DNA of 64,000 nucleotides, taken from NCBI RefSeq assembly GCF_021134715.1, contig NC_060028.1, positions 1,200,501 through 1,264,500 on the forward strand. The letters run 5' to 3'. Below are positions 1 through 64,000 of this stretch, in pieces. Position 1 is the first letter of the stretch. Each line of letters starts with the position of its first letter. Under the pieces are notes generated by a model. It saw nothing but the letters and a program-made list of their open reading frames with translations. It did not search any database and was not told where the DNA came from. Made by a program: the position numbers and the translations under genes. This stretch comes from Daphnia pulex (Eukaryota > Arthropoda > Branchiopoda > Diplostraca > Daphniidae).

Positions 1-740
1 GTTTTAACGATGAAGAAGGTACAGACCAATAGTTTTCAATGGCTGCCGCGAGATGGAGCATATGATTTCGCCATCTAGCGTGGGGTATTTGCTATTGGAG
101 TAAAAAGTTTACTAAACCGTTAAGGTTTAACTTTAACGGTTTAACGGACACGCTCGTGTAGCCTATCGACTAGCCTATCGACCTTCAATAACGTTAAATA
201 AACAGTTAATACATCATTTTTCCTAGCAACTACTTACATTGGAATTTCGTTACTATTACCACCTACTTTGGTATTCTATAGCTCTCGTCCACCACTCTGC
301 GAGAATAATTTGATAATAATTGGATGGTTCATTGGTCCTATTATTAGTAGCTTCGGCATTTACACAATAGCGACTTTTATTTGCATTTCCAAGGTAACCC
401 AAATGCACTATTACGTTAACTTAATGGACACTGTTGTTTGGAAACGATATAAATTTATAATGACGTGCAGAGTTGAAACCTGGGTGTGTCATTTGAAAAG
501 GAAAGCAACACTGACTCCTGTTCGCTTCGTCGAAACTGAATGCATAAGTAACAAGCCAATACCCAATACTAAATATAGCACTTTAGAAAAGTTAGTACAC
601 ATAAGCGGTGAGGAAATGTGTGTGCTTGCGTGCGAGGTAAATGGAGCAAGCATTACTCTAAGACATTCCGGTCAGACTAATATAGCCATGAATGGATGTT
701 GTTTACATCAGTCTAATACTGTATATGCTTAGTTTTGTGG
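1..740. other. No recognisable gene; upstream of cuticle gene
   Basis: A 154-codon open frame (268-732, plus) has no recognisable domain, signal peptide or splice context. It ends just before the TATA box of the next gene. I see no other feature here. Confidence 0.4.
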
Positions 741-748
741 TATATAAG
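741..748 (+). promoter_or_regulatory. TATA box of cuticle gene at 812
   Basis: TATATAAG stands about 70 bp before the ATG. A plausible start of transcription lies near 775, giving a 5' UTR of about 35-40 nt, as in the other cuticle genes of the window. Confidence 0.7.
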
Positions 749-811
749 CGACCTAAAGAAACCACCAAACATTGCAGTTTCATCTAAACTATCACAGTTT
801 CCACAATCAAT

Positions 812-1520
812 ATGAAGGTATGATACTTCTAACTTACTAACTAAATAGTTCTAAAATATTTAAATGTATACTTAGTAAAATAATACCTTGGCAATCGTTA
901 TTAATCTTGAATTTCACACAAAAGGTTTTCGTTTTCGCTGCTTTGGTCGCTGTTGTTGCCGCAGGAGGTTACCAACAGACCCCTGTGTACAAACAAGAAA
1001 AACCCTACGTGAGCCCACCCGCTCTATACTATCCTCCTTCCAACTACAAGGACAACAAACCCGCATACCAACCGGAATATAACAAACCAGCCGACTACGC
1101 CCAAAAAAGCTATGACGTACGTCAAACAGTTTTCCATGCCGTATTTTATTTTTTAATATTCATTCATTATTTTGGAATTGAATTAAATATTAGGTCCCGG
1201 CACCGTACAACTTTAACTGGGCCGTAAAGGACGACTACGCTTACAACAACTTTGGCCAGCACGAGTCCAGCGATGGCTATGGTCACGTGTCCGGCTCTTA
1301 CCACACCCTCCTGCCCGATGGCCGCACTCAGATCGTCACCTACAAGGCTGATGACTACGGATACGTTGCCGATGTGAAATACGACGGATATGCCAAGTAC
1401 CCCGAGTACAAAGCTGCCGATTCCTATCACAAAGGTCCTTCTTATTCCGCCCCAAAATACGAGGCCCCAAAATACGAGGCCCCTAAATACGAACCCAAGT
1501 ACGCTGCCCCCAAATACTAA
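812..1520 (+). CDS. RR-type (chitin_bind_4) cuticle protein
   Basis: Structural protein of the exoskeleton, secreted and chitin-binding. Three exons: 812-817, 925-1116 and 1194-1520. They join in frame to 174 aa. The first coding exon holds only Met-Lys, the second a signal peptide (VFVFAALVAVVAAGGY) and a Tyr/Pro-rich spacer. The third holds the Rebers-Riddiford domain (YNFNWAVKDDYAYNNF, GSYHTLLPDGRTQ, YKADDYGYVADVKYDG) followed by repeats of the type APKYE. The domain is closest to RR-2. An AATAAA polyadenylation signal is at 1587-1592. It is a paralogue of the three genes at 31.6-35.4 kb. Family and exon structure are secure; the exact cuticle role is inferred. Confidence 0.9.
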
Positions 1521-1804
1521 TGACATACCCATGCAGACTGCAGTATATTACCCATATTTTATACTAATTATTTGAGAATTTGGACAAATAAAATCTTATT
1601 ATAATTCATAAGCACTCTTAACGATTTTTCCTTTAAGAGTTTTCTGTTTTTTTTATGTTTCAAATTACAGATGTCACTTTCACTTTGCTTAGAAAGAACT
1701 GAAGCGAGAGAAAAAGAACAGTAAAGTATGATATTCTGCATAATTGAGGAGTTAGGCTATTGATGCATGTTTAAAGGCTGGGCGAAAGTGCTTAAAATGT
1801 GATC

Positions 1805-2181
1805 CACTGGCAACGTCCGGAAATGAATCTGTGAACGCGGGAGCTTCAATCGGCTGTTCCTTGCACGATCGCAACAATGTCCGACCCATGTCCATTCACG
1901 TGGATAGGGACACCCTGAGTCAAATGGAAATAGAGGCCACTCGATCCGTACTTTTCGGCGTCACTTCTCTCGTCGTCACCGTTTGTCCCATCATCATATT
2001 GCTCTTAACTTTTCTGGCTTGCCGAATGATCGGCAAATTTGATTGCAACAGTCTCACCTGGTTGGCGGCCTATGTCAAGGAACTGGGACTCATTCACGCC
2101 ATTTATAACCCGTTGATATTTCTCACCAGGTACAAAGAACTCAGGAACGCCCTGACGACTGGATTGATACACCGCGGATAA
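1805..2181 (+). pseudogene. Truncated rhodopsin-like receptor fragment (TM6-TM7)
   Basis: This is an open frame whose sequence matches only the C-terminal third of the receptor at 39229-40350. It covers the end of the third intracellular loop (SIHVDRDTLSQMEIEATRS), TM6, the acidic extracellular stretch GKFDCNS and TM7 with HAIYNPLIFL. Nucleotide similarity starts near 1805, inside a block related to 39994-40030, with no TM1-TM5 upstream. There is no start context or promoter. It is best read as a duplicated fragment, not a functional receptor. Confidence 0.75.
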
Positions 2182-2187
2182 CTGAAA

Positions 2188-3130
2188 CGTCTTTTGTACG
2201 AGCTTTTGTATTAACTGCGAAATAAACCTTGTCTTTGTTACCTGTGCCAGATTGTAATCATTTGTAACCCAAGAATGCCATCTGTATGATGACTAAACGT
2301 AAGAGATTCCTGCGGTTGCAAGGTAAAAGTCCTTTGCCCACATTTTCAACTTGACCTTGATGTATGAGATGGATAAATAACAGGAAAGATTAATCATTGC
2401 GTTAGTTTAGTTGTAGCCGAAATCCTTCAAACAGGATTTTTCGAAAAATGTCAAACATGTTAGTCAGCACTTAATGAATTAACTGTTACTAACCAACGTT
2501 ATCCAGCAACCCAAAGATTAGATAATAATATATACCGTCTGCTACCCAATCTACTTAGATCCTGTCTGTTCCAACGGTCGACTACTTTATTCCAATGTCA
2601 CACTTATTGTCTGTTTCCCGGTTTGAAAGCGCACCATCAGAGGAGGCGTTCAGTTCGTCTTTGGAACCGTTGAACGAATGCCCGTGATCCGGTCGTGTTA
2701 CACACAAAGAAGACCTACACATTTGCCGTCGATCCCTTTAAAAAGTATTATCATTTTCTCTGAAAAATTTGACTTGCTGGACACGGACGGAAAACAAGAC
2801 AACTTTTCCTGGATTGTCTAGTCAGCGATTTATAAAAGCGAACGAGCAAAATGCCATTCGATTTCAGTGGCGGAAGTGCGAAAAGGTCGCTGGATTACAT
2901 CCAAAATGTATACAGATTTGGAACAGTTTGAATTTGCGGGGATTTCCCAGATGACGTCATTTTGCTCCAAGGATTCACGCGATTTAATCGTGATCTGTTG
3001 CGTCAGCAGGAAAACAATAACATCTGCGAAAACAACAACTACATCCAGTTCAATCCAGTTTGTTTCTCTTCCATAACATTTTTGGGCAGAGAGCACAAAT
3101 ACCTTCACGTTCATTTTTTGCCCCCCACTT
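2188..3130. other. Intergenic; nothing recognised
   Basis: Short open frames on both strands have no family likeness. An AATAAA follows the receptor fragment near 2220. Confidence 0.4.
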
Positions 3131-3135
3131 GGCTG

Positions 3136-3143
3136 TATAAAAA
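3136..3143 (+). promoter_or_regulatory. TATA box, probably of the GNAT gene
   Basis: TATAAAAA is followed about 30 bp later by CGAGTCAAGT, a possible start region. It is placed to serve the transcript that includes the acetyltransferase frame. Confidence 0.5.
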
Positions 3144-3447
3144 CTAACTCTGCACGTGACACGAGTCAAGTATTGCTCCAACACCACCGTTGGATAAAAG
3201 TCGCAAATCCTTTGAAGAGATTCGTAATCGCTTGAATCGGCTGTGCTGCTTCTTTTTGCTTGCAGGATCAGTTCCGTTAGTTTTCCCGTCGCCCGCATAA
3301 GGTCAAAGCGTAGGTAATCGATTATGGAATCCGTAGAAACGACGTCCAGTCGCCTCCAAGACGTCGCCGACGTCACCACCGATCCTAGGACTGAATGGCC
3401 CGCTGCCTTGATCTCATCATCCATAACATTCGAGAAGGAATCCATAG

Positions 3448-4137
3448 TGGGAAGACTGGGATGAACCAAATTTACACGAAGAATTGGAATTGGCAACCGT
3501 AAGACAAGAAGAGAAGGTCAAAGTTACAGAATTCCTCCTGGCCCATTTCTTTCCGGAAGTGCCCATCGGCAAAGTGGTCGACATGGATGTCGACTTGGAA
3601 GTCAGGCCCTGGGTATTCGATTTCATCCATTTGGTTTTGGCGGCGCCGTCCACTTCGATTCAACTCCGACACCGTACGTCCGGCCGGATCGTGGCCGTCG
3701 CCATCAATGCAATCGAAAATGATGACGGCCAGGAGCATCCGCCATCGCCAGATCTCGCTGACTTTGTCCATCCGGACCGACACCCAAAAATGTACATGAA
3801 TTTAAAGTTCCTGGAAGAGTTGTCGGCCGTTCCAGACGACTGGGCACCTGCCAACAATAAAATGTTCAACATCTTCATGCTCGCAGTGGACCCTCACTAC
3901 GGCCAACGGGGATTGGCTTCCAAACTCGTTCGACTTTCGATCCAACTGGCCGCCAGCCTGGGCATCAAAACTGTTGTCAGCCAAGCCGTCAATCATTACG
4001 CAATCAAGACCCTGAAAAAATGTGGATTTCGTTCCCTCAAGCAACTGCCTTACAGCCAATTCGTGTACCGTGGGGACACGCCCTTAGCCAACAACGGAGT
4101 CCACCAAGGAGCTGAATTCCTCTTCCTTGAAATTTAA
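3448..4137 (+). CDS. GNAT N-acetyltransferase, arylalkylamine (dopamine) NAT-like
   Basis: Probably transfers acetyl from acetyl-CoA to an arylalkylamine (dopamine, serotonin or similar), acting in amine inactivation or cuticle chemistry. The frame is open from 3448 to the stop at 4137 with no intron. It begins LELATVRQEEKVKVTEFLLAHFF, typical of the first beta strand and helix of insect AANATs. It carries the acetyl-CoA loop in NIFMLAVDPHYGQRGLASKL (pattern Q-x-x-G-x-A) and the late NHYAIKTLKKCGF segment. The start is unresolved: no ATG precedes the domain in frame. An ATG at 3324 opens another frame that reads 46 codons and stops at 3462-3464. Either a small upstream exon, or a frameshift in the assembly or allele, is needed. 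Domain call is firm; substrate is inferred. Confidence 0.8.
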   Translation, partial: WEDWDEPNLHEELELATVRQEEKVKVTEFLLAHFFPEVPIGKVVDMDVDLEVRPWVFDFIHLVLAAPSTSIQLRHRTSGRIVAVAINAIENDDGQEHPPSPDLADFVHPDRHPKMYMNLKFLEELSAVPDDWAPANNKMFNIFMLAVDPHYGQRGLASKLVRLSIQLAASLGIKTVVSQAVNHYAIKTLKKCGFRSLKQLPYSQFVYRGDTPLANNGVHQGAEFLFLEI

Positions 4138-4399
4138 AAATTTGTCGTTAAATGTCCGCTAGGCCTTTCCGAACACGTTGCCTGGCACTGTCGTTGTTTG
4201 ATTCTCTTTTTTTTCTTCTGGTACATGGATATAACTTGAAAGTCTTCACACCAAGCGCACCCTCCACCCCTGCAGTATAACGCTAATGACCTGCAGATTA
4301 TGTAATACAGAAAAATTATTAGATTTTGTTTTTTGGATTGACGTCATAATAATTCTTTTTATTAAAAGATGTGCGCATTGACGTATAAATAATTGGAGT
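4138..4399. other. Convergent 3' ends of GNAT and convertase genes
   Basis: AT-rich spacer between two genes that face each other; no other feature seen. Confidence 0.5.
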
Positions 4400-6925
4400 T
4401 CAAAAGCCCAACAGAACCAGAGAACACAAGTGAAGCATTCCTGGACTGTTGGGACTCAAATTAGTTAAATAGAGGCGCCACTGGCCGGTAGGATTTTCTC
4501 CCCAAAATTGAGCCGAAGTCAAGTTCCAGTTACGTAATCCCAGGTTACTTAGATCGTGTGGTCTTGGAGCCAGAAGCTGTGACACCATTCCTGATGACAT
4601 TCGTTCGATCATTATGGATCACTTAATTTTAAAAAAGTCAAATGAATTATACCTGATGGTGATTGCAAGGAGATGGTCAAAGCTCCTCGGGGCTTGACAT
4701 CGACGTCGATATGCATCGTAACGTATTCTAAAGAAGAGATGGAAACGTTGCTCGTGACGTCCAGCGTTAGATGGACTGGTCGATTGGGTGGTAGAATTCT
4801 AAAAATATTAAAATTAAAATTATATTATTTATCCGAATAACTATCGAACTGCTGGAATAATTACATCGGTCCTGCAGGACATTGAGTTGAAGTGCGAATT
4901 TGGGCTGGAACCGATTTCCAGCCAAGTCCCAAGTCAATCAGCCGACCAGCGTTCAAAGCTCCAAAACCATAAAGAACATTGGAACGGAGTCCGGCACCGT
5001 TGGCCGGCCAATGAGTCAACGATTGTTCCTTGTTTCCATAGTCTTGTTTCGGTGGTGATGAGCTGAGGACGACCAGGTGCTGGACATCCCTCCAAGTAAG
5101 AAGCGGACTGTCAACAATCAATTTGAACAATTAATAAATTTGAGTTCACAAGTAAAAATGACATCAACTTAGGACTCACTTGGCTTCAAGGAGTAAAGCG
5201 ATAATGCCGGCGGCAAGTGGAGCAGCGGCCGACGTTCCCTGGAACTGGTTTTGGCATCCATTGCTTCCCTCAGGGACAACCTGATATAAAAATTACTCTT
5301 TTAGAATTATTTTGTTCTGGAAAAGATTTAATTGAAGCAAATAACGTACCACATTGTCCGTCTTTTCGGCATCGAACGGCGATTTGGGTCTAAGGTGTTG
5401 GCCGCCGACGTAGAGGCTCGTCAAAACAGCCGGGCAAGGTTCCGCGTAATAGGGCGACAAACCTTGCGATAATGTATCAAAACAAAATGTGTTACAATCT
5501 ATTTGAGCACGGCATTTTCAAATCAAACTTGTTTTACCTTGAGGTGTCAAAGCCGAAACGGATAGCGTGTAGACGCTGGAGGCGTAACTGTCGTAAGCGC
5601 AGTTGTCTCCCTTGATTCCGCCATTCCCAGACGCCCAAATGTAAATAGCACCGCGTCCCCGACGACCCTGATTAGTTCCAATAAAAATAAATGAGAAAAC
5701 TCCAAAATTGATTTCCTTTTAATAAAAGGCATTTATACCAATTCAACACCGCGTTCCAGGGCGTGGTAGGACAACTTTCCCGGCCCTCCAATGTGTTTAC
5801 CATCGTCCGGGGGCCCTGAATTGAACATGGAATAGTTATAAATAAAATAGAAAATGAAATGATTTTGAATTTGTTTAACTCACCCCAAGATGCGCTGTAA
5901 ATGTCCACTTCGTGCAGCTTGTAATTGAGAGCTCTGGCTTCCTGGACGTCGAGGACGCGTTTCTTTGCCAACAGACGGACGCCACCGACGCGAGCGTTGA
6001 AAGCGACTCCGACGCCGCAGAAATTGTTGTTGGCTTCGGCCGCGATGATGGAAGCGCAATACGTTCCGTGAATCGGATTTTTCTTAATGCCCGGCCCGCT
6101 TTTGGCTCCCAAATCAACGCTAATATTAGGATCCTTTTTGGGGAAAATAAATAAATTTCTAATTAAATTATAGCTCTTTTTTTAATTCGATGATTACCAT
6201 ACTCACATAATTACGTCTAATTTCCGGATTGGACGGATTGACGTTGTCATCAAGGACGGCGATGGCTACACCCCGGCCGGTTAGCCCTTTTCGCCAAACA
6301 GGTGTCACGTTCAAATGGTGAGTGTCTCCGGCGTTCTTCCCATGCTGTTTTTTATTTTTTCAATTCAATTAATTCATTGCAACTTGTTTAATTTTGGTAA
6401 TTATCGTACCAAGTACCACTGGAGTGGGTACTGAGGATCGTTAAACATTTCCGATCCATCCGATTCGATTTCATTGTCATCCGTCAAATTGGAAAGGTCT
6501 TCTTCGTCGACTAGTAGGCGGCCTTGAGCAGACGAAATAAACCGCAAATCCCTGCGTTGATAAATCTGCTTTTCAGCCCAAACGATCTGCGCAATTCAAA
6601 ATATCCCATTTAAATCATGATTCAAATCAATTTAATAAATATTTAATTTAATAAAAATCACCCTCGGGTCAGTCGATAGTTTCTCCATGGATATCAGATC
6701 CAGCGTTCTCTCTTTCATGACGGCGTGGTGGTACCTGCTGGACCCTGGAAACACCTCCGAAATGTATTCCAGCCCGTGTTCGTCGGCCAGTTCTCTAGCG
6801 GACAAACGTTGACCCTCCAGGACGTGGAACACGACATCGTTGCTATGGCGCCGGCGTGGTTGTACAACATCTAACCTGGACACGAAAATAAGTAATGCCG
6901 CCAGCCAAAAATTCATCACCGACAT
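4400..6925 (-). CDS. Kexin/furin-type proprotein convertase
   Basis: Secretory-pathway serine endoprotease that should cleave precursors after dibasic sites. Eleven exons join in frame to 609 aa: 6662-6925, 6410-6586, 6207-6344, 5884-6133, 5739-5815, 5538-5667, 5462-5350, 5280-5180, 5107-4865, 4798-4653 and 4590-4400. There is a signal peptide (MNFWLAALLIFVSRLDVV), then a pro-domain with HSNDVVFHVL. The S8 domain has catalytic Asp in AIAVLDDNV, His in HGTYCAS, oxyanion Asn in WASGNGG and Ser in GTSAAAPLAAG. PQYPLQWYL and NPLLTWRDVQHL are family signatures. A P domain (TLDVTSNVSISSLEY to FWGENPTGQWRLYL) closes the protein almost at its end, so there is no Cys-rich region or transmembrane anchor. 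It is therefore a soluble enzyme, unlike full-length furin. Assignment to furin-1, furin-2 or PC2 is not settled. Confidence 0.9.
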
Positions 6926-6975
6926 GCAGTAGTAGTCAGACTCGATCTCAACTGGGCAGATTTGTCTGCCCCCAT

Positions 6976-6983
6976 ATTATATA
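6976..6983 (-). promoter_or_regulatory. TATA box of convertase gene
   Basis: On the minus strand it reads TATATAAT, about 55 bp before the ATG at 6925. Confidence 0.6.
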
Positions 6984-6989
6984 CTCAAC

Positions 6990-7610
6990 CGATTAAAAGA
7001 TGGAAAAAGGGAAACAGGAAAACCGCATCAGTTCGGTTTCCTACACGGATCCGATATGGAAACGTATGTAGAAAAACGAGTTTCAACGTCAAATACTTTC
7101 AGTTGACGTAAGTTCGAAGAAAATGACTGCGACACTAACCTTTCAAAAAGAAAGATATCGAGTCTATTTTCGGTACTCGTACGACTACGTACGTAGAGAA
7201 ACTAACAAGATTAGAATAGATCACCAAGACCCTGGCTGTCTAATAGCCTCACGTGTTTTACGTACAGACAAAAATTTACGCCAGTAACCCGTAACCACAT
7301 CCTGGAAATTTCTTCATCCATCATTCGAATTCAATTTATAAATTCGTCTTTGCTGAATTTTTCGCTAATCAATTAAAATCGAACATGAAAATTAAAGTTA
7401 ATATTCTTTAAGCATTTGGCGATACGAAAAAAGCGAATGAATCATTACGTTCTCCGTACACAGCTGGAGTGTGTGTGGGGGGAGCATTGAGAGGGTTTCC
7501 CTGGCCTGTCTCCCATTCGATTCGCCGCTAGTGCCGTCATGTTTAACGAGATTAACATGGAGAGAGAGTCTTATCACCGAATGGGTGTCGTATGAGTTTT
7601 ACGTCGGCAG
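6990..7610. other. Divergent upstream region, convertase and arrestin
   Basis: No coding gene seen. It holds a palindromic homeodomain-type site TAATCAATTA at 7366-7375. Confidence 0.4.
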
Positions 7611-7650
7611 CCGGCAGGTACAAATAGCCGTGGCGGACGGACAAAGGAGC

Positions 7651-7657
7651 ATCAGTC
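7651..7657 (+). promoter_or_regulatory. Initiator-like site of arrestin gene
   Basis: ATCAGTC fits the arthropod initiator. A weak TATA-like TACAAATAG stands about 35 bp upstream (near 7618). The 5' UTR would be about 130 nt. Confidence 0.4.
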
Positions 7658-7785
7658 AATCTTTTCACATCTCCTTGTAGGTATCTCAGTCAGCCAAACA
7701 GCCCAACGACTAGAACAGAAAGAAAGAAAGAGAGTTTAAGTCGATCTTTTCACGAAGTCCAAGTCTTACCCAACCAACCATCAAA

Positions 7786-9350
7786 ATGGTCGCGTCCGTT
7801 AAAGTCTTCAAGAAAACATCCCCGAATGCTAAACTGACCGTCTATTTGGGTAAGCGCGACTTCGTTGATCACGGCGACCATGTCGACGCCATCGAAGGTG
7901 TCGTCGTCGCTGACAACGACTACCTCAAGGGCCGCAAAGTATTTTGCCAGGTGAGTGGCAACACATTTTCTTTTGGGTTTTTAATAATTCGCTAAATTAT
8001 TTTAACCGATTTTCTCCATTTGCCCAGGTAATTGTCACCATCCGATACGGTCGCGAGCAGGATGAAGTGATGGGCTTGAAATTCGTCAAGGAGCTGGTGC
8101 TCATCAACGAGCAAGTGGTTCCGGCCCGTCGCTCCCAGGACAAGAAACCGTCCGCTCTCCAGGTAACATTTCTAAAAAACAGCCCAAACAATTAATGAAT
8201 TTCAACAAACAATTAACATTTTCTTATTCACCCAAATAGGATCGCCTGTTGAAGAAACTGGGAGCCCAGGCTCACGCTTTCTCCTTCTCGCTCCCGACAA
8301 CTGCTCCGGCTTCCATCGTCTTGCAGGATGGCGGCCGAGAAAACGACGCCATCCCGTTGGTCGGTGTAGAGTACGACTTCATGACTTTCGTCGGTGAGAA
8401 TGCGGATGATCGCTCCCACAAGCGCTCGTCCGTCTCGATGGCCATCCGTAAGGTATGTAGAGAAGAACCCCTACATAATAGAGAGGAAACCTTTGAAAAG
8501 AAATGGATAATTTGATTGGTGAATAGGTGCAATACGCTCCGTTGACGCCCAGCTCCAAGCAGCCGAGCACGATGGTGTCCAAGGGCTTCACTTTCTCTAG
8601 CGGCAAGTTGAACTTGCAGCTGACGCTCGACCGCGAGCTCTTCTACCACGGCGAGCAGATCCGCTTCAACGTCAACGTCAAGAACGAGTCCAAGAAAACG
8701 GTCAAGGGCATCTTGGTGGCCGTCGTCCAGAACGTCGAGATCACCCTGATCAATGGCCACTATAACAAGCGCGTGGCCAGCCTGGAAACTCGCGAGGGCT
8801 GCCCCATCACCCCGGGTACGTCCATGTCCAAGACGTTCACCTTGACGCCCATGATCAACGGCAACAAGGAAGTCCGCGGCATCGCCCTCGATGGCCACCT
8901 CAAGGTATTTGAATTTGAAAAATCTGCTGGAAACTGAAAATCAAAATCTTTAAAACGAAATTAAATTTGATTGATGCAGGACGATGAAGTCAATTTGGCT
9001 TCGTCGACCATCATTGCCGAATGCAACGAAGCCACCGGTTTCGTCGTCTCGTACGTGGCTCGTGTCAAACTCGATCTCGGATCCATGGGCGGTGAATTGG
9101 TGGCCGACGTTCCGTTCAAGCTGATGCACCCAGCACCAGGTAGACTTTGACATCAAATAATTCATTAATTACAATAACAATTTTTTAAATAATTTGGCAC
9201 AATTCAATTACAGGCTCGGCTATGTATCAAGGCAAGGGCAAGCTGACCAAAGCTGATAGCCAACAGGGTCGCTACGAGTCCAACTACGCTCGCGAAGATG
9301 AGGACGAGAACATTGTCTTCGAGGACTTTGCCCGTCTTCGTTCCACTTAA
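7786..9350 (+). CDS. Arr2: Visual-type arrestin
   Basis: Binds light-activated, phosphorylated rhodopsin in photoreceptor rhabdomeres and ends G-protein signalling. Six exons join in frame to 395 aa: 7786-7950, 8028-8162, 8240-8452, 8527-8904, 8980-9139 and 9214-9350. The N domain begins [25 protein letters not shown], with [24 protein letters not shown] and the hinge block [16 protein letters not shown]. The C domain carries [26 protein letters not shown] and the block [20 protein letters not shown]. The tail [12 protein letters not shown] matches insect Arr2 (phosrestin I). I see no clathrin box like that of beta-arrestins. Length is typical. The long 3' UTR runs to a polyadenylation signal near 9715. 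Confidence 0.95.
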
Positions 9351-10136
9351 GCAGCGACAAGAGAAGCAGCCCAGCAGGAACGACAACGGATGAGCCCTCA
9401 CGAAAAGACAATTAATCTCTCTACCTAGCTTATAATACTTTTACTCCCCACCACCACCAACCCACTTATGACGTCACTCGATTCATCCCTACAGCGGAAT
9501 TATCGAGTTCAGTTATATTTGGCGTCTTTTATTCTATCTCTCTATCTCTCTCTATTTCTCTCTCTTCTCTTCACTATATAAAGAAAATCAAGGAGAAAAT
9601 GTATAACCAACTGAGGGCCAACCACCATCCATTGTCCGACTCCATTTACATTATACCATGTAATCTCAATGTAAACAAAAAAAAATTAATACGGAACTGG
9701 AAAGTATACGATCAATAAATAATTGGAAAACCTAAAAAAATTCAACCTTTTGCGTCTAATCTTTTAACCTTAAAATAAAAAGGATTAGAAATATCGATTA
9801 GTATTTTTAAAAACCTTCTTAACTGTTACGCATCCCGGTAGCAGGGTAGCTTTCCGGCCACAGACTGGCGCATGACGTCAATACCTAAGAAGCTTACGAT
9901 AATAACTTTACTGGGAAATTCTAATCTAATTTAGTTAATTGGGTCAAAAGGTTCACACGCCACGATCTTTTTTTTTTCTTCAAAGAAATGGCCTGTATAT
10001 TTTGAGTTCTGAACTTCTGTTGAACTCAAAAGTTTTACATTAAGAACGAATTTAAACGACATAAAACATGGAATTCTTTGTTCTTCGACTATAGAACTTA
10101 TAAAACAGAGAAAAAAAAAGAAAAAAAAGGGGAAAG
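9351..10136. other. Arrestin 3' UTR and spacer to SHPRH 3' end
   Basis: TC-rich low-complexity tract at about 9535-9565, an AATAAA near 9715, then AT-rich spacer. The two flanking genes converge. Confidence 0.6.
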
Positions 10137-13100
10137 TTACTCGCCTTCATCGACTAATAAGTCTTTCAAATCGGCTAAAGTAACGGGATTTTCTTTGACA
10201 GAAACGGAGCTCCTGGAAGTTAGGGCGGATCGGTGTTTCTCCAGCATCACGGCCATCTTTTCTTCAATGGTGTGTTTCACCAAGAACCTTTTAAATTTAA
10301 ATGAAGAATAAACGAATTGAAAATCTAATTGTTTAAAAAGAAGAAGAATTTCGTTTTTGGCTCTCACCTGTGAACGACGGTGGGTTTGGTTTGGCCGATG
10401 CGGTGGACACGCCCGATCGCCTGGAGTTCGCTGCCAGGATTTAAAATGGGTTCCATGAGGAGGACATGAGTAGCTTCGGTAAGATTAAGTCCGTTGGCGC
10501 CCGATTGGATTGGAATGAGTAGGACGCTAACGGATGGATCGCGTTTAAATTTGTTCAACTGAACCTGGGAATTGTTTGAGAAGAACGAACAGTGCGAGAT
10601 GTTGTTCTCGTCCAGTGCCCGCCCCACAATCAACAGCACGTCTATCCACTGGAAAAAATTATTTAAAAAAAAAGTTGAATCAATTTCTTACCGGAATAAT
10701 AAAATAGCAAAAAATGTTTACGGTTGAAAAGACGAGACATTTGGCATCAGGATCGTCTTTCTTGATCAATAAAAGTTGCTGGACAACAGCTTGTACTTTG
10801 GTCGAATGGGAGCCTTTGACTCGAATGGAAACTGATTCCGGATCGTCTACAACGATAGCCTGTGCGTCGACGTAGGCAATCTCGTGCAGAGTTGTGGTTT
10901 CGCGACAAATGGCACACCGCAATCTTTTCATCCTGGAGATAAAATTCAAAGGTAACGTTCCAGTTCAAAATGAAATGCAAAGTGACTCTTACACATTGTT
11001 TGGCCCTTGGGCGACGAGCAGCTGGATGCACTCCATACAGAAAGAATGGCCACAGACGAGGACGCTCCATTTGTCGCCCAATTCGCAGTGACAGACTGGA
11101 CAGGGATCGGGGTTCTCGTTGCCCGTCTTTCCGTATCCGGCGCTCTCCAAATTCTTCAGGTACACCACGTGGCCCATGTGACGTTTGAGCGAATGGCCGG
11201 ACGTGATCAAATCTCCGTTCAACTTGGCAAACTGAATGTTGACTTCGTGTTTTTCCAGCAGGTAAATCGGCATATCCTGTCTCGGATTGGTCGCTCTGCT
11301 ATCCGCAAGTTCGACCACGGGCATCTGCTGGGGCACTTCGTGCGGAAGCCGGAGCCGAAGTCGCAGTGTGGCCATACTCAATTCATCGACGGCCGAGGCC
11401 TGGTCGTTCAACTGACGCCAGACGACGCGGATCTGTCGAAATTCCTTTTTGTAAGCGTCCAGCAATTTTAGCTGAATGGCACCTCCGTCCTGGATGGGTT
11501 GAGGAGTGTGATGCTTGCGGGCAAACCCGAGCATGTGCCTGAGCATTCGCTCAATTTCACTATCGGCCCAGGTACCGCGTCGAAGCGATTCAATGTGAAC
11601 GCCCGCAACATCTTCTTCCGGATTATCCCACTCGTCGTCCTGATTCTTCCGGTCGTCCATGCGAAAGAGCAGCGATTCGTAATCTTCAATCTGGTCGTAA
11701 ACGACGCAAATCTTGCAGCGATCCTTCTTTCGGCGACCTTCCAGAGGCCTCAAATGGCAATCGGCCGCGTCCTGGGATATACGTTCGATCGAAGTCACTT
11801 CCAGCACTCTCATCCGCTTCGTGACCGTATTCCGTTGCTCTTCCAGCTCTTCTAGTCTCGAAAACAACAGAAATTTCAATCCGTTGACGTTGGTGAACCT
11901 GTCGGGAGGAAAACACACAAAACGTTTAGTTTTTGTTGGAATCAATTGGAATAGAATTAAAAATTGCGTACACAATCGAATCGTTCTCTTCGGTCATCTT
12001 GTCTTTGAGATCTTGGACTAGTTTCTCTGATTTCCTGGTGTCGCTAGACCACTGGATCAAAGTCGTCCACCACATGTCGTTCAGCTGCAGACGATTGTCT
12101 TCCAACTCGTTCTTGATGCTCATGACTTTGACGGTGAGCGTAGCCATGGTCGACCTTGCAACTTCCACCTGGGTCAGCGCTTTTCCCAGGTAAAGTTTCT
12201 TCAGTTGATCGGCTTCCTCTTCCAGCGATCCGTCGCGCAATGTGGGTGGGATGGAGCCGGCCGGAGCCATCCGAAGCACCTCTGCTAAATTGTGCAACGA
12301 GTGCAAACGTTGGAGCGAGTCCGTCTTGACGGAATCCTTGATCTCTTCGGACCACCTGGACAAATTTCGTAATTGACAACATCAAAATCAGAACTTAAAT
12401 CGAAATCAAAAACTAAGTTTTACCTCAAGACATCGCGGTACTTTTCGGCCGCTTGGGCCCATTCCTTTTTGATGATGTGCAAAGCTGCCTGGCCGTTGGC
12501 GGCCGAAACTCTCAGCCTCTGACTCTCTACGCATTCCAGCTCGGCTCGTTTGATGAGGGTCACCAGCAATTCCTCCATCGAGAGCGTCTTGAATTGGGCC
12601 TTGAGGGTCAAAAACTGCCCCCGAACCATCTGCGGATGAACGCAGGCCTGGCGGAGATTCATCAGTGGGAAGAGAAGACATTTGATCTTGTGCGCTTCGA
12701 TGTTGCTCAGTTTAGTTTGGGGACTGATGGAAAATTTGATGAAACGCTCCTTAGCCTCTTTGGCTGACTGGACCTGCTGCTGCTGGTAGAAATGCTGCTC
12801 GACGGCCGAAAACGAGAGCCAGTGAGTCTCTTCCGTTTGCTCTGGCAACTGGATCTGATTCGTCACGGCCGTCTTCCTGGTCCGCCAGAAAATGGGCGCC
12901 AAAACCTCGACCAGTTGGTTGGAATCGTAAAAAGCATTTCGATCCACCGGGACGTTGAGGAACACGAACAAGCCCTGGAGATCGAAAACGGATTTCTGGA
13001 TGGGAGTGCCCGTCACGCACCAGCGGTGAACGGCGTGAAATGTTCGGGCCATTTCGGCCGCCTTCGTGGTCGAGCCTTCGACCATCTGGGCTTCGTCGAG

Positions 13101-14353
13101 GCAGAGGCGCCAGAAACGGACGGCCAGGAGCGGCGAAGGAGGTGCCATGTAGGAAGCTGCTTTGCGCCGGGTCCGTTTCTCACCGGTATTGACTTTGGCG
13201 AAGTGGAGCTCCTTCCGCAGCGTTTCGTAAGTGGTGATGATGACGTCGTAGCGACGGGCCAGCTGAGTCGGTTGATGGTAACCCTGTTTGGAAACTCCCT
13301 GGTAAATGAGGATGTTGAATTCGTCGCTGACGTGTCGCTGGATCTCTTCCAGCCATTGGTTGCTGATGCTGGACGGGGTGATGATTAACGTGGCACCGGA
13401 CTCGAGGGGCTCCTGCTCATTCCAGCAATGAGGACAAAAGTAAGGCCCGCGCAGTGGGTCCATCAAATCGTAGTGGACGCAGTTGCTGTGCTGCTGCCTC
13501 TTACATTTGGGGCATTGGACTAAAGGAGACAATCCAGCTACTGTTTTCCCACAGACGCATAGAATGGGGGCTTCGTCTTTTTCGGCTGGGACGTTCAAGC
13601 GATTCTGGAGACTTTTCAGGCAGCTGTACTCGGCCAGAGAGTTGGTGTAATGAATATTGAGTCTTTTGCGAATTGCAGGATTGCTGCAGGTGCAGCGCTG
13701 TATCTTTGTGGCTGTGGGATTTTCATTTTGTATGTCACCACAATGAACATCAATCACTTCTTGGATGGTTGATTTTTCAATGTCTGGACTAAAGCGCCAA
13801 ATGACATTTTCAATAGATTGCCCAATGGTTCGATTTGGAAAGCATACTGCACAATGGTCTTCGGAAAGCTTCATCTTCTTGGCTTCTGGCTCTTCGTTTT
13901 CTGTGATGGCAGTGATTGCTGGTTCCTGGCGTTCGATTTTGGGCAGTTTCTCTCTCGTGTGATTCAGCATCAAGGCTAGAACTTCTACCGTCTTTCCCAG
14001 ACCCATTTCATCAGCCAAGATTCCTCCTTTGACTGAGCTCTGTTGTTCCTGTTGTATCATCCATTGAACGGCTTCTGTTTGATAGATTCTCAATTCTGGG
14101 ATCAGAGATTTGTGCTGCACGTCCAATATGGGAGCCGTGCAACTTTGAAGCTGTTTAGCTCTTAGATTGACAAGATCATACAGAGCATCATAATCCACTG
14201 AATGACCATGTCTGAAAGAAAAGAGGTTCACGACAGTGTCATTCGACGTGCCAGGTACAGCCATAAATTCATCTATTGTACATACAAATATTTCAATTAA
14301 CAAAAAAAAAGCCATGACAAAATAGAAAAAGCGTTACTACCATTCGACTCCAT
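10137..14353 (-). CDS. SHPRH: SHPRH-like SNF2 helicase / RING E3 ubiquitin ligase
   Basis: Nuclear DNA-damage-tolerance factor; the family polyubiquitinates PCNA with help from Rad5-like activity. Seven exons close in frame to 1264 aa: 14341-14353, 12424-14272, 11972-12355, 10993-11898, 10722-10932, 10368-10648 and 10137-10287. The ATPase begins IPELRIYQTEAVQWMIQ with Walker A in ADEMGLGKT. A PHD finger (CVCGKTVAGL to CPHCW) interrupts it. The DEAH box reads DEAQ, as in the family. The RING is split over two exons (CPVCHCELGDKWSVLVCGHSFCMEC and CAIC). Helicase C ends with QSGANGLNLTEA and QAIGRVHRIGQ. The human protein is 1683 aa. This one lacks most of the N-terminal extension and shows no clear H15 domain between Walker A and the PHD finger. 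Function by homology; domain calls are strong. Confidence 0.93.
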
Positions 14354-15950
14354 TCTTCCTGCTTATTTTGAATCGGCCCGTCCAGCAGGCAGCACTCACA
14401 GCCTCACAGCAGCTACTCAATTTTGATTTTGTTCCTTAACCAAAGTCGTCTGCTAAATTCTTTAAATGAACTTTCTACCTGAACCGTAAGATGGCGTTCA
14501 AGTAACATTGAAAGAAAACCTGTTTTTGTGTTTAATTTGTTTTTTTTTTTAAATAAAAATTCTTATTACACCACAATTTCCCTCTAGCCCAAGTAATGAC
14601 AATAATACACACGCAATAAAAGAAATGCAATATCGTCGTGCGGCCAAATGTCGTTAAGAGAACGTGAAATACTTCACGTCCACGGGCGAAGTGGTTTGGG
14701 AATTGTGTTTTATTGAGCAGCATATCGAATGTCGTTTTCCGGTCGTGATAGCAACCCAACAAGTTGGTATCTCCAGCTCAAACAGTCTCTCCTGAAACTG
14801 CAGCAGTAAAAATCATTTTACGACACCAAAAAGAAATTCCCAAAAAAATATAAATAAATACACACAATACAAATCTGCGCATTAAACAAGATGTTATAAC
14901 TACATATAAAATACAGCAGTCGCCCAACAACGGGAGAGAAACACAAACATTTCTAAAAACGATTTATTATCAGGTTCATTATGAATTTCTTCTTACCTTT
15001 TAAAAAAACTTGTTGCCTTTGAGGCGAAATTATAGAAGAAGAAGAAGAAAAGATCCTCGGCACTTTTTATCTCAACGCAGCCGGGGGTAGAGTGTGTGGA
15101 TATATCTGTCCATGTATGAATACGCGCATTCTTTCGTGATGATATTGTGCCGTGTTGCTGTCGGAGCCTCGGGGCTCTCCATTCAAAAGGAGAGAGACTT
15201 TCACGCCCGTTTTCATTTGGAGAAAACGTCAATAGAAGGACTAGCGGAGGAGCGGCTATGGCCATATCTTCTCCTTTCTATTAGTTGCTTAGCTCATTTA
15301 CCTATAACGGAGCTAGCCAGAAAACTTTAAAAAACAACTATGTGTGTATTTTTCCTCCCGAGACTCCCGAGATATTGTTTGCAGATGAAAGGAGCCACAT
15401 ATACTACAATTTACCATCGAGTTATGAGACAGACACTTCAATAGTTAACCCCAACCAGGATCTCAATCATTATCATGAAAACCAATCAATAAATAAAAAT
15501 AGTAACTGAAAGGATAAAGAAAAACAAAATTCGTTGGATGAAAAACAAAACAAAAGAAAAAAATTAATTTCACAGAATTTCACAGGGGATGGCCGTGTGT
15601 ATATAAGCCTTAAGGTAAAAAGGTGCGGTCGGTTGTAAAAATAAAAAAAAATAAAAATTACCTTTTTTTTCTTCTTTATTTCTTCCAAGGTTGAGATTCT
15701 ACTCAGCTTGGCGATGGAATTCAAGGTGATTGCCGCCAGAATAAATCAGTGAACAAAAAAGTTGGATCCAATTTTTGTGTTGCATTTGCTCTTTTCCTTG
15801 TAAATGTTTTCTTCACTGTGCAGAAGCAGAAAGGGAGGCTCCCGAATTTCAAGGTGAATCTAGTACAAGACTCGTTTTTTCAGGGTGGGGTCGTTTTCGT
15901 GAAAAAACGGTGGCGGGATTGCGGAAGGACGCGGATCCATCGGCTGCGAA
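14354..15950. other. Intergenic, AT-rich, no gene seen
   Basis: Many A/T homopolymer runs and short open frames without family likeness. It includes the SHPRH upstream region. Confidence 0.5.
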
Positions 15951-15957
15951 ATCACGG

Positions 15958-15965
15958 TATAAAAG
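15958..15965 (+). promoter_or_regulatory. TATA box of small secreted-protein gene
   Basis: TATAAAAG stands about 95 bp before the ATG at 16053, with GCCAGTC about 32 bp downstream as a possible initiator. Confidence 0.7.
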
Positions 15966-16052
15966 GTGGACCATCTGCTCCAGTTGAATCAAGCCAGTCT
16001 TCCACCGTCGACTTCCAGCATCACTTTGCTCGTTCCTCAACCGAAAATCAAA

Positions 16053-16433
16053 ATGTACAAGGTATTAAAAACAAAATCAAGCCTCAAAATTTGGATAACT
16101 TGATAGCCCAAAAGGTAAAAAAACCCCAATTCATTTAAATTCATCAAATGTTTAAAATTTCAGGTCTTCGTTTTCCTGGCCATCGTCGCCGCTGCCAGCG
16201 CCATGAGCTTCGGCTTGGGTGCACCTCTCCTCTCCAAAGTGAGCTACCAGCCCACCGAGTACACCCATGTCCGACCGGAAGTGACTGTCCAACAGCCCGA
16301 GTACACCTACAAGAGCTACCCAGTGCCAGTGCCCGTCGCCCAGCCTTACTACACCGCCCCGGTCGTCCGCAACTTCATCGCGGCACCTCAATTCCACGCC
16401 TACCCCGGACTCGCAGCTCCTTTGGTTTATTAG
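16053..16433 (+). CDS. Small secreted Tyr/Pro/Val-rich protein, cuticle-type
   Basis: Two exons (16053-16061, 16164-16433) give 92 aa. The first holds Met-Tyr-Lys; the second begins with a signal peptide VFVFLAIVAAASAMS. The mature part is rich in Tyr, Pro and Val, with two EYT motifs (PTEYTHV, QPEYTYK) and PVPVPVAQPYY. There is no RR domain and no cysteine. The layout (TATA box, tiny first exon, signal peptide) is that of arthropod cuticle or extracellular matrix genes. The function is inferred; I do not recognise a named family. Confidence 0.8.
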
Positions 16434-19400
16434 ATTATCTTTTATTGGATTTTTTGTTTTGTCTGTCTGAGCTTTTTATACCCACGATCCCATCCATTCG
16501 ATCAATAAAAACGGACCTCCGATTTTTCTTGTTAAATCCAATTGTTGGCGTTTCTTCTAGCTCCAGGTACATATCTCAAAGGTGACCAAATTGGCATTTG
16601 ATAGCGATGCCACTAAAGGATTAAAAGATAAGCGTTCGTTAGTCTGTAATTGTCACAGAGAAAAAAATGGGAGTCTGCGTTAGAACGTTTTCAACTATAA
16701 ATAACAAAAGAGCAGCTGACAGGAGACTGGACATTAGACACACACAAAAATGCTGTTTCTTCTGCATAATCAACTCGTTTTTTCTCTTTCTTTATTCGAA
16801 TCGTGTCCAGAATGTTTTTCTTTCTACAGCCATATACAGCACACGGGGATTGAAAGAAGGAGTCCAATGTTGTTTCTCGTTTCCCGGTTAGTTGTAAAAG
16901 GCTACTAACAAAAATGGAAAGACGGAGGAGATCAAAGTCCGTTCTATTACTTGCAGACGTCTGGACTTCATAAAAATATCGTATCCTATAACACACAGCA
17001 CACGGCAGCATGGGAAAGCAGTCGAGCCGAACGCATTTGCGCTTCATTTAGCGCACGTGAAGATCGTAATGAGTCTGCATTATAAAGGCCGAAAATAGCA
17101 GCTTCCCCTATTAAAAAAGCTTCATGAAAATAAATAAAAAAATCACGAAAATTAGGTGGAAATAAAAAGCTTGTGGATAAAAATAGAACATCTCTGCGGT
17201 TCATCCTATGGGAAACACAACTGGATACTATATTTTATGATTATTTATTAAGATGTTAAGAGAGAGAGAGAGAACCAGCCGGCTATAGAAAATAAAATTT
17301 AAAAAAAGCGGTTCGGTTTCGAGTTGGGAAATTCCTTTTTTTCCGTTGTGTAAATTTTTACAAAAAAATTTAAAAATTAAAAAATAATAATTCAACATTA
17401 CTCGTATGACGAGCGTGTGGCAATCGTGAAACCGCATCCGATTGCAAGTTAGCCTTAAACAATTCTGGTGCACTTGAGACAAAAAAAAAAAGTTGATGCC
17501 AGTCGGCTGTTATCGCGGAGCAGCTCAGCTTTTCGTAACGAGATCTTTTTTTTACCAAAAGAAAAATTTAAACAAATATTTAGTTTAGCATTGCGGATGT
17601 GTGTGTCGTTCCCTTCATCATCGAGCGTGTGTGGCTCTGATCCAATTTCCTTATTTGGAATTTTTCTCTCCCCCAAGGAAAATGTTCCGACTGACGAGTG
17701 GCGCCACGAGACGTTTCTAAAGCGAATGAAAACGGACATGTGTCGCGAAATCAATTGATCACGAACAACCCCCAAGGGCGTGTATCTCTATCTCTCTTTT
17801 CCGCCGAATTCACGAAATTTTTTGTTTGTTTTTATCCCGCAAAGATAAACAATAAAAATGAAAACTATTAAAAATCACTTTGTGTGCATAGCGATCGATG
17901 GATTCCTGGAAATAATCATTTTCAATAGACCTTTCAGTCTGTTAGAGTCACTCAAAAACAGAACTTTGACTAGATTATTTCAGTTCCAGTCTGTCACTCG
18001 ACAACAATGTTGAATTGAGAAAAACAACTAATGCACCGAGCAGAGCTTTCACAGTTGATAAGAGACTCGACAATAACACACAAAAACACGCAGTCCCCAT
18101 TTGGCTCACGCAGTCAAGGCCGTTTTGGCTTGGATAATAAACCGATCCGAAAAAAACGCTTTGGGGACTGTCATTTTTATGGGGTGTTTGGCTAGGGGCG
18201 ATCTGATAAAAACACGGCCGAACATGAGCGCGTGTTAGTTATAAAACAGTTCAAAATCGTCCCCCTTAGAAAAAAGATCGACGCTTGTTTTCTAACACTA
18301 AAATAAAGATGATGATGGACGATTGGGACCTCCAAAAATAACGTCCCAGGTATTTCCGCCGAATGGCTAAATTGACACAGAAGCAGAATGAGCCCCTTTT
18401 TCCCCCCCAAGGTGAAGTGACTGGCGTTTCTCGACTTATAAGAACAGGATATAACGCAGAAGGACGGATTTGCTGCTGCAAAATACTTTGAATTGTGAAC
18501 AACAAGAGTGTACACGGTCAGTCAAAATATATAGCTACCTCCAAGAAAGTAGCGAAATCCATCATTTTCTCAGCTGGCCAGACATTTCTTTGGGTATTTC
18601 GCGTGAACGTCCTGCTGGGAAGATAATTCAGCGTCTAAATGCGGAACGAAAAACGATTATTACCTTCTATTTGCGTTCTAAAAGATTTAAAACAAAAAAA
18701 AAGGAAACATTTCTGGACGAGGAAGCGAATATCTACGGTCGTAAATCACGACGTGGGTTGAAGTTTCACGCAAAAGGCAACGGCCTTATTATTCCGCAAA
18801 TGTACTGCCAGAAGGTCAATTTCTGTAAAAAAAAAATATCTACTGGTTCTACGCGTTTCCATCCATCATCGTTGCCCATTTCTAAAAAAAAAAAAAGATT
18901 TGCTAATTTCAACTCATTTCTCATCAAAATAGGATCTGATTTGCAATTGATTTTGATCGAATGCCGCGCACATCAAAATTAATTCATTCAACATTTGGGC
19001 TGCGGTGGTTTACTGGCAAATGACTAGACCAGAAATGTTGATGAAATTCAATGATGTCATGGCGAAAAAAGGGACTGAACCTTCAAAATCCTGGAAACTT
19101 CCTGACTCGACTCTTTTTAGAGATTCCCATTCAGTTCCTCTGAAAAAATGATGGCATCACTCGATTGACTCATTCTTCTTATAGCAAACAACCAAAGTCA
19201 AACACTAGTATCTCTCATAAACCCGTTTTGAACAATGTCCCAGAAAGTCATTTGCAACATATTGAAATTTCCATCAAATTGTGTAATAGGCCCACCCCAA
19301 AATAATAATAATTGTCGGTATGGTTTTGCAATTATCTCGGTTGTATATCTCCTTATGGAATTTACACGTAACAAATGAACATATTCAAGGCTGATGACGC

Positions 19401-19590
19401 CGACTAGAAAAAAAAAAAAGTTAGAACGCAGCCATACACGCGTAGACGAAAATAAGAGAGATATTTAACATTTGATAGGGCGGAGTTTTCACGGTCACCT
19501 GCTTTTGCCCGTTTCCCAGCGCAATGTGAAAGTGGGAGTTACAGTATACTATTTGATTGTGTATTTTTTTTTGCTTTGCTCCCGATTTGT
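16434..19590. other. Long gene-poor stretch
   Basis: AT-rich with homopolymer runs and a (GA)n tract near 17260. A 170-codon open frame at 18470-18982 is lysine-rich from A runs and has no domain, so I do not call it a gene. Confidence 0.5.
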
Positions 19591-19594
19591 TGGG

Positions 19595-19602
19595 TATAAA
19601 AG
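19595..19602 (+). promoter_or_regulatory. TATA box of possible orphan gene
   Basis: TATAAAAG, 82 bp before the ATG at 19677. Confidence 0.6.
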
Positions 19603-19676
19603 ACATTGGCTAGTGCAATGATCGAATCAATACCATTTCAGCGCTCAAACTACTATTTTAAACCGGCTCTAGAAAC

Positions 19677-19934
19677 ATGTACAAGGTATGTGCGACTAAT
19701 CTACTAAACAAAGCCCCCAAAAAACCGGACTATATAACTTTAATTCAACTGTTTTTTACCAACTAGTATCTCGAAAATGGCGACAGAGAGAGTTTCGGAT
19801 TGGAAACGGGATCTAAAACGACCATCGTCAGCGGCCAACAGCGTCAGGTGCTTTACCGTGCAACGTTCCGCCAGGAAGTGAAATCCATTCCGCACAGACT
19901 GGCTTCCATCTGGAACAAATACAGATCCGTCTAG
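19677..19934 (+). CDS. Possible two-exon orphan gene, 58 aa
   Basis: A good TATA box is followed by ATGTACAAG and a GTATGT donor, the same first exon (Met-Tyr-Lys) as the gene at 16053. The next acceptor (exon 19767-19934) opens YLENGDRESFGLETGSKTT and runs to a stop. The product has no signal peptide, unlike its neighbour, and I recognise no family. Either an ancestral secreted-protein exon 2 was replaced, or the true second exon lies further on; a candidate acceptor precedes a frame containing DGNKFQWCGWSRVQG near 20844. Expression data would decide. Treat as tentative. Confidence 0.35.
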
Positions 19935-22900
19935 CAACAATCAACGCAAATTTGGTTTATTTTTCCTCCTCCCACGCATCTGTGTTCGTTTCCCTACCAC
20001 CTCTCGTTCTGATGGTGTCGTCGTTTCACTAATTAACAGCACAGCAGACGGTTATTATTTCGGTTCCTTCCGGACCAGTGGCTTATACGGAAACCGTCTA
20101 CTGTGCTGCCCATCTTCGCTTTTTTACAAAGATCTATCAAATCCGGCAAATCATCTTTTGTCACTATATTAGCCAAGAGAGACAATCTTGTTTTTTGTTT
20201 CAACCAACTTTTTACTTTTGTTCTCTTCTCGCGTATTCAGTTTTTGCAAAGTCAAAAATACAAACAAAAACAACATTTTTCGGACAATTTTACCTTTAAA
20301 AAAAAAAAAATTTGAATTTCGCGCTGCATCAAATTTCAAATGGGAAAATGTGTCAAAGTTATGAAAATCTAACTACGCAGTTATAACCGAGATAAATTTA
20401 TGAATGATCAATTCAACGACGTCGAGCACGCAAGGTCTTTAACGACACGCAAACTAATTCCTTTTGGGTTTAACTCGATAACCAGAGTATGTAATTTAGT
20501 GGTTATTTATGAAAAGAATTTATGTAATAGAACGCGCCATTAATGGCCGAGAAAAGTTAACATCTATATCAACAACAACAACAAAAAAAGATATTGTTCG
20601 ATCGGACATTACCGAGACGAGAAAAAGAGCACCGCGTGTATAATTTAATTGCAATTTCGACATGTTCGTCCAGACTAAAAATGTGAATCGCCATACTATA
20701 AGAGTCTAAATGCGCCATATTTTTCAAGTCAACGTTCAAGGCTGGTTATGAAAATTATGAAAAATGGAGAGAGGGAGTTGATGAAGTTCATAATAGAATA
20801 AAACAGGTTTTTAACTTCTTATTGCCGCCTGGGTTTTTTCACAGACGGAAACAAGTTCCAGTGGTGCGGGTGGAGCCGCGTGCAAGGCCGCGCGTACACC
20901 ACCGAGATATCCCCAGAAAACCAACGAGCTACCGTTGCTCGAATTTCCGTCAACAAGAAAAATATGGAAGAATGATTCCTATTATAACCGGTTCCCCAAC
21001 TCTCTCGTTAGTGTTTCGGTTAACTCTATAAAAGGCAACAGGGGTGTAGTCTAAATCTAAATTGATCTTTTCTCTCAGATATGACACACAGGGAAGATCT
21101 GTCTCTTTCAAGAGGATGCATTTCAGGTTATTCCTCTTACATCGAAGACATTTGGGGAGTAATGACTGGGACAAATCACACTTGTCACGTTTTAACCCAG
21201 ATCTGGTGCAAGTTGGTTTGAATCGTCAGTCAGATGTGCACACAAAATTACCACCAAGTCAACACAACTTACATTTTTTGTAGTTCGGAAGGACAGCCAG
21301 GCAATGGCAGTTCAGCCTTCAGTTGAAACATGGGCTGTTTTTTTCTCTTTCATCTGCATATTTATCTTGTACTATTGGCCTCCATCACACTACTCCGCCT
21401 CTTTGTTGTTCACACCACGTGCCTGTATGGGAAAAAAATAAGATTCAGTGTCGTGATTCCCGATAACCTTTTGATTCACTATACGACTGGAAAACTAAAA
21501 TTTTTTTGGACCAAGAAATTCCCTTGAGTTTGTTATTTTCTACGACTGAAAATGACAGCTATTATTATCGTTGAATCCCGGATACTTGAAACATAAACAT
21601 TTAATCTGCCACGTCATCAAAAACAACCAGCACAGTTTTTCCAAACCAGTTATTTTTCGTTGTATTTATAAAACACCACGAGTTGTTGTCTGCTATGACA
21701 GTTTGAAAACCAGCATCCTCCTCCGGTGCATGCGTACTAAACCATGGCATACAAACCAAGGAACTCTAAAGTCCAGTGACGTAACTCTTTATTATTATTA
21801 GAGCCCATGTTTTTGACCGAAAAAAGATTTAAAAGCCAAAAAAAAACACAAGAAAATCACGAACTCGAATGCTGTGGTTGTGAAACATCCGGTTTCGATC
21901 TAAGCAGGAACTGCAACGTTTTTATCACTTGAACCCAGCATCATAAATTCCAAACACACGACTACTAAACTTGTAATAAGTCTTTTGATACCGCCAATTT
22001 CGTCTGCTAACAAAGAAAAACGACCTTCGGCATACGTGACTTACTTGACAGACACATAGATAAAAATCAAAAATCCCTACACCGATAGATTTAATCAATC
22101 AATATCCACAGTAGAGCAAATTATTTTTTTTTGTATTATTTGTTTTCGTTTTATTCATTTACTGGGCTCAAAAAAAAATTCAAAAAAAAAGGACGATGAA
22201 AACAGAAAAAAAGCAAATGGAAAAAAAATGAAGACAAAATGGAGAAGTAGAAAAAAGAGGGAATAACAAAAATGGAAAAAGAGATGGAAGATGGGCGGGG
22301 AAATATAAGAGAACGTCAACAGCCATTCATCATATTTGCTTTTTCTTCAAACGGAATGCAGCAAGACCATTATATTCAACACGGGGAAGAAGGAACACGC
22401 ATTACAATGATCCAAGCACGGTTTTGCTATCTTTCCCATCTTTTCTCTTTTTATAGATGCCGGAAATTTTGTTCCATAATTCGATTTTTCAAGTTTCAAC
22501 CCCACAAAATAAAATTAAAGAAAAATTCAAATATTTTTCAAAATGGAGGAAATTTTTTTGTTTTTTAAGTAAGCCACTTGTTTTCTTTTTCTCTTTCGAT
22601 TGGAAGGCGCGCGATTGGTGCATTCGTCCAGGCACAAACATGATTTAAATGTTTTTTCTTTTGCAGAGAGTTATAGGGAAGAAAAAGGTCTAGTACAAAA
22701 AAAAAATTTGATGAGGGGATTATAAACAATAGCAGATAACAAACGATGGTGGTTGTGTGTGTGTGTGTGTAAGGATGAGAGGATAAGACCAAAGGAGAGA
22801 GAGAGAGAGAAAAAACACTTTAATGGGTTTAAGGCATAATATATGTTGTTAACACCAGGTCGAATCGAATGTGTGTAACGTCGTCCCCCCCTTTTTACTA

Positions 22901-23257
22901 TTTTTATCTTCTCTGGTGTTGTTGCGGGGTCAAACGAATAGAAGCACCCCAAACAGCGACAAGAAAAATCTGATTTTTGTTTCGTAACAATATGGAAGCT
23001 TCTTCTCCTTCGTAAGAAAATTGCCTTTTAACTTTTGTTTTTTTGTCCCCCTTATTTTTATGTTTGTTTGTCCCATCCATTTTGCGCCGGGATGAATTGA
23101 TAAAGAAAGCACTCTCCTCGAACCCAGGGGGGGAGAAGAATCAGGAAAGGAAAAAAAAATGAAACAAACAAAACCCACAATGAAAACATTCAACAACAAA
23201 AGACAAGAGCCAATGATTAAAAGTGGCGTGTCGTTTTTGTGGTTTGTCGCAAGAGTT
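19935..23257. other. Gene-poor spacer before moesin 3' end
   Basis: Homopolymer-rich. Holds a short (GT)n tract near 22757-22770 and (GA)n near 22795-22810. The last few hundred bases are probably moesin 3' UTR. Confidence 0.5.
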
Positions 23258-26200
23258 TTACATGTTTTCAAACTGATCGACACGCCGTTTGGTGTTGCCT
23301 TTGCGGATCTCCCGTAGCGTCTTGTACTTGTCGCGACCCTGCTTGACATTCTCTTTATGCAACCTATCCATGGCCGTCTCTTTGGTCTCGTCCTTGGTGC
23401 CGGCCAAATCCTTCTTCAACATCTGCCAAATCAAAATCAAATTAGTTAATTTAAAATCATTTTCAAAAGACATGAAGCAAACAAACCTTCAATTGATTCT
23501 GGAGACGTTCGTTCTTCTCGGCCAAAGTGAGGCGGTCTTCAACTGGATCGCGGATCGAGTTGATGTCGCTCTCCGATATCAAATCATTGCCCGCGCTGAT
23601 GTCACCGTTGGGTGTATCTTCATCCTCATCCTCCCCTTCGTCCTGTAAATAAAATGATAACGAAATAAAAAAAATAAGTTTATAAAACAAATAAATGGGC
23701 AATCTTATCTCGATAGGGGAAAGCCATGACAAGCAAAAGAAAATTTGTAATCAAATTTTTTGTCCTTACGTGATCGCCTTCGTTGACGTGTTGATGCTGT
23801 GGGGTAGTCGTGGCGGCAATAAGGGCCGCTGCAGCCTCTTCTTGCCTCCTTCGAGCATCTTCCACCTCTTCCTGGAGACGACGAGTCTCGTCGTCCTTGC
23901 GTTGAACCTCCTCGGCGATGCGCTGGACCTCGACCTGTTTGGCGCGGATCTCTTCCTCCAGCTTAATTTTCTCGGCCATCTCCATCTCCTTGGCCTCCTC
24001 CAGCCGCTTCATCATGTTGTGCAGCTCCTTCTGCGACACTTCAAGCTCTTCCTTGGCCTTTTGCAATTGACGGAGTTGCTCCTCGAGGCGACGGATCGTC
24101 TCCTGGGCTTCCAGCAGCTCGCGCTGCCGGCGCTCCATCTCTTCCTGCATCGACTTGAGCCGGTCGGCGTACTCTTGCTGCTTGCGCTCAGCCATTTCAC
24201 GAGCCTGGATTTCTCGCTGCAACTTCTCGCGCTCCTTCATCTTCGATCGGCGCTCCTCCTGGGCCTGGGCCTTCATCTGCTGCACTTCAATCGTGTCCGG
24301 CTTGCGTCGGCGCATGTAGAGCTCGTGGTTGCCCATGCACAGGGCCAAGATTCGCTTGTTGATGCGCAAGCGAGGCGCGAAAAAGACGAAATCCGGAGCT
24401 TTCTTGTCGATAGGTTTGATCACAAATTTACGATCGTTGAAAGAAATGTTGCGGATCTCTGACCAAGGGAACCCAATCTTCGGAGTCAATCTACAATAGC
24501 AAAAGGAATTCCATTAATCATTTCATTCTCGACACGGAATTTATAGATTTACTTGTCATCTTTTTCGTAGATGTTGAGTCCGAGAGCGTCAACGCCGAGC
24601 CAGAGCTGAGTGCCCTTCTTGTTCTTGATCTCGAAATAATTGACACCGTACATTTCCAGATCTTGAGCCACTTTCAGATATTCCATCATGGCATCCTCCC
24701 TGTACAATCATTTCCCCCCCAAAAAAAGAAGAAAAAATTTAACGTCATTTCAAGTTTTTTTCGGTAAAAAAAGAAAAAAAGTCGAGAGTTAACGGTCTGC
24801 GACCGAGCGAATCGGTCCATGAGATCAGCTCGACTGACCACACGTATGCGGTTTCTGTGTGTCTCGTTCTCTTGTCGGGTTTCCTACCTGAGCATTCCTC
24901 CGTGTTCCGCATGCCAGGTGGAGATGCGCTCCTCCCACTGCTCCCGCGTCAGATTGTGCTGATCCATGACTCTGAAATGGAATAACAAAAAAAGATATAG
25001 AAATGAGAACACACAAAGAAAGGAAACAAACAAGGAGAGAGGGGGGAAAAATAAATAAATAAATTGGATGACATTTGAATGCGTCGGTTTCGTTCGGGTT
25101 GCAATTACTACAGTACAATACCGTTGCGGAAGAAGGCGGTCGTTGGCCAGGTAACCGGAAGAGTGTAGTTCCTTATCGTGATCGCCGTATTTGGCCTGGA
25201 CGGCATACGAGGCGAGTAGGACCGACGTCTCGGGCGGGCAATAAATGTCGTCCGTCAAGATGGCATTCTTGACCTGCAGGTAAAAGAGCCGCACCGTAAT
25301 GTCTTGAATCAATTCCTCAGCCACATCTTCCGGGTAGAACTTGGCCCTGAATTTGAACTGCAGCGGACTCTCCTTCTTGACATCTTGATTCAGCACCTGA
25401 GGGTGGGCAGCAGCAGCACCAGTAGTAGTAATGGAAAGGAGGCAGGGGAAGATACGTCAAGATAGTAAAAGTAGTTAGTATCAAACATTTCTCACACACA
25501 CACACACGGCACACACAAGAGCGGCAACAAAACATCCTGCGACCTATTTAATTCCATTTCACGTCCTTTTTTTACTTTCCCAACAGTGTCGACATCAAGC
25601 GGATCTAAAGGCTTGTAAAAATGGATAAGAGAAGACGATAGAGCCTACAAGAGCTGCACTACATATTTCGCTTATCTATCTAGGGTCACTATAGTATGCT
25701 ACACGAGAGACTAATACAGCAGCAGCGTATTGCCTTTTTGATACGATTAACTGTACCTGATCTTGGCAGTAACCTCTGCCCAAAATAAACCTGAATATAT
25801 CCTTGACATAATCGTTGGGCTTGAAACAATTCAATCAAAACGGGGAATCGGGTGGGAGAAAAAAAAAGAGAATATTCCGTTTGAATTATGTAAACTTTGA
25901 AATAGTCCCTCAATTATAAATGCAAAAGTATTCCAATGAGAGACAAAAAAAGGAACCAAGGACCGATAATGACAATGTACCTTCTTGTTGAGCTTCAGCC
26001 ACGTAGAATAACTCTTGCTGTCGGTATACTGGAGTCCAAAGAACCAGATTTCGCGGAGACCGATTGTCTTGACAACTTGGTCAAACAGCTGTTTGCCCGT
26101 TGTCGTCGGCTGGATGGCAAATTCCAGCTCGGCGTCCATCGTCGTCACCCGAACATTGACCTACATTCATTTAAAGACAAAAAAAAGAAAAAGAAAGAAA

Positions 26201-27421
26201 AAGAAGATCTGTGAGTTGGCATTAACGACAAAGATGCTTCAACCATTCATTCGTGTCTCTTGAACGTGATCGGCGAACCAATTGGTTCGGATGCCCTTAT
26301 TTTTCTTCCAACCCATTGTACGAAAAACACTAGGGCTCTTAATCTCTTTTCCTCTTTCACAATCTGACAACCATCAAAGAAAAAGAAAGAAAGCCAGAAC
26401 AGTCATTCAGAGTCAAGTCTCGGCTGTCTGACTTGTGTTTCTTATCGGCGGCGCCAGTCCGTTATGGAATGGCATGGCAAACCCACCCAGACACAAACAC
26501 ACACACACACACACAGGAAAGGAAAGAAAAAACGCAATAGACATTCTTCTTCTTTCATTCAACGATTTTATATATATACCTTCTTCTTGTCGCTCATGGT
26601 GAATTTGACAAGAGATCCCACACGCCGACACCGAAAAAATATATCTAGACGCCCTCACTGCAAACAACCGTACGATGCAGCAAACGAAATCACACACACA
26701 GACACACTCACGCCGGTAGACACTAACAGGGAAAATTGCTATAGTCAATAGCAGCACAGACGCGTATCGGTCGGTGTGAAAGAACCAGAAATAAAAAAGG
26801 AAGACGGGACCCCGACAGGTGCCACACCAATATCTAATGACTGCAGTTAGTAGACTGGCGAGCCGGTGTATAGTCCCCGGTCCGTCCGTGAGTGGGTGCC
26901 CTACCCCTTGGTACGGGAAAACCGTTCGTAGACCGCGGTTTCCCCAATTGAACAAGTCATCTCTCGTCTCCGGTGTTGGTGGTGACGCGCTGGAAAGAAA
27001 TTTCCGCCCTGCGTAATCGCTTCTCTACCCTCCCCACACACACAATTTTTATCAGAAAAATCCACAACGAAAGGAATGTGCATATGCCCGATTGAATCAT
27101 CAGGGAGAGAGAAAATGAGCAAACAAGAAGAGTATAGTGTACACATTTTTTGGAGACACGCAATCGTGCTCCCGCATTTTGATTTTAAGAGAGAGAGAAA
27201 ATGATACAGGAAGAGACGACCGTGGGTTTGGACCACGCAAGACATTTCCCATAAAATATAGGCAACAATTGCAACCCCCCACCCACCCACTCTTTTTTAT
27301 TTCTTGGCTGAGGAGTCACGAGGTAACTCAAGAAAAAAGAGGCTTACAACGTCACATGGCCAGTTGTGCTAAAATTGGCAGCATCTTACGTCACTGTACA
27401 CAAACTCACCGATTTCGGCAT
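23258..27421 (-). CDS. Moe: Moesin (ERM family), intact copy
   Basis: Links cortical F-actin to the plasma membrane. Exons: first exon either 27410-27421 (MPKS) or 26580-26597 (MSDKKK), then 25981-26160, 25122-25396, 24888-24971, 24553-24699, 23770-24490, 23487-23642 and 23258-23422. These give 579 or 581 aa. A FERM domain ([18 protein letters not shown] to [14 protein letters not shown]) is followed by a long helical coiled coil (about residues 295-470) and an acidic linker. The C-ERMAD ends with [20 protein letters not shown] and ENM. The regulatory Thr in [10 protein letters not shown] is present. A 63-nt in-frame candidate exon lies at 25757-25819. A spliced 5' UTR exon begins near 27559 upstream of the MPKS start. 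An inverted second copy lies at 53.1-57.6 kb. Confidence 0.95.
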
Positions 27422-27806
27422 GTTGGATGATCTTGTTTGCTCTTGGGCTGTTTCAAGCTTTTTCTCTCCTCTGACTCTTGTTGGAAGAGTTGAAAGCCGG
27501 GCTTTTACTTCTTCTTCTTCTGCAGACTCACGCTCGCGCGAACAATACGCACGGAGAACCTGGAAAGAAAGAAAACAACAGGAAGAAATTAATGTCAGAC
27601 AGACAGACTGGGGTTGTTGCTGGTGGTGTAGAAGAGATTCAATAGCATATGGTCAACAAAATCTAAAGTACACAGATGGTCAGCATGTGGGCACATAGCT
27701 AGAGTGATGGGATTCTATATGTATATGTGAGTTGTCGAAAGGCCAGAGTGACTTCCCAACACATCCTGTCCATTTGGCAGGGTGCCGTCACAGTTTAGCG
27801 AATGCA
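23262..27806. repeat. Moe: Segmental duplication, moesin unit 1
   Basis: This block matches 53112-57572 in inverted orientation, introns included, with scattered substitutions and small indels. One edge falls inside the last codons of moesin, the other about 385 bp beyond the MPKS start. Confidence 0.9.
25757..25819 (-). other. Moe: Candidate 63-nt cassette exon of moesin
   Basis: Flanked by an acceptor (TTTCAAG) and donor (GTACAG). It is open for 21 codons in phase 0 ([12 protein letters not shown] to CQDQ) between the exons that end WLKLNKK and begin VLNQDVKKE. Insertion would enlarge the FERM F1/F2 junction. The fly protein, as I recall it, has no such segment. Confidence 0.5.
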
Positions 27807-28931
27807 TCAGGGTTGATCGAAAACCAAGACATTCCTTTTGAAATGTCAAGAGGAGAAAAAATAAATTACGGTTGAATGGAAAGAATACAAGGAAGGAATG
27901 GTGATGTCATGGCTGGCCCGTACATTATTTCCAAACCCAGAGAGATGAGCATTCATTCAGACACCTGTATTTCAACATGAGCCTTGAGTGTCATTGATAG
28001 GGAAAGGATGAAAATAAGGGAGGGGGGAATGCTTAGGGCAAACACTCGAGTCAAGAGGCCGAATCGTTTTTCGATTTTTCACGATTCCCAATGGCGAACA
28101 CACCAAACACAACTCAAGAAACACACACACACACCACGCCTATTGTTTGAACGACGGCCACCTGATAAACAAACATCAAGTTCTTTTCGGTTTGGATGTG
28201 TGGATATACACTAAAAAATGTTAATCAGATTAAATGTAAAAGAATAAAACAGAAATAAGTACTGTTGCGTATACGTGAAAACCACTCTCTCGGGTGACAG
28301 CCACTTATAACGCACTGAATCGGCGGCGGCTCTCGACCGTTGTTGGCCCTCAGTATACCTCCCCTCTTCGCTCTTCTGCAATATGGCTACCAATAGCTTA
28401 GCTCAGCTTTTTTTTCTTTTTTCTTTTTATTTCGATTTTCAAAGACTTCGCTCCATCCCTCTGGCGACACTAGGAAACATTACCGTCCTGAGTCCTGACA
28501 GCAAAAAAATGCTCACATTTTCTTGGAATGCAATGAATGAAATTGGTTTTTAATGATTAGGAATAAATTAAAATTTTTAATTAAGCTAGAAAATTTATTA
28601 AGCTGTGTATATTGAGAAGGTAAATGAATCAAAATTTAATTTTAAGGGGTTTACACTTTACAGTCTTGTAAACATGAAATGAGTAACAAATCATCAAATT
28701 TAAATTTAGACAATATATTCTTTTATTTTAACGAATTGTACCATTTTAATAATTAAAAACATTATAATTAAAAAAGTGAAAATAGTTTTTGCAAAAAATC
28801 GATAGAATACTTTAGTTCTTACAACGGCCACCAGTTTGTTTTCCAAGCCCAAGCATTGTGATTTTTGCTCGTTTATTGCCGGCTTGTTTAAATTTTTTTA
28901 TTTTATCATACAATTCAATTCATTAAAACCA
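27560..28931. other. Divergent upstream region of moesin and SF3A3
   Basis: Holds the upstream part of moesin, including a (CA)n tract near 28121. No separate gene seen. Confidence 0.5.
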
Positions 28932-31024
28932 ATGGAGACTTTGCTAGAGCAGCAGAGGAGATATCATGAAGAAAAAGAGCGTATCATCGACTCCATGGTC
29001 AAGGAAACAATCTTCAAAAAGACCACTCAAAGGGAGATAATCAACTCGGAACACCGTCAGAAAATTTTGCTTGACGTATGTAAACTTTGGCTCATACAAT
29101 TGAACAAACAACTCTTAATGTCGTATTTTGATAACTGTAGAGGTATATGGAGAGTACAAGAGTTTTGAAAGAGATCTATGAAGACAAGGACGGACAGCGC
29201 AAAGAGGAGGTGGCACTGCTCTCTGGACCAAATGAATTTGTGGAATTTTACAACAGACTAAAACAGATCAAGGAATTTTACAAAAAACATCCAAATGAGG
29301 TATAAAACACATTCATTTTCTTTAAGTGTCATTCAATAGCAGTTGGTTTTGTTTCACAGATTGCTGTACCAATGTCCATGGAATTTGATGAGTTTGCCAA
29401 ACAGAGAGAGAGTGGAGCTGACGAAACAAATAGTAGGTTATATCTGACAGAAAGCACAGTCATATAAAGCTAATGTAATTTGATTTTCAGATTTGGTTGA
29501 CTTTACCGATGAGGAGGGCTATGGCAAATATTTGGATCTTCATGAAAGCTATGTGAAATACACAAATTTAAAAGGAATTCAGGTCAGTTTATAGATTGAA
29601 ACAAGAAACAAATCGAAAAAAATTAACACAGTTATATTTCTTACAGAAAATTGACTACATTAGCTACCTTAATATGTTTGACCGTCTCTTTGATATTCCC
29701 CGGGAGAAGAAGAACGCTGAATACAGAAACTATCTACAAGCATTGGTGGATTATTTAGTCGATTATGTTGCTCGAGTAAAACCAGTCATGGACCTTGACA
29801 ACTTGTTTCATGAAATCGAACAAGATTTCGAAAAGGACTTTGTAGCGGGTACATTTCCTGGATGGCCGGTAAGTCTATTTACGACTGTTTCTATTTTCTG
29901 TCCAACCTAACTAACGCTGGCAAATTTATAGAAAGAAACAACCGGAAGTGCTTTGGCAAACGCAGGTGCGGCGTTGGATATTTCAGCCTTTTCATCTTGT
30001 GAGGAATTGGCATCTCTAGGACTGGATCGTTTGAAATCAGCATTGATAGCTTTGGGTCTCAAGTGCGGTGGAACACTCGAAGACCGTGCCAAAAGACTCT
30101 TCAGTACAAAAGGTCTGTCGGTAGATGAAATTGACAAATCTCTCTTCGCCAAAGGCCAGGGTAAAAATCGAGGTGCTACCGAACAAGATAAGGAAGCCGA
30201 AAAACAAAAGAAGATTGCCCTTCTGGAGGCTCAAGTTTATAAGTAATTCCATTTAAATTATTGAATGAAATTGAATGAATAATTAATTGTGAATAATTCA
30301 TAGACTGATTGAGATCTTGTCTGAACCACGGCATGCTACCAAAGAGAACGTGGAACGTAAACAGGCCCGAACAGATGGGGAACGAGAGGAGGAAGAAGAA
30401 GACGTTGTCGAGGTATAACTTAATTACTTTGACATATTTCCTTAAACTTTAAATTCTCAACTGCCATTTTCAGGTCCCCGAGGATGAAGATGAAGACGAT
30501 GACGTCCCTTACAATCCCAAGAATTTACCACTAGGTTGGGATGGAAAGGTATAAATGAACCAACATTAATAATTGTGTAACTTTGTTCTAATCTTATCGA
30601 TTCATCTCTTATCCAGCCCATTCCATATTGGCTTTACAAATTGCACGGCTTGAACATCAGCTACAATTGCGAGATTTGCGGCAATTACACGTACAAAGGT
30701 CCAAAGGCGTTTCAACGTCATTTTGCCGAATGGCGTCACGCTCACGGCATGCGGTGTCTGGGTATTCCCAACACGGCCCACTTTGCTAACGTAACACGAA
30801 TCGAAGATGCAATTTCACGTAAGCTTTCAGTTTATTTTTGTTTTTCCTGTCCCCTACCGATTAATAATAAAATTCTAATTGAAACTTCAGTTTGGACAAA
30901 ATTGAGAAGCCAGAAAACGTCAGAACGTTTCGTCGCCGATCACGAGGAAGAGTACGAGGACTCGATGGGCAACGTCATCCCCAAGAAAACGTACGAAGAT
31001 TTGCGTCGACAGGGTCTCTTGTAA
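28932..31024 (+). CDS. SF3A3: Splicing factor 3A subunit 3 (SF3a60)
   Basis: Component of the SF3a complex of U2 snRNP, needed for branch-site recognition in the nucleus. Ten exons close in frame to 506 aa (human 501): 28932-29075, 29141-29299, 29360-29432, 29491-29582, 29647-29868, 29932-30242, 30304-30412, 30474-30548, 30617-30818 and 30891-31024. The N-terminus [18 protein letters not shown] is the SF3A3 start. The SAP-like part ([30 protein letters not shown]) and the matrin-type zinc finger ([35 protein letters not shown]) are intact. The C-terminus [21 protein letters not shown] is diagnostic. A polyadenylation signal is at about 31042. Confidence 0.97.
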
Positions 31025-31047
31025 AGAAACATGACTGGAAAAATAAA

Positions 31048-31606
31048 TCTTATAACTTCGTGCGCGGTTATATTTTTATTCCATCACATTTGCACAGAGG
31101 AAGCGCAAGCTCCTTGGTTGTTGTCGAGTGTCACTGTAATATTGGTAATCTTAATCTATGTTTCGATTTATCACTTTGTTGTCAACTTGTATTACTGAAT
31201 CATCTTCCCATCACAAAACTTTGCTCAGATGGAGTTTTTCGTCATTCGTCTCAATTCCCAGCTCATCGACATGTCGAGAAAAAGAATATGGATTAATGCT
31301 TATGTGTCACTGATTTCCGTCGATATCCTCATCGATCAGCTACTTTTAGTATACTTGCATTTTAACACACTTAAAGTATATACCACCTTACTATAGGTAT
31401 GTAATCTTAATCATATTCGAATTTTAAACAGTCATCTTATAACAAATATTTAAAACCTCTGAGCAATCACGATATTGAAAAGGCACCCCAAGCTTTAATC
31501 ACTTGCTTATAATTGAATTTGTCTTTAATTGATAACATCTGTATTTGAAATATCGAAATGGCTGTGTGACTATGTGTAAACGTTCCCCAACACTTGAACA
31601 AATTGT
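31048..31606. other. Spacer between SF3A3 and cuticle cluster
   Basis: No gene seen; the two flanking genes converge. Confidence 0.5.
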
Positions 31607-32183
31607 TTAGGGACTTGGGTAAGCGGCAGGCCTGTACGACGCGGCCTTATATTCTTGGTATTTGGCCTCTCCGTCGTATTTGACATCGGCGATGTATCCG
31701 GTGTAATCGTCGGCCTTGTAGGTGACCGTCTGGGTCCGGCCGTCGGGCAGGAGGGTGCGGTAAGAGCCGGACACGTAACCCTTGCCATCCGCGTTCTCCT
31801 GGTGGGCGTAGTCGTTGTAGGACTGTTGGTCCTTTACGGCCCAGGCAAAGTTATAGGGCATTGCGGCCTATAAATGTTTTGCGATTTTAAAAAATATTGA
31901 ATTAAAATGACTAAACGATACAATCATTGATCTGAATGACTTACTACGTATTCTTCATTTGACGGATGGGCAGTGCCAGTGTAGGGCGGATAAGCAGGAG
32001 TAGGATAAACTATTGGCGAATAGGCTGGCTTAGTGTATTGATATCCTTCAGAGGCCACAACGGCGACTAATGCCGCTAGAATGAAGACCTAACGCCCAAA
32101 AAGTTACCGCATCAATCAACACTTTCCATTTCTGTCTATAGAACAAAGTTTTACACATAAGTGCAAGTTCCTTTTACCTTCAT
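31607..32183 (-). CDS. RR-type cuticle protein (cluster gene 1)
   Basis: Three exons (32178-32183, 31945-32088, 31607-31867) give 136 aa. Exon 1 is Met-Lys only. Exon 2 carries the signal peptide VFILAALVAVVASEG and a Tyr/Pro-rich part. Exon 3 carries the RR domain (YNFAWAVKDQQSYNDYAHQ, GSYRTLLPDGRTQTVTYKADDYTGYIADVKYDG) and a short tail. It is the shortest of the four RR proteins here because the repetitive tail is reduced. Its TATA box (minus strand TATATAAA) is at 32234-32241. Divergent from the gene at 32692, with about 500 bp between starts. Confidence 0.92.
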
Positions 32184-32233
32184 GTTGATGCTTTGAAAGT
32201 TGGAATGGAACTGTGGGATGTGACTGCGCCGGC

Positions 32234-32241
32234 TTTATATA
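32234..32241 (-). promoter_or_regulatory. TATA box of cuticle gene 1
   Basis: Reads TATATAAA on the minus strand, about 50 bp before the ATG. Confidence 0.7.
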
Positions 32242-32619
32242 CTACCGGCACCGCCAAGAAAAAAAAAGAAATCAGGTTGGGGTGGATCCAGCACTGAGCG
32301 GTGAAAACCATTTTGCCTTTCTATAATAATGTGTTCTTATAAATGTCTAAGTTTAATTTTCAGAACTATCCAACAAATTATTAAATTTGGACGAATGCAA
32401 ATTTCTTGCTGAATTATTTCTGGAATTAATCGACAAAAGTTTGATTTGACTATAATTCGTTGTATTAAAGTTTTTCCAGATGTCAGTGAAAGGATTTGGC
32501 AAAACACCAGTGGATAAAAAAGGGGATTGTGTTTTAGAAATTGGTTTGCGCTTTTATTGGGGATTGTTCTAGCGTGTTAAGAAAAGAGCCCAGCCTTCTT
32601 TTACTAACGTGCAAAACAG

Positions 32620-32628
32620 TATAAAAAG
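32620..32628 (+). promoter_or_regulatory. TATA box of cuticle gene 2
   Basis: TATAAAAAG, 72 bp before the ATG, with ATCAGTCTC about 31 bp downstream as initiator. Confidence 0.75.
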
Positions 32629-32691
32629 CTCAGGTAACGACGGTTAAAATCATCAGTCTCATTGAAACTTTCAGAGCATCAACAATTCAAC

Positions 32692-33302
32692 ATGAAGGTG
32701 GAATGTCTATAATTCAGCACCAGAATCTCCACTTAAATTCATTGCTAATTCAATTCTTTTTTACATTTTACAGATCTTCGTTTGCACCGTTCTCATCGCC
32801 GTTTTGGTTGCCGTCAGCGGCCAAGGTTACCCCAGGCCTTCTTACAACCAGGCACCACCGGCCTACTCTGCTCCGGCCTATTCAAAGCCCTCATACCAGC
32901 CAGCCTATCCATCGGCCTATCCCAAAGCCTATGACGTAAGTTCCAGTAATAATTAAACTGTCCTTTTTGACCTGTTTTAAAAAATGAAATTAATTTCGGC
33001 AGACCCCAATGCCCTACAACTTCGCCTGGGCCGTAAAGGACCAACCGTCCTACAACGACTACGCCCACCAGGAGACGGCCGATGGCAAGGGTTACGTCTC
33101 CGGCTCCTACAACGTCAATCTTCCCGACGGCCGGACCCAGATCGTCAACTACAAGGCCGACGACTACACCGGATACGTCGCTGATGTGAGATACGAAGGG
33201 GAAGCCAAGTACCCATCACAGTCCTACAAGCCTTCCTCTTATAAACCAGCTTATCCCGAATACAAACCAGCTTATCCTGCTCAATATCCCCCTAGATATT
33301 AA
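32692..33302 (+). CDS. RR-type cuticle protein (cluster gene 2)
   Basis: Three exons (32692-32697, 32774-32935, 33003-33302) give 155 aa. The signal peptide is MKIFVCTVLIAVLVAVSGQG. A spacer with repeated PAYS/PAYP units is followed by the RR domain (YNFAWAVKDQPSYNDYAHQETADGKG, NVNLPDGRTQIVNYKADDYTGYVADVRYEG) and a tail of Y-K-P repeats. The invariant Tyr and Asp-Gly residues of chitin_bind_4 are present. Polyadenylation signals follow near 33355. Paralogue of its two minus-strand neighbours. Confidence 0.93.
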
Positions 33303-34795
33303 TTAACCACTTGGTTTTATAATTCCTATAAAAATGCGTGAATGTATAATGAAATAAAGAATTATATGCGGAAATAAAATTATTGGCAAATACTATTTTC
33401 CAATTCTGATTCCTAATAATTTATTATGATTGCGAAAATTAAGAATTGTTGGTGATAATGCTATTTCATCTTCAAACATTTTTATCACACCCACGAAACT
33501 TGGTAAAATAAAACCTGTCAATATAGAAATCAACAGGATAACCAAAATTACCTGTGGTCGCTTTTAGATAACAAATAATTGATGCTGTTTCTATGTATGA
33601 CGTAACATATTTCATATATAGTTTGTTAGTATGAATCTTATCTGAATTGAATTCGAATTCCAACATTATAGTTACGCCTGTATACATAATAACATTCAAT
33701 CTGTTTGGTTGGCGGATCGATTCTGATCCGATCGACTGGCTCTATAAGTATTACAGCTCACATCCGCCCTTTTAAACCGCACGCTCCCAGAATAGAAATG
33801 TTGCGTCCGGCAAAGTGATTTATACGACCAACATCAACACTTTCATCTTTTCAAATAAATTACCAGAAATAAAAGAATATAACATTAACAATTGCTCATT
33901 GGTAAAAACTTTCCAAGAAGTGCAATAATTCTATTGCACTTTCTGACTGCATTCAAACGTGACGAGATCGATTGTATTCCTCTCTTATATACCAACATAA
34001 CATCATAACGACATGTAGCCAATTGGCGAAATTTTCTTTTCGACACTTGGCATCAAATAAAATTCGATTTCGGAATTTTTCGCGGCCGAACCGCGATCAT
34101 ATTAGATTTCAGAAATCACGTAATAATCGTCGCCTGGAATTTCAAAGAGACGCGACTCGGACCGATTCTCGCCAGGGGAAAGTCATTTTCTCTCTCGTCT
34201 GATGGAAATAAGAATTGAAGGAAAGTATATCGGCGTTCATAGTTCTGCTCGACCACCTGTTGGCCGTCGCGGCGCCACACATTATGACGATTTGCTCATC
34301 GATTTGACGAGTTTTTACGCTCTTATTATTTTGTCATCGTCGGGAAAACATTCTGAACATAACTGGGCCACTTTAGTCGGACTAATTGTTGGCAGTAAAA
34401 AAGTTAAATAGCTGAGCTGTTGCTGAGGTTTTGTCCGTGACGGTGGGAATAACATTTGACTCTCTGAGCTAGGAAACAATTCGTCAGAAACTTTCCAAAA
34501 GCTTCTCACTCGCTTGATTTCTCGTTGTGAGTTATTTTCTAGGAAGAAATAACGTTTTTCCTTCAAAACAATCGGAGATATTGGAATATTAAAGTTAATA
34601 ATGACCGGATCTCTGATTTATATTCTTTCGTTCTCTTTGACTGCCATATGTGCAAATCTATATTCACGTGGCGGAAATGAAATCGAAAAAAATGTTGAGA
34701 TTTCTTTTAGAAGAAGAACTTTTATTTTGTCTCTATTTTAAAAAATAATTTTAAATTATGGGGACCATTATTGGCAAGAGACATCACTCATCCGC
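33303..34795. other. Spacer inside cuticle cluster
   Basis: No convincing gene. Short open frames only. Confidence 0.5.
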
Positions 34796-35419
34796 TTAAT
34801 ATTTGGGGTAAGCTGGAGATGGGTAGGCGGGTTTGTAGGCGGGTTTGTATGCGGGGTAAGCAGCGGGGTAAGAAGAAGGATAAGCTGGACTGGGGTAGGC
34901 AGCGGGTTTGTATGCCGATGGCTTGTACTCGGTGGGGTATTTGGCCTCTCCGTCGTATTTGACATCGGCGACGTATCCGCTGTAGTCGTCGGCCTTGTAG
35001 GTGACCGTCTGGGTGCGGCCGTCGGGGAGATTGACTTTGTAAGAGCCGGAGACGTAGCCCTTGTCATCGGCCGTCTCCTGGTGGGCGTAGTCGTTGTAGG
35101 TGTAGTCGTCCTTTACGGCCCAGCCGAAGCTGTACGGCATTGGGGCCTGCAGAAATTCAATTCATTTAAAACAGGTCAAAACTTAATCGATAGTTAATGA
35201 AATGAAAAATAAAATATACTTACATAATCGTAAGACTTGCTGTAAGATGGGTAAGCCGGGGCTGGGTAGGCCGGTTTGGGGTAGTAAGCATTTGAGGCCA
35301 CGGTGGCGATCAAGGCGGCGGCGAGAACGAATAAGACCTTATAATAGTAAACATTTTTCAGATTTAATTCAGATTATTTGATATAGGCGATAGTGAAGCG
35401 GACGCAAACTTACCTGCAT
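34796..35419 (-). CDS. RR-type cuticle protein (cluster gene 3)
   Basis: Three exons (35414-35419, 35224-35337, 34796-35146) give 156 aa. The first holds Met-Gln. The signal peptide continues VLFVLAAALIATVASNA. The RR domain (YSFGWAVKDDYTYNDYAHQETADDKG, KVNLPDGRTQTVTYKADDYSGYVADVKYDG) is followed by a long tail of PAYP and PAYK repeats ending PKY. The repeat tail is where the paralogues differ most. The TATA box (TATAAATA, minus strand) is at 35477-35484. Confidence 0.93.
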
Positions 35420-35476
35420 GTTGATTCGGATTTCTGGTTGTTGTACAACTGATAACTTTGAGATCTTGTGCTTCTG

Positions 35477-35484
35477 TATTTATA
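35477..35484 (-). promoter_or_regulatory. TATA box of cuticle gene 3
   Basis: Minus strand TATAAATA, about 60 bp before the ATG. Confidence 0.7.
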
Positions 35485-35489
35485 CACCT

Positions 35490-38400
35490 GGTGAAGCCTA
35501 TGTGTACGCCTATACTGTACCTAGTGACCAGTTCTTTTTCTTTACTTTCAGCTGTGATGCACGACGCACGCCGTCGTGATGGCTTGGTAGTTTCTCACAG
35601 GTAAAGAAATTATACACGCACAGGTGGGGCTATAACTTTTGCTCTCATAAAAATGGGTGCGGTCCCTCTGTATAGTCTCGGCTAATTTGTCCTTGTTATA
35701 ATAAATGTTGAGGCTTCATATAGGTGATCTGACCTCATTTTCACTCTTCACTAGCTCTTTGCTCACTTTTTCCACCCCAAAATAATATTCCTCCTCCACT
35801 TTCGTTGGATCTCTTCTATCCCAACAACCTTGGCCCTGACCAACATTTTTTTTTTAAAATTCGGTAGCATGAAATTCGAGTACAGCAGTTTGGAAACTGA
35901 ATATGTTTGAAATTTCATTACAGCCGCCGCATAGTTATATAATTTCAAATTAATCTGGTAAAAAATAATTACCCTTTTCTTTCTCACACATGTAAAATAA
36001 CACAGGAATTAGAAATGGATCAGTGTTTTCCCAATTCCTTTCCATTAGTATCGATAGTATTTTATGTGTCGTCATGTCTGATGAGCAACAATTGGCAAAA
36101 CAAAGATGCTCTCCTTGGGAATGCGTCGGTAAAAAATTGTCCGCTTCTCGCCGCTTTCAAAAATGTCGGAGCCCAGCAGTGCAGGAAAAAGGAATTTGGA
36201 AGGATAAACTTAAATTAGAAATGCGATATAAAATCTAACGAAGCTTTCTTAATTTTTCTGCTAGGTGTATTAGCGAGTCGAACTGAATTAAAATGTTGAC
36301 TGTTGTATAGCTGTTCATATTTTGGCTTGGAAGTCCATTTTTGGACGCATGGGATGTGTATAGAGTCGTGACGGGCGTCGCACCGCTTGAATAATAATAA
36401 CAAATGATTCTAAAAATATAGATCAAGGATTTCTCCGGTCTATCCCAACAAATTCTAGTTTATTTCTAACGCTCTGCGTCACTCATGGGAGAAATCTAGA
36501 CATTATCGCAACGACGTAACTTTAAAACTTATAAGCGTCGCGGTAAATGAAAAAAATAAGAAACCACCAAGGTGAAGATCAAGCGCTATAGACGGTGAAA
36601 TATAGTATTGTACATATTGTCGGTCGGTTTGAAATAAACCATTCAAGCCACCCTTATTAAATAAAGGAGAGCTCTGAAGAGTCGCCTATTTTTTGTTGAC
36701 TCGCAGTAGTATAGTAGTATAGTATAGTATAAATAGCTAACAAACAGAAAAAAAAGTTGGTTATATACACACCAGATCGATTGCAGAGAAGAAGCGGTAA
36801 TACGCATGACTTTTTCCCGCAAGTCCATCCAATCAGATTCGTATCTGCATTTGAACATGTGTTGCTACACTTGAAACCAAATCAGCTGGAGCACTTTTGA
36901 AAAAGGCGCCATATGGCGGTCTCCATGGCAACTATCGTTTACATACCTGAAATTGCAGAAACCTAATAAAAGCGTTCAGGATATGCAACTCAAATAATTA
37001 TTTGTGTCGGTGGACTCACACGCTGTATTTTATTCATTCAAAGCAATAAAACGCGTCGCAGAATTATTCGACGTAATTTAACGGTAGAAATAGACTATAT
37101 GGCGAACCCAATAACAGCAGGAAACCTGCTGTAGGCGTTTTGCGCCCACGTAATATAATAAGGAGAGAGAAATTCGATTCACGAAGCTGAAGCTCTTCTT
37201 CCTTATTTGCGCAATTCGCTGGAAGCTTCTTTAATTATGCGTTGTCAGAAATTTAACCATCTCCACACTTGTTGCTTCTTTTGTTTGTTCAGTTTCCGGA
37301 TAGTCCGGTGAATCAGTGATGATGGAGCTTATAATCGATACATGAAATTAGATCAAATTTCGCTGTCTATGCTGGTACTTAACGCAAAATAGATCACTTT
37401 TTAAAATATGGGAGGCATTTACGTCATTTCCACATTACGTGATACGCAGCGTGTGGAAAAGGTCAAAGTGAAAATCTAAAAATTATCTAAATGAAATGTT
37501 GGAAAGACGTGTGCTGGCAAGCTATACATACAAAAAAGAAGGTATAAAAATCTAATCTGAGATAGACGAGACCATTTTTCAGCAAAGTTGATTGGTCAGC
37601 GTTGATTATAGAATCCCAGAATCCGGCGGATGTGATACACGTGCAAACAGCGTCTCCATGGATCATGAAAGCCTTTTTTCGTATATATATAGTGTATATA
37701 AGCACCAGGGATTGATTTCCCAGGAAAGCTTTCGTCCAAGCTGTCTTGTGTCCTATTCAATCACGATATTGCCAGCAGAATATCTAGGCTGTTTGCTCCA
37801 GCCTTTGTCCTACTATGCCATGTCTTTCGATAATATCCCATTCAACAGACTGTAATAGGCCCCAGGAAAAGGTCTGCGGCAAGAAATATCCTCTTTACAT
37901 GCACTGTATATAGGCCTACAATAACAGAAAACGACGTACCAGTTATCTAATATCAGTTATACCGTATCAGCTAACTAATATGATACGGAGAAATAATCAA
38001 AACGATAACGGCGGTGAATTTCAATAAGGTTCAGTGAGCGCCAAACAGATGACAAGAGCCGGTACGAGGCAAAGAGATTGAACTCTGTGCGTGTGCGCGA
38101 TATATCGATTAGCTTTCTAATAAAATATATAACTTTGGCATTCTCCTTGACAAAAATGTCTGGTTCAGCTATTGAACCGTTGGTATTTGAAATCAGTAAA
38201 TGCGAGGGGGGGAAAAGTACAATAGGAAAACCAGGGTAATATATAAGATTTGAAAATAATTTCAAAGTTTATTCATCGTTCGTACATACAAGCGCGGAAA
38301 TCCGATTCGGAAAATGTTTCATGTTGCTCTTCCTCGAACTTCGGTTCTGCATAATTAATGAGATTTTCAAACATTAAGTAAGCAGCTAAGTGCTCTGCTC

Positions 38401-39228
38401 TATCTCCAGCTTCTTCTTCTCATCTTAATGAAAACAAGGTGAGTTTTCCGTACCAACGTAGTGGTTCTCATCTGGGAATTTAACGATGTACGACTATGTC
38501 GAATTACTGCGTTAACCTGCGTTAACCTAAATGTCCCACTCAAATCGTATTCGTCAAAATTGAGTATAATTGAGCTATCAACAATTATCAGCCAACCTAT
38601 ATAGTTATATATGAGATGTAGACACGTAATGAGCCACACCCACTCACACAAATCGGATGAGGTCTTGTATAAACATTAAATTAAAACCAGCAAAGATGAA
38701 ACATTATGCCGCAATATTGTAAGATCTACAATCCCGAGGCTGGGCTTAAAGCCACTCACGCTCTATGACTGAGCATGCTCAGATCATATATACCTAACAA
38801 GACATATATTTACTTCAGTTGCACTGCTGCTCGACGCTATAAAACATCGACTTTTCCTATTGGAAACCATTTCAATTTGTGGAGGTCATGTATATGTAAT
38901 TAGATCGATCACAAACTGGAATTTTATTGTCACACCATGAAGCGGGAAATTCAAATTAACTCCAGCGACTGCTGTCAAATCTTTCAATAAGGTATCGATC
39001 TTGACTATAAACAAAATTATTTAAAAAATTTATAGCTGTTTACCTAGATATACTTGGGATTGACAAAAATTTCTCTGGAAAAGTCACCGAGAGTCAACGA
39101 ATTTTCTCTGTCTGAATTCTCTATAGTGATACCCATCAATTCCAATTCAAATTATTCCCGAGTCTATAGACGATAGTTTCCACTTTGACGTTTGAGAGTG
39201 CCAAGTTCGATCGAAATCTCACCAAAAC
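35490..39228. other. Long spacer, no gene recognised
   Basis: Only short open frames. A short AGTAT repeat runs near 36710-36735. Nothing here carries a domain or a splice-consistent frame that I can defend. Confidence 0.45.
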
Positions 39229-40350
39229 ATGAACAACACCACCATCGTCAATCAAGGGAACATCATCCTCACCCAAAATGGCCAAGTGTACAATCCCATC
39301 GATATCGACATTTACTTGGTCGTCACCAAATGCGTTTGCTGCTCCATCGGAATCCCGCTCAACTTATTGATTGCCGTCACCATCATCCGCCTAAGACGAC
39401 TCCGCAGCAAACCTCGCAACATCTTCCTGCTGGGCATCATTCTCTCCTATTTGTTGTTTTTCCTCTACCCCATCATCGAACTGACTTACTGGGGTCTCTA
39501 CCCAGTCGAGCACGTTTGCCAGGCCTTCATCGCCATACTGGCTCTACCCCAAGTCCTCCTTCTGTTGAACATGCTGCTGGCCCTGGCCGACAGATACGTG
39601 GCCATTAACCATTCCCTGCTACACCGGGAGAAAGTGACGGTCCGTCTGGCCAGCGGAATCGTTTGTTTCAGTTCCATCTTGATCATTTTTCTCGCCAAAT
39701 TTGTCTACATCGTCGGATTGGCTCCATTGCGCTGCGAGATGTACCTCGTCCACAACAAAATCATTCTCCTCATCGTTGTCGTCCTGTTGATATTGTGCAC
39801 AGGATTGAATATCATCGTCTACCGACAGACAAAGGTGCTGATCGGTGAATCCCGGAAGCTGACGAATCCTACCAGCGAAATGTCCAGGATATCAACCCGG
39901 AATCACGGGCGGATGGACAACAACGACGAGATGGATGGTCAAGATCTGGCCATTGTGGATGGCGACAACGTTTTAATCGAATCCAGCCAACTGGGCACGT
40001 CCGGAAATGAATCTGCGAACGTCAGGCCGTCCGTCAGCAGTCTCAGTGCTGTTAGGGCCATGTCCATTCACGTCGACAGGGGCAAACTCAGCCAAATGGA
40101 GATGGAAGCCACTCGTTCGCTGGTCATCGGAGTCACCTCGCTCGTCTTAACTGTTTTCCCTCCGGTTATTTTCTTCTTGACCTTCTTCGCTTGTCGATTG
40201 ATCGTCACCGACCGATTCGACTGCAACAATCTCACCGTGGTGATCCCTTACATGAGAGAGCTGGGCCTCATTCACGCCGTCTACAACCCAATCATATTTC
40301 TAATGAGGAACAAAGAGTTGAGACTGTCCATTTCCATTCACGTTTACTGA
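39229..40350 (+). CDS. Rhodopsin-like 7TM receptor, orphan, intronless
   Basis: Single-exon class A G-protein-coupled receptor of 373 aa in the plasma membrane. N-glycosylation sites (NNTT) precede TM1 with the GIPLN motif (Asn 1.50 position). TM3 Cys97 can pair with the Cys in PLRCEMYL. DRY is at 121-123 followed by VAINH. TM7 has HAVYNPIIFL, an NPxxF variant of NPxxY. The third intracellular loop is long, hydrophilic and rich in Ser/Asn. I cannot assign a ligand. It is 5' of a paralogue at 50276, and related fragments lie at 1805-2181 and 42905-43085. This looks like a lineage-expanded receptor family. Confidence 0.88.
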   Translation: MNNTTIVNQGNIILTQNGQVYNPIDIDIYLVVTKCVCCSIGIPLNLLIAVTIIRLRRLRSKPRNIFLLGIILSYLLFFLYPIIELTYWGLYPVEHVCQAFIAILALPQVLLLLNMLLALADRYVAINHSLLHREKVTVRLASGIVCFSSILIIFLAKFVYIVGLAPLRCEMYLVHNKIILLIVVVLLILCTGLNIIVYRQTKVLIGESRKLTNPTSEMSRISTRNHGRMDNNDEMDGQDLAIVDGDNVLIESSQLGTSGNESANVRPSVSSLSAVRAMSIHVDRGKLSQMEMEATRSLVIGVTSLVLTVFPPVIFFLTFFACRLIVTDRFDCNNLTVVIPYMRELGLIHAVYNPIIFLMRNKELRLSISIHVY

Positions 40351-40404
40351 TGAGATAATCAGGGGATACCATTTTTTGTGAGAGTTTGATTATAAGATAA
40401 ATAT

Positions 40405-41641
40405 TTAAATTGACGGACGAGTTGGCTGGAGTCCGGCAGTGTTTTTCAGCCAATAATAGTAGACAGATAATCGGGTGTAAACACTTCGTGATGATAGTTC
40501 GCAGCTGGGCGTCTTGGAAAAGATGCCAACGGCAGTCGGAATGACCAGCGATGAATTGGCAGGATCGACTAATTCTTGCACGAATGGAGATCCTTCGTCA
40601 TACATGCAAGGGGACCCAGGTGGGGCTGCAAAATAAGAAATGATATAATTTTAAAAGAAAAATGTAATTATATTTGTAAGGTTTATTAGCATACTCGCAA
40701 CAATGGAAACTCCACAGCACATCATGATTGCCGGATCGAATTCGACCGAGTCGGAATACGTTCCGCATCCGGTTGAAACATTTGTGAACATGATGAATCC
40801 CGCTGCGTAACGAAGGTTGACCGATTCATACCCACCGTCCTATTTGATTAAATTAATTAATTCATTTAAATCATTAATTGAATTCATTGATATGAAATTG
40901 TAATTTTAAAAAAGGTGTATACGTACCATATTTGCGCCCCATCCCATTATCATTCCTACCCTCTCGACGAAATCGAATTGATTGTACACGATGAAATCCA
41001 CATTTTCATAATCAAATTGGATACTTTTGCTGAGCTGTTATCCAACATTGAAGATGAGAATCAAATTTTCCAATTCCTATATTTTAATAAAACTTTTCAA
41101 ACCTTGATGAGAGCGATGTCGTTCATCTTGTTGGTACTGTTGTACTCTGGGAAAGAAACGATGGAATAAACGGCCATGGATTCCTCGTTAGGGTCCGGAT
41201 TAATGGCACTCACCTGACCGACCACCACTTTCAACTGGTAGATTGTTTTCCTATAACAAATAATTTTAAAATGTTTAGACACATAGGGTCGATTTTCTTA
41301 TAAGCTTTTATAAACCCTGATTTAAAAATAAAAGCGAATTGCGTTACCCATCGACACACGAGGCTGTTGTGACGATCCATCTATCGTTGTAGATAAATCC
41401 GCCGCAAAAGTGTCGATTATTTTCGTCGGTGATGGAAACGACGTACGGAAATTGGCCAGCCGCAGCCAACTCTCCTTCAATTATGCGTTCGTTCCTAATC
41501 ACAAATCCTTTCGAATTTTCGAAATTAAAAATCATTAATGCGTTTAATTAAAATTTAATTAAGTTTAATTCAATTTTTTTAAATATCCGGTTTACCTGCA
41601 ACGTAATAAAAACCGGCGATCAGGAAAATTAAAGACTTCAT
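40405..41641 (-). CDS. Inactive trypsin-like serine protease homologue
   Basis: Six exons close in frame to 275 aa: 41596-41641, 41348-41507, 41103-41250, 40927-41034, 40695-40839 and 40405-40625. The signal peptide is MKSLIFLIAGFYYVAG. The activation site is R-IIEGELAAAGQFPYVVSI. The histidine box, normally TAAHC, reads TTASC, so catalytic His is Ser. Catalytic Asp remains in NDIALIKV. The serine box, normally GDSGGP, reads YDEGSP, so catalytic Ser is Glu. The fold markers FCGGFIY, MGWG and VGIFS are kept. It should bind but not cleave; the family includes secreted immune cofactors and lectin-like proteins, but this role is only inferred. Confidence 0.88.
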
Positions 41642-41999
41642 GATTGTTGGAAGTGGAACAGATTAGTGTATAGGTAGCACCTGAATGGTAGTACGGTACC
41701 ATTTACGCTCGAGCTTTTATTTAGAACGCTCTATCTTGAAAAATATTTATTCGTCGTGAACTAGATAACAAAATAGATCGGTATTCAAGTATTAGGGTAT
41801 TCCCTTTTTTTCAATATCTCCACTGGTTTTTTTCAATAGCTTCAATTTCACCTTATCACTATTTCAATATTTACATAGGGTTGGGGTAAACACGTCGATT
41901 TAGACGAACACATAGTAGGCTACTACCCGTCAAGTTCATGTAACGCAATTTGACAGGTAAGTTGTTGTTTTTTTTTCCATATACTCGTGTTTAAAATAT

Positions 42000-42735
42000 C
42001 TCAAAGTTGCGACACCAGACAAACATTTTAGGCCAATGTATTGCACGTGTACAAGAGATTCGTTTACCCATCAGATCAAGACACAAACCCACATCAAGTT
42101 TTGACAGAGTAGATGCAACAGGTGTAAGAGTAAAATATACTTTTGAGATCAGAGCTTCTAGTGAATTGGAAACTGTTAAGGAATTCAAAAGGCTGACAAG
42201 CGACATGATGTCGATCAAGATAAATCAATTCTCCATTTTCTGCGCCCATTGTGTCAATGTGGGTTGTCCTCTTGTTACAATTCACGTCCAGCGGAGTTCC
42301 TTTCGCAGTCTGCAGAACGACCCCTACGGCGATTACCAAAATCAGCAACTTCATCTAAAACAATTTTAAAAATTTTACTTTCATTTAGATATAATGGTTC
42401 AAATTGAACTAACCATTTGATGTGAAGTGAAGGTAGATATTCAATTAAGTCAGGAAGGTGGGAAGTTAAATGCAATGCGACTTTCTTTCTGTATGAACCA
42501 GTCAACACAATGCGGAATTTAACCAAGTCTACACTTGATTATATACAAAAATGCTAACGTCGAAGCGAAGTAATTCGATAAAAAATATCTAAAATTAAAC
42601 CGCTTAACCTCAAATAGGGCAACTAACCATTCAACAGGCAGGAAATTAAGTTAAACGATAAGAATAAAAAGGAAAACCACAACCCACAGATTTCTTACAG
42701 TTGACATGAAAGTCCCACTATAATATAGTAAGACA
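42000..42735 (-). repeat. Tandem duplication unit 2 (peptide gene plus flank)
   Basis: Matches 43085-43745 over the peptide gene, its 5' intron and an upstream flank that itself resembles the downstream part of the RNase P RNA host repeat. Confidence 0.8.
42094..42416 (-). CDS. Small secreted Cys-containing peptide, copy 1
   Basis: The second exon (42094-42354) encodes 86 aa. It begins with the signal peptide MKLLILVIAVGVVLQTAKG and a mature part TPLDVNCNK, AENGELIYLDRHHVACQPFEFL, ending YTCCIYS. Four cysteines are in the mature part (one, one, then a CC pair). An upstream ATG (42414-42416) sits directly before a GTTAGT donor and joins in phase to the next ATG. The first coding exon may thus encode one Met. 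I recognise no family. Paralogue at 43171; a decayed copy lies at about 59240. Confidence 0.75.
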
Positions 42736-42904
42736 TTTCAAAGAAATCAAGACAAATTTTATTTAAGATTAAAGGAAATTTTACTCGCAAATATTAGGTC
42801 GACAGGATTCTAAACTCATCAAGATAAAATAATGCAGTTTGATACCTAAGAATCGGAAGTTGTAACATATACGAAGATTAATAAACAATAATGAATAGCC
42901 ATTT

Positions 42905-43085
42905 AAATTTGTTGGAAGTTCCCATACGACAGAATTTATAGCTAACAATACTTTTCTTAGCTCTTCATTCTTCAACAGAAATATCTAGTTATCTACGGAT
43001 TATAACATTCTGATTACAATCAGTTCTTTGAAATAGATCACTCAGCCAAGTGAGAGAGTACCACAGTCAAATTGACCAAACAAAA
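42905..43085 (-). pseudogene. Receptor fragment (TM6 end to C-terminus)
   Basis: Reading the minus strand gives sequence close to 51187-51345 of the receptor at 50276. It includes the extracellular GQFDC region, TM7 and the end KNEELRKVLLAIN. Small indels break the frame before TM7. It lies between the two tandem peptide units. Confidence 0.75.
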
Positions 43086-43170
43086 GTTGCGACACTAGAC
43101 AAACATTTAAGGCTAATGTATTGCACGCGTACAAGAGATTCGTTTACCAAGATTAAGTCACAAAACAACG

Positions 43171-43523
43171 TCAATCTCTGACAGAGTAAACGCAACAGGT
43201 GTAAGCATAAAATCCACCTCTAAGATCAGAGCTTCTAATAAAACGGAAATCGTTAAGGAACTCGAATGGCTGACAAGTGACTTTATGTCGATCAAGATAA
43301 ATCAATTCTCCATTTCCCGGGCCAATCGTTTCAATGGCAGTGGTCTTCTTTTCACAGTGCACATCCAGCGGTTTTCCTTTCGCAATCTGCAGAACGACTC
43401 CTACGGCGATCACCAAAATCAGCAGCTTCATCTAATTTTCAATTGTCATCGTTAATATGCGAAACTTTACTTCTATGCTCTTTTCATCATTCATAAAATA
43501 ACGATTACAATTTAACTAACCAT
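43171..43523 (-). CDS. Small secreted Cys-containing peptide, copy 2
   Basis: The main exon (43171-43431) encodes 86 aa with signal peptide MKLLILVIAVGVVLQIAKG. The mature part has KPLDVHCEKKTT, GNGELIYLDRHKVTCQPFEFL and YTCCVYS, with the same four cysteines as copy 1. Replacements elsewhere are mostly conservative (DRHHVA/DRHKVT, IYSVKT/VYSVRD). The upstream one-Met exon (43521-43523) and its intron are shared. Conserved frame and cysteines argue that both copies are functional. Role unknown. Confidence 0.75.
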
Positions 43524-43739
43524 TCGTTGTGAAGTGAAGGTTTAAAACTGGAAGGTGAGAAGTAAAATACAATGCGACTGTCGTTCGGTATGAACCAGTC
43601 AACACAATGGGGAATTTAACCAAGTTTTCACCCGCATAAAATTAAGTCAGGCGATAAGATTAAAAAGGAAAACCACAACCCACAGCTATCGTACGTTGGA
43701 AATTTAATACATAGAAGTCCCACTAGACTTACCAAAATA

Positions 43740-45096
43740 ATTCCAGGAGAATTGTTTCAGACAAAAATCTTACACGCAAATAGTTCGACAGGAAGCTCAA
43801 TGGATGAAGAGAAAAAACTACTGTTAAACTGATACCTTAAATCGGAGGTTGGATCACATACGAAAATCAGGAGTCGACATCTGCAAATAGATGAGAATCT
43901 AAAATTTTATGATTGTTCATAAGATAACTAGCAAATAATTGAAATACTGAATATGCAAACCCCTCAGAAACAGAGCAACAATCCCATCAATTGGCTTTCG
44001 GCAGATTAGTCTGAATTGAGTTTTGCAGTCAGCCCGTAAAAGGGCAAACCACAACCCGCAAATTATACTCAAAAAGCAAGCTACAGAAGCAGTTCCAATC
44101 GAAATGGAGGTCTTCGCCTAATCCAAATGGACATCATGGGACTAACTACACTCCAATCGATATTCTTTCTATTCCCCCGCGCCTTTGCGAAAAGACTGCC
44201 CGGCTAGAGCATCACTCTCCGACAATGAGAAAAGCCTCGTCTCAGACCTTCCCGAGGGTTCCAGTGAGCAATGCAAGTACTCCGTGAGTGACCCCCAAAT
44301 GCAGGATTGCCGTTAGCCAAGACGGGGAGAGCCCAACTCATCACAGGGGATACACATATGCTAATTTCAATTCACATCAACTAACAAATGACAATTATCA
44401 ATCAATTACCTGCCAGAAGAACACTCAGCATAAACCATGTGGCTGCAATACCAAGAAAGCATCCTGAAATGGAATCATGAAGCAAAGTTAGAAAATTTCA
44501 GACAAATATAAAGAATACCCTAATCTTTAAAAATCATACTAAAGTAAACTATCCTCAAATATATCAGTACAGGTCTGTGAATTGTAATCATACCAGCAAT
44601 ATGAATAAAACAAAATAACACAATCATACTTACATTCACTTCACACTCTTCTACCTTGCCCACTACAGCCTACGAATCAGACCATATATGATGTAGCCAG
44701 TGTGCCAGCCATCGAACATTCATGAAAATACCTACAAGAAAACACAAAGCACAGATGAATTTCATGTTAATACTCAAAAATGAGACACAACTTGCCACAT
44801 ACGGCATTTAAGCAGTATAGGCAGTAGCACCAGTCTAGGATATTATTCAATCGCCGAAACATCAGCTGCAGAACACAGCTGAAACACATATATCAAATCC
44901 AACTTTTACTAAGTATAATAACACTCAAAAACCCAAATTTCAATAATAAAACAGGATATTAAACTCACCTTCGAAAATCGACATGCTGATAAGTCTGATC
45001 AGTGATCAAGAATCATAACCAAAGTTTTGGCAGCCACATAACGACACAGCGATCAGCCAACGGATGTGGTGTTTAAGAGTTTAATCGGCTTTTATC
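43740..45096 (-). other. RNase P RNA host gene, copy A (spliced)
   Basis: Predicted Pol II transcript. A GATAAAAG box is at 45089-45096. Exon 1 ends at 44969 with donor GTGAGT; exons 44634-44731 and 44410-44463 follow; exon 4 starts at 43880. Splice sites are those of copies B and C. Spliced exons 1-2 could encode 25 aa (MSIFEGIFMNVRWLAHWLHH to SDS), which copies B and C do not keep, so coding is doubtful. The intron 43881-44409 carries the RNase P RNA. Confidence 0.6.
43991..44320 (-). ncRNA. RPR: RNase P RNA (nuclear), copy A
   Basis: Catalytic RNA of the tRNA 5'-processing ribonucleoprotein. The 5' half carries CTCGGGAAGGTCTGAGACGA, which matches CR-I of animal RNase P RNA. The 3' end carries CAATTCAGACTAAT, matching CR-V. 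The two pair as P4 (GGTCTGAG with TTCAGACT). The ends pair as P1 (TTGGCT with AGCCAA, then CGG with CCG). Length of about 330 nt fits the family. It lies wholly in an intron, as known for insects and crustaceans. I compared it with the human RNA from memory; a covariance-model search was not possible. Confidence 0.85.
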
Positions 45097-45221
45097 GACT
45101 ATGGGTAGTACTGGGTAGTAAGGGGAACGGAAGCCGCGGGCTTATTCATCAAGTTGCTGTCTAGTTGCCAAATCGAATTAAACTGAAGCGATAAAATGGC
45201 AAATAAATTTATAAAATATAA

Positions 45222-45228
45222 ACACAAC
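45222..45228. repeat. Target-site duplication, left (ACACAAC)
   Basis: The 7-bp word recurs at 46958-46964 on the other side of the THAP element. A paralogous site without the element (about 51527-51533, inverted) has it once. Confidence 0.8.
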
Positions 45229-45474
45229 CAGAGCAATAGATACCTGGTCGGTTCTCGGCCGTGTTGGCTTCCCTATCCCGGTTTCAGGGTAAACGTGGTC
45301 CGATTTGGAAAAATTGATGAGCGCCTCTAGTGAGTGTGTCAGGTACTACGTGAAGCCAGCCAATCAGGAAGGGTCTATGAAAAACTCATTGACCAATCAC
45401 AGCTTACTTTTCTACAAGAAGTGAACAAAATAAAAAGGTAGAAGTATCCAACTGTCAAACCTCTAGGTCTTTTC

Positions 45475-45585
45475 TAAGTGTCCCAACATTCTTACATTTT
45501 ATTGTTTGGTTGTGTAAATTGTTTATTCTTTGTAAGTGTCCAAACATTCTTACATTTTATTGTTTGGTTGTGTAAATTGTTTATT
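45475..45585. repeat. Two tandem copies of a ~58-bp unit
   Basis: The unit holding ACATTCTTACATTTTATTG occurs twice with one small difference, inside the transposon and downstream of the THAP gene. Confidence 0.8.
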
Positions 45586-45604
45586 GTTCCGTTGACATAA
45601 TACA

Positions 45605-46696
45605 CTACTTCTTGTTTTGAAAATGTACACTTTTCACATTATAATTTTCATTTGGTAGTCGATCCATCGAAATGCAAAAAATCGTTTGTTTAATTTGATC
45701 AAAATACCATGTCCAATTCTTTGGTACCATTGATGAAGTTACTAGTGACTGAAATGTCACAAAATTAGACTTGAAATTAGTAGAGCTTGCTTCCATAGAA
45801 GGTGATGTAACTGTCGAATCATCAATGACAACAGCAACATTTTCGTTCATTACATCAGGAAGTGGATCAAAAATTGCTTCTTCAGCAGCCTGGTGAGTGT
45901 CCATTGATTCTTGAATAGTAGAGGTAGCTTCCATAGAAGGTGATGCAACTGTCGTATCTTCCATGACAACAGCAAGATTTTCCTTGATTGAATCTGGAAG
46001 TGGATCAAAAATTGCTTCTTCAGCAGCCTGGGGAATGTTGATTGATTCTTTAATAATTTCCATGGAGGGTGCTATCAGATAAAATTTAAAGCAATTGCTC
46101 TTATAAATAAAATGTAACGAGAACTATTATCAATACCTGTACTGTCAAATTTTTTTCTCTTAGACGTAGTAGGTATTTTGTCTACTTTTGGTCGTTTCCT
46201 TACTGATGCATTGCTAGCATTTGTTTCCACTACAATACATATTTAAGAATTGCGTTATTTGATATTAAACAAAATAAACATATTTAAAAATACCATTAAG
46301 GTTATTTCTCCATTTGAAACCATCAACATTTTGCATTGCTTGTCGACTAGGTGTATCTAAAATGAAAATGGTTCAGTTTCTGTGCTTTACAGATTATACA
46401 GGAAATGTAATATCAATACCATTTATCAGAAAATGTTTGGGAATTGCTCCAGCATTACGATTCCTACGTTTGAAAGGATGGAACACGTTCAAAATTTAAA
46501 TCCCTGATTTGAAGTCACTTTCGTCAAAATGACGGGAGCAAATACGTGAGGTGCTCGTCAAATAACTACATGGAATTAGTTCTCGCCATTTAGATAATGA
46601 AGTTTTAGGAATTGCAAACAGGGTAACCTCGTTTTCTTTTTGATTTCCTTTGAAATATGTTGATTTACAACCAGGAACAGCACACCTGCCAACCAT
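45605..46696 (-). pseudogene. THAP-domain protein of P-like element, interrupted
   Basis: Four exons (46420-46696, 46294-46356, 46137-46229, 45605-46071) join in phase to about 299 codons. The THAP zinc finger is at the start: CAVPGC, then SKWRELIP, then CSRHFDESDF (C2CH ligands present). An in-frame TAA at 46496-46498 falls before the last part of the domain (RNAGAIPKHFL). The rest has a Lys-rich segment, then a duplicated unit of about 45 aa (AAEEAIFDPLPD and SPSMEA each twice) and an end with NWTWYFDQIKQ. No catalytic domain is seen. It looks like an internally deleted, decaying transposase-derived gene. Confidence 0.75.
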
Positions 46697-46957
46697 TTTT
46701 ACAGAAATTATGGTTAGGCTTCATTCACGTAATACACGATAATGGCCGCCGTATTCACATATTACACAAAAATGGCCGCCGAAAGTATTATTTGAAAGTC
46801 AACGTCTTATCACTAGATGGCGCTGTTTCATTTTTACCACTTCACAACTTCTGACAAGCTCCGCCCTAAAATGTCTGAAAATCGGGGATACGTTTACCCT
46901 AAAACCGGGATAGGGAAGCCAACACGGCCGAGAACCGACCAGGTATCTATTGCTCTG

Positions 46958-46964
46958 ACACAAC
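46958..46964. repeat. Target-site duplication, right (ACACAAC)
   Basis: Second copy of the 7-bp direct repeat flanking the THAP element. Confidence 0.8.
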
Positions 46965-47511
46965 ACAATACAATACACAATCAACCAATTTTCGTAAATG
47001 AGACATTCAAATATTAATTTTACAAATAATTACACAACTACATTACATATAGTATTCAGCCAATTCAGGCAATATTGGCAACATTTAATAAAATAATGTC
47101 ACGGCAGAGCCATTAATGGCTCTGGTCACGATCTCACGGACCCGCAAAACGGCAGTAGTGGTTCTATTATTACAAACATATCGAAAATAACAAAATACCG
47201 TTTTGATTTATCGTAAGCTCCCTTACAAGGTGGATATGGATGGATGGATTGGATATGGCTCAATTAATTGCCAAGCAAAAAGTAACCACAGCAACGGAGG
47301 TTTACAGCTCAATTGACATTGGCCGCATTATACGAAATTTGTTTAAATATTTATTTTCTGCGTTTTCTTTATCAATCGCATTCTCGAGCAATGCTGAATA
47401 GCTAGAAAAGGTTCAGACTTTCATGTCACCGGAAATCGCATTATTGTTCGAATCAATGGGAGGGAGTTCATTCTTAATGATATAAACGGGTCGATTAAGA
47501 TTATTGATAGT
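46965..47511. other. Flank of RNase P repeat A and tRNA-block 5' part
   Basis: 46965-47095 is the inverse of about 51400-51530. 47270-47460 resembles 49340-49505 and, inverted, 60780-60930. No protein gene. Confidence 0.6.
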
Positions 47512-47610
47512 TCGTAGATAGCTCAGAGGCCTAGAGCGGTGGGATAAGTTGGGCTGTGATATAAACGGCCCTGCTCCCACAGGACGCAGGTTCGAATCCT
47601 GCTCTACGGA
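47512..47610 (+). tRNA. Intron-containing tRNA-like gene, copy 1
   Basis: 99 nt. Acceptor stem TCGTAGA/TCTACGG (first pair U-G). D-arm GCTC/GAGC with boxA-like TAGCTCAGAGGCCTAGAG. Anticodon stem GTGGG/CCCAC. Five-base variable region. T-arm GCAGG-TTCGAAT-CCTGC as box B. The anticodon loop holds an insert of about 25 nt with its own hairpin (GGGC/GCCC), placed like a tRNA intron. By position the anticodon would be AAG, but a Leu tRNA should have a long variable arm, so isotype is open. Confidence 0.7.
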
Positions 47611-47937
47611 TTTTGAATTTGAACTTATTCTAGTTTATTTTTTTACCTTTTTTATGCAAATTCCATTTCCTTATTCATTATAATTAATTAAATGTGCATT
47701 TTAATTGTCATCGAATCGACTTAAAAAATTTTAAAACAAATAAGTCCAGATGCTGGGAGAACTGCACATTTGCATATAATCTTTAACTGATGTCTGCCCC
47801 ACAAATTATTGATAATCAAGTGAACGAACGAAACAACTAACGCGAAACATTTATGTTATTTTTAAATCGAATTTTATTGAATATGCCGTATCACAGCAGT
47901 GAAGAGAAATGAGTTGAAAAAGATTTCGATGTTCAAA

Positions 47938-48657
47938 TTAGATTTTGATGGTACGCCGAACGAATAGAAGATCTTCGATGGCTGATTCGCGAATCCTATT
48001 TGCACGATCCTTCTTATTCTTCCGTCGATTTCGGTTTTTTCTCCAGTTTTTCGATGATCCAACGAATTGATCGACTTCCATTGGGGTCACTTTCGTCATC
48101 TCAACCTTTCCGCAATGAAGAGAAGAAGAAGAACATCGTCTTTTGATGTGTAGCATTTTCCTTGTGGGATGATTTGGCGTAATCGGGTTTATATCCTGCA
48201 TTTCGACATCGAACTGTCCGCAGTATGCTGGGCGAATAGTAACCAAAGCGGGCCAGTAGGGCAATTTCATCGTACTGGGTGCTGCTGGGAATCCAGTTCT
48301 GATGGGCGGTTGGAACATCATTGGCTTTGGCTTGAAGATATCGACGAAATAAGCATCAGGATCGGATAGACGGGCCCGTTTGTTCGGACGACTAAGCGGA
48401 TCAAGTTTGGCTAATAGGATTGGACAGCCATCGTCGCGCTTCCGCTTAACTGCTCTAACGTCCAGCTCCATCTGTTGATTTTCTTCGGGTAAAGGAATAA
48501 TAACTGCTTCATTCGGAAAGATGTTTTGCTTGAGAAGAGATTCCAGTATCGGCTGATGGTAACCGGTTGTCGCCTCCCGGATGGGAATTTGCTGGTTAAA
48601 GTATTCGCCGAAATTGTTTGAAATCCGTTCGGAAACGTTAAAAAACGAGAAATTCAT
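47938..48657 (-). CDS. Hypothetical basic protein with nuclear signals, 239 aa
   Basis: Single-exon frame that starts MNFSFFNVSERISNNFGEY about 105 bp after a TATA box (minus TATAAA at 48761-48766). Basic clusters VKRKRDD and NKRARL look like nuclear localisation signals. The C-terminal part is very basic (NWRKNRNRRKNKKDRANR) and ends LLFVRRTIKI. Between them is a Pro-rich stretch (KPKPMMFQPP). No signal peptide, membrane segment or known domain is visible. Length, promoter and composition make it likely a real gene. It lies between two tRNA-like genes. Function unknown. Confidence 0.6.
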   Translation of the reverse strand: MNFSFFNVSERISNNFGEYFNQQIPIREATTGYHQPILESLLKQNIFPNEAVIIPLPEENQQMELDVRAVKRKRDDGCPILLAKLDPLSRPNKRARLSDPDAYFVDIFKPKPMMFQPPIRTGFPAAPSTMKLPYWPALVTIRPAYCGQFDVEMQDINPITPNHPTRKMLHIKRRCSSSSLHCGKVEMTKVTPMEVDQFVGSSKNWRKNRNRRKNKKDRANRIRESAIEDLLFVRRTIKI

Positions 48658-48760
48658 TTTTCAAATGTATAATGAGAGCTTTTGAGAGAATAATCAACTC
48701 GTTTGGACTTGATTGATATTGAACGAGTTTGATGGTGCGGGTATACGTGCGGACGGATGC

Positions 48761-48766
48761 TTTATA
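48761..48766 (-). promoter_or_regulatory. TATA box of 239-aa gene
   Basis: Minus strand TATAAA, about 105 bp before the ATG. Confidence 0.5.
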
Positions 48767-48769
48767 TCA

Positions 48770-49583
48770 GCAGTTGCCGCAGAAACAGCGTACGCAACCG
48801 TATCCTCACTTGATCTTTTGATTGAGAAATATATTTCTCATTGGGAAAAACAATTGAGATGAATATATTAATGAATTTCAAATTATTTGAAATGTTGTTC
48901 AAAAATGTTTGATTGATTTTGAAATGGAGTCTATTATTTAATTGAACTATGAAATCAGAAATATTCCGTAATCGTTCGATATTACGTGATCGCTGCGCGC
49001 CGCTGTGTCATAGTGGACATAATCGGAAGTAATCAATTCCGGTATTTTTAGTTTGGCATATAATTTTGATTTAACTTGCGATCGATTTGAACTTAATTTG
49101 AACTTAACGATATAAAACTTCAGAGACCTTTGTTTGTCAACGGGTAGGCTATTTTTTTTTTAAAAAAAGGTAGTGTCAGATATATTTTTTAATGCAAATG
49201 CGATCAGCCAAACTTAATTTTGCTAACTGCATTTGAACTTCAATATATTAGTGTCTATCGATCACGATTTATCTTGCGTCTCCTTAATCTTTTTCATCTA
49301 TTTGTATTTGGCGGTATTTGGTTGCGAGGTACAGACTTAAGAATATATAAAAGTAACCATAGCAACAGAGGTTTATAGCTCAATTGACTGGGACATTGTA
49401 CGAAATTTGTTTGATATTTATTTTCTGCGTTTTCTTATCAATCGCAAATGAAAAGGTTCCTTACAACATACCACCGGAAATCGCATTATTGTTCGAATCA
49501 ATAAGAGGAGTCTCGCGAGGAGTTTTTTAATCGGCTATACTATTAATTTTAAACCGATTAAGTCAGATGCAAAATAACATAGT
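48770..49583. other. Spacer; part of inverted duplicated tRNA block
   Basis: 49080-49505 resembles the inverse of 60780-61140, including a shared ATATAAAACTTCAGA-type stretch next to the end of the synthetase gene. No gene of its own. Confidence 0.55.
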
Positions 49584-49682
49584 TCGTAGATAGCTCAGAG
49601 GCCTAGAGCGGTGGGATAAGTTGGGCTGTGATATAAACGGCCCTGCTCCCACAGGGCGCAGGTTCGAATCCTGCTCTACGGA
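49584..49682 (+). tRNA. Intron-containing tRNA-like gene, copy 2
   Basis: Same 99-nt structure as copy 1; differs by G for A before the T-stem. Acceptor stem TCGTAGA/TCTACGG. Insert hairpin identical to copy 1. Confidence 0.7.
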
Positions 49683-50275
49683 CTTTAGATTTGAATTTAT
49701 TCAAATCTTTTTTTTTTCTTTTTTCATCCAAATTCCATTTCCTCATTCATTCGTATTTTTAGTTCGGCATTATTTTGATTTAACTTGCGATTGAATCGAT
49801 TTGGCATAGAATCAATAAACCATTATTTTTAGAACACGAAAGTTATATAGTCCACTATTTTCCACATGGACAAGTTGTTGAAAGGAATTGGAGAGGAGTG
49901 AAAGCGTTTTAGCAAGGCGCATGCCCAACTGAGTGTAGTTGTTAATAGATATTCGTGTAAGATGTTTCAGATTCTATACAGACTTGACGCATTTGCGCAA
50001 CACAAATCATTAACAATTTAAGTGAAGCATCGAGACAGTCCACACATCTCGTCTCACCTGGTCCATAATTTAAGAATTCTTATGAGCAGCTCAACTCCAG
50101 GTATAAAATTTAACGTTACCAAAACTTTTGTAGTTTTCATTCATATCTGTATGACACTATTCATCCCAAAAATATTATTCTCACATTTATCTTTATAGGA
50201 ATTAATTACTGGCTCATGACTGTGCCTCAATTCATCCATCCGAAAACCATATTCGCTGAATTCAATTAAATAAAG
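49683..50275. other. Upstream region of second receptor
   Basis: No gene seen. A T-run directly follows the tRNA-like gene (near 49710), a possible Pol III terminator. Confidence 0.5.
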
Positions 50276-51328
50276 ATGAACAACACTATTCAAGATAATA
50301 GAGACTTTTTCAATCCCAGTTTCAACATCAACACATTTCTAGTGACCACGAAACTCTTTTGTTGTTCACTGGGAATTCCCCTCAACCTACGAATCGTCAA
50401 AACCATTATTCGTCTCCTCCGTCTCGGCTACAAATCCCGGCACATTTTCCTATTAAGCGTCTTCGTTTCCTATTTGCTCACGTTCGTTCATCCGCTCGTC
50501 GAACTGACCTACTGCGCAATTCTGCCGCTGGAATGTTGGGAATTTGTTTGCGTCGTGTTGGTCGTCATTAGCGGCTTGCCTCACGCTCTTTTACTGCTCA
50601 ACATGTGTCTAGCTCTGACTGACAGATTTCTAGCCATCAAATTCCCTTTGATGCACCAGAACAAGATGACGTCACGTTTTGCCAAATCCACCATTATCGT
50701 CTGCAACATTTCCCTTGTATTCCATCTCAAATTTGTCTACATCATGGGACTTGCTCCCCTCCGCTGCGAGATTTGGCTAGTTCACATAACGGTGGTCGAG
50801 CTGACTATTCTCATATTGTTCGTATCTTACATAATCTTGAGTGTTGTCGTTTACCGACAAACGGAGAGTCGATTGAATGAATCTCAGACGAATGGCGACG
50901 GAACCAGCGAAACTTCCAGGACACCTGGAGGAGCATTTGATCAGGAAATGGTTGTTATTGCTGGTGGGATTGTAACTGAATCGAGGCAACTTACCACGTA
51001 CGGAAGTGAATTCCTGGACGCTCGTCCCTTACGTAATCGTTCCGCTAATATTGTTAGACCAGCAGAGCCTGTTCCAGTCGATAGAGATTTAGAAGCCTCT
51101 CGTTCACTAGTCATGGGGGTGATCCCACTTGTCCTCACAGTTTGCCCACTTTTGATTTTGTTGTTGGCATTTTTGTTTTGCCAACTGATCGGTCAATTTG
51201 ACTGCAGTATTTTCACTTGGTTGGTGACCTATTTCAAAGAACTGAGTTTAATTCAGGCTGTTTATAATCCGTTGATATTTCTGTGGAAGAATGAAGAGCT
51301 AAGAAAGGCACTGTTGGCAATTAATTGA
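50276..51328 (+). CDS. Rhodopsin-like 7TM receptor paralogue, orphan
   Basis: Single-exon, 350 aa, clear paralogue of the receptor at 39229. Shared marks: MNNT start, GIPLN in TM1, LRCEIWLVH with the extracellular Cys, EASRSLVMGV before TM6, GQFDCSIF, and HAVYNP replaced by QAVYNPLIFL in TM7. DRY is changed to DRF (LTDRFLAIK). TM1 carries charged residues (LNLRIVKTII) where the paralogue has LLIAVTII, which may weaken that segment. The third loop is shorter. Open frame is intact, so it may be functional. Ligand unknown. Confidence 0.85.
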   Translation: MNNTIQDNRDFFNPSFNINTFLVTTKLFCCSLGIPLNLRIVKTIIRLLRLGYKSRHIFLLSVFVSYLLTFVHPLVELTYCAILPLECWEFVCVVLVVISGLPHALLLLNMCLALTDRFLAIKFPLMHQNKMTSRFAKSTIIVCNISLVFHLKFVYIMGLAPLRCEIWLVHITVVELTILILFVSYIILSVVVYRQTESRLNESQTNGDGTSETSRTPGGAFDQEMVVIAGGIVTESRQLTTYGSEFLDARPLRNRSANIVRPAEPVPVDRDLEASRSLVMGVIPLVLTVCPLLILLLAFLFCQLIGQFDCSIFTWLVTYFKELSLIQAVYNPLIFLWKNEELRKALLAIN

Positions 51329-51650
51329 GCCGTATGGGAACTTTCGATAAATCAAAAACGGTATTTTGTGATTTGAAAATATTTTGTCGTCTGTAAATAA
51401 TAATAGAAGCACTTCTGCGGTTGTTGCCAATATTGCCTGAATACTATATTTTGTTTCGTAATTATTTGTAAAATTAATATTTGAATGTCTCATTTACGAA
51501 AAATGGTTGATTGTGTATTGTATTGTGTTGTGTTTATATTTTATAAATTTATTTGCCATTTTATCGCTTCGGTTTAATTCAATTTGGCAACTAAACAGCA
51601 ACACTTGACGAATTAGCCCGCGGCTCCCGTTCCCCTTAATACCCATAGTG

Positions 51651-53030
51651 CATAAAAGCCGGTTACATCTCTTTCTGACTTTCCTTCTCACTCGTCTTGT
51701 CGTGTCGAATTGACAAACTGAGATGATTTTTGAAGAAGAGATTTATCAGCATGTCGATTTTTCAAGGTAAGTTTTATTTCCTTGTTTTATTATCGAAATG
51801 TCTGTGTTTTGGTGTTTTTTTATTTAGTTGGATATGATTTGCGTGTTCAACTGTGTTTTCTGTTTTGCAATGGTTTTCTGCAGCTGGGATGTTTCTGTGA
51901 TTGAATAATAGCCTAGACTGACTTACATTTGTGATTTCATACTATAACTACTGTTTACATGTGTTGTGTGATATATTGTTTTTCCTTTGGAAGTTCTAAT
52001 TTGAAGTTCAACTCTGCTTTTCTTGTAGGTTTTTTCATGGGTATAGTCGATGGCTGATGTGCTGGCCACATGGTCTGATTCATTGATTATGGTCGACAAG
52101 TTTGAGGATTGTGAAATGAATAATGTAAGTGTGATTGTCATTGTTTATTTATGTTTCTGATGTGATTATTACCACAGACCTGTACTGATAGTTTCGAGGA
52201 TAGTTTATTTTACTATGATTTTTAAAGATTAGGGTATTCTTTATATTTGTCTGAAATTTTCTAACTTTGCTTCATTATTCCATTTCAGGATGCTTTCTTG
52301 ATATTGCAGCCACATGGTGTATGGTAAGTTCTTCTAGCAGGTATTCATTGGTTATCATCATTCATAAGCTGATGTGCATTCAAATATCATTTGTGGGTCC
52401 CCTGTGATGAGTTGGGCTCTCCCCGTCTTGGCTTACGGTAATCCTGCATTTGGGGGTCACACACGGAGTACTTGCATTGCTCACTCAGACCCTCGGGAAG
52501 GTCTGAGACGAGGCTTTTCTTCTCATTGTCGGAGAGTGATGCTCTAGCCGGGCAGCCTTTTCGCAAAGGCGCGGGGGAATAGAAAGAATATCGATTGGAG
52601 TGTCGTTAGTCCCATGATGTCCATTTGGATTAGGCGAAGACCTCCATTTCGATTGGAACTGCTTCTGTAGCTTGCTTTTTGAGTATAATTTGCGGGTTGT
52701 GGTTTGCCCTTTTACGGGCTGACTGCAAAACTCAATTCAGACTAATCTGCCGAAAGCCAATTGACAGTTGTTGCTCTGTTTCTGAGGGGTTGCTATATTC
52801 AGTTTTTCATTCATTAGCTATCTTATGAACAATTATACAATTTTAAATTCTCATCTATTTGCAGATGTCGACCCCTGATCTTCGTATGTGATCCAACCTC
52901 CGATTTAAGGTATCAGTTCAACAGCAGTATTTCTCTTCATCCATTGAGCTTCCTGTCCACCTATTTGCGTCTAAGATTTTTGTCCGAAACAATTCTCCTG
53001 GAATTATTTTGGTAAGTCTAGTGGGACTTT
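51651..53030 (+). other. RNase P RNA host gene, copy B (spliced)
   Basis: CATAAAAG box at 51651-51658. Exon 1 ends at 51766 (donor GTAAGT). Exons 52029-52124 and 52289 to about 52323 follow, and exon 4 starts at 52865. Exon 2-3 would allow a short frame MADVLATWSDSLIMVDKFEDC and onward, partly shared with copy C (MVDKVEEC) but not copy A. Coding is therefore uncertain. Confidence 0.6.
52428..52760 (+). ncRNA. RPR: RNase P RNA (nuclear), copy B
   Basis: About 333 nt with the same CR-I (GGGAAGGTCTGAGACGAGG) and CR-V (AATTCAGACTAATCTGCC) blocks and P4 pairing as copies A and C. P1 reads TTGGCTTACGG against CCGAAAGCCAA, with one T in the internal loop where the others have A. An extra TTC sits in the loop after CR-I. 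It lies between host exons 3 and 4. Confidence 0.85.
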
Positions 53031-53493
53031 TATCATATATGGATTTCCACCGTAAGATTGTTGTGGGTTGTGGTTTTCCTTTTTAATCTTATCGCCTGAC
53101 TATAATTTCCTTGCATTCGCTAAACTGTGATGGTACCTTGCCAAATGGACAGGATGTGTTGGGAAGTCACTCTGGCCTTTCGATAACTCACATATACATA
53201 TAGAATCCCATCACTCTAGCTATGTGCCCACATGCTGACCATCTGTGTACTTTAGATTTTGTTGACCATATGTTATTGAATCTCTTCTACACCACCAGTA
53301 ACAACCCCAGTCTGTCTGTCTGACATTAATTTCTTCCTGTTGTTTTCTTTCTTTCCAGGTTCTCCGTGCGTATTGTTCGCGCGAGCGTGAGTCTGCAGAA
53401 GAAGAAGTAAAAGCCCGGCTTTCAACTCTTCCAACAAGAGTCAGAGGAGAGAAAAAAGCTTGAAACAGCCAAGAGCAAACAAGATCATCCAAC

Positions 53494-55376
53494 ATGCCGA
53501 AATCGGTGAGTTTGTGTACAGTGACGTAAGATGCTGCCAATTTTAGCACAACTGGCCATGTGACGTTGTAAGCCTCTTTTTTCTTGAGTTACCTCGTGAC
53601 TCTTCAGCCAAGAAATAAAAACGAGTGGGTGGGTGGGGGTTGCAATTGTTGCCTATATTTTATGGGAAATGTCTTGCGTGGTTTAAACCCACGGTCGTCT
53701 CTTCCTGTATCATTCAATCGGGGATCGGGCATACATTTCATTCTGGATTTTCTGATAAAATTGTGTGTGTGGGGTGATGCGATTACGCAGGGCAGAAATT
53801 TCTTTCCAGCGCGTCACCACCAACACCGGAGACGAGAGATGACTTGTTCAATTGGGGAAACCGCGGTCTACGAACGGTTTTCCCGTACCAAGGGGTAGGG
53901 CACCCACTCACGGACGGACCGGGGACTATACACCGGCTCGCCAGTCTACTAACTGCAGTCATTAGATATTGGTGTGGCACCTGTCGGGGTCCCGTCTTCT
54001 TTCCCCTTTTTTTATTTCTGGTTCTTTCACACCGACCGATACGCGTCTGTGCTGCTATTGACTATAGCAATTTTCCCTGTTAGTGTCTACCGGAGTGAGT
54101 GTGTCTGTGTGTGTGATTTCGTTTGCTGCATCGTACGGTTGTTTGCAGAGAGGGCGTCTAGATATATTTTTTCGGTGTCGGCGTGTGGGATCTCTTGTCA
54201 AATTCACCATGAGCGACAAGAAGAAGGTATATATATATAAAATCGTTGAATGAAAGAAGAAGAATGTCTATTGGGTTTTCTCTTTTCTCTTTCCTTTCCT
54301 GTGTGTGTGTGTTTGTGTCTGGGTGGGTTTACCATGCCATTCCATAACGGACTGGCGCCGCCGATAAGAAACACAAGTCAGACAGCCGAGACTTGACTCT
54401 GAATGACTGTTTTGGCTTTCTTTCTTTTTCTTTGATGGTTGTCAGATTGTGAAAGAGGAAAAGAGATTAAGAGCCCTAGTGTTTTTCGTACAATGGGTTG
54501 GAAGAGAAATAAGGGCATCCGAACCAATTGGTTCGCAGATCACGTTCAAGAGACACGAATGAATGGTTGAAGCATCTTTGTCGTTAATGCCAACTCACAG
54601 ATCTTCTTTTTCTTTCTTTTTGTTGTCTTTAAATGAATGTAGGTCAATGTTCGGGTGACGACGATGGACGCCGAGCTGGAATTTGCCATCCAGCCGACGA
54701 CAACGGGCAAACAGCTGTTTGACCAAGTTGTCAAGACAATCGGTCTCCGCGAAATCTGGTTCTTTGGACTCCAGTATACCGACAGCAAGAGTTATTCTAC
54801 ATGGCTGAAGCTCAACAAGAAGGTACATTGTCATTATCGGTCCTTGGTTCCTTTTTTTTCTCTCATTGGAATACTTTTGCATTTATAATTGAGGGACTAT
54901 TTCAAAGTTTAAATAATTCAAACGGAATATTCTCTTTTTTTTCTCCCACCCGATACTTCGTTTTGATTGAATTGTTTCAAGCCCAACGATTATGTCAAGG
55001 ATATATTCAGGTTTATTTTGGGCAGAGGTTACTGCCAAGATCAGGTACAGTTAATCGTATCAAAAAGGCAATACGCTGCTGCTGTATTAGTCTCTCGTGT
55101 AGCATACGATAGTGACCCTAGATAGATAAGCGAAATATGTAGTGCAGCTCTTGTAGGCTCACCGTCTTCTCTTATCCATTTTTACAAGCCTTTAGATCCG
55201 CTTGATGTCGACACTGTTGGGAAAGTAAAAAAAGGACGTGAAATGAAAATAAATAGGTCGCAGGATGTTTTGTTGCCGCAATGCTCTTGTGTGTGTGCCG
55301 TGTGTGTGTGTGTGTGAAATGTTTGATACTAACTACTTTTACTATCTTGACGTATCTTCCCCTGCCCCCTTTCCAT

Positions 55377-55419
<43 letters not shown>

Positions 55420-57244
55420 CACCCTCAGGTGCTGAATCAAGATGTCAAGAAGGAGAGTCCGCTGCAGTTCAAATTCAGGGCCAAGTTCTACCCGGAAGAT
55501 GTGGCTGAGGAATTGATTCAAGACATTACGGTGCGGCTCTTTTACCTGCAGGTCAAGAATGCCATCTTGACGGACGACATTTATTGCCCGCCCGAGACGT
55601 CGGTCCTACTCGCCTCGTATGCCGTCCAGGCCAAATACGGCGATCACGATAAGGAACTACACTCTTCCGGTTACCTGGCCAACGACCGCCTTCTTCCGCA
55701 ACGGTACTGTACTGTAGTAATTGCAACCCGAACGAAACCGACGCATTCAAATGTCATCCAATTTCTTTATTTATTTTTCTCCCCCATCCTCTCTCTCCTT
55801 GTTTGTTTCCTTTCTTTGTGTGTTCTCATTTCTATATCTTTTTTTGTTATTCCATTTCAGAGTCATGGATCAGCACAATCTGACGCGGGAGCAGTGGGAG
55901 GAGCGCATCTCCACCTGGCATGCGGAACACGGAGGAATGCTCAGGTAGGAAACCCGACAAGAGAACGAGTGAAAGACACACAGAAAACCGCATACGTGTG
56001 GTCAGTCGAGCTGATCTCATGGACCGATTCGCTCGGTCGCAGACCGTTAACTCTCTCGACTTTTTTTCTTTTTTTACCGAAAAAACTTGAAATGACGTTA
56101 AATTTTTTCTTCTTTTTTTTTGGGAAATGATTGTACAGGGAGGATGCCATGATGGAATATCTGAAAGTGGCTCAAGATCTGGAAATGTACGGTGTCAATT
56201 ATTTCGAGATCAAGAACAAGAAGGGCACTCAGCTCTGGCTCGGCGTTGACGCTCTCGGACTCAACATCTACGAAAAAGATGACAAGTAATAGAAATCTAT
56301 AAATTTCGTGTCGAGAATGAAATGATTAATGGAATTCCTTTTGCTATCGTAGATTGACTCCGAAGATTGGGTTCCCATGGTCAGAAATCCGCAACATTTC
56401 TTTCAACGATCGTAAATTTGTGATCAAACCAATCGACAAGAAAGCTCCGGATTTCGTCTTTTTCGCGCCTCGCTTGCGCATCAACAAGCGAATCATGGCC
56501 CTGTGCATGGGTAACCACGAGCTATACATGCGCCGACGCAAGCCGGACACGATTGAAGTGCAGCAGATGATGGCCCAGGCCCAGGAGGAGCGCCGATCGA
56601 AGATGAAGGAGCGCGAGAAGTTGCAGCGAGAGATTCAGGCTCGTGAAATTGCGGAGCGCAAGCAGCAAGAATACGATGACCGGCTCAAGTCGATGCAGGA
56701 AGAGATGGAGCGCCGGCAGCGCGAGCTGCTGGAAGCCCAGGAGACGATCCGTCGCCTCGAGGAGCTACTCCGTCAATTGCTAAAGGCCAAGGAAGAGCTT
56801 GAAGTGTCGCAGAAGGAGCTGCACAACATGATGAAGCGGCTGGAGGAGGCCAAGGAGATGGAAATGGCCGAGAAAATCAAGCTGGAGGAAGAGATCCGCG
56901 CCAAACAGGTCGAGGTCCAGCGCATCGCCGAGGAGGTTCAACGCAAGGACGACGAGACTCGTCGTCTCCAGGAAGAAGTGGAAGAGGCTCGAAGGAGGCA
57001 AGAAGAGGCTGCAGCGGCCCTTATTGCCGCCACGACTACCCCACAGCATCAACACGTCAACGAAGGCGATCACGTAAGGACCAAAAATTTGATTAAACAT
57101 TTTTTGCTTGTCATGGCTTTCCCCTATCGAGATAAGATTGCACAATTATTTGTTTTAGAAACTTATTTTTTTTTATTTCGTTATCATTTTATTTACAAGA
57201 CGAAGGGGAGGATGAGGATGAAGATACACCCAACGGTGACATAA
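53494..57244 (+). pseudogene. Moesin copy 2, frameshifted by splice-site change
   Basis: All moesin exons are present: 53494-53505 or 54209-54226, then 54643-54822, candidate cassette 54982-55044, 55429-55703, 55861-55944, 56139-56285 and 56353-57073. Then the acceptor of the next exon, CAG/GAC in copy 1, reads CAAGAC (G to A at 57198). Using the new AG shifts the frame and stops at 57244. The product would keep FERM and coiled coil but lose the C-ERMAD and the regulatory Thr. Several coiled-coil replacements (for example [15 protein letters not shown]) also differ. It could be a pseudogene or make a truncated, constitutively open ERM protein. Confidence 0.8.
55389..55418 (+). repeat. (CTG)n microsatellite, expanded in moesin copy 2
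   Basis: About ten CTG units lie directly before the acceptor of the 55429 exon. Copy 1 has about three to four at the same place. Confidence 0.9.
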
Positions 57245-57584
57245 GCGCGGGCAATGATTTGATATCGGAGAGCGACATCAACTCGATCCGCGATCCAGTT
57301 GAAGACCGCCTCACTTTGGCCGAGAAGAACGAACGTCTCCAGAATCAATTGAAGGTTCGTTTGCTTCATGTCTTTTGAAAAATGGTTTGAAATTAACTAA
57401 TTTGATTTTGATTGGCAGATGTTGAAGAAGGATTTGGCCGGCACCAAGGACGAGACCAAAGAGACGGCCATGGATAGGTTGCATAAAGAGAACGTCAAGC
57501 AGGGTCGCGACAAGTACAAGACGCTACGGGAGATCCGCAAAGGCAACACCAGACGACGTGTCGATCAGTTTGATTTGATTTAAT
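57245..57584 (+). pseudogene. Remnant last exons of moesin copy 2
   Basis: The acidic-linker exon continues to 57353 and the last exon begins at 57420. The last exon still encodes [13 protein letters not shown], but its end reads [10 protein letters not shown] then stop. RRVDQFENM of copy 1 is replaced because the duplication edge cuts the final codons and the RNase P repeat C takes over. Confidence 0.8.
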
Positions 57585-58917
57585 TTTATCGCTTAGTTTA
57601 ATTCGATTTGGCAACTAAACAGCAGCACTTTAGTCATGACGAATTAGCCCGTGGCTCCCGTTCCCTTTACTACCCATAGTCCATAAAAGCCGGTTACATC
57701 TTGTCAGTTTCATTCGTCGTGTCGTGTGGAATAGACAAACTGAGTTTTTGACTTGTAGCTTGTAGTTATGATTTTTGAAGAAGAGATTTATGAGCATGTC
57801 GTTCAAGGTATATCTTCATTTTTCTGTTGTGATATTGAAATTTGCGTGTTTTGGTGTTCATTTAGTTGGATATGATTTGCGTGTTTCAACTGTGTTTTGC
57901 TTTTGCAGTGGTGTTCTGCAGCCATGGTGTTATTGACTAACAGCCTAGACTGATTTACAATTGGCATTTCATACTACATTGTACGTGCGGTTTGTGATAC
58001 ATTCTGTTTCCTTTAGAAGTTCTAATTTGAAGTTCATCTTTGCTTTTCTTGTAGGTTTTATCATGGTTAGTCGATGGCTGATGTGCTGGCCACATGGTCT
58101 GATTCATTGATTATGGTCGACAAGGTTGAGGAGTGTGAAATGAATTGTGTAAGTGTGATTGTCATTGTGTTATTCATGTTTCTGATGTGATTATTACCAC
58201 AGACCTGTACTGATAGTTTTGAGGATAGTCGATTTTACTATGATTTTTAAAGATAATGGTATTCTTTGTATTTGTCTGAAATTTTCTAACTTTGCTTCAT
58301 TATTCCATTTCAGGATGCTTTCTTGGTATTGCAGCCACATGGTTTATGCTGAGTGTTCTTCTGGCAGGTAATTGATTGATAATTGTCATTTGTTAGTTGA
58401 TGTGCATTCAAATATCATTTGTGGGTCTCCTGTGATGATTTGGGCTCTCCCCGTCTTGGCTAACGGTAATCCTGCATTTGGGGGTCACTCACGGAGTACT
58501 TGCATTGCTCACTCAGACCCTCGGGAAGGTCTGAGACGAGGCTTTTCTCATTGTCGGAGAGTGATGCTCTAGCCGGGCAGCCTTTTCGCAAAGGCGCAGG
58601 GGAATAGAAAGAATATCGATTGGAGTGTCGTTAGTCCCATGATGTCCATTAGGACTAGGCGAAGACCTCCATTTCGATTGGAACTGCTTCTGTAGCTTGC
58701 TATTTTGAGTATAATTTGCGGGTTGTGGTTTGCCCTTTTACGGGCTGACTGCAAAACTCAATTCAGACTAATCTGCCGAAAGCCAATTGATGGGATTGTT
58801 GCTCTGTTTCTGAGGGGCTTGCATATTCAGTTTTTCATTTATTAGCTATCTTATGAACAATTATACAATTCTAAATTCTCATCTATTTGCAGATGTCGAC
58901 CCCTGATCTTCGTTTGT
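57575..58917 (+). repeat. RNase P RNA host repeat, copy C
   Basis: Direct relative of 51540-52885 and inverse relative of copy A. Similarity is lost just after the start of exon 4. Confidence 0.85.
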
Positions 58918-58920
58918 TTC
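57682..58920 (+). other. RNase P RNA host gene, copy C (spliced)
   Basis: CATAAAAG box at 57682-57689. Exon 1 ends at 57807 (donor GTATAT, weaker than in A and B). Exons 58055-58148 and 58314-58367 follow; exon 4 starts at 58893 and soon diverges. The RNase P RNA lies in intron 58368-58892. Confidence 0.6.
58456..58786 (+). ncRNA. RPR: RNase P RNA (nuclear), copy C
   Basis: About 331 nt; CR-I, CR-V, P4 and P1 (TTGGCTAACGG with CCGAAAGCCAA) are as in copy A. Differences to A and B lie mainly in loops (for example GGCGCAGGGG for GGCGCGGGGG, and AGGACTAGG for TGGATTAGG). All three copies look structurally sound. Confidence 0.85.
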
Positions 58921-59239
58921 AATCTTCAATTCTTGGGTAACACCTACAACAGTCAATATATTCTCTTGATAGTTTAGCATCCTTTCGATCTTGTAGCATT
59001 GCATGTAGGATTTTTTAAATATATTTTAATGACATTTTTCTATGTTACGCAAGTCTAGTGGGTAGTATTAAATTAGTTCATACCGAGCGAAAGGTGGATC
59101 ATTTCACTTTCTACCTTATTTATTGAATTGAATGTACTAGGCCTATTAGTTCACAACAAACGATGTGTTCACTCTGAATATTTAAAGTGGAAGTATAATT
59201 TTGAAAATTAACTGACAGTTGAAAATGTAGAACTTAGCT

Positions 59240-59550
59240 GATTTTGGTAGTCGCCGTAGGGGTCATTTTGCAGACTGCGGAAGGATTCATGATGGATGTG
59301 AATTGTAACAAGAGGACAACGCTCGTTGAGACTATTGGCGCAGGGCTCAAAAGGTTGACAATTGATTTATCTTCGATGTCATGTCGCTTGTCAGCTTTAG
59401 GAGTTCCTTAAGGATTTCTGTTTCGTTAAAAGCGATATTGGTGTATTTTACTCTTACACCTGTTGCATATACTAGCTGTCAAAGCGTTATGTTATTTTGT
59501 GTCACGTTCTCGACGCAATATATTGGCTTTAAATGTTTGTCCATTGTCGA
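59240..59550 (+). pseudogene. Decayed copy of small secreted peptide gene
   Basis: Plus-strand sequence still reads ILV-VAVGVILQTAEG and MDVNCNKRTTLVETIGAG, like the 42094 and 43171 genes. The CQPF region is then changed to CRLS, stops appear after it and the end is frameshifted. The downstream flank also matches about 42000-42060. Its position after RNase P copy C mirrors the order after copy A. Confidence 0.75.
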
Positions 59551-60111
59551 TATTTCTAAATATAAATTAGACAGAGTGTGGAACAAATCAACTTGTCGAA
59601 TGTGTTGCATGAATTGGACTAATGTTATGGACCCAGTCTACCCCAAGTCCCCAACCCTATATGCATACTGAGTTATTCACATGCTACACTTAAAGCTATT
59701 ATCGTAAACACTATCGGAAATACTGAAACAAAGGGAACAATTGTAGCATGATATTTTATTTTTAACCAATCTAATTTTCCATCTAGTTCACGGTATATAA
59801 ATAGTTAATCAAGATGTACATGGGATCTATACATGCTCTAGGTTAGATTTAGAAAAAAAAAATATTATAAAGATAAAAAACCAAAATGTGTCGTTTATTG
59901 TTTCGTTAATTCATTAGATCAATAATTTTGTTGTGAGACAGATATCAGTTAAAAACTAAATGTGAAGTTCTCCAGCATTAAGTCATACAGTGCAAAAAAT
60001 TTCAAGTCTTTTCGACGACATTATAATGTCCTTATTTCAGAAATGGAAATAAAATTTGCACAAAATTTGCATAAAAAAGTAAAAAAAGATCGATTCGAAA
60101 CGAATCGAAAG
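59551..60111. other. AT-rich spacer
   Basis: No gene seen; a 67-codon open frame at 59962-60165 runs into the tRNA-like gene and is not credible. Confidence 0.5.
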
Positions 60112-60210
60112 TTCGTAGAGCAGGATTCGAACCTGCGTCCTGTGGGAGCAGGGCCGTTAATATAACAGCCCAACTTATCCCACCGCTCTAGGCCTCTGAG
60201 CTATCTACGA
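60112..60210 (-). tRNA. Intron-containing tRNA-like gene, copy 3
   Basis: 99 nt on the minus strand. Acceptor stem TCGTAGA/TCTACGA, with a U-A first pair where other copies have U-G. Insert hairpin is GGGCTGTTA/TAACGGCCC, longer paired than in copies 1, 2 and 4. D-arm, anticodon stem and T-arm are unchanged. Confidence 0.7.
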
Positions 60211-60642
60211 ACTATTTAAATCGCTAAATTTTACATAAACACTTTTATTGCAATAAAAAAACTTCTTCAATGACAAACATGGATGCGCAATTGGACGACA
60301 GATTTCACGAAAGAAATGTTGCCTTTACCGTCGCGTCATAGGCCATTGTTTGTTCCCTAAATTGTCAATTATTACAGTCCAATAGTCCATTCATTTTATT
60401 CATTCGATTCAACCCAAAAATGTAAATTGCACGGTGGCGCCACCGACAGCGTTTATGCTATTGAAACGTTTTCTTATTTCATAGCTACAGCATGAGAGAA
60501 GGTTTCAAATGAAATCGAATTTTTCTAAAGTGATTTTGACGGCATTTAAAGTGCATATTTAATTAAAATTTAGTAAATAATTAAATGGAATTTGCATAAA
60601 AAAAGGGAAAAAAATTAAATTCGAATAAATTCGAATTTAAAG
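60211..60642. other. Spacer between tRNA-like copies 3 and 4
   Basis: AT-rich; no further feature seen. Confidence 0.5.
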
Positions 60643-60741
60643 TCCATAGAGCAGGATTCGAACCTGCGTCCTGTGGGAGCAGGGCCGTTTATATCACAGC
60701 CCAACTTATCCCACCGCTCTAGGCCTCTGAGCTATCTATGA
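60643..60741 (-). tRNA. Intron-containing tRNA-like gene, copy 4
   Basis: 99 nt on the minus strand. Acceptor stem TCATAGA/TCTATGG: both strands of the third pair changed (G-C to A-U) against the other copies, which preserves pairing. Insert as in copies 1 and 2. Confidence 0.7.
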
Positions 60742-61139
60742 ACTGCTAATAAATTGAATTGACCCGTATATATCATTAAGAATGGACTCCCTCCCATTGA
60801 TTCGAACAGTAATGCGATTTCCGGTGCGATCTAAATAAATTTCGTCTAATACGGTCAATGTCAATTGAGCTAAGCCCGCTAAACCCCCGTTGCTATGGTT
60901 ACTTTTATATTCTTATGTCTGTATACATCTCAACTAAATAAACCCATCACATGAAAAAGCTAGACGCAAAGATAAATCGTGGTCGCTAGACACTAATATT
61001 GAAGTTTAAATGAAGTTGGCAAAATTCAGTTTGGCTGATCGCATTTGTATTTAAAAAATATATATCTGACGTGACACTAACTTGCTTTTTAAAAAATACC
61101 CTCTGAGGCTCTGACAAAGGATTCTGAAGTTTTATATCG
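60742..61139. other. Inverted relative of 49080-49505
   Basis: No gene; shares many blocks with the region upstream of tRNA-like copy 2, in inverse. Confidence 0.55.
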
Positions 61140-63649
61140 TTACAACTGCAGCAATTTCATCAGCTCCGGCCGAATTATTTTCCCCAAATCGTTTCGAGGG
61201 ATTTTGTTGGTAAATCGTATTCCACCCCGCAATTTTTCTTCGTCCATAACTTTCTCTGTATTAATATTTAAAAAATTAAATCCAAATTAAGTTACCGATG
61301 TTTTCTCCTCAGATATTTCGTTTCACCGTTGTTACCGTTCATGTAAGCGATTAATTCCTCGGCCGTTACGTGCATCTCACGTGACAAAACGACGAACGCC
61401 AACGGCCATTCGCCGTCAATGTCGTGCGGAAGTCCAACCACAGCCGCATCCTCGACAGCAGGATGGGCCATCAAGTATTTTTCAACGTTGGTGGGCACCA
61501 CCTGCATTGCATCATTTAATTAATTCGGTTGGTTATTGACTATTATAAATAATTCTGATTTATTCTTACGTGGATATTACGATACTTGATGAGTTCCTTG
61601 TAGCGGCCTATGACGTAAACGTGTTCTTTCTCATCATAGTAGCCCTTATCGCCAGTATGGGCCCATCCGCCTCTGATGAATTCAGCCGTCTCCTGCACGT
61701 TGTAACATCATGAATGCAGAATCACGATTAACTATTAAAGTGATTTACCTTCGGTCTGTTGAGATATTCTTTCAACATGAAAGGCGATTGCAAGCAGATC
61801 TCCCCCACTTGATTCGGGCCGAGTTTTTCACCCGTTTCGCAGTCAATCACCTAATTGATTTTAATATTTACATATTCACGAGCATTGTATAACAAGTTCA
61901 ATTCGAATTTGAAAAAATTAGTCACCTTGAGTTTGCAGAATGGCCCCACTATTCCAACCGAACGAAAAACGTGCCCTTTAGAAAATCAATTTTAAATTCA
62001 TAAAAAACAGCGCGTTTATCATTTCGATTTCAAGGATTCACGTCAGGCCTATAATTATTACTTGCTATAGCTTGAGATTTGTCCAACGTCGCCCAGTCTG
62101 TTGGTGTGGGATGTTGGCAAGTCAACCCGACTTCGGTCATACCGTATGCCTGTATTATTATTTCGTCGTACGTATACATATAAAATTTATATGTCGATTA
62201 TTTTAAAATAATTAATAAATATTTAATAATAAATTTAATAATCGATAATTAAATCATTTCAATTGCATCTGAAATTTGTTTTACATTGTTAAGGAAGAGC
62301 AGGTTGGGCAGCTTGTCGAATATCTGGCGCTCGTACGCAGGATTAATGGACGATCCCGCGATGGAAACGGTCTTAACGCTCGACAAGTCGAATTTGTTCA
62401 AATGCGGATGCTTGCAAAGCCAAGCGATGTGAGCCGGAAACAAGCTTATTGCCACCGGCTTTCACAGATAAATAGAACGGATCATAAGAACAGTTTGAAT
62501 ATTTTTTAAATAGGATTTTTATTATCCACCTTGAATTGCTGAATGGCAGAGAGTAAATTGTCTTCACTAAAATCCGACAAGCAGTAGATGTCACGACACC
62601 CCAGTGTCATCCCTAGCAGCAGTGATAGTCCATAAGTGTTGTTCATTGGATTAACAAAAAGAAATTTGGTGCCAACTTGATTATCCGACGGTCTATGTTA
62701 TCGCCGAAAGATAAATGAGACTGGGAGATTAAATAAAAATTCAATTGGAAAATTGTGAACAACTCACTTAAAACGTGATAACGATCCAACGACTGTTTTA
62801 TGTGGCATAACGACGCATTTGGCCAATCCCGTTGTCCCACTGGTGTAAGCAAGCCAGGCCATAGAACTCATGTCGACATCATCCAGATTTTCAGGACATT
62901 CTTTCAATAAATGAATAAGAAGTTTTTAAAATTCGCCTTTAAAACGTTAGGATTTGTTTGTACCATCTCCGGGGTCTTTTAGCAACTCGTTAAATTGGGT
63001 ACAGCCAGTCACGGGTTCATCTCCGATTACAAACACTTCTCGTACAAAATCCAGTCCTTTGACAACGTCAACGATCCGACCAGCTCTGGCGTAATCGGTT
63101 AGTACAAACTTGTTGCCAATCTCTCTCATGCGATGATCAATGGCATCTTTGATTGTCAAATATAAAAACGAAGCATAAAATAAAATTGCACATTATGCTA
63201 TAAAATCATTATAGGCGATTTGATTACCGTGAGACAGGTTCACGCTGAGACAGGCTTGAGAGCCCCCGGCTCGCCAAACGGCCAGTGATACCAAAGGAAT
63301 TTCAATAAAGTTGGAACCAATCACAACTAACTTGTCACCCGTCTGGAAGCCTCTCTTGCGCAGCCCGGATGCCACTGATCTCATGCTCTGGAACAATTGA
63401 TGGTAAGTCATCGATTTACCTGTCGAAACATCCGTCTAAATAAATTCAAAGTAAATAATATTACTTCAAATTGGCGATTAATTATTTTTAAAGGTAGAAA
63501 ACCGCTTAACTTACTAGCCATTTTGAATTGCCGTGGGCTTCAACATTTTTTCGAATTGACGTTTCGATAAAAATACCAAGAGGGACATTGGGAATTTGGA
63601 ATTCACCTGAACTTCCCTCACCGATGAGCTCGTTGTCGATGATCGGCAT
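61140..63649 (-). CDS. Acyl-CoA synthetase, 4CL/luciferase-like (ANL family)
   Basis: Activates a carboxylic acid with ATP to an acyl-adenylate and then to a CoA thioester. Twelve exons close in frame to 546 aa: 63515-63649, 63228-63435, 62964-63146, 62768-62900, 62530-62692, 62285-62458, 62062-62149, 61926-61975, 61749-61850, 61570-61692, 61336-61501 and 61140-61255. The AMP-binding P-loop is YTSGTTGLAKCVVMPH. Further motifs are AYGMTE, GWAHTGDKGYYDE and GRYKELIKYRN. The C-terminal domain has EKLRGGIRF and catalytic Lys in PRNDLGKIIRPEL. Length equals the family norm. The end LLQL is not a peroxisomal SKL signal, so the enzyme is probably cytosolic. Substrate unknown; no evidence for light emission. 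Confidence 0.92.
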
Positions 63650-64000
63650 CTTCAATGTTCAAAGACTCGTTAAAGACTAACACAAGCCATCTAACATTGC
63701 GCTCCACAAATCCATAACCCGGAAATACGCACAGATAAGCTATAAATAGCAGCAACAATAAATCTTTTAATCACAGGAATTTATTCTTAAGGTTGTAGTA
63801 TTTTCATTCGAAAATCTCCATACAATGCTGTATAGATCAACGTGAGAAGGGAAAGGGGAGAGAGTGAAAAATAATCTCCAATGATGATTGATGAAACACG
63901 CTGCTTTGTTGTAACCGAACTCGAACCTCAATGTATATAAATCATTTAACAATGAGCGCTAAGATTTCTAGTTATGAATAAAACTGCTTTTCAATTATTC
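63650..64000. other. Upstream region of acyl-CoA synthetase
   Basis: No gene seen up to the window end. Confidence 0.5.

Follow-up and report, generated by a model that had tools for sequence, protein, structure and literature searches.

The window (the whole 64,000-nt stretch of Daphnia pulex DNA analyzed here) contains three RNase P RNA (RPR) genes, referred to as C12a, C12b, and C12c (Table 1). The Rfam covariance model of nuclear RNase P RNA (RF00009; model length 301, gathering score 28) matched the three segments that an earlier note on this DNA had read as RPR genes with 122.3–129.5 bits (E 1.2e-34 or better), each match spanning positions 1–301 of the 301 in the model, and these are therefore complete nuclear RPR genes. 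According to the RF00009 alignments, each of the three copies has intact CR-I and CR-V, the two blocks that build P4; the proposed P1 pairing of the RPR ends was confirmed, and a longer P1 (TTGGCT...AGCCAA) reproduced the proposed segment ends exactly. All three genes are real, but the tally was incomplete, as the genome holds six full copies (122.3–135.4 bits over model positions 1–301, all above the gathering score) plus one that is broken. Better-scoring RPRs, which the note had considered might exist elsewhere, were found: of the full copies outside the window, three in number, C2 (135.4 bits) and C6 (134.1 bits) outscore those of the window. The text of a 2015 paper reports ten intronic RPR copies in D. 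pulex (PMC4287351), so the finding of multi-copy intronic RPR as first stated was largely known. No animal RPR turned up in viral contigs (2 of 8 scans, covering two gap ranges) or in bacterial and archaeal contigs. As for tRNAs in the window, ARAGORN with its bacterial code setting found none, and Rfam reports four.

Table 1. Features of the three RPR-bearing loci in the window (positions are those of the window)
Feature	Position	Strand	Details
RPR copy C12a	43991..44320	-	RF00009 match 43993-44318, 122.5 bits
RPR copy C12b, P1 to P1	52428..52760	+	RF00009 match 52431-52757, 129.5 bits; ends from P1 pairing
RPR copy C12c	58456..58786	+	RF00009 match 58458-58784, 122.3 bits
RPR-bearing intron, host a (529 nt, predicted)	43881..44409	-	donor GTAATT; 3' splice site 83 nt after box D end
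RPR-bearing intron, host b (524 nt, predicted)	52341..52864	+	donor GTATTC; 3' splice site 79 nt after box D end
RPR-bearing intron, host c (525 nt, predicted)	58368..58892	+	donor GTAATT; 3' splice site 79 nt after box D end
Host a exon 2 (predicted)	44634..44731	-	exon 1 ends 44969; exon 3 44463-44410; exon 4 from 43880
Host b exon 2 (predicted)	52029..52124	+	exon 1 ends 51766; exon 3 52289-52340; exon 4 from 52865
Host c exon 2 (predicted)	58055..58148	+	exon 1 ends 57807; exon 3 58314-58367; exon 4 from 58893
TATA-like ATAAAAGCCG upstream of host b	51652..51661	+	same word at 57683 (+) and 45095 (-)
U25-like element, host a	44532..44595	-	guide plus D' 44579-44564; snR56 E 3.7; guide match
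U25-like C/D element, host b	52152..52221	+	guide plus D' 52173-52188; boxes C and D imperfect; snoU25 E 4.7
U25-like element, host c	58178..58255	+	guide plus D' 58198-58213; snR56 E 1.4; guide match
C12a kink-turn 5' half	44338..44349	-	stem CCCC 44349-44346, box C GTGATGA 44344-44338
C12a kink-turn 3' half	43960..43967	-	box D CTGA 43967-43964, stem GGGG 43963-43960
C12b kink-turn 5' half	52399..52410	+	stem CCCC 52399-52402, t, box C GTGATGA 52404-52410
C12b kink-turn 3' half	52782..52789	+	box D CTGA 52782-52785, stem GGGG 52786-52789
C12c kink-turn 5' half	58427..58438	+	stem CTCC 58427-58430 (one T-G pair), box C GTGATGA 58432-58438
C12c kink-turn 3' half	58810..58817	+	box D CTGA 58810-58813, stem GGGG
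C12b linker, box C to P1	52411..52427	+	5' strands of helix PX (GGGC) and P1 extension
C12b linker, P1 to box D	52761..52781	+	3' strands of P1 extension and PX (GCTC)

Each RPR of the window lies between the GT and AG splice signals of a predicted host (a, b, and c), and RNA and host were copied together, as had been proposed, with pairwise homology blocks of 1427–1645 aligned nt at 79–87% identity. The intron with the RPR is 91–94% alike between the window copies, the preceding intron with a U25-like element 85–95%, and exon 2 66–92%; snoRNA host genes have the same pattern of introns better conserved than exons. Exon 2 (94–98 nt) carries frame-breaking gaps of 2 and 7 nt between copies, and because of these gaps and a conservation that is on the whole below that of the RNA-holding introns, the window hosts look non-coding and protein-coding hosts are thought unlikely. 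Spliced frames reach 59, 56, and 45 aa at the longest, and short frames recur between copies: b and c have one of 37 aa in common, a and c one in exons 3–4. Host b could splice into a moesin-like gene, the first coding exon of which ends near 53505, and may thus form the upstream portion of that gene. The TATA-like ATAAAAGCCG is presumably a host promoter element. Outside the window, the C6 copy lies in a USP10-like gene, between two ubiquitin hydrolase exons that join in frame by our reading, so this recipient is predicted to be protein-coding. The recipients described in the text of previous reports on insect and crustacean intronic RPR (PMC4287351, PMC6797745) are likewise protein-coding, in contrast to the window hosts.

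The intron that precedes the RPR intron carries a U25-like C/D element in all three window hosts. The Rfam snoU25 and snR56 matches at these elements (E 1.4–4.7) are at chance level by themselves, and the name rests on the guide word, as known from SNORD25. The guide of host b (CACAGACCTGTACTGA) is identical to that of a U25-like copy within an intron of an eEF2-like gene.

The RPRs themselves are also enclosed by C/D-type sequence. A box C/D kink-turn surrounds all six full copies, with box C (RTGATGA) starting 24–25 nt before P1, box D (CTGA) 18–23 nt after P1, the 3-nt bulge typical of kink-turns, and an outer stem of 4, 4, 4, 6, and 6 bp in five copies and merely 2 bp in C6, the most divergent one. 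The earlier note, whose reading of RPR identity, P1 and P4, intronic site, and joint duplication stands, had overlooked both this kink-turn and the U25-like element. In 50,000 first-order resamplings per locus, box C, box D, and an outer stem of at least 4 bp (for C6, at least 2 bp) arose by chance no more than 60 nt from the RPR ends with a probability of 1e-4 to 4e-4 per locus, where the six copies are paralogues of one genome and hence not independent observations. The spacing from box D to the predicted 3' splice site in the C12 copies is near that of mammalian intronic C/D snoRNAs; the 52, 55, and 124 nt of C2a, C2b, and C6 fit less well. Taken with the features below, this arrangement suggests that the Daphnia RPR is an intronic, Pol II-transcribed RNA that acquired the end structure of a box C/D snoRNA and is protected and trimmed like such a snoRNA, a reading that we consider fairly probable.

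The boxes might instead be a chance motif of one ancestral copy, inherited and idle, with the RPR maturing as proposed for Drosophila, where RNase P proteins, on which RPR maturation was shown to depend, are proposed to shield P1 from Rat1/Xrn2 and the exosome, a pathway described without such boxes in the text of that report (PMC6797745). The common descent of all copies and the short C6 stem would fit this explanation, as would one other site of the window (15136–15509), distant from the RPRs, where a box C and a box D stand equally far apart and are joined by a stem of 5 pairs. What makes us regard it as quite unlikely is, in part, the pattern of conservation: between C6 and C12b/C2, the RPR is 73–77% and the linkers 43–56% identical, yet the boxes are unchanged. 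In a hand register, the core box positions (TGATGA, CTGA) are invariant in 10 of 10 columns versus 13 of 41 linker columns (Fisher p 9e-5, or 6e-4 with the variable purine of box C counted), a contrast that weakens in a MAFFT alignment, where box D of C6 falls out of register, one of four box D columns is invariant, and so are 18 of 38 linker columns. At the C2 loci, the adjacent U25-like element has decayed and the RPR boxes are intact. Covariation of the linking helices (see below) also speaks against idle boxes, and so does the limit of C12–C2 homology in a BLAST comparison of the loci with 1.5 kb flanks. The long blocks that C12b forms with C2a and C2b cover positions 1468–1859 of the C12b locus, within 1 nt of the stem bounds (1469–1859). 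C6 fits less well: the C12b–C6 block agrees with the outer stem at its 5' edge (1470) and disagrees at its 3' edge, where homology ends 26 nt short of the 3' stem, ahead of box D; C2a–C6 homology extends 11 nt beyond the 3' stem.

Between the kink-turn and P1, the linkers form two covarying helices, both picked after predicted folds had been seen. Helix PX is paired in 24 of 24 cells (slid controls at most 17 of 24), and in two of its pairs both partners have changed, in a single copy for each pair. The P1 extension is paired in 33 of 35 cells (controls at most 15 of 35); it pairs in another register in C6, and two of its six pairs are lost in C12b. The C12b linker arms paired no better than shuffled arms (P 0.31), and the folding energy of the whole C12b unit was not better than that of shuffled sequences (z -0.67; 26 of 100 did as well) and is not counted as support for the structure. 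PX also bears on whether the RNA could be bifunctional, i.e., an RPR joined to a functional C/D methylation guide located directly upstream of box D. An identical TTGCTCTGTTT precedes box D in the three C12 copies and C2a, which would fit a guide; the stretch differs in C6 and C2b, however, and its changes inside PX are matched on the opposite strand, so that it appears to behave as a helix strand and not as a guide. This stretch pairs internally in the predicted fold and is not conserved among the copies. We consider the bifunctional RNA very improbable.

The covarying helices, which tie the motif to P1 as expected for a component of the particle, would also suit a plain kink-turn that binds an L7Ae-family RNase P protein (Rpp38-like) rather than the C/D core and adds a structural element to the RNase P particle; archaeal L7Ae binds kink-turns of RNase P RNA (PMC4245976). 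Three observations nevertheless lead us to think this unlikely: the complete RTGATGA/CTGA consensus is retained in six of six copies, a U25-like C/D element sits in the neighbouring intron, and C12–C2 homology stops at the outer stem, as it would for an intronic snoRNA. A plain kink-turn requires tandem G-A pairs and stems and nothing more, and the retained consensus goes beyond these needs.

The transcription signals around the RPRs differ from those of Pol III-type genes. TATAWA is absent from the 60 nt upstream of all six full copies, and all six contain internal runs of T4–T5; in C6, a T5 run also lies about 14 nt beyond P1. As a control, the MRP RNA loci have TATAAATA about 25 nt upstream and a T-run at the 3' end (three of three), and none of these three loci has a box C within 60 nt of the gene. 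Without a TATA box and with internal T-runs, Pol III transcription of the RPRs is thought unlikely. The intronic Pol II RPRs of insects and crustaceans, as described in the text of PMC4287351 and PMC6797745, are also sense-strand intronic, lack Pol III signals, and are multi-copy in D. pulex. A box C/D element around the RPR is not described in the text of these two papers, where "box C" occurs in the reference lists only.

Mechanistically, we hypothesize that the Daphnia RPR with its snoRNA-like ends would be transcribed by Pol II as part of the host transcript and leave on the excised intron after splicing. The intron would then form a long rod around the RPR, composed of P1, the P1 extension, PX, the box C/D kink-turn, and the outer stem, and the kink-turn would recruit the C/D core led by 15.5K (SNU13), possibly with passage of the RPR through the nucleolus. 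The C/D core would halt exonucleases arriving from the 5' and the 3' side close to the outer stem, and this protection would let the RPR persist with neither a promoter nor a terminator for Pol III. A mature RNA of about 390 nt would result; alternatively, the C/D core may shield only a precursor that is trimmed afterwards to P1. The snoRNA-like ends may thereby explain how a promoterless RPR persists after excision from its intron, and, if the C/D module guards the ends, they would offer a concrete and testable mechanism by which the RPR of insects and crustaceans, once a Pol III gene whose ends came ready-made, could become a passenger of introns.

More tentatively, the Daphnia RPR might belong to two classes of RNP at once, as a full RNase P ribozyme whose ends are those of a box C/D snoRNP and which is matured from an intron as a snoRNA of about 390 nt, with the window carrying a snoRNA-host-like gene, and the gain of such ends may have let an ancestral pancrustacean RPR leave Pol III for introns; judging from sequence features, we regard this wider view as possible but doubtful. 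With intronic box C/D snoRNAs, the unit has RTGATGA, CTGA, an outer stem, and the intron site in common, as well as the U25-like element in the adjacent intron. It differs from them in the RNase P ribozyme of about 330 nt between the boxes and in the stretch upstream of box D, which is predicted to pair rather than conserved as a guide. If the snoRNA-like maturation is true, RNase P and C/D snoRNPs have an assembly path in common, Daphnia RPR ends set at P1 may be too short, and RPR borrowed the snoRNA pathway, as telomerase RNAs did. Telomerase RNAs with borrowed snoRNA ends for biogenesis are likewise RNAs of a catalytic RNP, though not of RNase P, and PMC12921731 describes a Caenorhabditis telomerase RNA in an nmy-2 intron, i.e., likewise the RNA of an RNP catalyst in an intron, with a different RNA and a different host.

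The earlier note had proposed three nuclear RNase P RNA (RPR) genes in the window, and the Rfam nuclear RNase P model (RF00009) matched each segment end to end, with scores of 129.5, 122.5, and 122.3 bits (gathering score 28). Its further claim that the RNA was copied jointly with its host also held, as the window copies (C12a, C12b, and C12c, in hosts a, b, and c) lie in duplicated blocks of 1427-1645 aligned nt. A genome-wide scan (133 Mb, 13 contigs), in which 15 of 5690 first-look candidates were scored, returned six matches, all above the cut-off: these three, C2a and C2b on a second contig, and C6 on a third. A broken seventh copy was also found. For one gene in the window, the closest named protein comes from Daphnia pulex and has 93% identity. 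Ten intronic RPR copies have been published for Daphnia pulex (PMC4287351), so several intronic copies duplicated with their host are expected, and the finding as first stated is correct and mostly already known. According to PMC6797745, producing mature RPR in Drosophila takes splicing together with Rat1/Xrn2, the exosome, and a subset of the RNase P proteins. Between and next to the RPR copies are four nearly identical tRNA-like genes whose anticodon arm carries a long insert, and ARAGORN, at its bacterial code setting, reported no tRNA in the window. Open frames of 86-90 codons antisense to several RPR copies are probably spurious.

Features in and around the RNase P RNA loci (unprefixed positions count within the window)
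Feature	Position	Strand	Remarks
RPR copy C12a	43991-44320	-	
RPR copy C12b	52428-52760	+	
RPR copy C12c	58456-58786	+	
RPR copies C2a, C2b	contig C2		135.4 and 126.1 bits
RPR copy C6	contig C6		134.1 bits
Broken RPR copy	C5:102740-102930		DNA search, 79% over about 190 nt
RTGATGA/CTGA pair	15136-15509	+	374 nt apart, 5-pair stem
U25-like C/D snoRNA	C12:7523658-7523673 (locus L024)		Boxes C and D intact; intron of eEF2-like gene, named by reading
tRNA-like gene	47512-47610	+	Rfam, 48-54 bits across the four
tRNA-like gene	49584-49682	+	Rfam
tRNA-like gene	60112-60210	-	Rfam
tRNA-like gene	60643-60741	-	Rfam
Ezrin/radixin/moesin-type gene, first copy	53360-57241	+	Domains tested on this copy
Ezrin/radixin/moesin-type gene, second copy	about 23683-27600	-	Opposite orientation to first
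Antisense open frame	L009:4689-4949	+	Probably spurious
Antisense open frame	L007:4790-5056	+	Probably spurious
Antisense open frame	44015-44284	+	Probably spurious

Outside P1, the helix pairing the RPR ends, all six full copies carry the arrangement stem-N-RTGATGA ... CTGA-stem, with box C starting 24-25 nt 5' of P1 and box D starting 18-23 nt 3' of it. The outer stem starts immediately 3' of CTGA and three nt ahead of the box C core G, the geometry of a kink-turn; it has four pairs in the C12 copies (one being T-G in C12c), six in each C2 copy, and two in C6. In 50,000 resamplings of the flanks of each locus, both boxes and a stem of 4 bp or more fell within 60 nt at a frequency of 1e-4 to 4e-4 for the three C12 and two C2 loci; for C6, where a stem of 2 bp or more counted, the frequency was 3e-4. 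These figures are not to be multiplied because the loci are paralogues. On both strands of the 64-kb window, RTGATGA/CTGA pairs spaced 360-390 nt occur four times, three of them at the RPR loci. The fourth, away from any RPR, may be chance or another C/D-ended RNA. In the alignment, neither a box C nor the 3' half is recognisable in the broken C5 copy. Box C/D enclosure of RPR is apparently undescribed in the portion of the intronic RPR literature that was searched, and it appears to be the new element here, a variant of intronic RPR.

BLAST between copies with 1.5 kb of flank per side gave, for C12b against either C2 copy, a single long block at C12b 1468-1859, and the outer stem spans 1469-1859. 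The C12b and C2 loci share a second, weaker match (87 and 39 aligned nt) at 165-270 nt upstream of the RPR, in the area of a U25-like C/D-type element (intron 2 of the C12 hosts), which makes it probable that the hosts on C12 and C2 are ancient paralogues. Comparisons with C6 were less clean: the 5' edge was 1470 in both, the C12b-C6 block ended at 1833, 26 nt before the stem end, and the C2a-C6 block reached 1862, 11 nt beyond it. Identity over the 100 nt outside the stem was 0.25-0.44 in five cross-group comparisons, close to the 0.33 (sd 0.08) of 40 shuffled pairs; flanks of the two C2 copies are still 0.65-0.74 alike. Our reading is that the conserved unit is the C/D-closed unit, not RPR alone. 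Across the six copies, all ten core box positions (TGATGA, CTGA) are unvarying, against 13 of 41 linker columns in a hand register (p = 9e-5, or 6e-4 counting the variable purine); in a MAFFT register the invariant linker positions number 18 of 38, and there the C6 CTGA falls out of register.

Folding the flanks with a shortened core predicted an extension that prolongs P1, followed by a 4-bp helix, PX, that leads to the kink-turn. PX reads GGGC/GCTC in C12 and C2a, GGAC/GTTC in C2b, and GAGT/ACTC in C6, with two two-sided pair changes (one each in C2b and C6). It is paired in 24 of 24 cells (slid controls 11-17 of 24) and the P1 extension in 33 of 35 (controls at most 15 of 35, with one slide missing and another over 30 cells), counts that are descriptive because both helices were picked from predicted folds. 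In C6, the extension pairs in a different register, three P1 pairs are altered on both sides, and the outermost pair of P1 is lost. Linker arms pair better than shuffled arms in five copies (0.0015-0.015) but not in C12b (0.31), where two extension pairs are broken and the predicted fold of the whole unit does not outperform shuffled versions.

The three MRP RNA genes above the cut-off served as control loci. Each has TATAAATA some 25 nt upstream and a 3'-terminal T-run, and the 60 nt upstream contain no box C. RPR copies have internal T4-T5 runs and no TATAWA within 60 nt upstream. In the maturation that we propose, splicing would release the RPR-bearing intron, a C/D core would assemble on the box C/D kink-turn at the outer stem, where exonucleases would halt, and RNase P proteins would assemble on the RPR. 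Work on Drosophila (PMC6797745) has described the splicing, the trimming, and the protection by RNase P proteins; the C/D step we infer from the anatomy of the loci.

Each C12 host has four predicted exons and a TATA-like word, with the U25-like element in intron 2 and RPR in intron 3. Exon 2 (98, 96, and 94 nt in a, b, and c; gaps of 2, 3, and 7 nt) is 66% alike in a-b, 67% in a-c, and 92% in b-c, whereas the corresponding values are 85, 85, and 95% for intron 2 and 91, 94, and 94% for intron 3; they are 87-100% for exon 3 and 58-75% for intron 1. This exon/intron contrast slightly raises the odds of the C/D reading and the C6 homology edge slightly lowers them, so that overall they stay where they were. 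Spliced frames reach at most 59, 56, and 45 aa; hosts b and c have a short frame of 37 aa in common, hosts a and c share short frames in exons 3-4, and we provisionally read the host as a non-coding gene. RPR in C6 lies between two ubiquitin hydrolase exons (PF00443) that join in frame by reading; several of the named relatives are USP10.

The intron preceding the RPR intron contains CACAGACCTGTACTGA, which has four exact occurrences in the genome, three in the window and one in an intron of an EF-Tu-family gene read as eEF2. Boxes C and D of the element are imperfect in the C12 hosts and further decayed in the C2 version, and Rfam matches of the window elements to U25/snR56 are no better than chance (E 1.4-4.7).

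Donors of the RPR introns (52341, 58368, and 44409) are off-consensus, GTATTC or GTAATT, and five of the six remaining C12 host donors read GTAAGT or GTGAGT. PMC6797745 suggests that RPR output may benefit from weak splicing. Host b may splice into the moesin-like gene downstream, which has FERM and ERM domains (55351-57241) and whose 5' exon region matches the second copy at 27 kb with 98% identity across 493 nt.
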